In this document: one piece after another, positions 1-38,343 of the stretch | How the letters are laid out: each line of letters opens with the position of its first letter | Numbering within the stretch: position 1 is the first letter of the stretch | From: Rhizobium sp. Q54 | GTDB lineage: Bacteria; Pseudomonadota; Alphaproteobacteria; UBA828 | Assembly: GCA_945892755.1 (NCBI GenBank) | Contig: CAMDDO010000027.1 | Coordinates: forward strand, 1 to 38,343 | DNA: 38,343 nt | Direction: 5' to 3' | The notes under the pieces: model-generated | The model's database searches: none | Seen by the model: only the letters and a program-made list of their open reading frames with translations | What the model was told of the DNA's origin: nothing | Position numbers and translations under genes: made by a program

Positions 1-439
<439 letters not shown>

Positions 440-455
440 AGGGACACGCTTTGAT

Positions 456-550
456 CGTCATGCCCGGACCGGCAGGCTCGGCCCTGCCGTGACCCGGGCA
501 TGCAGTCTTTCCGGAGGGCCGGATTGCCGGGTCTTGGTCCGACAATGACG
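456..550. repeat. Intergenic palindromic repeat element (copy 1)
   Basis: A roughly 95-base element lies between recA and alaS. Its ends are inverted (CGTCAT at 456-461, ATGACG at 545-550). Inside it are GCCCGG and CCGGGC arms and a GGCAGG/CCTGCC hairpin. The same type of element recurs at 4456-4556. Sequences of this CGTCATGCCCGG... type are common between genes in alphaproteobacteria and fold into RNA hairpins. This copy looks diverged. Confidence 0.55.
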
Positions 551-676
551 ACGATGGGGGCGGCTCGCCTCCACCATGTCTTTGCTCAACTAGACAGTTC
601 CGGGAGCGGAGGCTAAAAGCGGGCGCGAGAGGCGCCGTGCAACCCGCGCAGCGCCGGCTAGACCGGGGCTTTCGCC

Positions 677-3328
677 ATGGCGTCCGTCAACGACATCCGC
701 GCGCACTTCCTGGAGTATTTCAAACGTCACGATCATGAGGTCGTGGCGTCCTCGCCCTTGGTGCCGCACAACGACCCGACCTTGATGTTCACCAATGCCG
801 GCATGGTGCAGTTCAAGAACGTCTTCACCGGCGCCGAGAACCGCAATTACCGGCGCGCCGCGACCTCGCAGAAATGCGTACGCGCCGGCGGCAAGCACAA
901 TGATCTCGACAATGTCGGCTACACCGCGCGCCATCACACCTTCTTCGAGATGCTCGGCAATTTCTCGTTCGGCGACTATTTCAAGGAGCGCGCGATCGAG
1001 CTTGCCTGGACTCTGATCACCAAGGAGTTCGGCCTCGATTCGAGCCGGCTCCTGGTCACGGTCTATGCCGAGGATGACGACGCGTTCGATCTCTGGCGCA
1101 AAATAGCCGGGCTGCCCGAGCGCGGGATCATCCGCATCCCGACGAGCGACAATTTCTGGGCGATGGGCGACACCGGCCCGTGCGGGCCGTGCTCAGAGAT
1201 TTTCTACGATCATGGCGCGGATATTCCGGGCGGGCCGCCGGGCAGTCCCGATGCCGACGGCGACCGCTTCATCGAGATCTGGAATCTCGTCTTCATGCAA
1301 TTCGAGCAGGTGACCAAGGAGCAACGCGTCGATCTGCCGAAGCCATCGATCGACACCGGCATGGGGCTTGAGCGCATCGCCGCCGTCCTGCAAGGCGAGC
1401 ACGACAATTACGACATCGATCTGTTCCAGCGCCTGATCCAGGCCAGCGTCGAGCTGTCGCGCCAGAAGGCCGATGGGCCGTTCCGCGCCTCGCACCGCGT
1501 GGTCGCCGATCATTTGCGCGCCTCGTCGTTCCTGATCGCGGACGGTGTCACGCCGTCGAACGAAGGGCGCGGCTATGTGCTGCGCCGGATCATGCGGCGC
1601 GCCATGCGCCATGCCCAGATGATGGGCTGCGAGGAGCCCTTGATGTGGCGCCTGGTGCCGGTGCTGATCGGCGAGATGGGCACGGCGTATCCTGAACTGG
1701 TGCGCGCGAAACCCTTGATCGAAGAGACGCTGAAGCTCGAGGAGACGCGCTTCAAACAAACCCTCGCGCGCGGTCTTCGTCTGCTCGAGGAGGCAACCAA
1801 TGGCCTGCGGGCCGACCAGGCACTGCCCGGCCAGATCGCCTTCCAGCTTTATGACACCTATGGCTTCCCGCTCGATCTCACGCAGGATGCGCTGCGCGCG
1901 AGCGGGCGCAAGGTCGACCTCGACGGCTTCAACGCCGCGATGGAGCGCCAGCGCGCCGAGGCGCGCAAGGCCTGGGTCGGCTCTGGCGATGTCGCGACCG
2001 CGCGCATCTGGTTCGAAGTCCGCGAGCACGCCGGCGCCACCGAGTTCCTCGGCTATGAGGCGGAAGCCGCCGAGGGCGTGGTGCTGGCCCTGGTCAAGAA
2101 CGGCACGAGAGACCAGCAGGCGGGCCAAGGCGAGAGCGTCGCGCTGGTCGTGAACCAAACGCCGTTCTATGCCGAATCGGGCGGCCAGGTCGGCGATACC
2201 GGCGTGGTGATCGCGGCTGGCGGCGCGCGCGCGCGCGTCGATGACACACGCAAGGAGGCCGGCGATCTGTTCGTGCATTACGGCACGGTCGAGGCGGGCA
2301 CGCTGAAGGTCGGCGAAGCGGTCTCGCTCCAGGTCGACGCCGCGCGCCGCGCCGAGGTGCGCGCCAATCATTCGGCGACGCATCTCTTGCACGCGGCGCT
2401 CAGGCGCACGCTAGGCGCGCATGTCACGCAGAAAGGTTCATTGGTCGCGCCCGATCGCCTGCGTTTCGATTTCAGCCATCCGAAGCCGCTGAGCCGTGAC
2501 GAGCTCGAGACCATCGAGGCCGAGGTCAATGCCATGGCGCGCGCCAATGCCGAGCGCACCACGCGCCTGATGTCACCCGAGGACGCGGTGAAGCAAGGCG
2601 CGATGGCGCTGTTCGGCGAGAAATACGGCGAAGAGGTCCGCGTCGTCGCGATGGGCGAGGCCGGCGGTAAGAGCTACTCAGTCGAGCTCTGCGGCGGCAC
2701 CCATGTCCTTCGCACCGGCGATATCGGGCTGTTCAAGATCGTCGCCGAAGGCGCGGTCGCGTCCGGCGTGCGTCGTATCGAGGCGATGACCGGCGAGGGC
2801 GCGCGGCTCTATTTGAACGAGCGCGAGACGGCCTTGCTCGATGTCGCCGACGCCATCAAGGCGACGCCCTTGGGCGCGCGCGAGCGCGTCGTGGCGCTGC
2901 TCGAGGAAAGGAAGGCGCTCGAGCGCGAGGTCTCCGAATTGCGCCGCAAGCTGGCCGCCGGCGTTGGCGGCGGCGCCGGGCAGGTCGACCGCGGCGTCAA
3001 GGGCGTGCGCTTCGTCGCGCGCACGCTCGACGGCGTGCCGGCCAAGGAGCTGCGCACCATGGTCGATGATCTGAAAAAGCGCGAGGGCTCGGGCGTTTTC
3101 GTCGTGCTCACGACAACCGAAGGCAAAGCGGCCTTGGCGGTCGGCGTCTCGGATGACCTGATCAAAAAGGGCCTGAGCGCGGTGACCCTGGTGCAGGCCG
3201 GCGCCAAGGCGCTCGGCGGGCAGGGCGGCGGCGGCCGGCCCGACATGGCCCAGGCCGGCGGCCCCGACGCCGACCAGGCCGACGCCGCGATCAAGGCGAT
3301 TGAAGAAGCCCTCGCAGCGGCAAATTAA
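677..3328 (+). CDS. alaS: Alanine--tRNA ligase
   Basis: Full-length 883-residue alanyl-tRNA synthetase, which charges tRNA-Ala in the cytoplasm and clears mischarged Ser/Gly. The N-terminal class II catalytic core opens with [20 protein letters not shown] and contains [18 protein letters not shown]. The editing domain carries the zinc-site pair H565-x3-H569 (NHSATHLLH) and C672-GGT-H676, close to the E. coli positions. The C-Ala domain ends in the typical [13 protein letters not shown] motif, written here as [18 protein letters not shown]. Length matches the family (about 875-890). The start at 677 gives the usual MxSVNDIRxxFLEYF beginning; the Shine-Dalgarno is weak. A G+C-rich hairpin follows the stop directly. 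Confidence 0.98.
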
Positions 3329-3334
3329 GTCGCT

Positions 3335-3356
3335 CCCTCCCCCTGGAGGGGGAGGG
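3335..3356 (+). terminator. Hairpin just after alaS
   Basis: CCCTCCCCC (3335-3343) and GGGGGAGGG (3348-3356) form a perfect 9-bp stem with a TGGA loop, starting 7 bases after the alaS stop. No T-tract follows, so this may be a Rho-independent-like structure, an mRNA 3' stabiliser, or part of a dispersed repeat. Confidence 0.45.
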
Positions 3357-3520
3357 CAAGGGTGAGGGTGGACCTCCACGGCGAAGGCGGGTCAGAATGT
3401 GGCGCTGAAACGGCTGGCCTTATGATGCGATTTGCCCAATCTCTGGCTAGGCAGCAGTGAGATGCGGCAGTTGCCGTGTAGAATTCCTGCGGCGGCTATG
3501 CGCCGTGCTCGGGTTTAGCC

Positions 3521-4366
3521 ATGCCATATGAAGCTCACCAGTCCTTTCAATCGCCCGAGGATGAGAACGCGTCGATCTGGCGCTACATGGATCTCGCGCG
3601 CTTCCTCACGATTCTCGAAACCAGAGCGATGTTTTTTCCGAGTGTTGCGAAGCTCGCGGAGCAAGATCCGTTCGAGGGCCGGTATACTAGTAAGAACGCT
3701 CTTGCACTCAGATTTCGCTGGGAAAACCGCCCAGAGAGTGATTGGAAGCAGATAGGCATTCCCACGAGGGAAGCTCTGGAAGCACGACAGCTTCTTGTTA
3801 GAGAGAAGCTATCCGCAAGCCATCTGCGGGAGACGGTGTGCGTCAGTTGCTGGCATCTAGGCGACTATGAATCCGATGCGATGTGGAAGCTCTACGCAAC
3901 GGTGCATGGCGGCGTAGCAATCCGCTCGACTGTCGCGCGCTTACGCGCTTGCTTTAGTGGGTATGAGCACGGGGTCTTCGTCGGCCTCGTCCAATACATC
4001 GACTATACCAATGCCATCATCGGCCTGTCCGATGACTTCGCGCCATGCCTTCACAAGCGAAAAAGCTTCGAGCATGAGCGCGAACTGCGCGCCGCAACTA
4101 TGCTTCACGGTGATAGGCCGCCCGACGCCGACCGAAAACCGATAGCTGAGGAGCCGGCAGCTAGTTTGCGATTACCGATTCAAATCCCGCAGGGAATTAG
4201 CGTTTCTGTCGATGTGGCGCGATTGATCGATAGTGTCTATGTCTCGCCGCTTGCGCCGGGCTGGTTCGTCGAACTGGTCAGAATTCTATGCAAACGCTAT
4301 GAGACGACCTACGGGATGGCGCTTCCGGTCGAGCATTCCGCGCTCGCCGCAGTTCCGCCGATTTGA
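3521..4366 (+). CDS. DUF2971 domain-containing protein
   Basis: A 281-residue protein of unknown function. The N-terminus reads SIWRYMDLARFLTILETRAMFFPSVAKLAEQDPFEG, the signature of the DUF2971 family (a W+Y.dl..fL..L....l+F....l.D.fEG pattern). The second family block is CVSCWHLGDYESDAMWKLYATVHGGVAIRST, and the KRKSFEHERELRA segment is also typical. There is no signal peptide or membrane segment. It stands alone between alaS and the convergent icd, with no clear ribosome-binding site before ATG 3521. Codon third positions are visibly less G+C-rich than in the flanking genes, and it is flanked downstream by repeat debris, which suggests recent acquisition. Relatives often sit in accessory or defence-rich regions, but nothing here proves such a role. 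Confidence 0.8.
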   Translation: MPYEAHQSFQSPEDENASIWRYMDLARFLTILETRAMFFPSVAKLAEQDPFEGRYTSKNALALRFRWENRPESDWKQIGIPTREALEARQLLVREKLSASHLRETVCVSCWHLGDYESDAMWKLYATVHGGVAIRSTVARLRACFSGYEHGVFVGLVQYIDYTNAIIGLSDDFAPCLHKRKSFEHERELRAATMLHGDRPPDADRKPIAEEPAASLRLPIQIPQGISVSVDVARLIDSVYVSPLAPGWFVELVRILCKRYETTYGMALPVEHSALAAVPPI

Positions 4367-4381
4367 TCGGTGCGGGACGTT

Positions 4382-4408
4382 GGCCGGGTATCAAGTCGGG
4401 CCATGACG
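4382..4408. repeat. Fragment of the intergenic palindromic repeat
   Basis: GGCCGGGTATCAAGTCGGG followed by CCATGACG resembles the right-hand end of the element at 4456-4556 (GCCCGGCCATGACG). It looks like a truncated or decayed copy. Confidence 0.35.
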
Positions 4409-4455
4409 ATATCGGAATGAGGCCGCAGCCGCGTCGGCATCACCGCCCCCTCCCG

Positions 4456-4556
4456 CGTCATGCGCGGGCTTGACCCGCGCATCCAGGCCCAGCCTTAAGA
4501 CTGGATGGCCGGAGCCCGCCCCCGACTTGATCGGGGGTCTTTGCCCGGCCATGACG
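4456..4556. repeat. Intergenic palindromic repeat element (copy 2)
   Basis: A 101-base element between the DUF2971 gene and icd. CGTCAT (4456-4461) and ATGACG (4551-4556) are inverted ends. Inside are GCGCGGG-CTTGA-CCCGCGC and CCCCCGA-CTTGA-TCGGGGG hairpins and an ATCCAG/CTGGAT pair. This is the well-preserved copy of the type also seen at 456-550. Confidence 0.65.
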
Positions 4557-4589
4557 AATGAAAAAGACTTCAGCGCGTCTCAAACGAAA

Positions 4590-4616
4590 GGGGCCGGTGC
4601 GTCGCCGCCCGGCCCC
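4590..4616. terminator. Bidirectional terminator hairpin downstream of icd
   Basis: GGGGCCGG (4590-4597) pairs with CCGGCCCC (4609-4616) over an 11-base loop. On the minus strand, downstream of icd, the stem is followed by TTTCGTTT. On the plus strand it is followed by ATTATTT. It lies 42 bases past the icd stop. Confidence 0.7.
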
Positions 4617-4658
4617 ATTATTTCGATGTGACGTGAAAACGTCGCCGCCTGACCCGCG

Positions 4659-5876
4659 CTACGCCCCGAGCGCGCGTTCGAGCCTGACCTTGACCGCGTC
4701 CAAATAATCGGTCGTGTTGACCCATTCCTGCTTGCCGCGCACCAGGAGCGCGAGGTCCTTGGTCATGACGCCGTCCTCGACGGTGGCGACGCAAGCCGTC
4801 TCGAGCGCCTTGGCAAACCGATCGAGCTCGGCATTGCCGTCGAGCTTGGCGCGATGCTTCAAGCCGCCGCTCCAGGCATAGATCGAGGCGATCGGGTTGG
4901 TCGAGGTCTCCTCGCCCTTCTGAAAAGCGCGGAAGTGGCGCGTCACCGTGCCGTGCGCGGCCTCGGCCTCGACCGTCTTGCCGTCGGGCGTGAGCAGGAC
5001 GGAGGTCATCAGGCCGAGCGAGCCGAAGCCCTGCGCGAGCGAGTCACTCTGCACGTCGCCATCATAGTTCTTGCACGCCCAGACGAACTTGCCCGTGGAC
5101 TTGAGTGCGGTGGCGACCATGTCGTCGATCAGGCGGTGCTCATAGACGATGCCGGCCTTCTCGAACTTGGCCTTGAACTCGGCCTGGTAGATTTCCTCGA
5201 ACAGGTCCTTGAAGCGGCCGTCATAGGCCTTGAGGATGGTGTTCTTGGTCGACAAATAGACCGGCCAGCCGCGCATCAGGCCGTAGGCGAGGCAGGCGCG
5301 GCCGAACTCGCGGATCGATTCATCGAGGTTGTACATGGCGAGCGCGACGCCGCCGCCCGGGAACTGGAAGACCTCGTGCTCGATCGGCTTGCCGCCGCCC
5401 TCGGGCTCGAACTTGATGGTGAGGCGGCCCTTGCCGGGCACTACGAAATCGGTCGCGCGGTATTGGTCGCCGAAGGCATGGCGCCCGATCACGATCGGGT
5501 CGGTCCAGCTTGGCACCAGACGCGGCACGTTCTTGCAGATGATCGGTTCGCGGAACACGGTGCCGCCCAGGATGTTCCGGATCGTGCCGTTCGGCGACTT
5601 CCACATCTTCTTGAGCTTGAATTCCTTCACGCGCGCCTCGTCGGGCGTGATGGTCGCGCACTTGACGCCGACGCCGTGCTTCTTGATCGCGTTCGCCGCG
5701 TCGATCGTGACCTGGTCCTCGGTCTTGTCGCGATGCTCCATGCCGAGGTCGTAATATTCGAGCGTGACGTCGAGATAGGGCAGGATCAGTCTCTCCTTGA
5801 TCCAGGCCCAGATGATGCGAGTCATCTCATCGCCGTCGAGCTCGACGACGGGGTTGGCGATCTTGATTTTCTTCAT
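4659..5876 (-). CDS. icd: NADP-dependent isocitrate dehydrogenase
   Basis: A 405-residue isocitrate dehydrogenase converting isocitrate to 2-oxoglutarate in the TCA cycle. It is the homodimeric, eukaryote-like subtype: it begins [20 protein letters not shown] and contains [20 protein letters not shown] (substrate-binding Ser/Asn/Arg), the block around [16 protein letters not shown], the Asp-bearing [20 protein letters not shown] metal site and [10 protein letters not shown] (NADP binding). The start is ATG 5876, not an in-frame start upstream, because GGAG lies 6 bases before it and homologues start with [20 protein letters not shown]. The gene converges on the DUF2971 gene and ends before a strong hairpin. 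Confidence 0.96.
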
Positions 5877-5990
5877 CAATGACTCCGGGGTGAGGCGGCG
5901 CGGCGCGCGAAAAATGCGGCCGGACCATATCATTGCGGCCCGGCCCGGCAAAGGCCTCGACGGGAAGCGGAATGCGGCGCAAGGCCGTGT

Positions 5991-6578
5991 CTAGGCGAGA
6001 TGCGCCTCGGGTTCGAATTCGAGACCCGATTTGAGCTCGCCGAGCGCCTCGAACAGGGCGTCGATATTGGGCACGACGCTGATCATCTGACGCGTCTCGG
6101 GAGCGGCAAAGCCTTGGCCGATCACGCTGTCGACCAGGTGCACCAGCGTGTCCCAATAGCCGGCGCTGTTGACAACGAAGATCGGTTTCTGGTGCAGGCC
6201 GAGCATCTTCCAGGTCAGCATCTCGAATAGCTCATCCAGCGTGCCGAAACCGCCGGGCAAGACCGCGAAGGCATCGGCGCGCTCGAACATCAGCTGTTTG
6301 CGCTCATGCATGGTATCAACCAATACCGTCTCGGTCAGACCGTCATGCTTGAGCTCGAGCGCCGCGAGGTGGCGCGGGATGATCCCGATCGCGACACCGC
6401 CGCCCTGCATGGTGGCGTCGGCCACCACATTCATCAGGCCAATGCCGCCAGCGCCATAGATCAGCGCAATGCCGCGTGCCGCGAGGCCGGTGCCGAGCGC
6501 GCGCGCGGCTTGGCGATGCACCGGGTCGTCGCCCTCGCGCGAGCCGCAATAGACGCAGAGCGATCGGATGGTCCGCAT
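5991..6578 (-). CDS. LOG-family (TIGR00730) nucleotide 5'-monophosphate phosphoribohydrolase
   Basis: A protein of about 195 residues with a Rossmann fold. It starts MRTIRSLCVYCGSREGDDP and carries the two family motifs: GAGGIGLMNVVA (phosphate-binding, G-x-G-x-x-G-L-M) and LPGGFGTLDELFE (the PGGxGTxxE catalytic signature). Members hydrolyse cytokinin-type or other nucleoside 5'-monophosphates to base plus ribose 5-phosphate; the bacterial physiological substrate is often unknown. An ATG at 6614 is in frame upstream, but the family consensus favours 6578. The gene is divergent from cytochrome c' and 114 bases upstream of icd on the same strand. Confidence 0.88.
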   Translation of the reverse strand: MRTIRSLCVYCGSREGDDPVHRQAARALGTGLAARGIALIYGAGGIGLMNVVADATMQGGGVAIGIIPRHLAALELKHDGLTETVLVDTMHERKQLMFERADAFAVLPGGFGTLDELFEMLTWKMLGLHQKPIFVVNSAGYWDTLVHLVDSVIGQGFAAPETRQMISVVPNIDALFEALGELKSGLEFEPEAHLA

Positions 6579-6772
6579 GATCAAGAACTTATGATTTGGT
6601 CCAGGGACGTTCATGGCGCCAGACTAGCCGGTGCGGGCTAACTGATCCTTATCGGGCGGGGGCGCAAGTGGTTACCAAATTGTACCTACTATATCCGATA
6701 TATCGTCGAGGTTATTCTCGCACCGCGCCGTGTGGCGTGGGTTCGAAGTCGCAAAAGACGGGAGGGAATGGG

Positions 6773-7264
6773 ATGCTCGGGCGTAAACACAAACTGGCGT
6801 TGATTGGCATGGTCGCCGCGATCGGTCTCGGGGCCGGCCTTGGCGGCGGACTGGCGCAGGCCGCGGATGACGGCAAGAACGTGATCGCCTATCGGCAGAA
6901 CGTGATGAAAGGCATCGCCGCCCACATCACGCAAATCGCCATGGTGGCGAAAGGCGAAGTCTCGTTCGCCGGGCACGTCGCGGCCAATGCCACGGCGATG
7001 GCCAATGCGGCGAAGATCATTCCCGAGCTGTTCCCGAAAGGAACCGGCGAGGGCGAAGCCGGCGTCCCGACCGAGGCAAAGGCCGAGATCTGGAAGGACT
7101 GGGACAAGTTCGCGGCGGCAGCCAAGAATCTCGAGGCTCAGGCGACCAAGCTGGCCGAAGTCGCGGGCGGCGGCGATGTTGGCGCGATCGGTGCGCAACT
7201 CGGCGAAGTCGGCAAGGCCTGTGGCGGCTGTCATGAGCCGTTCCGCACAAAGAAGCCGGAATAG
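6773..7264 (+). CDS. Cytochrome c' (periplasmic, class II)
   Basis: A 163-residue exported monoheme cytochrome. A Sec signal peptide (KHKLALIGMVAAIGLGAGLGGGLAQA) ends near residue 30. The mature part begins with the typical YRQNVMKGIAAHI helix, where the Met/Arg region surrounds the heme. The single heme motif C150-GG-C153-H154 lies near the C-terminus, as in all cytochromes c'. Members bind NO/CO or act as electron shuttles. ATG 6773 is preceded by GGGAGGG and gives a clean signal peptide. The region before it (6615-6772) is A+T-rich for this genome and must hold the promoters of this gene and the divergent LOG gene. The next cytochrome gene starts within or just after its 3' end. Confidence 0.93.
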   Translation: MLGRKHKLALIGMVAAIGLGAGLGGGLAQAADDGKNVIAYRQNVMKGIAAHITQIAMVAKGEVSFAGHVAANATAMANAAKIIPELFPKGTGEGEAGVPTEAKAEIWKDWDKFAAAAKNLEAQATKLAEVAGGGDVGAIGAQLGEVGKACGGCHEPFRTKKPE

Positions 7265-7301
7265 CAGGCCGATCGTTTTTCTCCGCAGACCAGGGGCCAG
7301 G

Positions 7302-8240
7302 GTGCGCCGCGCGCGGTTGGTCGTGGCGGCGGCCCTGACCTCCTTGTGGTTCGGCGGCGCCTCGCTCGGCGCGGCCGACCCGCCGGACGGGGCGAGTCCG
7401 GTCGAACGCGGCGCCTATCTCGTGCGCGCAGCCGGCTGCGTCGCCTGCCATACGGATAAGAAGGCCGGTGGCGCGCCGCTTGCCGGCGGCAGGGCGCTGA
7501 AGACTCCGTTCGGCACGTTCTACACACCGAACCTGACGCCCGACCGCGAAACCGGCATCGGCCGGTGGAGCGACGATGATTTCATTCGAGCGTTGAGCGA
7601 AGGCGTTTCGCCCGACGGCGCGCACTATTACCCGGCCTTTCCCTATACGAGCTATTCCCGCATGACGCGCGCGGACATGCTCGATCTCAAGGCTTATTTG
7701 TTTGCGCAGACGTCGATCGAACGGCCGAACACGCCGCACGATCTGATCTTTCCGTTCAGCCTGCGTATTACCAATTGGCCGTGGAAGATCTTGTTCTTCA
7801 CGCCCGCACCCTTAGAGCCCGACCCGGCGCAGCCGCCCGCAATCAACCGTGGTGCCTATCTGGTCAACGCGCTGGGGCATTGCGGCGAATGCCACACGCC
7901 GCGCAATCTTTTGGGCGCGGTCGACAACGACGATTTCCTATCGGGCACGACAAGTGGGCCCGAGGGCGAGATCGTACCCAACATCACGCCGGACAAGGCG
8001 ACCGGTATCGGAGATTGGTCGGTGAACGACGTGGTTTTCCTGTTTCGCACTGGTTTCCTGCCCGACGGCAATGACGTGCAGGGCGGCATGCGCGAGGCGA
8101 TCGACGACGGCTTGAAACATCTCAGCCAGACCGATCTCTTGGCGATCGCGGCCTACCTGAAGTCGGTCCCGCCGATCGAGCATCAGGTGCGGAAGGCGCG
8201 GCCAAAGGCTAGTGGCGGCGGGTCGTTCGACTTCGAATGA
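7302..8240 (+). CDS. Diheme cytochrome c
   Basis: A protein of about 312 residues with two class I cytochrome c domains. CVACH is at residues 46-50 and CGECH at 194-198. Each is preceded by the (E/N)RGAYLV helix found in the cytochrome subunits of periplasmic alcohol, aldehyde and gluconate dehydrogenases. Those subunits are usually triheme; this one has two hemes. GTG 7302 is chosen because it follows AGGGGCCAGG and yields a standard signal peptide (RRARLVVAAALTSLWFGGASLGA). An ATG at 7233, overlapping the cytochrome c' stop region, is the alternative. It is probably co-transcribed with cytochrome c'. No dehydrogenase partner is in the window. Confidence 0.9.
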   Translation: MRRARLVVAAALTSLWFGGASLGAADPPDGASPVERGAYLVRAAGCVACHTDKKAGGAPLAGGRALKTPFGTFYTPNLTPDRETGIGRWSDDDFIRALSEGVSPDGAHYYPAFPYTSYSRMTRADMLDLKAYLFAQTSIERPNTPHDLIFPFSLRITNWPWKILFFTPAPLEPDPAQPPAINRGAYLVNALGHCGECHTPRNLLGAVDNDDFLSGTTSGPEGEIVPNITPDKATGIGDWSVNDVVFLFRTGFLPDGNDVQGGMREAIDDGLKHLSQTDLLAIAAYLKSVPPIEHQVRKARPKASGGGSFDFE

Positions 8241-8342
8241 GCCAGCCGAGCCGGGGGCCGCGTGGCGTGCTGCTTTGCAGCATGGGCGCGGCTCGTGTAG
8301 CCTTGTCGGCGAATTCGATTCGCCCGAAATCGAGGCTCTTCA

Positions 8343-9512
8343 GTGAATAAGAAGTATTTGCAGATCGGCTTGCCGATCGGTCTTGCCGCCGTCATCGCAG
8401 GGGTCTTGCTCGGGATTTTCCTGCCAGGCGGTGAGGAAACGGCCACCGCGCCCAATGCGACAACGGCCACCGAGGAAGCCGGCGCACCAAGTCCGGTGGA
8501 GCCCGCGGACGGTGCCGAGAGCGAGGCCGCGGCGACAGGGGCGGCCTCGACCAGCGAGAGCGCCTCGGCGCCAACCGTGTCGGGAACCGCCGAGGCGCCC
8601 GCCGGTGAACAGCCGGCGCCGGACGCCGCCGCCGTCGCGGCGCTCGACCAGCCGGGCACGACTGGCACCGAGCCCACGACCGGTGCGACCGCGCGCGTCA
8701 AACCGAGCTTTGACGTCGTGCGCATCGACCCCAAGGGCGGCACGGTGATGGCCGGTCGGGCCGAGCCGGGTGCCGAGGTGATCATTACGGATGGCGAGCG
8801 CGAGGTTGGTCGCGCCAAGGCCAATGAGCGGGGCGAGTGGGTGTACACCCAGGACACGCCGATGGAGGCTGGCGACCGCCAACTTTCGCTCAAGGATAGC
8901 GCGGTCGGCGGCGCCGAATCCGAGGAGGTCGTCGTGGTCTCGGTGCCCGAAGCGAAGGCCGGGGAGGAGAAACAGGCGCTGGCCGTGTTGCAGCCGCGCG
9001 AGGGTGGCGCATCGGTTGTCCTGCAACTGCCCGAGGAAAAAAGCGCCAGCGTCGACGGCGCGTCGCCGACCAGCGTCGACAGCGTGGACTATTCGAATAC
9101 CGGTGAAATTACCATTGCCGGTCGCGCGGCCCCCGGGGCGGAGCTCAACGTCTATTTCGACAACCAGCTCGCCGGCCGCGTGAAGGCGGACGAACAAGGG
9201 CGCTGGAAATTTGTGCCCGGCGCGGCGCTGGGCGAGGGGCCGCATCAATTCCGGGTCGACAGCATCGATCAGACCGGCAAGGTAATCGCGCGTGCCGAAA
9301 CGCCGATCGCTCGGTCGCCGGCGGAGAAATTGGCGCTGATCGGTGAGACGCTGGTCATCGTCCAGCCGGGCAACAGCCTGTGGCGAATCGCGCGCCGCAC
9401 CTATGGCGGCGGCGTGCACTATTCGGATATTTTCCGGGCCAATCGCGACCAGATCCGGGACCCGGATCTCATCTATCCAGGGCAGATCATCGCGATTCCG
9501 CCGCTTAGTTAG
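8343..9512 (+). CDS. LysM domain protein with Ig-like domains, membrane-anchored
   Basis: A 389-residue envelope protein. An N-terminal membrane segment (residues 7-27, LQIGLPIGLAAVIAGVLLGIF) is followed by a low-complexity Ala/Glu/Thr/Pro linker to about residue 115. Two Ig-like beta domains follow (about 118-200 and 240-325; the motif GxxxAGRAxPGAEVxxxxD occurs in both). A C-terminal LysM domain (about 338-388; VQPGNSLWRIARRTYG...YSDIFRANRDQI...LIYPGQIIAIP) binds peptidoglycan. The start is GTG 8343 with GAGG a few bases upstream. The last 8 bases overlap the end of the convergent gene on the other strand. A structural or wall-binding role is likely. Confidence 0.88.
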   Translation: MNKKYLQIGLPIGLAAVIAGVLLGIFLPGGEETATAPNATTATEEAGAPSPVEPADGAESEAAATGAASTSESASAPTVSGTAEAPAGEQPAPDAAAVAALDQPGTTGTEPTTGATARVKPSFDVVRIDPKGGTVMAGRAEPGAEVIITDGEREVGRAKANERGEWVYTQDTPMEAGDRQLSLKDSAVGGAESEEVVVVSVPEAKAGEEKQALAVLQPREGGASVVLQLPEEKSASVDGASPTSVDSVDYSNTGEITIAGRAAPGAELNVYFDNQLAGRVKADEQGRWKFVPGAALGEGPHQFRVDSIDQTGKVIARAETPIARSPAEKLALIGETLVIVQPGNSLWRIARRTYGGGVHYSDIFRANRDQIRDPDLIYPGQIIAIPPLS

Positions 9513-9996
9513 ACAAGCCTTGAGCCGCTCTGGGTGGCTCCACGCCCTGTTCCGCCATTAGGTCGAGATAGGGCGCGGACTCGAGGACGGCGATCGCCGC
9601 GTGGCTGACCAGGCTGGTGGCGGTCAGGCCGGCATCACGCGGCAGCTCGATGTCGCGCAATAGCACAAGCCGATTGTTTGGTGACAGCGCGATCGAGGCC
9701 CGCCTTGGCCCCGCTTCGCTGGCTTTCAGGAGTGACAAGAGTTGCTGGCGTCGGTCGGTGTTCTCGGCGCTGAACGGGACGGTCGCGACGTCGGTCGAAA
9801 TCCTGAGGATCAGGGCGCCGTTCGCTTGGGCGACTTCGCCGTCGAAGGTCATGCCGCGCCAGGCGAAGCCGAATGAGATCGGCAAATCGGGCGCGCACCG
9901 GGAGATTTCGCCGGCATCGTTGATCTTGATCCCGCCGATTTCGACCGGATCCTGAATCTCGGAGATCACCTGCTTCATCGATCGGGGATCCTTCAT
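9505..9996 (-). CDS. Hypothetical protein
   Basis: A 163-residue protein I do not recognise. It is predicted soluble, with mixed alpha/beta composition and no signal peptide. It contains a Leu-rich middle (LLSLLKASEAG), then RASIALSPNNRLVLLRDIELPRDAGLTA and a helix HAAIAVLESAPYLDLMAEQG. That layout resembles small chaperone-like folds of the YbjN/type III chaperone class, but this is only an impression. Its 3' end overlaps the LysM gene's 3' end by 8 bases on the opposite strand. The start could be 9996 or the Met at 9978; neither has a clear Shine-Dalgarno. Confidence 0.7.
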   Translation of the reverse strand: MKDPRSMKQVISEIQDPVEIGGIKINDAGEISRCAPDLPISFGFAWRGMTFDGEVAQANGALILRISTDVATVPFSAENTDRRQQLLSLLKASEAGPRRASIALSPNNRLVLLRDIELPRDAGLTATSLVSHAAIAVLESAPYLDLMAEQGVEPPRAAQGLSN

Positions 9997-10099
9997 GGCG
10001 AGAAAACGGGTGTGCCCAGCGACAAGGCCAGAACCGGCGCCTCCCTGGGCACTGAGAGCATCCTAGGCGGAACGAAGTAAATTGCTGGTAAATCAGGCG

Positions 10100-10585
10100 C
10101 TATAGGAGCCGGGCGATCATATAGCTGAGCAGGCTGTTGATCTTGGCTTTGTCCTGGTCCGACAGGCCGCCGGTTGCGACCGCATTGACCTCGAGCGCAT
10201 AGGGCACGAGTTCGTCGCGCAGCGACTGGCCGCGTTCGGTTAGGAAGACGTTAACCTGACGGCGATTGGCCGGATTTCGCAGTCGCCGCACCAAGCCATC
10301 ACGCTCCATGCGGTCGAGCGTTCGTGTCGTGGTTGGCTCCTCGATATGGACCCTGCGGCTCAGCTCTTTTTGCGTCAGGCCATCCGCATCCCAGAGGTGG
10401 AGCAAAAGCGGCCACTGGCCGACCGCGACGCCATGGGCGGCGAACCGCCCCTGCAGCGCGCGGCTAAACAAGCGATGGACGACCGCGACCAGGTTCGCCG
10501 TGTTTTCATCGATGACAAAGGGGGTCGCGCCGCCCTGAACTTGATTGGCCGCGGTCGGCGCGCGTTGCCTCACTTGATAGGCCAT
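10100..10585 (-). CDS. MarR-family transcriptional regulator
   Basis: A 161-residue winged-helix regulator. Dimerisation helices flank the DNA-binding core: VGQWPLLLHLWDADGLTQKELSRRVHIEEPTTTRTLDRMERDGLVRRLRNPANRRQVNVFLTERG. The recognition helix is PTTTRTLDRMERDGLV and the wing is RNPANRRQVNVFLT, both classic MarR. It is divergent from the HpcH/HpaI aldolase at 10741 with 155 bases between the starts. By the usual logic of this family it may control that gene and itself, responding to an aromatic or acidic ligand; that is inferred from position only. Confidence 0.92.
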   Translation of the reverse strand: MAYQVRQRAPTAANQVQGGATPFVIDENTANLVAVVHRLFSRALQGRFAAHGVAVGQWPLLLHLWDADGLTQKELSRRVHIEEPTTTRTLDRMERDGLVRRLRNPANRRQVNVFLTERGQSLRDELVPYALEVNAVATGGLSDQDKAKINSLLSYMIARLL

Positions 10586-10740
10586 GAGCCGGGAACGAAT
10601 ACTCCGCGCGGGGTGAAACCAATCGGAAGGCTAGCCGATCCGCCGAGCCGGCGACAGGGCGAACCGGAGCTTTATGCCGTCGCGCCAAATCGCTACTCTA
10701 TCAGGCCGCCAAGCGAAAACGGCGGATCAGGGAGGACGGA

Positions 10741-11544
10741 ATGGCGTTCGAGAACAAATTGAAAAAGAAGCTCTTGGCACGCGAGGCGGGGATCGGGTGC
10801 TGGCTTTCGACCGGTAGTCCGATCGCCGCGGAAATCGTCGCCAATGCCGGCTACGACGCCGTGATCCTCGACCATGAACATGGTCCGGGCGACTTCCTGA
10901 ACGCGATATCCTTGATGCAGGCGTGTGGCGAGGTCGGACCGACCACCATGATGCGCGTGCCATGGAACGACATGGTCTACATCAAGCGCGCGCTCGATAT
11001 CGGCATGCAGGGCATTCTCGTGCCCTATATTCAGACCGCCAAGGAAGCCAAGGCCGCGGTCGATGCCTGCCTCTATCCAACCAAGGGTATGCGCGGCGTC
11101 GCGCCGCACGCCGGTCGTTGCTCGCGCTGGGGCCAGCGGCTCGACGAGTATATGGCAAGCTGGCCCGAGCAGTTTCTCCTCATGCTTCAGATCGAGACCG
11201 CCGAGGGTGTCGAAAACATCGAGGCGATCGCGGCGGTCGAGGGTGTCGACATGCTCTTCCTCGGACCGAGTGATCTATCCGCCAGCATCGGCAAGCTCGG
11301 CAAGGTGGGCGACCCGGAAGCCGTCGCGCTGATCGAGAAGGCCGAGGCCAAGATGCGCAAGACCGGCAAGCTGATGGGCACCGTGACGCGCCCGGGCAAA
11401 ACCGTGAATTGGACCTTCGAGCAGGGCTATGACTTCGTGATTGCCGGCAGCGATTTCAGACTCCTGCAACAAGCGGCGGTCGCCCAGGTCTCCGGTTTCC
11501 GCTCCGAGCCGCCCAAGCCCGCCGGACGTCGCGCGACGCGCTAG
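10741..11544 (+). CDS. HpcH/HpaI-family class II aldolase
   Basis: A 267-residue TIM-barrel aldolase of the 4-hydroxy-2-oxo-heptane-dioate / 2-dehydro-3-deoxyglucarate aldolase family. It cleaves 2-keto-3-deoxy acids to pyruvate plus an aldehyde. Visible active-site features are LDHEHG (His45/His47), Arg72 in MMRVPWND, the metal ligand Glu152 in LQIETAEG and Asp178 in LGPSDLS. GGAGG sits 6 bases before ATG 10741. The C-terminus ends in a basic tail. The divergent MarR gene is the likely regulator. The natural substrate cannot be read from sequence. Confidence 0.93.
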   Translation: MAFENKLKKKLLAREAGIGCWLSTGSPIAAEIVANAGYDAVILDHEHGPGDFLNAISLMQACGEVGPTTMMRVPWNDMVYIKRALDIGMQGILVPYIQTAKEAKAAVDACLYPTKGMRGVAPHAGRCSRWGQRLDEYMASWPEQFLLMLQIETAEGVENIEAIAAVEGVDMLFLGPSDLSASIGKLGKVGDPEAVALIEKAEAKMRKTGKLMGTVTRPGKTVNWTFEQGYDFVIAGSDFRLLQQAAVAQVSGFRSEPPKPAGRRATR

Positions 11545-11597
11545 CGTGCACGAGTTTTTTTTGAAAGCGCCGGTGGTCCTGGACGGGGCAAGCGGTG

Positions 11598-11613
11598 TTA
11601 AGGATTAACTAAC
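11598..11613 (+). promoter_or_regulatory. CtrA-like box (TTAA-N7-CTAAC)
   Basis: TTAA-GGATTAA-CTAAC matches the alphaproteobacterial CtrA consensus TTAA-N7-TTAAC at 7 of 8 core positions. It lies about 108 bases before the operon starting at 11721, in the 176-base gap after the aldolase gene. A chance match is possible. Confidence 0.3.
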
Positions 11614-11720
11614 GTTTGTACCGCCTGAGTCTTGCTTGGTTGGGTGACCTTCAGCCCGATCGAGCCATGCTTTTCGGTTGCGGCCAGCGCCGCGTATTTT
11701 CAAGGGTCGGAGTTCATGCC

Positions 11721-12242
11721 ATGTCGAGACTGTTTCAATCGTCGGCCGCCGCGCTTTTTGGCTTGGCGCTCCTGATCGGCGTGTCGGGTGCCAGCCAAGC
11801 CGGCACGTTGGCGGAGCCAACCGGTCCCGTCATTCTCGAGATTTCGGGCGCGATCGCCAACACCAACGGCCCCGGGGTCGCTCGTTTCGACCTCGAAATG
11901 CTGAAAGCCCTCGACAAGCGCTCGTTCGAGACGTCGACCAATTGGACCAAAGGCAAGCAGACGTTCGAAGGTGTGCGCGGCAAGGCATTGGCCGAGGCGG
12001 TCGGCGCGTCCGGCACGATGGCCAAGGCGGTCGCCTTGAACGACTATCGGGTCGAGATTCCGCTCGAGGACTTCACCAGTGACAAGCTGATCGTCGCCTA
12101 TCAGTTAAACGGCGCCGCCATGTCGGTGCGCGACAAGGGCCCGTTATGGGTGATGTACGATTTCGATTCCGATGGGGAGCTTCGGAGCGAGAGGTACATG
12201 AACCGTTCGATCTGGCAGCTTCGATCGCTCGAATTGAGATAG
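11721..12242 (+). CDS. Exported molybdopterin-oxidoreductase-fold protein lacking cysteine
   Basis: A 173-residue protein with a Sec signal peptide (FQSSAAALFGLALLIGVSGASQA, cleavage near residue 27). The mature part has the pattern of small sulfite-oxidase-like molybdopterin-binding domains found beside sensor kinases: VILEISGAIANTN...ARFDLEML, the FEGVRGKALAEAVGA block and GPLWVMYDFDSDGEL. There is no cysteine anywhere, so the Mo-ligating Cys of true oxidases is absent; a ligand-sensing role is more likely than catalysis. It is followed, 44 bases later, by the sensor kinase and then a receiver protein, suggesting a periplasmic sensory partner. ATG 11721 gives the signal peptide directly. 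Confidence 0.82.
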   Translation: MSRLFQSSAAALFGLALLIGVSGASQAGTLAEPTGPVILEISGAIANTNGPGVARFDLEMLKALDKRSFETSTNWTKGKQTFEGVRGKALAEAVGASGTMAKAVALNDYRVEIPLEDFTSDKLIVAYQLNGAAMSVRDKGPLWVMYDFDSDGELRSERYMNRSIWQLRSLELR

Positions 12243-12286
12243 GCCGCGTTCTGCGTGCGAGACCAAATAGCGATGGTTCCCGGGCC

Positions 12287-12589
12287 GTGACCAAGCTCCG
12301 CGGCATCTCTTGGAGCGCATTCCGGCCCCTCGGTTTGCGCGCGCTCCCCGTTGGCGCCGTCGGCGGCATGGCGGCGGCGGCGATCCTCTTCATCAACCTC
12401 GAACGCAATAATCTGGCGAGCAGTAGCAATTCGTATGAGGACTACTGGGCGAGCCACCAACTACTGATCGAGTATCAGCAATTCAGCGTCGATCTGGTCC
12501 GCGCCGAGTTCGGCGACCCGGCCGTCACGGTTGACGATGTGCGAACGCGCCTCGACCATTCTCGCCGCGCGGCGGACCGTGATCGTTGA
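12287..12589 (+). pseudogene. N-terminal part of the sensor histidine kinase, out of frame with the rest
   Basis: From GTG 12287 this frame encodes a membrane segment (residues 21-38, VGAVGGMAAAAILFIN) and the start of a periplasmic domain ([39 protein letters not shown]). That is the normal beginning of kinases of this class. After RLD (codon ending at 12556) the frame runs into a stop at 12587-12589. Skipping one C at 12556/12557 would continue directly into [16 protein letters not shown] of the downstream frame. It is therefore the front part of the gene at 12531-14030, separated by an apparent +1 base. Confidence 0.72.
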
Positions 12590-14030
12590 TGGGCATCCAG
12601 GCGAGACCTTGGGTGGCGAGCCGGCTTTTGTACGTACGATCGAATCGCTGGATCGCGCGATCACCGAGGCGGATCGCATCATGGCGGGGCTGCCAAGCTC
12701 TACGCTCCCTGTCGTCGCGCGCGAAGTACGCAAGGCGATCGAGATCGCGGACGAGCCGATCCGCGATTTCAGGCTGGCGGTGCGCGCGCACTATGCCGAC
12801 CTAAACGACCTCGTTAGCGAACGCCAGACGCTCTATTTGACGTTGATTACCGCGCTTATCTTGGTCGGTGGGCTCTGCTTGGTATTTTTTTGGGGGATAT
12901 ACAGCAGGCAGCATGGGCGCCTGCGTCATTCCGAGGAGACCTTCCGAAACACTTTCGATCGCGCCGGCGTCGGCATCGGCCACTTGTCGCCGGATGGCCG
13001 CTTCCTGCGCGTCAACGCGACGCTGTGCGGATTGCTTGGACACGATGCCGCTGCGCTTTGCGAGCGGGACTTTCGGGTTCTGCTGCCTGAGATGGCTGAT
13101 TTTCGGGCGTTCATCGAACCGATCGCGTCAGGCAAGTCGGCGGTGATCAATCTCGAGCATGCTTATCGGGGCCAACAGGGCGTCACGGCGCTCGCCGTCC
13201 TGACGCTCTCCCTCGTCAGGAAGCGCTCAGGCGAAATCGATTATGTCATCCTGATCATGGAAGACGTCACCGAGCGCCGCTTGACCGAGGCACAGCTCCA
13301 ACAGGCCCAGAAGATGGAGGCCGTCGGCCAGCTCACCGGCGGTGTCGCCCATGACTTCAATAATCTGCTCGGCGTCATCGTCGGCAATCTCGATATGCTC
13401 GACACGATGATCGAGCGCAAGGACGAGGCCCATCTCCATTTGCAACGGGCTTTGACCGCGGCGGAGCGCGGCGCTTCGTTGACCGGCCGTCTGCTTGCCT
13501 TCTCGCGTCGACAGACCCTGTTGCCGCGGCCGACCGATGTCAATCGCCTGATCACCGATATTGGCGTGCTGCTCCGGCCGGTCCTCGGCGACCGGGTCGA
13601 GCTCAAGCTCGATCTCGCTGCCGGCCTGCGGCCGGCCTTGATCGACGCGAGTCAGCTTGAGTCGGCAATCGTTAACCTGGCGATCAACGCGCGCGATGCC
13701 ATGGAAGCGGGCGGCACACTGAGCATCGGCACCCATGCCCACGACCACGGCGGGGCGCCCGGTAGCCGGGATTTGCCGGACGGGGAGTACGTGACCGTGA
13801 CTGTCGCCGACAGCGGCGCGGGGATGCCGCCGGAGATTCTGGATCGCGTCTTTGAGCCGTTCTTCATGACCAAGGATGTCGGCAAGGGCTCGGGCCTGGG
13901 CCTCAGCATGGTCTATGGTTTTGCCAAGCAATCCGGCGGCCATGTCCAAATCGAGAGCATGCCGGGCCAGGGCACGACGGTGACGCTCTATCTGCCGGTG
14001 GCCGTCGCCACGCGGGCCGAAGTCGCGTAG
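12531..14030 (+). CDS. PAS-domain sensor histidine kinase (main part; N-terminus in another frame)
   Basis: A 499-residue open frame holding most of a membrane histidine kinase. It contains the end of a periplasmic helical domain (to residue 98), a membrane segment (101-125, [25 protein letters not shown]) and a PAS domain (136-250, ending IMEDVTERR). The HisKA domain has phospho-acceptor H274 in [13 protein letters not shown]. The HATPase domain has the N box [11 protein letters not shown] (382-392), the G1 box DSGAGMP and the G2 box [11 protein letters not shown]. The F box is FEPFFMTK rather than the usual FEPFFTTK. The first membrane segment lies in another frame upstream (12287-12556). 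As read, the protein would be truncated and possibly misoriented. A receiver gene follows after 11 bases. Confidence 0.88.
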
Positions 14031-14041
14031 GTTCGAACACC

Positions 14042-14431
14042 ATGAACGATGCCAGCGCCACACGGATCGTCATCCTGATCGTCGAGGACAACCCCGAGAT
14101 GCGCGAGTTCGTCACTCGGGCGGTCGGCTTCCTCGGTCACACTACCGTCGAGGCGGGCGACGGCATGAGCGCGTTGAATGTCTTGGCGGACCGCCACGAT
14201 ATCCGCCTGATGTTAACCGATGTCATGCTGCCGGGCGGCCTGAACGGGGCCGAGTTGGCGCGTGAGGCGCGCCGGCAGCGGCCGGATCTTAAGATCCTGT
14301 TTATGTCGGGCTATGCCGACACGGCGATCGATGCCGAAGAGCTCAACCGGCTCGGCGCGACCGTCCTCGCCAAGCCTTTTCGCGTCCGCCAGCTCGCGGA
14401 ACGCCTAAGCGATATGCTCAACCAGGCTTAA
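14042..14431 (+). CDS. Single-domain response regulator
   Basis: A 129-residue receiver domain without an output domain. Key residues are visible: acidic pocket VEDN (14-17), phospho-acceptor D60 in MLTDVMLPGG, switch Ser89 in FMSGYAD and Lys111 in LAKPF. It lies 11 bases behind the histidine kinase, which is its likely partner. Receivers of this CheY-like form usually act in a phosphorelay or through protein contact. GAACACC before ATG is a weak ribosome site, so translation may depend on the upstream gene. Confidence 0.92.
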   Translation: MNDASATRIVILIVEDNPEMREFVTRAVGFLGHTTVEAGDGMSALNVLADRHDIRLMLTDVMLPGGLNGAELAREARRQRPDLKILFMSGYADTAIDAEELNRLGATVLAKPFRVRQLAERLSDMLNQA

Positions 14432-14465
14432 GCCGGCCTTTACGCGATCGCACTAGTCTAGCCGG

Positions 14466-15653
14466 ATGGGGCGCGACGACCCCACCAGCCTAGGCGTTCG
14501 CATGAGCCGACACGGCCTCGAAATGATCCGGGTTCTGCGGCCGAGGCTGCCGGAATCCACCCAGATCGCGCCCTATTTGCGGCGGATCGACGCCGCGCAG
14601 GTCTACTCGAATTTCGGGCCGCTCCTGCTCGAATTCGAAGCGCGGCTCGCCGCTCTATTCGGTGTCGGTCCGCGCGATATCAGCTGCGTCTCCAACGGAA
14701 CCCTCGCGCTCAGCCTCGCCCTCAAGGCACAGTCGCCGCCGCGCGGCTCCCTCTGCCTGATGCCGTCATGGACATTCGCAGCGACGGCCCACGCCGTGCT
14801 CGTCAACGAGTTGATCCCATATTTTGTCGACGTCCGGCCCGAGACCTGGGCGATCGATCCGGATCTGGCGCGCGACGCGCTTCGGGCCGCGCCCGGCAGG
14901 ATCGGCGCGATCGTGCCGGTCGTGCCGTTCGGCTGCCCATTCGACTATGCCGCGTGGGATCGGTTCGCCGCCGAGACCGGAATCGCAATCGCAATCGATG
15001 CCGCGGCCGGCTTCGACACGGCCGAGCCGGGCCAAGTACCACTCGCGCTCAGCATGCATGCGACCAAATGCTTTGGCATTGGCGAGGGCGGCGTGGTGCT
15101 CTCGCGCGACGCCGCGCTGGTGAAACGGGTTCGGCAATTGTCTTGTTTCGGGTTCGAGCCGGGAACCCGCGACGCCCTGTTCGCCGCGATTAACGCGAAG
15201 CTCAGCGAATACGCGGCGGCGGTCGCGCTCGCGACCCTGGATGCCTGGCCCTATACGCGGATCGGCCTCGCCTCGCTGGCGCGCGCCTATGCCGCTAGCC
15301 TGGCCGCTTTGCCCGGTGTCGCCCCCATGCCGGGGCTCGACGGAAGTTTCGCAGGCTCTACCTTCAACGTCGTAATTGGCCCGGCCTACGCTGGCGCCGT
15401 CGAAGTCGCGGCCCGCCTGGCGGAAAGGGGGATCGAGACGCGCCGATGGTGGGGCGAGGGGTGCCATGTCCAACCCGCGTTCGCCGACTGTCCGCGCGGC
15501 ACGCTTGATGTCACGGACGACTTGGCGCGCCACTCGCTCGGCCTGCCGTTCCACCTTGGCCTTGGGCCCCGCGAGATCAGGATCGTGATTGACACGCTCG
15601 CCCATGCGTTGGTTTCGGCCGCGCCGCAGAGCCGGTACGGCGCCGCCGGCTGA
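14466..15653 (+). CDS. DegT/DnrJ/EryC1/StrS-family PLP aminotransferase
   Basis: A 395-residue fold-type I PLP enzyme of the sugar-nucleotide aminotransferase family. Recognisable are the YSNFGPLLLEFEARLAALFG start block, SCVSNGTLALSLAL (phosphate binding), MPSWTFAATAHAV and the internal-aldimine Lys in SMHATKCFGIGEGGVV (family SFHxTKxxxxGEGG). A C-terminal substrate block ends with HSLGLPFHLGL. Members aminate keto-sugars for O-antigen, antibiotic or glycan synthesis; no other sugar genes lie nearby, so the substrate is unknown. The usual Asp before the PLP ring region appears as IAIDAAAGFD. The start may be 14466 or 14502; neither has a clear ribosome site. Confidence 0.9.
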   Translation: MGRDDPTSLGVRMSRHGLEMIRVLRPRLPESTQIAPYLRRIDAAQVYSNFGPLLLEFEARLAALFGVGPRDISCVSNGTLALSLALKAQSPPRGSLCLMPSWTFAATAHAVLVNELIPYFVDVRPETWAIDPDLARDALRAAPGRIGAIVPVVPFGCPFDYAAWDRFAAETGIAIAIDAAAGFDTAEPGQVPLALSMHATKCFGIGEGGVVLSRDAALVKRVRQLSCFGFEPGTRDALFAAINAKLSEYAAAVALATLDAWPYTRIGLASLARAYAASLAALPGVAPMPGLDGSFAGSTFNVVIGPAYAGAVEVAARLAERGIETRRWWGEGCHVQPAFADCPRGTLDVTDDLARHSLGLPFHLGLGPREIRIVIDTLAHALVSAAPQSRYGAAG

Positions 15654-15714
15654 GCACACCGCGCCGTACGCTCGCGCCATTCGCAAATCCACGCCGGCCC
15701 TGTAGAGTGCCGCC

Positions 15715-16359
15715 ATGGTCGACGCGAAACTGCCGGTCGGGCGCAAGCCACGCTATTGGGCTCAGGCGATCACGCAATTGAGCGCGGCCGATCCCGTGCT
15801 CGCCGTTATCATCGAGGCGAGCCGGAGCGAAGGCCTGCGCCGGCGCAATGACCCGTTCACCATGTTGGCGCGCGCGATCGTCGGCCAGCAGATCTCGGTC
15901 AAGGCGGCCGACAGCATCTGGCAGCGCTTCTCCGATCTGTGCGGCGGCGTCTCGCCCGAGCGCGTGCTCGCGACCGGCGAGGCGAGACTGCGCGACGGCG
16001 GATTGACGCGCCAGAAATCGGCCTATCTCGTGCACCTCGCCGAAGCGGCGCGTGACGGACGACTCGCCGCGCCGAAGTGGCACAAGCTCGACGACGAAGC
16101 GATTATCGAGGAACTCGTGGTGCTCAAAGGCATCGGCCGTTGGACCGCGGAGATGTTTCTGATCTTCCATATGCAGCGGCCCGACGTGCTGCCGCTTGGC
16201 GACCTTGGGCTCAGGCGCGCGATCGGCCAGCGCTATGCCGGGGGACGCACGCTCGAGCACGAGGAAATCAACGACATCGCCGCACGCTGGCGGCCGTGGC
16301 GCACGGTGGCGACGTGGTACCTGTGGCGCAGTCTCGATCCGATCCCGGTCGAATATTAG
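15715..16359 (+). CDS. DNA-3-methyladenine glycosylase II (AlkA-type)
   Basis: A 214-residue HhH-GPD base-excision enzyme removing alkylated purines. The sequence shows FTMLARAIVGQQISVKAADSIW (helix common to AlkA-like proteins), the helix-hairpin-helix LVVLKGIGRWTAEMFLIF, and catalytic Asp in DVLPLGDLGLRRAIG. The C-terminal RWRPWRTVATWYLWRSLD is typical. It lacks the N-terminal TBP-like domain of E. coli AlkA, as most short homologues do. The neighbouring gene on the other strand ends only 6 bases away, so the two genes converge. Confidence 0.94.
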   Translation: MVDAKLPVGRKPRYWAQAITQLSAADPVLAVIIEASRSEGLRRRNDPFTMLARAIVGQQISVKAADSIWQRFSDLCGGVSPERVLATGEARLRDGGLTRQKSAYLVHLAEAARDGRLAAPKWHKLDDEAIIEELVVLKGIGRWTAEMFLIFHMQRPDVLPLGDLGLRRAIGQRYAGGRTLEHEEINDIAARWRPWRTVATWYLWRSLDPIPVEY

Positions 16360-16365
16360 TTCCGC

Positions 16366-18807
16366 TCAACCGGACGCCTTCGCGCCATCCTCGCTTCTGC
16401 CGAAGCGCCGGCGCATTTCGGCGAAATGGATCAGCCGGCGCTCGACCCGGCCATTGATGCTTTCGGCGGGGTAGCGACCGTCGGCGCCACGCGCACCCGC
16501 GCGAACGCCCGTCAACAATTCGATGCCTTGGTCGATCGTGGCGATCGGGTAGACCGCGAACTTGCGCTCCTTGCACGCCTCGACCACGTCCTTCCGCAAC
16601 ATCAGATGCTTGGCATTGGACTGCGGAATCAGGACGCCCTGCCGGCCGGTCAGACCACGCTTGTTGCAGATGTCGAAAAAGCCTTCGATCTTCTCGTTGA
16701 CGCCGCCGATCGCCTGCACCTCGCCGAACTGGTTGACCGAGCCGGTGACTGCGAACGACTGCTTGATCGGCGCCTCGGCCAGCGCCGAGAGCAGGGCATA
16801 GAGCTCGGCCGACGATGCGCTGTCGCCGTCGACCCCGCCATAGGACTGCTCGAAGACCAGGCTGGCCGAGAGCGAGAGCGGCTCGTCGGGCGCGTAGCGC
16901 GCGCCAAGGAAGCCCGAAAGGATCAGCACGCCCTTCGAATGGAGCGGGCCGCCGAGTTCGACCTCGCGCTCGATATCGATGACGCGGCCCGCGCCCAGCC
17001 TGACCCGCGCCGTGATCCGGCTCGGCTTGCCGAAGACCAGCCGGCCAAGCTCGAGGACCGAGAGACCATTGACCTGACCGACCGCCTCGCCGTCGGTCGC
17101 GATCAAGATGGTCTGGCGCAGGATCTCCTCTTGCATGCGTGTGCGGATTCGGCTGATGCGCGCGATCGCGGCCTCGATCGCGGCTTCGATATCGGATTTC
17201 TCGATGACGCTGCGCCCTGCCTGGGTCGCGAAGTAATCGGCCTCGCGTGCCAGATCGCCGATGCGTCGAACTTGCCATGACAACTTTGCGGCATCGCCCG
17301 CGAGGCGGGCGCTGTGCTCGCTCAATCGGGCCACGGCGTCATTGGTCAAGGGATGCAGCCCTTCGCGCCGGGCCAATGACCCCATGAGATTTGCAAACAT
17401 CGAGTTGCTTTGCGGCGTGCGGTCCATGTCGCCGTCGAAATCGGCGGTGACGCGAAACAACTCGGGAAAATCCGGGTCGTTCTGATCCAGCAGGTAATAA
17501 ATCGCCGGCTCGCCGATGATTGCGATCTTGACGCTGAGCGGGATCGGCTCGGGGCTCAGGGTCTGCGTGCTGAGTGGGCCGAGAAACTGGGCCGGGGCTT
17601 CGATTCGGATTTCGCGCGAGCGTAGCGCGTGCTTCAGCGCGTCCCAGACAAAGGGCTCGAGCAGCGCCTTGCGCGCGTCGATGATGAGATAGCCGCCATT
17701 GGCCCGGTGCAGGGCCCCCGCCTTGATCATGGTAAAGTCGGTCAGCAGATTGCCCATTTCGACGACATGTTCGATGCGGCCGAACAGGCGCTGGAAGGTT
17801 GGCGGATCGGCATAGATGACCGGCGCGCCTTCCTGGCCCGAGCGCTCAACCAGCACATTCACCTTGTAGCGACGGAACGGCGGCGGGTCGTCGGCCGCAT
17901 GCATCGGCGCGACCGTGCTTTGCGGGCCTTCGATCTGGGGCGTCAGGCGAAAGAGATGCGCGTTGCGCACGATGTCGAGCTCGACCGCGCTGAGGTACTC
18001 GATCGCCTGTGGCAGCGCCTCGAACTGTCGACGCACGTCGCCGACCATCAGATTGACCGCGGCCTGGGTCACTTGCCGGTCGAGTTCGCTCAAAGCCTCA
18101 TGTGCTTGGCGCGCGAGCAAGGGGATTTGTTGCATCACCTCGTTGAACTCGGCCTGGATCGCCTCGATGCTGGCCTGAAACTCCTTGCGTCGCGCTTCGG
18201 GCAGGGCATTGAACTCTTCTGGCGGCATGATCTGGCCGTCGCGCAATGGCGCGAAGCTGAAGCCCGCCGGCGTCTGCAGGATCGCGACATTGGCGTGACG
18301 GGCACGTTCCTGGATTTGCCCGAAGGTTTCTTCCTGATGCGATTTGATGATGTTCTCAATCGCCTGGCGCCGCGAGCGGTACTCCTCGCTGTCGAACACC
18401 GCAGGCAACGCCACGCGCATTTGCTCGATCAGCTTGTCGAGCGCCCCCTTGAGTTGCGTGCCGACGCCAGCCGGCAATTTGAGCGCGAGTGGCTTGTGCG
18501 GCGTATGAAAGTTGTAGACGTAACACCAATCCGACGGCACCGCCTCGCCGGCGGCGAGGTCGCGCAGCACGCGACGGACCACCGTGTGCTTGCCGATTCC
18601 GAACGGGCCGAGCACGAACACGTTGTAGCCGGTCGAGCGCATCCCGGCCGCGAAACGAATGGCGCCGACGGCCCGTTCCTGGCCAAGCACGCCAACCATC
18701 TCGTCGAGCTCGGCGGTTGTCTTGAACGGAAAGTCCCGCGGCTCGGCGCGACGATAGAGCGCCTCGACCGGCACGGGCGCCGGCGGGCCGGCAGAGTCCT
18801 CAGCCAT
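16366..18807 (-). CDS. Lon-family (S16) ATP-dependent protease, AAA_32 type
   Basis: An 813-residue protein of the LonB/LonC-like group (YcbZ relatives), not the housekeeping Lon. The N-terminal ATPase part has the degenerate P-loop VLGPFGIGKHTVV, with His where Ser/Thr normally follows the Lys, then a long helical insert (about 130-300) and VIYADPPTFQRLFGRIEH...GALHRANGGYLIIDARKAL (Walker B region). The C-terminal protease domain has catalytic S663 (DGDSASSAEL) and K706 (GGVNEKIEGFF), exactly 43 residues apart as in E. coli Lon (S679/K722). ATG 18807 is chosen for the family-like start; GGAGG is 12 bases upstream. It should degrade damaged or specific regulatory proteins in the cytoplasm. 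Confidence 0.93.
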   Translation of the reverse strand: MAEDSAGPPAPVPVEALYRRAEPRDFPFKTTAELDEMVGVLGQERAVGAIRFAAGMRSTGYNVFVLGPFGIGKHTVVRRVLRDLAAGEAVPSDWCYVYNFHTPHKPLALKLPAGVGTQLKGALDKLIEQMRVALPAVFDSEEYRSRRQAIENIIKSHQEETFGQIQERARHANVAILQTPAGFSFAPLRDGQIMPPEEFNALPEARRKEFQASIEAIQAEFNEVMQQIPLLARQAHEALSELDRQVTQAAVNLMVGDVRRQFEALPQAIEYLSAVELDIVRNAHLFRLTPQIEGPQSTVAPMHAADDPPPFRRYKVNVLVERSGQEGAPVIYADPPTFQRLFGRIEHVVEMGNLLTDFTMIKAGALHRANGGYLIIDARKALLEPFVWDALKHALRSREIRIEAPAQFLGPLSTQTLSPEPIPLSVKIAIIGEPAIYYLLDQNDPDFPELFRVTADFDGDMDRTPQSNSMFANLMGSLARREGLHPLTNDAVARLSEHSARLAGDAAKLSWQVRRIGDLAREADYFATQAGRSVIEKSDIEAAIEAAIARISRIRTRMQEEILRQTILIATDGEAVGQVNGLSVLELGRLVFGKPSRITARVRLGAGRVIDIEREVELGGPLHSKGVLILSGFLGARYAPDEPLSLSASLVFEQSYGGVDGDSASSAELYALLSALAEAPIKQSFAVTGSVNQFGEVQAIGGVNEKIEGFFDICNKRGLTGRQGVLIPQSNAKHLMLRKDVVEACKERKFAVYPIATIDQGIELLTGVRAGARGADGRYPAESINGRVERRLIHFAEMRRRFGRSEDGAKASG

Positions 18808-18869
18808 CGATACAGGTCCCCTCCATGATCGTCGAACCATTAAGAGGGAGCTTCGCGTCCGGCACAATC

Positions 18870-19041
18870 ATGAAACTTGTCTCGATCGTTGCAGCCGCCG
18901 CCTTTAGGCGCGGTCACCCCGGCAACGGAACATACCGGCGCACCCGATCCCGTGCTGTTCGCCAACGCCAAGATGCTCTAGTCCATCGTCATGACGGCCC
19001 TCAACAACAATTGGGTATGGACCTTCACGCCGTCGGCGAAA
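18870..19041 (+). pseudogene. Possible decayed small exported-protein gene
   Basis: ATG 18870 begins MKLVSIVAAAAF, a short signal-peptide-like start. A shift of one base near 18906 then gives AVTPATEHTGAPDPVLFANAKML, a TAG, SIVMTALNNNWVWTFTPSAK and another TAG at 19042-19044. The composition (Trp, Asn, Phe-rich; signal-like start) reads like a protein that has lost its frame. I do not recognise the family. This 300-base region between the Lon-like gene and the class II aldolase shows nothing else convincing. Confidence 0.3.
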
Positions 19042-19111
19042 TAGCGAAAACCGGCGCGGCGACCCACGGCCGCGTGCGCCGCAATCGCTTCGCCCCGGGG
19101 GGGCGCCGGTC

Positions 19112-19891
19112 TTATTCCTTGTAGTCGGGTTGGTCGCGATCGAGCAGGCGTTTGAGCGCGGTGAAATGGGTATCGGCCGAGCTCATCCGGTTTGGATAGA
19201 GGTTCGCGATCTGCTTTGAGGCGTGTTCGACGACCGCTGGGGCGATCGGCTTGAGCTTCCGGCCCGTGCTCATGGCGAGCACCTGCGCCATGCAGGTCCG
19301 TTCGAGGAAAAAGAGATCGTCATAGGCCGCCGCGACGCTGGCGCCGCAGACCACCGCGCCGTGGTGACGCATCATGAGGATCGGCTTGCCGCCCATCGCA
19401 CGCGCCAGCCGATCGCCTTCGTCATTGTCGCTTGCGAGGCCGGTATAAGTGTCGTCATAGGCGATGCGATCGGTGTAGCGCAGCGCGTTCTGGTTGATCG
19501 GCTCGATGCGCCCGTCCTCGATCAGATTGAGCGCCAGGGTGTAGGGCATGTGCGTGTGCATCACGCAAGGCCAATCGGGATAGGCCCGATGCAGCCGGCC
19601 GTGGATGTAGAACGCCGTGTCCTCGGCGATTCCCTCGCCTTCTAGCATCCGGCCGTTTAGGTCGACGATCAGAAGGTCGCTTGCGCGCACCTCGCTCCAA
19701 TGCGTGCCGAACGGGATGAGAAGAAACCGATCGGTCGTCCCGGGCACCAGCAAAGTGAGGTGGTTATCGATGCCTTCGTTCAAGCCATGCAGAGCGGCGA
19801 GCCGATAGGCCGCGGCCAGATCGACCCGGGCTTGCCAGAGCGCATCGTTTCGCATGCCTTGCCTCGCTGCTTGCGACAGGGATCGATTCAT
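19112..19891 (-). CDS. Class II aldolase/adducin-family protein
   Basis: A 259-residue zinc aldolase fold. The metal ligands are visible: H112 and H114 in VMHTHMPYT and H176/H177 in MMRHHGAVVCG. Glu90 (GIAEDTAFYIHGRLHR) corresponds to the catalytic acid of fuculose-phosphate aldolase. NEGIDNHLTLLVPG is the phosphate/substrate loop region. Members include sugar-phosphate aldolases and decarboxylases; some are of unknown function. Its ATG overlaps the stop of the HlyD-type gene (ATGA, 19888-19891), so it is translationally coupled as the last gene of the type I secretion operon. That is an unusual partner. Confidence 0.9.
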   Translation of the reverse strand: MNRSLSQAARQGMRNDALWQARVDLAAAYRLAALHGLNEGIDNHLTLLVPGTTDRFLLIPFGTHWSEVRASDLLIVDLNGRMLEGEGIAEDTAFYIHGRLHRAYPDWPCVMHTHMPYTLALNLIEDGRIEPINQNALRYTDRIAYDDTYTGLASDNDEGDRLARAMGGKPILMMRHHGAVVCGASVAAAYDDLFFLERTCMAQVLAMSTGRKLKPIAPAVVEHASKQIANLYPNRMSSADTHFTALKRLLDRDQPDYKE

Positions 19892-21180
19892 CGCTCTCGA
19901 AAGGCCTCGCTGCCAACCGTCTTGACCGGCCGGAGCAGGAAATCAAGCACGCTCCGCTCGCCGGTGTGAATATCGAGGGTCGCCTGCATGCCGGGCGTGA
20001 TCGGCAGCTCGCCGGGCCGGCCGCCAAGATAGGTCCGGTCGGTCTCGGCCACGACGCGGAAATAGGTCGAGCCGCTTTGCGGGTCGGTCTGGCTGTCGGC
20101 CGAGATATAGGTGACCAAGCCTTCGAGCGCGCCATATTGCGAGAAATCATAGGTCGAGATCTTGACCACGGCGGGCTGGCCGACCTTGACCTGGCCGACG
20201 TCGGTCGGGCTCAGCTTGGCCTCGACCACGAGCTTGGCTTGGCTTGGCACGATCTCCATCAAGGCCTCGCCAGGCTGCGCCACCGCGCCGATCGTGTGAT
20301 AGCGCAGACTCTGCACCACGCCGTCGATCGGGCTCTTGATTTCAGTGCGGGTGACCTGGTCGGTGGTCCGGACGAGCGCCTCGCGCGCGCGCGCGATGCG
20401 ACGCTCGATATCGGCCAGCTCTTCCAGCGCGCGGCGCTTGACCGTGTTCTTTTCCTCCTCGATCCGGCTCTCGGCCTCGGCGATGGCCGACTGCGCCTTG
20501 GGCAGTTGCGCGCGAAGCGAGCCGGCCTCGCCGGAATATTTTTGCACCTCTTGCTTGAGTTGGACGTATTCGAGCTTCGGCATCAGCCCGTCCTTGACCA
20601 GATCTTCCGCCATGGCGAAGCGCTCGCGCGCGAGCGCGTGGTTGTTCTCTGCGGCGCGCAGCTCGGCCTGTACTTGGGTGACGTATTGGTGGCGCTGGCG
20701 CAGTTGGTCGCTCAGAACCGAAAGCGTGCTCTGGAGCGAGTTTAGGTGGCCGTCATAGGCCTGTCGCTCGGCCAAGACCTGATCGGGCCGCCGTGCCGCT
20801 TCAGCCTCGGGCAATTCGAGTTCGGTTTCGCTGGCCTCGGCGGCAAGCCGGGCGCGGGTCAGAATCAGGCCGTCGAGGTCGATCTGGCTCTCCTCCTGCG
20901 CCGAGCCGATGATGCCGGTGTCGAGCTGGAGCAGGACCGCGCCGGCCTTGACCGCGTCGCCCTCGTTGACGTGGATCTCCTTGATAATCCCGCCCTCGAG
21001 ATGCTGGATAACCTTGACTTGGCCCTGCGGCACGACCGCGCCTTCCGCGGTCGCGACTTTCTCGAGTTCGGAGAAATAGGCCCAGGTACCGACCGCGCAG
21101 ATCGCGACGATGACCGACCAAGCGGTCAGCCGCCAAGAGCGGAGCGGGGTGTGCGTGAGCAGGGCGTCGAGCCGGTTCAT
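19888..21180 (-). CDS. Type I secretion membrane-fusion protein (HlyD/PrtE family)
   Basis: A 430-residue periplasmic adaptor linking the ABC exporter to an outer-membrane TolC-like pore. One membrane segment lies near residues 18-35 (LTAWSVIVAICAVGTWAYF). The biotinyl-lipoyl-like half-motifs follow: VAPQGQVKVIQHLEGGI-type (VVPQGQVKVIQHLEGGIIKEI) and GDAVKAGAVLLQLD. A long coiled coil spans about 110-280. The beta-barrel domain has TEIKSPIDGVVQSL, and the C-terminus has ITPGMQATLDIHTGERSVLDFLLRPV, a signature of HlyD/PrtE proteins. Its start overlaps the end of the ABC gene by 4 bases and its end overlaps the aldolase start by 4. Confidence 0.96.
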   Translation of the reverse strand: MNRLDALLTHTPLRSWRLTAWSVIVAICAVGTWAYFSELEKVATAEGAVVPQGQVKVIQHLEGGIIKEIHVNEGDAVKAGAVLLQLDTGIIGSAQEESQIDLDGLILTRARLAAEASETELELPEAEAARRPDQVLAERQAYDGHLNSLQSTLSVLSDQLRQRHQYVTQVQAELRAAENNHALARERFAMAEDLVKDGLMPKLEYVQLKQEVQKYSGEAGSLRAQLPKAQSAIAEAESRIEEEKNTVKRRALEELADIERRIARAREALVRTTDQVTRTEIKSPIDGVVQSLRYHTIGAVAQPGEALMEIVPSQAKLVVEAKLSPTDVGQVKVGQPAVVKISTYDFSQYGALEGLVTYISADSQTDPQSGSTYFRVVAETDRTYLGGRPGELPITPGMQATLDIHTGERSVLDFLLRPVKTVGSEAFRER

Positions 21181-22934
21181 GATGCTTCTTCCGCCGGGGC
21201 CGGCCTGGGCGCACCGCCGAACAGCCGCGGCAGAATATCCTTGGCCGGGCCGCCGAGCGCGATACGGCCGCGTTCGAGCGCGATGATCGTGGCGCAGGCG
21301 CGCAGCAGGATCGGCGTATGGGTTACGACCACGATGGTCCGCTCGCGGGCGAGATCGGCCAAGGCGTCGCGCAAGGCCAACTCCGCCTGCATGTCGAGAT
21401 TGCCGGTGACCTCATCGAGCAGCAAGGCCGGTGGATCGTGGATCAGCGCGCGGGCGATCGCGATGCGCTGGCGCTGGCCGCCGGACAGGCGCGAACCGGC
21501 TTCGCCGATCTCCGTGCCATAGCCATCAGGCAGGTCGACGACGAAGGGGTGGACGCCGGCGAGCGTGGCGGCGCGGACGATCTCCTCATCGGTCGCGCTC
21601 GGCTTGGCGACCGCGATGTTGTCGCGAATCGTGCCGGCGAAAAGAACGCATTCCTGGGGCACATAGCCGATCCAGGCGGCGAGCTCGGCGCGCGAAAATT
21701 GCGCGATGTCGGCGCCGTCGATCAAGACGCGGCCGGCGCTCGGCGCATAAAGGCCCTGCATCAATTTCAGCAAGGTGGTCTTGCCGCAACCATTGCGGCC
21801 GACCACGCCAAGCATGCCGCCGGGCCGGACATCGAGCGAAATGCCGTCGATCAGCGGCGGCCGCGCCGGATCGTAGCCGAACCGAACGTTCTCCAGGGTC
21901 AACCGGCCGCTCGGTCGGTTCAGGCTTACCGCGCTCTTGGCGCGATCTTCGCCCAGCGCGAACGCCGAAGACAGGCGGTTCGCCGACTGGCGATAGCTCG
22001 CATAGGTGCGCCAGGTGCTGACCAGCTGGTTGAGTGGCGCGGTGACCCGGCTGGCCAGCATGGTCGCCGCGATCAGGGCGCCGATCGTCAATTCCTGCTC
22101 GATGATCGAAAGCGCGCCGACCGCGACCAGCGCCACGGTGACGACCATGCTCAGCATCAGGCCGAAATTGCCGAAGGTGTCGTTGCGCCCGCCACGCACC
22201 AGCGCGTGCTCGATGGTATCGGCGTGGCGGTCCTCGAAGCGCGGCTTGAAGGCGTTGCCGAGCGCGAGCGCCTTGATCGTCGTGCGACCGGCCAGCATCT
22301 CGGTGATGAACGCGTCGCGGCCGATGCCGGCGCGGCGTTCGGCGCGGGTCGCGCGCCCGAGGCTGTCGCCGGACAGCAGCGCGAGGCCGAGATAGAGTGG
22401 CAGCGCGGCAAGTAGCACATAGACCACGGGCGGCGCGATGACCCAGATCAGCGTGATGAAGATGACCGCGAACGGCAAGTCCATGACCAAGACCGCGGTC
22501 GGGCCGGAAAACACGTTGCGCACCAGCTCGGCATCCTTGTAGAGCGCCTGCCAAAAGCCGGCCGGTCGCGCTTCGAGCGTGCCAAGCGGCAGCGCCGAAA
22601 GCTTGTCGTAGAGCTTGCGGCCGAGCGCGACATCGATGCGGAGGGCGACGCGCTGCAACATGCGGGCGCGCGACTGGCGCAAGGCGAAGTCGAACGCGAT
22701 GGCGACCGCGACCCCGACCAGCAGCGCGATCAACGTGCTGATGCCGTGATAGAAGATCACGCGGTTGTAGACTTGCTGGACAAAGATCGGCACGGCGAGA
22801 GCCAGCAGGTTGACGAACAACGAAAGGAAGACGACCTCGCGAAAGGCGCCGCGCAAGGGCGCCAGCAGCGCCTTCAGCCAGGCGCGCGTTTGGGGCGTCT
22901 CGGCGTCGAGCTTGGCGAGTTCGGCATCAACCAT
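21177..22934 (-). CDS. Type I secretion ABC transporter, permease-ATPase (PrtD-like)
   Basis: A 585-residue half-transporter that exports unfolded RTX proteins across the inner membrane. Six membrane helices occupy about 30-310. The ATPase has Walker A GRNGCGKTT, the Q-loop PQECVLFAGTIRDNI, signature LSGGQRQRIAIARAL, Walker B ALLLDE, D-loop TGNLD and H-loop VVTHTP. There is no N-terminal C39 or C39-like domain, so by length it is closer to PrtD than to HlyB or LapB. The gene stands directly downstream of three RTX genes on the same strand, so these are the obvious substrates. The ATG at 22934 has GGAG about 12 bases upstream. Confidence 0.96.
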   Translation of the reverse strand: MVDAELAKLDAETPQTRAWLKALLAPLRGAFREVVFLSLFVNLLALAVPIFVQQVYNRVIFYHGISTLIALLVGVAVAIAFDFALRQSRARMLQRVALRIDVALGRKLYDKLSALPLGTLEARPAGFWQALYKDAELVRNVFSGPTAVLVMDLPFAVIFITLIWVIAPPVVYVLLAALPLYLGLALLSGDSLGRATRAERRAGIGRDAFITEMLAGRTTIKALALGNAFKPRFEDRHADTIEHALVRGGRNDTFGNFGLMLSMVVTVALVAVGALSIIEQELTIGALIAATMLASRVTAPLNQLVSTWRTYASYRQSANRLSSAFALGEDRAKSAVSLNRPSGRLTLENVRFGYDPARPPLIDGISLDVRPGGMLGVVGRNGCGKTTLLKLMQGLYAPSAGRVLIDGADIAQFSRAELAAWIGYVPQECVLFAGTIRDNIAVAKPSATDEEIVRAATLAGVHPFVVDLPDGYGTEIGEAGSRLSGGQRQRIAIARALIHDPPALLLDEVTGNLDMQAELALRDALADLARERTIVVVTHTPILLRACATIIALERGRIALGGPAKDILPRLFGGAPRPAPAEEAS

Positions 22935-22998
22935 TAGGCAAGCGCGCTCCGATCATCCGGCGGCCCCAGGCGAGGCTGTCATGCCGTGTCGCACCCGA

Positions 22999-25900
22999 TC
23001 AATAGGCCGTGCCACCACCGAGGCCGGAGACCTGGAGATCGCCCGCAACGACAGTGGCCCCGGACTGAACCGTGGCGATCACAGTATAGCCGGTGCCATT
23101 GCTGCCGTCGTCGTGATAGAGCGTGAGTGACGTCGGATCAAACACGAAATGAGCGGCTGCGCTGCCCGAGCCGCCGGCATTGGTGCCGTCATAGCCGGAT
23201 TGGCTGAAGAAGGTCGTGCCGTTGACCGCCGTGAAATCGCCGGTGCCGAAATTGAACGCCGTGTTCAGGAAATTGAAGCGGTCGGTGCCGCTCAGAAAAT
23301 CGGTGATCTGGTCGCCGGTTTGGGCGCCGACGGTGGCGTTGGTCGCCGCCGCGCCGTCTGCCTTGTCGAAATAGCGGAAGCGGTCGTTTTCGCTCGTCCC
23401 GCCGCCGGTCAGTGTGTCGACGCCGGCGCCGCCGACCAGGATATCAGAGCCGGCGCCGCCGATCAGGCTATCGGCCCCGTCGGCGCCATAGAGCAGATCC
23501 TGGCCGCCGCCGCCCGAAAGCGTCTGGCTGCCGGTGCCGCCCGCGATCAGCTCGTCATTCGAGGTGCCGCTGGTGCCCGGGACGAGCGAATAGGTTGCCA
23601 GGCCCTCGTTGAACTGGAGGAACTCCACGGGCGAGCCCGCATAGTGGTTGAGCACGCTCGCCGTGGTCCCATTCGTGAAATCGAGAATCAGGTCGGTGCC
23701 GTTGTTGCGCGCGGTGAACCCAACCGTGCCGCCGATTTCGAGGAGATCCGAGCCGCTGCTGTCGGTGATGATCTCGGTCGTGGCGCTGGTCGGAATGACC
23801 AGATAGAAGTCGTCACCCGCGCCGCCGTCCAGCGTGTCGCCGCCGCCATTGCCGTTGATCGCATCCGCGCCGAGGCCGCCGAAGATCACGTCGCTGCCGC
23901 TATTGCCGATCAGGTAATCATTGCTGTCACCGCCATTGACGGTGGTGCCGACAGCATCGGCGACCGCGATGAAGTCGTTGCCCGTGCTCCCGGTCGCCGT
24001 GCCGCCGCCGGTCTTCAGGACCAGCGATACATTGGTCAAGGTGGCCGTGGCGTCGACGAACTCGAAGAACTCGATCGTCCCGGTGGTGAAGTGACTCTGA
24101 ATGGTCACCTGTTCGGTCGAGGGATTGCCGAGGACGTGGCGGATGATCAGGTTGTTGCCCGATGCCGTATAGTCGAAGTCGATCGGCAGCGCGTCATTGC
24201 CGGACGAGCCCATCTTGAGCACGTCGGTCGGCGATGAATCGCCGCCATCGTTGATGATCACGGTCGCCGCGCCGCCGATGCCCTCGACCACGAAAATGTC
24301 GTTGCCGCCTCCGCCGACCATCACGTCGCTGCCGCCGCCGCCGATGATCAGGTTGTCGCCGGTTCCGCCGGTCAAGCTATCGGCGAAGGTCGAGCCGGCG
24401 ATCCCCTCGATGGCAACCAGGGTGTCGAAGCCGGCGAGACCGTCGCTCGCCGTGCCCGATGCGAGGTTGACCGAAACCCCCGAGGTCGAGCCGGAATAAT
24501 CGACGGTATCGAAGTCGCCGCCGCCGTCGATCAGGTCGTTGCCGGCGCCGCCGATCAAGATGTCGTTGCCGGCGAAGCCGAACAGGCTGTCATGGCCGCC
24601 GCGCCCGTCGATGAAGTCGTTGAGGTTGCTGCCGTTCAGCACCTCGTCGAGCGACGTGCCGATCAGCGTGAGTCCGCTGATGATGGTGGTCGGCGCGATG
24701 AATTGATCGTCGCCGCTCGTGGTCGAAAAGTCCGGCGGCGGAGCGAAGTAACTCGTCATGTCGGCGAGGGCGGGGTCGTAGAACGCGAGCGTCGCGTCCA
24801 ACATGCCGAACGAGCCGAAGCCGCCGAGCGGATCCGACAGATAGCCGCCATCGAGATAGGCGCCGCTCAGCGGGTCGCTGGTTAGCGTGCCGGCCGACAT
24901 CGTAGGGTCGGCGTAATTGTAGGTCGAATAGCTGAGGCTGGTGTCGCCGGGCGGGGGCGCGGGAACGCCGGTCCCGTAAGCCTCGGCGAGCGCCGGGTCG
25001 GTCAGCGGCGAGAGCCCGTCGAGGCTGAGCTGGGCCTCGTCATAGAGCGCGGCGTCGGGGTCGAGCAATCCGCCATCGCCCGGTGGCGGATTGGCGTCCT
25101 CGGCCAAAAGCCCTTCGACGATCAAGGCGGCGTCCTCGAAGAGTCCCGCCTCTTCGGCGAACATGGCTTCGTCGAGGGGAGGCGCGTCGGGCGGTGGCTC
25201 ACCGGCCAACGCCTCAACCGGCGGTTGACCGTCACTCGGAGGCCCGGATTTGCCAAGGGCGTTAGCGGACTGGTCGCCGTCCGTCGCGCCGCCATTGGCG
25301 TTGTTGGGGGCGGGACCATCGGCTTGGTCGGCCTGCGACTGCGGCACGAGGTGCTGAACGGAATCCGGCGCCGCGCTACCAAGCTGCCCGACCAGAGCCC
25401 TAACCTCGCTGGGCGCGGCGATATAGCTGGTGGCCGGCACGCTATAGGCGCTGACGACCACGGTCGTCTCGAACGCCTGGTCGAGCACGATCGTGCCGGC
25501 TAGGTTCGTGATCACCGCCGAGCCGGTCGTGGTCTGCCCGTCGGGCGTTTGTTCGGTCAGCAGGACGATTTTGTTTTGCTCGCCATCCTGCGCCGCGTAG
25601 ATCGCGACGGCGGTGCCACGCACGCCGATCGAGGCGACCGGTGTCCGGACCACCATCTGCTCGGGATTGTTGGCCGCGATTTCGCCCGAAACGAAGACGA
25701 AGACTCCTTGCAATACCGAGACCGAAGACGCGCCTTCGAGCGTGCTCGGGTCGAACACCAATTCGTCGAGCACCATGCGGGCGTTCTCGCCGACCGAGAA
25801 CGTGCTCTCGTCGACGAACACGACTTCGAGCGCCGTGTCCGCCGCGGTCTCGATGATATCGCCCTCATAGACCGGCGTGTCCTTGGTGAGGCTGACCTTG

Positions 25901-26280
25901 GTACCGTCGACACGCGTCGCGATCGCCTCGCCGCTGATCCCGGCAACGCGGCCGATCGGCTGCGCGGCGTCGCCATCGGCAGCGGCAGCGTATTGGCCGG
26001 GCGCGCGTGCACCCGCCAGCCGCATCGCCAGGGCGGCGTCGATCAGTGCGCCGCCCTCGGTAACCAGCGCCGGCGGATCGCCCTCCAAAAAGAAATTGCG
26101 GATCACGACCACCGGGTGGCCGCCCTGACCGGTCAGCACAAGATCGCCGCCAAGGCGCGCATAGTCGGCCGTGAGCAGGAATGGACCGAACGGAACGACC
26201 AATTGGACGCTGCCGGACGCGTCGAGAACGAGCGCGGGCGGGGTGCCTTGCGCGTCTAATTTGCTCGCCGCGACGCTCAT
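22999..26280 (-). CDS. FecR-domain RTX protein 3
   Basis: A 1093-residue type I secretion substrate with no Sec signal. Residues 15-110 form the N-module shared by all three paralogues (DLVLTG...VVVIRNFF...GQYAAA...PIG). A FecR-like domain (about 110-240) reads LTKDTPVYEGDIIET...VFVDESTFSVGENARMVLDE...SGEIAANNPEQMVVRTPVASIGVRGT. Residues 300-520 are Pro/Ala/Asp-rich linker. Three RTX blocks follow (about 545-665, 765-825, 905-965), with HCBP-related domains between them (about 672-750 and 833-895). The C-terminal 60 residues resemble the paralogues' secretion signal (FVFDPTSLTLYHDDG...GYTVIATVQ). Met 26280 aligns best with the paralogues; 26298 is possible. It lacks the PAAG motif found in the other two, and I see no cysteine. 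Confidence 0.92.
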   Translation of the reverse strand: MSVAASKLDAQGTPPALVLDASGSVQLVVPFGPFLLTADYARLGGDLVLTGQGGHPVVVIRNFFLEGDPPALVTEGGALIDAALAMRLAGARAPGQYAAAADGDAAQPIGRVAGISGEAIATRVDGTKVSLTKDTPVYEGDIIETAADTALEVVFVDESTFSVGENARMVLDELVFDPSTLEGASSVSVLQGVFVFVSGEIAANNPEQMVVRTPVASIGVRGTAVAIYAAQDGEQNKIVLLTEQTPDGQTTTGSAVITNLAGTIVLDQAFETTVVVSAYSVPATSYIAAPSEVRALVGQLGSAAPDSVQHLVPQSQADQADGPAPNNANGGATDGDQSANALGKSGPPSDGQPPVEALAGEPPPDAPPLDEAMFAEEAGLFEDAALIVEGLLAEDANPPPGDGGLLDPDAALYDEAQLSLDGLSPLTDPALAEAYGTGVPAPPPGDTSLSYSTYNYADPTMSAGTLTSDPLSGAYLDGGYLSDPLGGFGSFGMLDATLAFYDPALADMTSYFAPPPDFSTTSGDDQFIAPTTIISGLTLIGTSLDEVLNGSNLNDFIDGRGGHDSLFGFAGNDILIGGAGNDLIDGGGDFDTVDYSGSTSGVSVNLASGTASDGLAGFDTLVAIEGIAGSTFADSLTGGTGDNLIIGGGGSDVMVGGGGNDIFVVEGIGGAATVIINDGGDSSPTDVLKMGSSGNDALPIDFDYTASGNNLIIRHVLGNPSTEQVTIQSHFTTGTIEFFEFVDATATLTNVSLVLKTGGGTATGSTGNDFIAVADAVGTTVNGGDSNDYLIGNSGSDVIFGGLGADAINGNGGGDTLDGGAGDDFYLVIPTSATTEIITDSSGSDLLEIGGTVGFTARNNGTDLILDFTNGTTASVLNHYAGSPVEFLQFNEGLATYSLVPGTSGTSNDELIAGGTGSQTLSGGGGQDLLYGADGADSLIGGAGSDILVGGAGVDTLTGGGTSENDRFRYFDKADGAAATNATVGAQTGDQITDFLSGTDRFNFLNTAFNFGTGDFTAVNGTTFFSQSGYDGTNAGGSGSAAAHFVFDPTSLTLYHDDGSNGTGYTVIATVQSGATVVAGDLQVSGLGGGTAY

Positions 26281-26351
26281 GCGGGCATTGCCTCGCATTG
26301 CGCGATCGAGACTAGTGGCTCAGTTGAACGGTGCATGGCTATGAAAGGACG

Positions 26352-26373
26352 TTTCCCGGCTCGGCTCGGGAAA
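26352..26373. promoter_or_regulatory. Inverted repeat upstream of RTX gene 3
   Basis: TTTCCCG (26352-26358) and CGGGAAA (26367-26373) form a perfect 7-base inverted repeat with an 8-base centre, 72-93 bases before ATG 26280. It could be an operator or a leader hairpin. The nearby CtrA-type box is at 26390-26404. Confidence 0.35.
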
Positions 26374-26389
26374 TCCTGAACCATGGTTG

Positions 26390-26404
26390 TTAAGTCGCCG
26401 TTAA
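26390..26404 (-). promoter_or_regulatory. CtrA binding box, perfect TTAA-N7-TTAA
   Basis: TTAA-GTCGCCG-TTAA is an exact match to the canonical CtrA half-site pair with 7-base spacing. On the minus strand it reads CTTAACGGCGACTTAAC and also supplies the trailing C of the consensus. It lies about 110 bases before RTX gene 3. In a genome this G+C-rich, two TTAA tetramers at this spacing are uncommon by chance. Confidence 0.55.
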
Positions 26405-26437
26405 GACACGGGCGACAGTGCACCGATGGCGATTAGG

Positions 26438-26465
26438 AAAAAACGAGGACCGGGCGCCACGCCCG
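26438..26465 (-). terminator. Possible terminator after RTX gene 2
   Basis: On the minus strand CGGGCG-TGG-CGCCCG (26451-26465) forms a tight hairpin 27 bases past the stop at 26492. A run of six T (26438-26443 as A on the plus strand) follows after 7 bases. The gap between stem and T-run is longer than ideal. Confidence 0.4.
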
Positions 26466-26491
26466 CGCCCTTGTGACATGGCCTACCCGCG

Positions 26492-29071
26492 TCAGGCGCT
26501 GTTGCTGATCTGGATGTCCGACGCGCTCACTGCGTCGCCCTGAACTTCGGCAATCACGGTGTAACCCGGCGTCGTGACATTGCCGTCGAAATACAGCGTC
26601 TTTGACACGATATCGAAGATGAAATGCGGCTGGTCGGTGTCCTCGGTAATGCCGCTGCCGTCATAGTTCGACACGGCTGAGAACAGGGTGGCGCCGGTCG
26701 CAGTCTCGATGTCAGCCAGGGTGCCGGTCGTGCCAAAGGCGAAGCCGAATTCGGTGTTTTGGAACACGAATTTGTCGACGCCGCTTGCAAAATCAGAAAC
26801 CAGCGTGGCATCGCCTTCGAACACTTCGTCGTTCGCGACGTCGATGCCATCGGCCCGGCTTTGGAAGAAGAAGGCGTCCGCGCCCCCGCCGCCGGTCAGC
26901 ACGTTGATGCCGGTGCCGCCGGCCAACAGATCGGCGTCGGCGCCGCCATCGAGCTCGTCATCGCCCGCGCCGCCGAACAATCGGTCGAGCCCGTCATCGC
27001 CGCTTGCCACGTCATTGCCCGCGCCCGCGAACAGCGTGTCATCGCCATCATTGCCGACCAAGATGTCCTCGCCGCCCGAACCGAAGACGGTGTCATTGCC
27101 GGCCAGAGCATCGATCTCGTCATTGCCGAGGCCGCCGAACAGCACGTCGCCCGATTCGCTGGGTTGACCATCGCCTTCAGCGGCGTCGGCGTTCACATAG
27201 AAAAAGGCGAAATCGTTGAATGCAGCGTTTGGTCCGCCGTTGATATCCGTGTCGATGAAATTATAGCCGAAGCTCAGCACATCGCCGGCCTCGACCGTGA
27301 TCTCGAACAGAAGCACGGAGCCGCCAGTGGCAAGGTCGGTCGTGTTCGGATTGCCATCGTCGGCCAGCGCGGCGAGCGCGCCCGGAGCCAGCCCCGGCAG
27401 CAGTGCTTCGATCTCGGCGATGGTCAGGTCGATCTGCAAACCTGAATCGCCGATCAAGACGGTCACGCCATCCAGCTTTAACTGGCCATTGCCCTGGATC
27501 GGATCGACGCCATTGAAATTGCCAACGAAGGTCACGTCCGAACCGGTCGGGATGGTAAATCCGTCGTCGAGGAACGACGACTGCTGGAACGGCTCGATCA
27601 ATTCACCATTCAGGAACACACTATCGAGCAGCAGCGGTGAGTCGATGACGAAATCGCCCTCGTCGATCGCGCCCCAAGCAAGCGTATAGGTACCGGCCTG
27701 CTGGAACATGAAGGTGCCGCCGAGCGGGCCCGAGGTATGCAGCACGCCGCCAATCAACACGTCGTTCTGATCGACCGATTGCGCAAGTTTGAACAGCCCG
27801 CCCGGTAGAATGAAATCCGGCGGCGGCTCTGTTCCGACCTCAGGCGGCACGATCGCGAGGGGTTGGGGCAGCGGCGGAACATCATCGTGGTCCGAACCGC
27901 CGCCGCCGAAACCGGCGCCAAAATCGAACGTCAGCGCGGCTGGTGGAGGCACCACGCCAAACGGCCCACCCGCGAGCGGATCGGCGTTGGTGACCTGAAT
28001 CACTTCTTGGGGCGCGTCGCCGAAATCACCGGCGGCAGGCGCGATCTCCGACAAGGCCGCCGCTGTCTCGAAGGCCTTCTCGCCGTCTTCGCTGAGAAAA
28101 TCGGAGTCCAGATATCTGAGCGAATCCGGGATGGCGCCTTGAAGGCGCCGGATCAAGAACGCGATGTCCTCGGGCAGGGCGTAGAACGTGTCGGACGGCG
28201 TCGCGAAAACGCTATCGGGCGCGGTCGCCTCATTGGGCTCGTCGAGCACAACCGAACCGCCATCGGTTGAGACCTTGACCGAGCCCGTGGATTCCTGCCC
28301 ATCTTCGGTCTGCTCGGGCAGCAGAATGATCAAATTCTGCTCGCTCTCCTCGGCGGCCTGCACCGCGACCGCCGTGCCACGAATACCCATGGTCGCGACT
28401 GGCGTCTTGACCACCATCTGATCGGGATTGTTCTCGGCGATGCCGCCCGAGACAAAAACGAAGACGCCTTCGATCACAGAGAAGCTCGATGAGCCCTCGA
28501 GCGTGCCCCGATCATAGACGAACTCGTCGAGCACCATGCGCGCGCTTTCGCCGACCGCGAACGTGCTTTCGTCGACGAACACAACCTTGAGCGCGGTGCC
28601 TTCGGCAGTCTCGATCACGTCGCCCTGAAAGACTGGAACGTCTTTGGCGAGCGTCAGTTTCGTGCCGTCGAGTCGCGTCGCTGTTGCGTCTCCTGTGAGC
28701 TCGGCGACTTTGCCGATCGGCTCGGACGAAGAGGCCGAATCATCCGCCGCGGCATATTGGCCGGGGGTCGGTGAGCCCGCGAGACGCGCGGCGAGGGCGC
28801 CCTCGATCCGAGCGCCGTGCTCGGTCTCGAGTCGGGGCGGCTCCGCCATCGCGAAGAAATCGCGCACGACGACGACGGCCTCATGGTCCGCGCCGCTGAG
28901 GACGAGGTCGCCCGCCGCGCGGCCGAACTCGGCGCCGAGCAGGAAATTCCCGCCCGGCACGGTCAGCGTGCCGCCTTCGGTCGCCTGCAAGATCAGCGGC
29001 GCCTTGGCGGCGTGATCAGCGCGGCTCAATGACGGCGCATCGTCCGTCGCCGACGAAAATTCCAGAGACAT
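26492..29071 (-). CDS. FecR-domain RTX protein 2
   Basis: An 859-residue type I secretion substrate. Residues 25-120 are the shared N-module, and 120-250 the FecR-like domain (LAKDVPVFQGDVIET...VFVDESTFAVGESARMVLDE...MGIRGT). IAPAAG occupies 343-348, just beyond the end of the conserved region (to about 320). Residues 420-630 are a beta-rich domain found in neither paralogue (TFMFQQAGTYTLAWGAIDEGDF...FNDFAFFYVNAD). RTX repeats run 640-730, and the C-terminal signal region is 740-859 (HFIFDIVSKTLYFDGNVTTPGYTVIAEVQ). ATG 29071 is preferred because AGGTGAGGA lies just before it and residue numbering then aligns exactly with RTX protein 1; GTG 29083 is inside that ribosome site. No cysteine is seen. 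Confidence 0.93.
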   Translation of the reverse strand: MSLEFSSATDDAPSLSRADHAAKAPLILQATEGGTLTVPGGNFLLGAEFGRAAGDLVLSGADHEAVVVVRDFFAMAEPPRLETEHGARIEGALAARLAGSPTPGQYAAADDSASSSEPIGKVAELTGDATATRLDGTKLTLAKDVPVFQGDVIETAEGTALKVVFVDESTFAVGESARMVLDEFVYDRGTLEGSSSFSVIEGVFVFVSGGIAENNPDQMVVKTPVATMGIRGTAVAVQAAEESEQNLIILLPEQTEDGQESTGSVKVSTDGGSVVLDEPNEATAPDSVFATPSDTFYALPEDIAFLIRRLQGAIPDSLRYLDSDFLSEDGEKAFETAAALSEIAPAAGDFGDAPQEVIQVTNADPLAGGPFGVVPPPAALTFDFGAGFGGGGSDHDDVPPLPQPLAIVPPEVGTEPPPDFILPGGLFKLAQSVDQNDVLIGGVLHTSGPLGGTFMFQQAGTYTLAWGAIDEGDFVIDSPLLLDSVFLNGELIEPFQQSSFLDDGFTIPTGSDVTFVGNFNGVDPIQGNGQLKLDGVTVLIGDSGLQIDLTIAEIEALLPGLAPGALAALADDGNPNTTDLATGGSVLLFEITVEAGDVLSFGYNFIDTDINGGPNAAFNDFAFFYVNADAAEGDGQPSESGDVLFGGLGNDEIDALAGNDTVFGSGGEDILVGNDGDDTLFAGAGNDVASGDDGLDRLFGGAGDDELDGGADADLLAGGTGINVLTGGGGADAFFFQSRADGIDVANDEVFEGDATLVSDFASGVDKFVFQNTEFGFAFGTTGTLADIETATGATLFSAVSNYDGSGITEDTDQPHFIFDIVSKTLYFDGNVTTPGYTVIAEVQGDAVSASDIQISNSA

Positions 29072-29152
29072 GGGCGTCCTCACCTTTTCCGGCCCCTGCG
29101 CGGGGGCCAGTTATCGTTCCGCCAATGGCCGCAATTCTACCATCGTCGCTTG

Positions 29153-29168
29153 GTTAGGACTTGGTAAA
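29153..29168 (-). promoter_or_regulatory. Degenerate CtrA-like box before RTX gene 2
   Basis: GTTAGGACTTGGTAAA reads TTTACCAAGTCCTAAC on the minus strand: TTTA-N7-CTAAC, 6 of 8 core bases of TTAA-N7-TTAA. Nearly the same 16-mer (TTTACCAAATCTTTAC) stands before RTX gene 1. It lies 82-97 bases upstream of ATG 29071. Confidence 0.35.
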
Positions 29169-29211
29169 AATAACAAACAAAATGAGAACCTCGGGGTATT
29201 TCGAAACGGGC

Positions 29212-29230
29212 CGGAGGCAGCCGGCCTCCG
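29212..29230 (-). terminator. Hairpin after RTX gene 1
   Basis: CGGAGGC (29212-29218) and GCCTCCG (29224-29230) form a 7-bp stem with a 5-base loop, 25 bases past the stop of RTX gene 1. On the minus strand it is followed by GCCCGTTTCG, so the T-tract is weak. It may attenuate or process the message between the two RTX genes. Confidence 0.4.
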
Positions 29231-29254
29231 ATGAAATCCGCGCCGCCTCGGTGC

Positions 29255-32200
29255 CTAGGTCGGCGCGTTGAAGTCGCTCAACACGATGTCCGCGGACGAT
29301 AGGTTAGCGCCGTTCGGCACTTGCGCGATCACGGTGTAACCGGCGGTCGCCGAATTGTCATCGTAGTAAAGCGTGCTTCCCACGTCGTCGAAGACAAAAT
29401 GGGGCTGGCCTGGCGCGGCCGGGATGCCGGTGCCGTCGTAATTGCTCTGAACAAAAAAGAGCGTCGTGTTTAGATCGATTTCGAGCGTCGCCAGCGATCC
29501 CTCGAACGTGCCGAAGCCGAAGTCGAAGCCGGAGATCGCGAAAAAGTCCTGGCCCGAGGTGTAGTCGAATATCTGGTCGCGCGGATCGTTGAAGGCACCG
29601 TTCGCGTTGGTCACGACGCCATGGCTTGGTCCGCCATAGATGAAGGCATCGGCACCGATACCGCCGGTCATTTCGTCGATGCCCTCTTCACCCATGATGA
29701 AGTCGTCACCGGCATCACCGGACAATACATCATTCGCGCCGGAGCCGAGCAGAATGTCGTTGCCGCCATCGCCGATCAGGGTGCTCGAGACATTGAAAGT
29801 CGCGACGACAAAGTCATCGCCGCCGCCACCAGTTTGGTTGGTTGCAAGATTGAGCGTCCGCTGACCGAAGCCATAGTCGACCTCGAAGAGTTCGATCGTG
29901 TTCCCGGCAAAGTGATTGAGAATCGTGGCGGAACCGAGGCTCTCGAAATCAAATACCAAATTGTCGGCGACGCGAAACGCACTTGCGCCAAAACCAGTGA
30001 ACACCAAGCGATCCGCCGCGCCGTCGCTATCCACGATGCCGTCGTCTGAACCGTCCAGATCGCTGATATCGAAGCTGTAGGTTTCGTCGCCCTGGGTATC
30101 GGACAAAATGTCGAAGCCGCTGCCGCCGCTTAGCGTATCATTGCCGCCTTCGCCGAACAGGTTGTCATCGCCCGAACTGCCGAGCAGCTGATCATCGCCC
30201 AGATTGCCGAACACGGTGTCATTACCGCCGAGCGCGTCGATCACGTCGGACCCGGCCGTGCCGAACAGCAGGTCATTGCCGCCGGTCGCGACCTCGTTCT
30301 GGTCGGTCACCTGAACGAAATAGTCGCGGAAGGTCGAGGCGGCCTGGGTATCCGTCACCGTCACCCGCACCTTGTAGAGATCGTCATCGCCGGGATCGGT
30401 GAATTCGAAATCCGGCGGGTTGGCGAAGCTGAGCGCGCCGGTCGCGCTATCGACCGTGAAGAACGTATTGTCGAAGCTGGCATTGGGGTTCGCGCCGATC
30501 GAAAAGGTCAGCGTCTGGTTCTCGGGGTCGGTCGCGGTGATCGCGATGAACGTGCCGGCCGTGTTCTCGGCGACGAAGATCGGATTGCCCGCCGTCGGGC
30601 CCGCGAGTTGCGTGATCAACGGCGCTTCGTTGAGGTTCGTTACCTGGAAGATGAATTGGCCGGAGGTCGCATCGGGTGTGCCGCCGACCGCAAGGTCATC
30701 CGCTGTGACCTGCACCTGGTAGAGGGCCTGGGTTTCGAAATCGAGTACGAGGCCGGGCTTCAAGCGCAGCTCGGTGCCGATGATCTCGAACGACGAGGTA
30801 TCCGGCCCGACCAGCGCAAGCGCGTTGGCGCCGAAGGCATCATCGGTCACCACGATGTCGGCGACCTTGAGGCCGAGCAGTATGTCGGTGTTCTCCGCGA
30901 TCGATGCTGTCGTGTTCGCCAAGCCGACCACCGTCGGTGGGTTGTTGATCTGCGGTGGCACGACAACGGACGGTGGGCCGACAGGCGCGGGCGGGAGGCC
31001 ATTGTCGCCGGTCGAGCCGCCGGTATCGGGCTCGGTTTGCGTCGCCGGAGGCGCCGGCGGAGCCGCGAGCGCGATCGGTGTGATCGGTGTGATCGGCGGC
31101 TGAGGAGGGCCGGGCTCGAACGTCGGCGCGAAACCCGATGGCTCGAGAACGCTGGCCTCCGTCACATTGACCGTCGCATCCGGGATCGAGGGGTTTCCCT
31201 CCGCCGGGGCCTCGGCTTGATCGCCGGGAGAGGCCGAGCCTGCCGCTGGCGCGATGGTTGGTATCGCGTCCAGCGCGAATCCAGCTTCGCCGAGCGCTCC
31301 GGCGTCGGCGCCGCGCCCGCCAGCGCCGCCTTCGGGCGCCAGGAATTCGAGCGAATCCGGCAGGGCACCTTTGAGGCGGCGCAACAGAAAGGCGATCTCT
31401 TCGGGTGACGAGAGATAGGGGTCGGACGGCAGCGAGAAAATGCTGTCGACCATGGTGGTCTCATAGGCTTCATCGAGCACGACAGAGCCGGCCTGGTTGC
31501 TCACTTTGACGGCGCCGACCGTCTCCTGGCCGTCGGAGGCTTTCTCGGGCAAGAGGACGATCCTGTTGTCTTCGCCCTCCTGCGCCGCCTGCACCGCGCC
31601 CGCCGTGCCGCGTACGCCGATCAGGCCGACCGGCGTGCGAATCGTCATCTGTTCCGGGTTGTACTGCGCGATTTCGCCCGAGACGAAAACGAAGAGACCT
31701 TGGAGCACCGAGACGGCCGATGAGCCCTTGAGCGAACTGGGGTCGAACACCAGCTCATCGAGCACCATGCGGCCATTGTCGCCGACCGAGAGCGTGCTCT
31801 CGTCAACAAAGACGAGCTTGAGCGCCGCCTCGTCTCCGGTCTCGACGACATCGCCCTGATAGACCGGCATGTCCTTGGCGAGGGTTTCCCGTGTGCCGTC
31901 GGCATGAATCACCTCGGTCTCGCCAACGATGTCGATGACCTTGCCGATCGGCTCGGCGACGGCGCCGTCACCGGCCGCGGCGTATTGGCCCGGCGCCGGG
32001 GCGCCGGCCAAACGCGCGGCGAGGGCCCCCGAGACCTCGGCGCCTGCTTCGGTCCGCAAGGTTGGCGCGTGCTCGAGCGCGAAGAAGTCGCGGATGACGA
32101 CGACATGTCGGTCGGCGCCGCCACTCAGCACGAGGTCGGCCCCAACCCGGTCATAGTCCGCGATAAGAAGGAAGGCGCCGCCGGGGACGATCAGCTCGCC

Positions 32201-32302
32201 GCCGAGCGTGGCGTCAAGAATGGTTGGCGCCGTGGCTTGCTCGGCGGGGTCTACGCCGTCGAGGACCCGCCCCGCCGATCCCAATGTGAGCGTGAATGAC
32301 AT
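29255..32302 (-). CDS. FecR-domain RTX protein 1 with cadherin-like repeats
   Basis: A 1015-residue type I secretion substrate. The shared N-module is at 30-120, and the FecR-like domain at 120-250 (LAKDMPVYQGDVVETG...VFVDESTLSVGDNGRMVLDE...IGVRGT). IAPAAG occupies 350-355, and a Pro-rich linker runs to 450. Two cadherin-like repeats follow (about 455-558, 560-668; NNPPTV...SIAENTD and NEAPLIT...VAENTAG, each with the DFE/D-x-D calcium motifs). RTX blocks are at 673-730 and 825-890 with an HCBP-related domain between (about 755-820). The C-terminal signal region is 900-1015 (HFVFDDVGSTLYYDDN...GYTVIAQV). Met 32302 is chosen by exact alignment with protein 2; no clear Shine-Dalgarno precedes it, and 32350 is the alternative. 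No cysteine is seen. Confidence 0.93.
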   Translation of the reverse strand: MSFTLTLGSAGRVLDGVDPAEQATAPTILDATLGGELIVPGGAFLLIADYDRVGADLVLSGGADRHVVVIRDFFALEHAPTLRTEAGAEVSGALAARLAGAPAPGQYAAAGDGAVAEPIGKVIDIVGETEVIHADGTRETLAKDMPVYQGDVVETGDEAALKLVFVDESTLSVGDNGRMVLDELVFDPSSLKGSSAVSVLQGLFVFVSGEIAQYNPEQMTIRTPVGLIGVRGTAGAVQAAQEGEDNRIVLLPEKASDGQETVGAVKVSNQAGSVVLDEAYETTMVDSIFSLPSDPYLSSPEEIAFLLRRLKGALPDSLEFLAPEGGAGGRGADAGALGEAGFALDAIPTIAPAAGSASPGDQAEAPAEGNPSIPDATVNVTEASVLEPSGFAPTFEPGPPQPPITPITPIALAAPPAPPATQTEPDTGGSTGDNGLPPAPVGPPSVVVPPQINNPPTVVGLANTTASIAENTDILLGLKVADIVVTDDAFGANALALVGPDTSSFEIIGTELRLKPGLVLDFETQALYQVQVTADDLAVGGTPDATSGQFIFQVTNLNEAPLITQLAGPTAGNPIFVAENTAGTFIAITATDPENQTLTFSIGANPNASFDNTFFTVDSATGALSFANPPDFEFTDPGDDDLYKVRVTVTDTQAASTFRDYFVQVTDQNEVATGGNDLLFGTAGSDVIDALGGNDTVFGNLGDDQLLGSSGDDNLFGEGGNDTLSGGSGFDILSDTQGDETYSFDISDLDGSDDGIVDSDGAADRLVFTGFGASAFRVADNLVFDFESLGSATILNHFAGNTIELFEVDYGFGQRTLNLATNQTGGGGDDFVVATFNVSSTLIGDGGNDILLGSGANDVLSGDAGDDFIMGEEGIDEMTGGIGADAFIYGGPSHGVVTNANGAFNDPRDQIFDYTSGQDFFAISGFDFGFGTFEGSLATLEIDLNTTLFFVQSNYDGTGIPAAPGQPHFVFDDVGSTLYYDDNSATAGYTVIAQVPNGANLSSADIVLSDFNAPT

Positions 32303-32382
32303 TTGCGCACCATCGAGCGGTACTTGCCCATCTTGGGGCTTAAGTCGCATTGATTCGGGGGCAATCCTAGCACCGACCGAGT

Positions 32383-32398
32383 GTAAAGATTTGGTAAA
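32383..32398 (-). promoter_or_regulatory. Degenerate CtrA-like box before RTX gene 1
   Basis: GTAAAGATTTGGTAAA reads TTTACCAAATCTTTAC on the minus strand: TTTA-N7-TTTAC, 6 of 8 core bases of the CtrA consensus, with the CC after the first half-site as in the TTAACCAT half-site. It lies 81-96 bases upstream of ATG 32302 and pairs with the similar box before RTX gene 2. Confidence 0.38.
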
Positions 32399-32447
32399 TA
32401 TTAGGAATAAAACAGGAACAACGTCCCTTTGGTTGTGAGACTACAGG

Positions 32448-32462
32448 TCAACCGGCCGTTAA
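32448..32462 (-). promoter_or_regulatory. CtrA-like box between divK and RTX gene 1
   Basis: TCAA-CCGGCCG-TTAA reads TTAA-CGGCCGG-TTGAC on the minus strand, 7 of 8 core bases of TTAA-N7-TTAA plus the trailing C. It is about 146 bases upstream of ATG 32302 and 30 bases past the divK stop. Confidence 0.4.
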
Positions 32463-32491
32463 GAACAATGATTCTGAGTAATCGTCGCCGG

Positions 32492-32857
32492 TCAGGCGAG
32501 ATAGCGTCGTACCACTTCCAGGAAGTGGGAGATCGAGATCGGCTTGGTGATATAGGCATCGCAGCCGGCTTCGCGAACCCGCTCCTCATCACCGCGGAGG
32601 GCCAAGGCGGTCACCGCGATGACAGGGATCTTCTTGAGTTCCGCGTCCGCCTTGAGCCAGCGCGTCACGTCGAGCCCAGAGACGTCCGGCAACTGGATAT
32701 CCATGAGAATGACATCGGGTCGATGTAACCGAACCAATTCGAGCACGCTGTTGCCGTCCTTGGTTTGGAGGGTCGCGATGCCAGATGCCTCAAGGAGGTC
32801 GCGCATCAACTTGAGGTTGAGCGCGTTGTCTTCGACGATCAGCGCTGTCTTGACCAT
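32492..32857 (-). CDS. divK: Cell-cycle response regulator DivK
   Basis: A 121-residue single-domain receiver that matches DivK of Caulobacter almost along its whole length: [22 protein letters not shown], phospho-acceptor D53 in [21 protein letters not shown], and [40 protein letters not shown]. DivK controls the DivJ/PleC/DivL-CckA pathway and thereby the phosphorylation of CtrA at the division poles. In Caulobacter it precedes pleD; here no pleD follows, and the next gene downstream is an RTX gene with CtrA-like boxes. The upstream 190-base leader contains a perfect 10-base inverted repeat. Confidence 0.95.
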
Positions 32858-32872
32858 GACCCGACGATTAGT

Positions 32873-32970
32873 CCTTCAAGCGAAAAGCCTTCCCCGAAAC
32901 CGGGTCTGCTTGTAAGCAACAAACCAACGGCGTGCCAGCGAAATTATTGGGATAAATGAGCGCTTGAAGG
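32873..32970. repeat. Spaced inverted repeat in the divK leader
   Basis: CCTTCAAGCG (32873-32882) and CGCTTGAAGG (32961-32970) are perfect 10-base inverted copies 78 bases apart, between divK and the upstream gene. They could be paired regulator sites or the stem of a long leader hairpin. Confidence 0.45.
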
Positions 32971-33047
32971 GCGCGCGGTTCAAATCAAATCGGGCTTGAT
33001 CTCGGACTCGTCGGTGTATCTAGCCCGCTGGATGGGCTTGGGCGAGC

Positions 33048-34214
33048 TCAGCGGGGCATGCCTAGCGCCTCGGCCAGGCGACCACACAGAAGCAGAGAGA
33101 GATTGTATAGAACTTTGGCGGCAAGCTCGGGCTCCGCGACCATCATGCGCCTAAAATAGTCCTGCGAGAGCATCAGCACTTCGACGTCCGAACGCGCGAC
33201 GACGCCGGCACTTCGTCTGACCTCGCTCAGAAATCCGACCTCGCCGAATATCTCGCCGACCCCCAGGCGCGCCACACTGCGTGTTTCGTCACCCGCTGCG
33301 CAAACCTCGACCTCGCCGCTCAAGACGACATACATCTCATGGCTCTTTGAGCCGGCGCGCAGGACCCAGTCGGCGGTCTTGCAGCGAATTGTCGTGCCGG
33401 ATGTGACGAAGCGCTTCGCCTCCTCCGGGGCCAGGCCGTCGAGCAAGGCGATGCCTTCGAGCGGGGTCCGGTTTAGGCGCCTCGAGAGATAGACCCAGAA
33501 CTCGTCGTCACTCATTCCAACCGAGGGCGCGATGCGACGAACGTCAGGGAAAGTGCGCATGAACCACAGCGCGGTTTCGGTCGAGTTCGGCTCGGTGATA
33601 CCGAGGCGCCATAGCGGTGAGCCGATCTCTTTCAAATAGCGAATGTCCTCGAGTAGCAGCACCATCGGGCACTTGAGCGAGCCGCCATCGGTCAGAGTCG
33701 CCGCGTGCCGGCGATAACCCAACGCCTCGAAGGCGGGAAGGCTGTAGGGGTTGGCGGCGACGAAATCGAAGCGAACGCCGTGCGCGCGACTGAGCTTGTA
33801 GGCCGCGCCAACAAGCAGGGAAAGCATCGGCGAATTACGCCACGCCGAAGAAACCGCGAGGCACGACGTATAGGAAAGGGTGGCAGGGCCGAACGTTTCG
33901 AAGCGGTCGATCATCAGAAGCGACCGCGCGGTGGGCACCAGCGTCTGGGCGGCGTTCAAATTGAGCCGGAGCGTCGCGATGATCTCGCCTGCGCACGTGC
34001 CGAGCACCAGCACGATGGCGGAATCGTCGAGCGGACCGCGGACCGTCTTCGTTTCGTAATCGGTCTCCGTCAGGGATTCGCCAAGCTCTTCGACTAGGAC
34101 CTTGTAGCGAAAGGCATAGATGCGCTGGCGTTCTTTCGAGCCGCGCGCCTGGAAGACCTCGTAATCGGTTTGTTTGCTCGCCTGCGGCTTGGCGGCGGAG
34201 CTGGGCAAGGCCAC
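33048..34214 (-). CDS. GNAT/FeeM-like N-acyltransferase fused to a cyclic-nucleotide-binding domain
   Basis: A 388-residue cytoplasmic fusion. Residues about 18-195 resemble the N-acyl amino acid synthase (FeeM)/autoinducer-synthase branch of the GNAT fold: RQRIYAFRYKVLVEELGESL, then DDSAIVLVLGTCAGEIIATLRLNLN, SYTSCLAVSSAWRNSPML, and FVAANPYSLPAFEALGYRRH. Residues about 255-375 form a CAP_ED domain: a beta-roll with YVVLSGEVEVCAAGDE and the phosphate-binding cassette GEIFGEVGFLSEVRRSAGVVA (CRP-like Arg-Ser). There is no helix-turn-helix. It may be an acyltransferase switched by cAMP or c-di-GMP-like ligands. GTG 34214 has AAGGAGG 9 bases upstream. It lies between the Rieske genes and divK, same strand. 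Confidence 0.85.
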   Translation of the reverse strand: MALPSSAAKPQASKQTDYEVFQARGSKERQRIYAFRYKVLVEELGESLTETDYETKTVRGPLDDSAIVLVLGTCAGEIIATLRLNLNAAQTLVPTARSLLMIDRFETFGPATLSYTSCLAVSSAWRNSPMLSLLVGAAYKLSRAHGVRFDFVAANPYSLPAFEALGYRRHAATLTDGGSLKCPMVLLLEDIRYLKEIGSPLWRLGITEPNSTETALWFMRTFPDVRRIAPSVGMSDDEFWVYLSRRLNRTPLEGIALLDGLAPEEAKRFVTSGTTIRCKTADWVLRAGSKSHEMYVVLSGEVEVCAAGDETRSVARLGVGEIFGEVGFLSEVRRSAGVVARSDVEVLMLSQDYFRRMMVAEPELAAKVLYNLSLLLCGRLAEALGMPR

Positions 34215-34319
34215 GGCGGACGCCTCCTTCGGGTTCTAGGCAAACGGTCGCAGCCTAAACGCCGAAGGCTTAACAAACTCTGGGGACGGCCTCGCTATTT
34301 CGGCAAGCCCCGGCCAATT

Positions 34320-35597
34320 TCACTCCGCCGCGCCCCGCAAATTGGTCGAATAGCCACCATCGCGCGCCGGCCCGCGAGACTGCGCCTCACGCAACACCGC
34401 CTCGGCCTCGCCGACGCGCCTTGTCCTCGCGCCTTCGTCGGGACCGAGTAGCTTGTCGAGATAATAATTGAGCAGATGGTGAATGGCGCGCTCGAGCTTG
34501 ACGGTTGGGCCCGGCACGAAGCCGCGCGACTTCACGCCGTTCTGCAATGATTCCAACATCGCCTGATCCTCATTCGCGACCAGTCGAATGAAATCGGCAT
34601 AGATCTTGTTCTTCTCGGCGAAGGCGGGTGCTTCGAAATATTCCTTGGGCAGCTGCGTGTAGATCGTCACCTGCGTGCGATTGACGTCGATCGGCAGCGC
34701 AACCCAAGGCTGGATCAAATCATGCCGGCCGAAAATGTTCATGCTCGGCCGGATCCACGTTGTGCAGGCGAAGCGATCGCTCACCTTGCCGCTGAGCCAG
34801 GGCATCGTGCCAAACAGCGTGACGCCCTTGGGCGCCATGGTGAGGCTTTCATAGGTCGCGTTGTAGCCGGTCTTCTTCAGATTGAAGCGGAAATCATTGA
34901 CCGGAAAATGCGCGCCGAACGATTCCTTGTGGATGACGCCGACATGGTACATGTCCATCAGGTTTTCGGGCACGAACTTCCAATTGCACGGCACCTCGAA
35001 GACGTATTTGTCGGATGTGCGCGTCTCCTCGGGTTTCAGGAACGCCGCGAATTCACGCACGCCGTCAATATCAAGATAGTCGCCAAGGTCGATCGCGGCG
35101 GGATCGAAATTGACGAAGATGTATCCGCCCCAGCTGTCGAGCTTGACCCTGGCGAGGCTGCAATTCGAGAAGTCGAAGCCCTCGACTTCCTTGGAGTGAG
35201 GCGCACCGGCCAGTTTGCCGTCGAGATCGTAAACCCAGGCGTGGTAGGGACACTTGAACGATTTCGCATTGCCTTGGCCACTCGCGACCTCGACACCACG
35301 ATGCAAGCAAACATTGCGGAAGGCGCCGAGCTTGCCCTGATTGTCGCGCGCGATCAGCAAGGGTTCGCCGGCGATGCGCAGCGCACTGTAGTCGCCCGGC
35401 TTTTCATACTCCTCGAGGCGTCCGACGCAGAGCCATTCCTTCATGAAAATGACGTCGATCTCGCGTTCGAACATTTCCGGCGCGGTATAGAACCAGCCGG
35501 GAAGGTGGCGTGCCTTCGACAATGAATCACGCGTCGCCTGCAACGCGGCGGGATCAACATTTTTCCCTAACGCCGTATCCCGGTTCATGTTCAACAT
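34320..35597 (-). CDS. Rieske non-heme iron oxygenase alpha subunit (copy B)
   Basis: A 425-residue oxygenase component. The Rieske [2Fe-2S] motif is C-L-H...C-PY-H (NVCLHRGVEVASG...FKCPYHAWVYDLDG). The catalytic iron site reads ENLMDMYHVGVIH (Asp/His/His), with a C-terminal Asp in NEDQAMLESLQNG. The N-terminal GWFYTAPEMFEREIDVIFMKEWLCVG places it near the choline monooxygenase/YeaW/GbcA-like branch as well as aromatic dioxygenases. ATG 35597 is chosen because GGAGAAGAG lies 7 bases before it. It follows copy A after 42 bases and is highly similar to it, differing mainly in the last 60 residues and the 200-290 region. No reductase or beta subunit is in the window. Confidence 0.93.
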   Translation of the reverse strand: MLNMNRDTALGKNVDPAALQATRDSLSKARHLPGWFYTAPEMFEREIDVIFMKEWLCVGRLEEYEKPGDYSALRIAGEPLLIARDNQGKLGAFRNVCLHRGVEVASGQGNAKSFKCPYHAWVYDLDGKLAGAPHSKEVEGFDFSNCSLARVKLDSWGGYIFVNFDPAAIDLGDYLDIDGVREFAAFLKPEETRTSDKYVFEVPCNWKFVPENLMDMYHVGVIHKESFGAHFPVNDFRFNLKKTGYNATYESLTMAPKGVTLFGTMPWLSGKVSDRFACTTWIRPSMNIFGRHDLIQPWVALPIDVNRTQVTIYTQLPKEYFEAPAFAEKNKIYADFIRLVANEDQAMLESLQNGVKSRGFVPGPTVKLERAIHHLLNYYLDKLLGPDEGARTRRVGEAEAVLREAQSRGPARDGGYSTNLRGAAE

Positions 35598-35639
35598 CGT
35601 CGTTCTCTTCTCCATCAAACGAGAGCGATCAGCGGCGGA

Positions 35640-36926
35640 CTATTCCGCGGCGCCGCGCAAGAATGATTGCGAATAGCCACCATCCTGTGCCGGGCGCGCC
35701 GCGGCGGCTTCGCGCAGCATCGCCCGGTTTTCGCGCACGCGCTCTTCGCGGGACGTCTCGTCAGCGCCATAGACGCGGTCCAAATAATAATTGAGCGCAT
35801 GGTGAATGGCGCGCTCGAGTTTGACCGTCGGCCCCGGTTTGAAGGCGCGCGAGCGCACGCCATTCTGAAGCGACTCAATCATGGCATTGTCTTCCGAGAG
35901 CACCATGCGAATGAAATCGGCGTAGATCTTGTTTTTCTCGTCGAACGCCGGCGCGTCGAAGAACGTCTTCGGCAATTGCGTGTAGACCGTGACCAATGTG
36001 TGGTCGACGTCGATCGGCGTGGTCACGATCGGTTGGATCAAATCATGCCGCGCGAAAATGTTCATGCTCGGCCGAATCCAGATCGTGCACGCGAAACGAT
36101 CCGTCACCTTGCCTTCCAGCCAAGGCATCGGGCCGAACAGCGTCGCTCCTTTCGGCGCCATGGTGAAGCTCTCGTAATTGGCGTGATAGCCGTGGCGGTC
36201 GAGCACATAACGGAAATCATTGATCGGGAAGTGCCCGCCGAACGAATCCTTATGGATGACGCCGACGTGATACATGTCCATCACGTTCTCGGGCACGAAT
36301 TTCCAATTGCACGGCAGCACGTACGAGAACTTATCCGAGGTGCGCGTTTCTTCCGGCTTCAAATAGGCCGCGTACTCGCGAATGCCGTCGAGGTCGAGAT
36401 AGGCGCCGAGATCAATCGCCCCGGGGTCGAAATTGACAAAGATATAGCCGCCCCAAGTGTCGAGTTTGACGCGCGGCAGACTGCAATTCGAAAGGTCGAA
36501 GCCCTCGACCTCTTTGCTGTGCGGCGCACCGGCCAATTTGCCGTCGAGATCATAGATCCAGGCGTGGTAGGGGCACTTAAAGGCTTTGGTGTTGCCCTGG
36601 CCGCTCGCGACCTCGACGCCGCGGTGGCGGCAGACATTGCGGAATGCGCCAAGCTTGCCCTGGTTGTCGCGCGCGATCAGGAGCGGCTCGCCCGCGATCC
36701 GTATCGCATTGTAATCGCCTGATTTTTCATACTCCTCGACGCGCCCGACGCAGAGCCATTCCTTCATGAAGATCGTGTCGATCTCACGCTCGAAGACCTC
36801 GGGCGAGGTGTAGAACCAGCCAGGGAGGTGGCGCGCTTTCAGAAGCGATTCCCGCGTTGCGGCGAGGTCCGCGCTCAGCGCGGCAAAGCGCCCATTTCCG
36901 CCACTGGCACCGTTCAGGTTTGACAT
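35640..36926 (-). CDS. Rieske non-heme iron oxygenase alpha subunit (copy A)
   Basis: A 428-residue oxygenase component, the first of a tandem pair. It has the Rieske motif NVCRHRGVEVASG...FKCPYHAWIYDLDG and catalytic-site ENVMDMYHVGVIHKDSFGGHFP, with the third ligand Asp in SEDNAMIESLQNGVRS. It aligns with copy B end to end and is identical at about three quarters of positions by eye, so this is a tandem duplication. ATG 36926 (MSNLNGASG) is preferred over 36962; the ribosome site is weak (GGGG). A VanR-like inverted repeat stands 57 bases upstream, and the gene is divergent from the amidotransferase gene at 37145. Confidence 0.93.
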   Translation of the reverse strand: MSNLNGASGGNGRFAALSADLAATRESLLKARHLPGWFYTSPEVFEREIDTIFMKEWLCVGRVEEYEKSGDYNAIRIAGEPLLIARDNQGKLGAFRNVCRHRGVEVASGQGNTKAFKCPYHAWIYDLDGKLAGAPHSKEVEGFDLSNCSLPRVKLDTWGGYIFVNFDPGAIDLGAYLDLDGIREYAAYLKPEETRTSDKFSYVLPCNWKFVPENVMDMYHVGVIHKDSFGGHFPINDFRYVLDRHGYHANYESFTMAPKGATLFGPMPWLEGKVTDRFACTIWIRPSMNIFARHDLIQPIVTTPIDVDHTLVTVYTQLPKTFFDAPAFDEKNKIYADFIRMVLSEDNAMIESLQNGVRSRAFKPGPTVKLERAIHHALNYYLDRVYGADETSREERVRENRAMLREAAAARPAQDGGYSQSFLRGAAE

Positions 36927-36982
36927 GATCGCAACCCCGCTCGCTTGCTCGTCCCACGGCATGACAGGGAGTCGATTTCAGA

Positions 36983-36994
36983 ATTGTATCCAAT
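36983..36994 (-). promoter_or_regulatory. VanR/GntR-like operator before the Rieske genes
   Basis: ATTGTATCCAAT (minus strand ATTGGATACAAT) is one base off the perfect palindrome ATTGGATCCAAT, known as the operator of the GntR-family vanillate repressor VanR in Caulobacter. It is 57 bases upstream of the Rieske copy A start, in a promoter position. The minus strand also offers TACAAT as a -10-like element. Confidence 0.45.
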
Positions 36995-37056
36995 GCATAG
37001 GCTAGACCCCGCTTGGGCCGTCCGCAAGAACCTGCGGCGAAGGGCCAGTTCCTAGT

Positions 37057-37072
37057 GTGAAAACTAGTTCAC
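37057..37072 (+). promoter_or_regulatory. Inverted repeat upstream of the amidotransferase gene
   Basis: GTGAA-AACTAG-TTCAC is a 16-base inverted repeat, 73-88 bases upstream of ATG 37145, in the divergent promoter region shared with the Rieske genes. It resembles a small repressor site; its protein is unknown. Confidence 0.35.
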
Positions 37073-37144
37073 TGGGGGTTGATTTGTGGCGCCGGTTACG
37101 GTAGGGTTTTCGGCCTTACCGGCACCCGTGGAGGAGAACTGTCC

Positions 37145-38053
37145 ATGTGCGGCATCGCTGGGATCATGTACAAGCGGAAAAACGGCCAAGCCGACGTTGG
37201 CAAGGCCTTGATTAGCATGCTCGATGGCTGCCAGCACAGGGGCCCAGATTCGACCGGCTTCGCGCTCTATTATGAGCCGGTCGAGGGTGAATATCGCCTG
37301 CGCTTTTATGTCGGCGAGGGCGAGACCGGCGAGAAGACGGTCGCGCGCATCCGTGAGAAGCTCAAGGAATATCAGGCCGTTGTCCTCGACGAGGAATCGG
37401 CCGGGGGCAGCCACGCCTTCCGCGTTCGCTTTTCGGGCGACCTGCAGAAGTTCTCCTATGATATGGAGCACGTCGCCAAGGTATTCTCGATCGGCTCAAG
37501 CCTCGATATCGTCAAGGATATTGGAGGCGCGCACGACGTCGACCGTTCTTATGATGTCCAGAAATTCCGGGGCACACATGGCATCGGCCATGTCCGCCTC
37601 GCGACCGAATCGGATGTCGCGCCCGACGCGTCGCACCCGTTTTGGGCGACAGGCTTTGCCGACGTCGCGATTGTGCACAACGGCCAGATCACCAATTACT
37701 GGAAGATGCGCCGGCGGCTCGAGAAGCGCGGCTTCGAGTTCAACACCGACAATGACAGCGAGCTGATCGCGGTCTATCTCGCCGACAAGCTTTCGCATGG
37801 GACGCTCGAGGACGCCCTCAAGACCTCGATTGATGACCTCGATGGCACGTTCTCGTTCCTGGTCTCGACCAAGGATGAGATCGGCTATGCGAAGGATCGC
37901 TTGGCCGCGAAACCCATGGTGATGCTTGAAGATGACACCATGATCGCCATTGCCTCCGAGGAAGTTTCGCTCAACAGGCTGTTTCCCGGCAGGCCGCTCA
38001 ACACCTTCGAACCACCGCCGGGAACCTTCAAAACGTGGCGACGCTCGATCTAA
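37145..38053 (+). CDS. Class II glutamine amidotransferase subunit (GlxB/MgsA type)
   Basis: A 302-residue Ntn-type glutaminase subunit that releases ammonia from glutamine for a partner synthase. The mature nucleophile is C2 (MCGIAGIMYKR). Other family features are CQHRGPDSTGFALY, THGIGHVRLATESDVAPDASHPF and VIVHNGQITNYWKMRRRLEKRGFEFNTDNDSEL. It resembles the separate amidotransferase subunits of N-methylglutamate synthase (MgsA) and rhizobial GlxB rather than the fused GltB. GGAGGAG lies 8 bases before ATG 37145. The next gene overlaps its 3' end and encodes the GXGXG subunit, confirming the complex; the synthase subunit should follow outside the window. Confidence 0.92.
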   Translation: MCGIAGIMYKRKNGQADVGKALISMLDGCQHRGPDSTGFALYYEPVEGEYRLRFYVGEGETGEKTVARIREKLKEYQAVVLDEESAGGSHAFRVRFSGDLQKFSYDMEHVAKVFSIGSSLDIVKDIGGAHDVDRSYDVQKFRGTHGIGHVRLATESDVAPDASHPFWATGFADVAIVHNGQITNYWKMRRRLEKRGFEFNTDNDSELIAVYLADKLSHGTLEDALKTSIDDLDGTFSFLVSTKDEIGYAKDRLAAKPMVMLEDDTMIAIASEEVSLNRLFPGRPLNTFEPPPGTFKTWRRSI

Positions 38054-38343
38054 ATACCCTCACTGTCCGCGAAGCCAATGAACGCTTGCGGAAACTCGGT
38101 GCCGATGGCGAGGATGTCGAAATCCTCAACCCGGACGCGCGCCATCATGTCGGCGTCGGGCTGGTGCACAAGATCAATGTGCGTGTACGCGGCTCAGCGG
38201 GGTATTTCTGCGCCGGGCTGACCGACGGGCCGCGCTTCATCGTCGACAACAATGTCGGCTGGGGTTTGGCCGACAACATGCTGAACGGCTCGGTGGTGGT
38301 GAACGGCAATGCCAGCGCGATTGCCGGCGTCGCCATTCGCGGC
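38035..38343 (+). CDS. GXGXG-domain subunit (GlxC/MgsB type), 5' part; 3' end cut by window
   Basis: The first 103 codons from GTG 38035, overlapping the upstream stop by 19 bases. The frame reads ATLDLNTLTVREANERLRKL, then VGVGLVHKINVRVRGSAGYFCAG, ending with VVVNGNASAIAGVAIRG. This is the start of the right-handed beta-helix domain found at the C-terminus of GltB and as a separate subunit in MgsB and GlxC. The frame is open to the window edge. GGGAACC lies a few bases before GTG; no better in-frame start is visible. Confidence 0.88.
   Translation, partial: MATLDLNTLTVREANERLRKLGADGEDVEILNPDARHHVGVGLVHKINVRVRGSAGYFCAGLTDGPRFIVDNNVGWGLADNMLNGSVVVNGNASAIAGVAIRG

What the first reader, a model, noticed from the sequence alone, without database searches (positions are those of the whole stretch)
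21177..32302. Three tandem FecR-headed RTX proteins with their own type I exporter
Three large proteins share an N-terminal module of about 100 residues, then a FecR-like domain, a variable middle, RTX repeats and a common C-terminal signal. FecR domains are best known as periplasmic parts of anti-sigma regulators. Here they sit near the N-terminus of exported, Sec-signal-free, cysteine-free proteins next to a dedicated ABC/HlyD pair. The middle differs per copy: cadherin-like repeats (protein 1), a private beta domain (protein 2), extra RTX/HCBP blocks (protein 3). It looks like one display scaffold with exchangeable functional parts.
Basis: partly seen in the sequence, partly recalled or inferred. 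Interest (0 to 1): 0.75.

Follow-up and report, generated by a model that had tools for sequence, protein, structure and literature searches.

The report
Retained adhesins with FecR-fold periplasmic anchors
Three neighbouring genes make calcium-binding surface proteins whose 'FecR' head most likely acts as a stopper that holds them in the outer membrane, in two of them ahead of a predicted protease cut site that would let the cell drop its grip when an internal signal falls.

Summary
Observation confirmed: three tandem cysteine-free RTX proteins (22999-32350, minus strand) share an N-terminal module, a FecR domain and a C-terminal region, directly upstream of an ABC/HlyD pair (19888-22934). 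The reading changes. The FecR head is probably not displayed: it is the periplasmic retention plug of a LapA-type adhesin. A profile of 51 relatives finds one significant solved structure, the adhesin anchoring domain 5ix9 (E 3.8e-12); the model superposes on it and, better, on anti-sigma FecR domains. After the plug, proteins 1 and 2, and a truncated fourth copy elsewhere in the genome, carry PAAG, a proven LapG cleavage tetrapeptide; protein 3 does not. The genome encodes one LapG-like protease beside a DvhD-like receptor (E 2e-48 to 9rc0). In 289 class genomes the N-module co-occurs with DvhD-like receptors (24/40 versus 18/249). Against: 12 of 25 family proteins in DvhD-positive genomes lack the site, LapA-profile similarity is shared by other FecR proteins, and the window exporter lacks the C39-like domain. 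New variant of a known kind; cleavage and retention were not tested.

The parts
29255..32350 (-). Adhesin 1 (P0001, 1031 aa; second possible start 32302): N-module, FecR plug, PAAG, Pro-rich linker, cadherin-like domains, RTX, C-terminal signal
31970..32302 (-). N-module of adhesin 1 (BapA prefix-like in a minority of relatives)
31433..31960 (-). FecR-fold retention domain of adhesin 1 as modelled (Pfam match 31574-31852)
31238..31249 (-). PAAG, predicted LapG-type cleavage site of adhesin 1 (residues 368-371)
   Evidence: consensus from PMC13090378; PAAG proven by mutation in V. cholerae FrhA, PMC6890996
30344..30580 (-). best-scoring cadherin-like stretch of adhesin 1
26492..29083 (-). Adhesin 2 (P0002, 863 aa; ATG at 29071)
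28742..29071 (-). N-module of adhesin 2
28349..28621 (-). FecR match of adhesin 2
28028..28039 (-). PAAG, predicted LapG-type cleavage site of adhesin 2 (residues 349-352)
27164..27826 (-). Middle domain of adhesin 2; remote relatives in 3 other genomes; fold unresolved
22999..26298 (-). Adhesin 3 (P0003, 1099 aa; ATG also at 26280); extra RTX blocks; no [T/A/P]AAG anywhere
25981..26280 (-). N-module of adhesin 3
25576..25857 (-). FecR match of adhesin 3
21177..22934 (-). Type I secretion ABC transporter, 585 aa, best matched by the LssB model but only from model position 130, so without the N-terminal C39-like domain
19888..21180 (-). HlyD-type periplasmic adaptor, overlaps the ABC gene by 4 bases

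Best explanation
The three proteins are LapA-type retained RTX adhesins. They leave the cell C-terminus first through the ABC/HlyD pair and a TolC-like channel encoded elsewhere. The N-terminal part (N-module plus FecR-fold domain) folds in the periplasm and is too large to follow, so it plugs the channel while a disordered, proline-rich linker threads it and the cadherin, beta and RTX parts stand outside. Proteins 1 and 2 carry a LapG-type site (PAAG) between plug and linker; the genome's LapG-like protease would cut there and free them when the DvhD-like receptor stops restraining it at low c-di-GMP. Protein 3 has no such site and would stay anchored. Shown here: domains, gene order, fold similarity, site, presence of protease and receptor genes, co-occurrence. 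Inferred: export direction, plugging, cleavage, c-di-GMP control, adhesion itself, and the different fate of protein 3.
For: FecR, RTX and shared C-terminus in all three, next to ABC/HlyD. Profile of 51 family members hits 5ix9 ('Antifreeze protein'; 'Cell surface anchoring domain' in the fold library) at E 3.8e-12; the four other hits up to E 5 are at 0.38 or worse and none is an anti-sigma FecR structure. AlphaFold2 model: N-module ~22-105 and FecR part ~121-310 with block means of 87-98 pLDDT, short helices 300-308 and 316-321, then mostly under 50. 5ix9 superposes at 0.8 A over 62 columns (TMt 0.78; Foldseek E 2.7e-3) and with Z 7.8 over 75 of 76 residues. PAAG after the plug in proteins 1 and 2 and in the fourth paralog. 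[T/A/P]AAG in 16 of 47 family members in the window 60-210 aa after FecR against a shuffle mean of 4.8, maximum 11 of 1000; without the own genome 13 of 43 against 4.4, maximum 10. One PF06035 protease in the genome, matched to LapG-family structures 4u65 (2.3e-18) and 4fgo (1.1e-16), with the GDCEDYA, H and D stretches aligned. Divergent neighbour P0008: weak dCache, PAS, HD; best PDB match 9rc0 at E 2e-48; catalytic HD reads MN, where the paper reports SQ in DvhD. N-module genomes with a DvhD-like protein: 24 of 40 versus 18 of 249; DvhD-like within 1.5 kb of PF06035 in 30 of 38 entered. Site present in 13 of 25 family proteins of DvhD-positive genomes versus 2 of 21; without the own genome 10 of 21 versus 2 of 21, p 0.015. 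In G087 an N-module protein, the LapG-like and the DvhD-like gene lie within 9.3 kb.
Against: Protein 3 has no [T/A/P]AAG; 12 of 25 family proteins in DvhD-positive genomes have none in the window, including the one encoded near the protease pair in G087. NF033682 (LapA retention) also matches two other FecR proteins of this genome (5e-5, 7.5e-8; a third at 0.07), so that likeness is a property of the fold, and it is below the curated cut-off (50) in all three window proteins at 23.5-27.0 bits. Anti-sigma FecR domains superpose better than 5ix9 (Z 15-16 against 7.8). Protease and receptor lie on another contig. The window ABC lacks the C39-like domain, and a transporter over the LssB cut-off exists elsewhere (C32, 949.5 bits). 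16 of 40 N-module genomes had no DvhD-like hit at 225 bits, and of 28 genomes behind named loci only 6 had one at E 1e-20. Co-occurrence tests ignore phylogeny. P0008's dCache match is below cut-off.
Confidence: 0.62

Rival explanations
1. Permanent plug: the FecR head retains the proteins in the outer membrane channel, but they are not released by the LapG-like protease; PAAG is incidental in alanine- and proline-rich linkers.
For: Protein 3 and 12 of 25 family proteins in DvhD-positive genomes (protein 3 among them) lack the site; 16 of 40 N-module genomes have no strong DvhD-like hit and 19 of 40 no PF06035 match.
Against: [T/A/P]AAG exceeds all 1000 shuffles (16 of 47, maximum 11) and is commoner in DvhD-positive genomes (13 of 25 versus 2 of 21); same IAPAAG in proteins 1, 2 and the paralog.
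Confidence: 0.2
2. Fully secreted proteins: the FecR and N-modules travel out and act as extracellular structural or binding domains of an exchangeable scaffold.
For: A C-terminal signal and exporter need no retention; the proteins are small (863-1099 aa) for retained adhesins; Foldseek's best matches are anti-sigma FecR domains, so the fold alone does not say plug.
Against: Profile link to an adhesin anchoring domain, position before a mostly disordered stretch, LapG-type site in two of three, protease/receptor pair and its co-occurrence.
Confidence: 0.13
3. Sigma-type signalling: the FecR domain works as in FecR/PupR and relays a surface state to a sigma factor.
For: Best structural superposition is with anti-sigma FecR/PupR domains.
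Against: The seven window proteins scanned with Pfam include no TonB-dependent receptor, sigma factor or anti-sigma helical domain (the other window ORFs were not scanned); no transmembrane segment is visible by eye in the three proteins.
Confidence: 0.03

Closest known systems
LapA/LapG/LapD system of Pseudomonas fluorescens and relatives (V. cholerae FrhA/CraA)
   Same: N-terminal retention-type domain, LapG tetrapeptide in two of three, RTX and type I export, LapG-like protease in the genome
   Different: Plug is a longer FecR domain preceded by an N-module; proteins are short; three adhesins in one locus; no LapD found (but the search's control was silent); window ABC lacks the C39-like domain
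DvhA/DvhG/DvhD system of Desulfovibrio vulgaris (PMC13090378)
   Same: LapG-family protease with a receptor of PAS and degenerate HD-GYP domains; P0008 is closest in PDB to 9rc0, taken here as DvhD
   Different: Receptor and protease are on another contig than the adhesins and are divergently transcribed; Pfam shows no protease domain in the adhesins (DvhA and DVU1545 have serralysin-like ones); relatives are alphaproteobacterial
Cell surface anchoring domain 5ix9 (Marinomonas primoryensis adhesin; organism recalled)
   Same: Profile and fold match to the first half of the FecR domain
   Different: The 5ix9 model in the fold library has 76 residues; here the domain is the full FecR fold
BapA-type adhesins (BapA prefix, NF033677/PF22783)
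   Same: N-module matches these models in 21 and 13 of 51 family members
   Different: Of the window proteins only protein 3 is listed, at E 0.0035 and below cut-off
FecR/PupR anti-sigma regulators
   Same: Fold of the FecR domain
   Different: No transmembrane or sigma-binding part seen; part of an RTX export substrate

Membership tests
LapA-type retained RTX adhesin | N-terminal folded retention domain related to LapA/MpIBP | tested here: met
   caution: NF033682 is below cut-off in the window proteins and other FecR proteins match it too
LapA-type retained RTX adhesin | [T/A/P]AAG site after the retention domain | tested here: inconclusive
   met in proteins 1 and 2, not met in protein 3; cleavage untested
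LapA-type retained RTX adhesin | RTX repeats, shared C-terminal end, type I exporter beside it | tested here: met
LapA-type retained RTX adhesin | Exporter ABC with N-terminal C39-like domain (typical of RTX exporters, PMC8277102, passages; for LapB recalled) | tested here: not met
   window ABC matches LssB only from model position 130; a full-length one exists on C32
LapA-type retained RTX adhesin | Retention at the outer membrane shown | not testable with these tools
   needs experiment
LapG (BTLCP) protease | Peptidase_C93 over cut-off with C-H-D residues | tested here: met
   (residue roles from PMC13090378)
DvhD receptor | PAS plus HD-GYP with lost catalytic HD | tested here: met
   compared with the paper's passages
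DvhD receptor | Periplasmic dCache domain | tested here: inconclusive
   dCache_1 21.4 bits, below cut-off 45
LapD | LapD_MoxY_N domain in the genome | tested here: inconclusive
   0 matches but no control genome rang
BapA prefix-bearing adhesin | BapA prefix-like domain | tested here: inconclusive
   21 of 51 (NF033677) and 13 of 51 (PF22783) family members at E<=0.01; window proteins weak or absent
FecR anti-sigma regulator | Transmembrane segment and N-terminal sigma-binding region | tested here: inconclusive
   no such Pfam match in proteins 1-3 and none visible by eye; no dedicated predictor run

The most novel reading that the evidence does not exclude
A wide alphaproteobacterial family now labelled 'FecR domain-containing' or 'RTX' proteins are retained adhesins whose full FecR domain is the periplasmic plug, so that anti-sigma FecR domains and adhesin retention modules are one fold put to two uses. 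In part of the class they are governed by a DvhG/DvhD-type c-di-GMP switch acting in trans, and one operon can mix releasable adhesins (1 and 2) with a non-releasable one (3).
Probability: 0.45. Interest if true: 0.68.

Novelty: new variant of a known kind. Interest (0 to 1): 0.56.

Why it matters
It would give a function to FecR domains in exported proteins, tie a common but unexplained alphaproteobacterial architecture to regulated attachment and dispersal, and suggest that the DvhDG switch, described in detail in sulfate reducers, controls short adhesins in another class. It yields direct tests: proteins 1 and 2 cut, protein 3 not.

Tried and rejected
Middle domain of protein 2: 4 of 385 genomes (own included) matched; the 4-row alignment gave a model of mean pLDDT 38.5, so no fold search was made and its fold is open. 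NF033682 as proof of LapA kinship was weakened by its own control. The LapD search told nothing because its control was silent. The AAAG at residues 124-127 of protein 1 was set aside: it lies between N-module and FecR, and proteins 2 and 3 lack it there. The plasmid search with protein 3 gave only fragments in 6 records. The promoter scan found nothing; the terminator-like sites on the minus strand do not fall between the three genes or before the ABC gene. The N-module's superposition on RTX block V ends and lymphostatin (Z about 5) is too weak to use. The alignment used unsuitable coordinates and was not used.

Limits of the counts: the strict motif [IL][AEDSG][T/A/P]AAG (12 of 47 versus 0.25) was made after seeing the sequences, and the 60-210 window was chosen; only the tetrapeptide came from print. 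5 of 52 members were dropped for short reading frames (L015, L021, L023, L049, L051), and L050 (site present) from the genome comparison because its genome is not held. A5 holds 51 of the 52 members; L064, cut at its start, was left out. For most genomes only the best N-module locus was read, so other copies may differ. DvhD-positive was set at 225 bits by hand (42 of 289; 58 at E 1e-20), plus G297 and G300 (split frame); for the neighbourhood count 38 of 42 were entered, and the other four (G082, G100, G163, G197) have no PF06035 match, so 30 of 42. Genomes are related and the Fisher tests take no account of that.

Full report
What is there. Three minus-strand genes, 29255-32350, 26492-29083 and 22999-26298, encode proteins of 1031, 863 and 1099 residues, followed by an ABC gene (21177-22934) and a HlyD gene (19888-21180) that overlaps it by four bases. 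All three hit Pfam FecR and RTX above cut-off; protein 1 also has a cadherin match. N-module plus FecR of proteins 2 and 3 are 58% identical to protein 1, and the C-terminal ends align. None has a cysteine. No terminator-like site lies between them on their strand.

The N-module is a family, not a private part. A profile of it alone (A3) finds matches in 40 of 289 genomes of the class and a fourth copy in the own genome (C3). Of the 30 loci fetched there (L013-L042, the first being the window itself), 26 carry N-module and FecR together through model position 230, two more reach into FecR and two end at the contig edge. Of 31 named loci found with N-module plus FecR, 26 have this head, and 11 of the 26 have ABC and HlyD genes within the fetched flanks, many of which are cut by contig ends; one more has HlyD only. 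Three of these ABC frames are short (569-582 aa) like the window's; eight are 732-757 aa and align to it only from residue 163-177 on, which fits an extra N-terminal domain. The module matches BapA prefix models in 21 of 51 (NF033677) and 13 of 51 (PF22783) family members.

What the FecR domain is. All 51 members of A5 match FecR and 50 of 51 match the LapA retention model at E<=0.01. As a control I scanned three other FecR proteins of this genome: two match that model too (5e-5, 7.5e-8) and one weakly (0.07). So the LapA-profile match marks the fold and not the job. More telling, the profile of the 51 searched against all PDB sequences returns 5ix9 at E 3.8e-12; the other four hits up to E 5 are at 0.38 or worse and none is an anti-sigma FecR structure. 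5ix9 is titled 'Cell surface anchoring domain' in the fold library; that it belongs to the Marinomonas primoryensis adhesin is recalled and fits PMC13090378's remark on that adhesin (section 7). The AlphaFold2 model of residues 17-396 of protein 1 has two confident domains, helices at 300-308 and 316-321 and then a mostly unstructured tail. Foldseek finds anti-sigma FecR domains (E 5e-6 to 3e-5) and, with E 2.7e-3, 5ix9 (0.8 A, TMt 0.78); VIA-align gives Z 15-16 and 7.8 (75 of 76 residues). Retention modules and FecR domains thus look like versions of one fold, with the adhesin kind closer in sequence. That a retention domain is too large to pass the channel once folded is stated in PMC12077191 (passages).

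The cleavage site. Print gives the LapG site as a targeting helix, a DP motif and [T/A/P]AAG (PMC13090378, passages, section 7); PAAG itself was proven by mutation in V. cholerae FrhA (PMC6890996, passages). Protein 1 has IAPAAG at 366-371 and protein 2 at 347-352; the C3 paralog has the same. Neither window site has the DP motif. Protein 3 has no [T/A/P]AAG. Over 47 members with a full window, 16 carry the tetrapeptide against a shuffle mean of 4.8, maximum 11 in 1000; without the own genome 13 of 43 against 4.4, maximum 10. Several have a common form such as LDPTAEELASIATAAG (L078). Proteins from genomes with a DvhD-like receptor have it in 13 of 25 cases, others in 2 of 21 (p 0.004; genomes 10 of 19 versus 2 of 20, p 0.006); without the own genome 10 of 21 versus 2 of 21, p 0.015. 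The twelve without it in DvhD-positive genomes are real counter-evidence or use another sequence.

Protease and receptor. The genome has one Peptidase_C93 match (C33), P0009, which aligns to structures 4u65 and 4fgo (recalled as LapG) through the GDCEDYA, H and D stretches. Divergently next to it lies P0008: two hydrophobic segments by eye, weak dCache, PAS and HD domains. Its best PDB matches are 9rc0 (E 2e-48) and 9rbz (1.6e-37), 'HD domain/sensory box protein'; I take these as the DvhD structures of PMC13090378 because chain lengths and sequence details fit (the paper's own accession codes were not checked). The HD pair reads MN in P0008 and SQ in 9rc0 as aligned, matching the paper's SQ for DvhD, which does not hydrolyse c-di-GMP (passages).

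Co-occurrence. In the same 289 genomes, DvhD-like proteins at 225 bits or more occur in 42: in 24 of 40 N-module genomes and 18 of 249 others (odds ratio 19, Fisher 1e-13); Peptidase_C93 in 21 of 40 and 58 of 249 (p 4e-4); DvhD-like and Peptidase_C93 together in 36 of 42. The two genes are within 1.5 kb in 30 of 42. By taxonomic family, 18 of the 26 families with an N-module genome have one that is also DvhD-positive. In G087 an N-module protein, a CHASE2-type cyclase (by eye), the LapG-like and the DvhD-like gene follow each other within 9.3 kb (L138). In a second set, the genomes of 28 named loci, 6 of 28 had a DvhD-like hit, four of them at the same coordinates as genomes of the first set, so the link holds for part of the family only.

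How it probably works. C-terminus-first export by the neighbouring ABC/HlyD pair and one of two TolC-like loci (C40, C84); folding of the head in the periplasm; anchorage; release of proteins 1 and 2 by the C33 protease when its receptor lets go. Steps after gene content are inference from Lap and Dvh work. Another exporter, a full LssB-type transporter on C32 with no adhesin in the 19 kb fetched around it, could serve instead; gene order favours the window pair.

Literature. In the listings of five searches joining FecR with RTX, type I secretion, retention or LapG no title or abstract start describes FecR domains as adhesin retention plugs; most of these texts were not opened. LapG and FecR occur together in one held paper, PMC6963963 (listing only), a Pectobacterium genome comparison. 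PMC13090378 (sections 7 and 12 read, passages elsewhere) has a class-level figure of DvhDG distribution that I could not see (legend only), so the presence of DvhDG in Alphaproteobacteria may already be in print. Paracoccus BapA, an alphaproteobacterial type I adhesin, is described without LapG or FecR in PMC5588039, and there c-di-GMP acts negatively on biofilm (passages).

Verdict. Observation right; the most likely meaning is a regulated, retained adhesin set, a new variant of the Lap/Dvh kind, with the FecR head inside rather than outside.

Noticed in passing
L010:4080-5861 (G000 C3:30079-31860): Fourth copy of the N-module/FecR/PAAG head; its frame ends at 593 aa with no RTX match, and no exporter gene was seen by eye in the 18 kb fetched, so it looks like a remnant.
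   Followed up: partly
L164:5315-9011 (G000 C32): A full-length LssB/LapB-type ABC and HlyD pair with no adhesin in the fetched stretch, next to two trypsin-like protease genes (by eye).
   Followed up: partly
L011:1998-5229, L012:4028-9094, L138:2-5465: FecR-bearing genes beside or one gene away from CHASE2-type cyclase or phosphatase genes (by eye); in L012 a TolC-family gene follows.
   Followed up: no
L052, L053, L054 (after FecR): Some relatives have, by eye, a long helix-rich charged stretch instead of a LapG-type site, which recalls the coiled-coil of SiiE (recalled) and may be another way of retention or control.
   Followed up: no
L010:6899-8593: A second kind of RTX protein (564 aa) about 1 kb from the remnant copy, without FecR.
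   Followed up: no
window 32492-32857: Single receiver-domain response regulator gene (by eye) just upstream of adhesin 1 on the same strand.
   Followed up: no
window 16366-19891: Downstream of HlyD lie a class II aldolase-family gene that overlaps it by four bases and a LonB-like protease gene; no link to the adhesins was found.
   Followed up: partly
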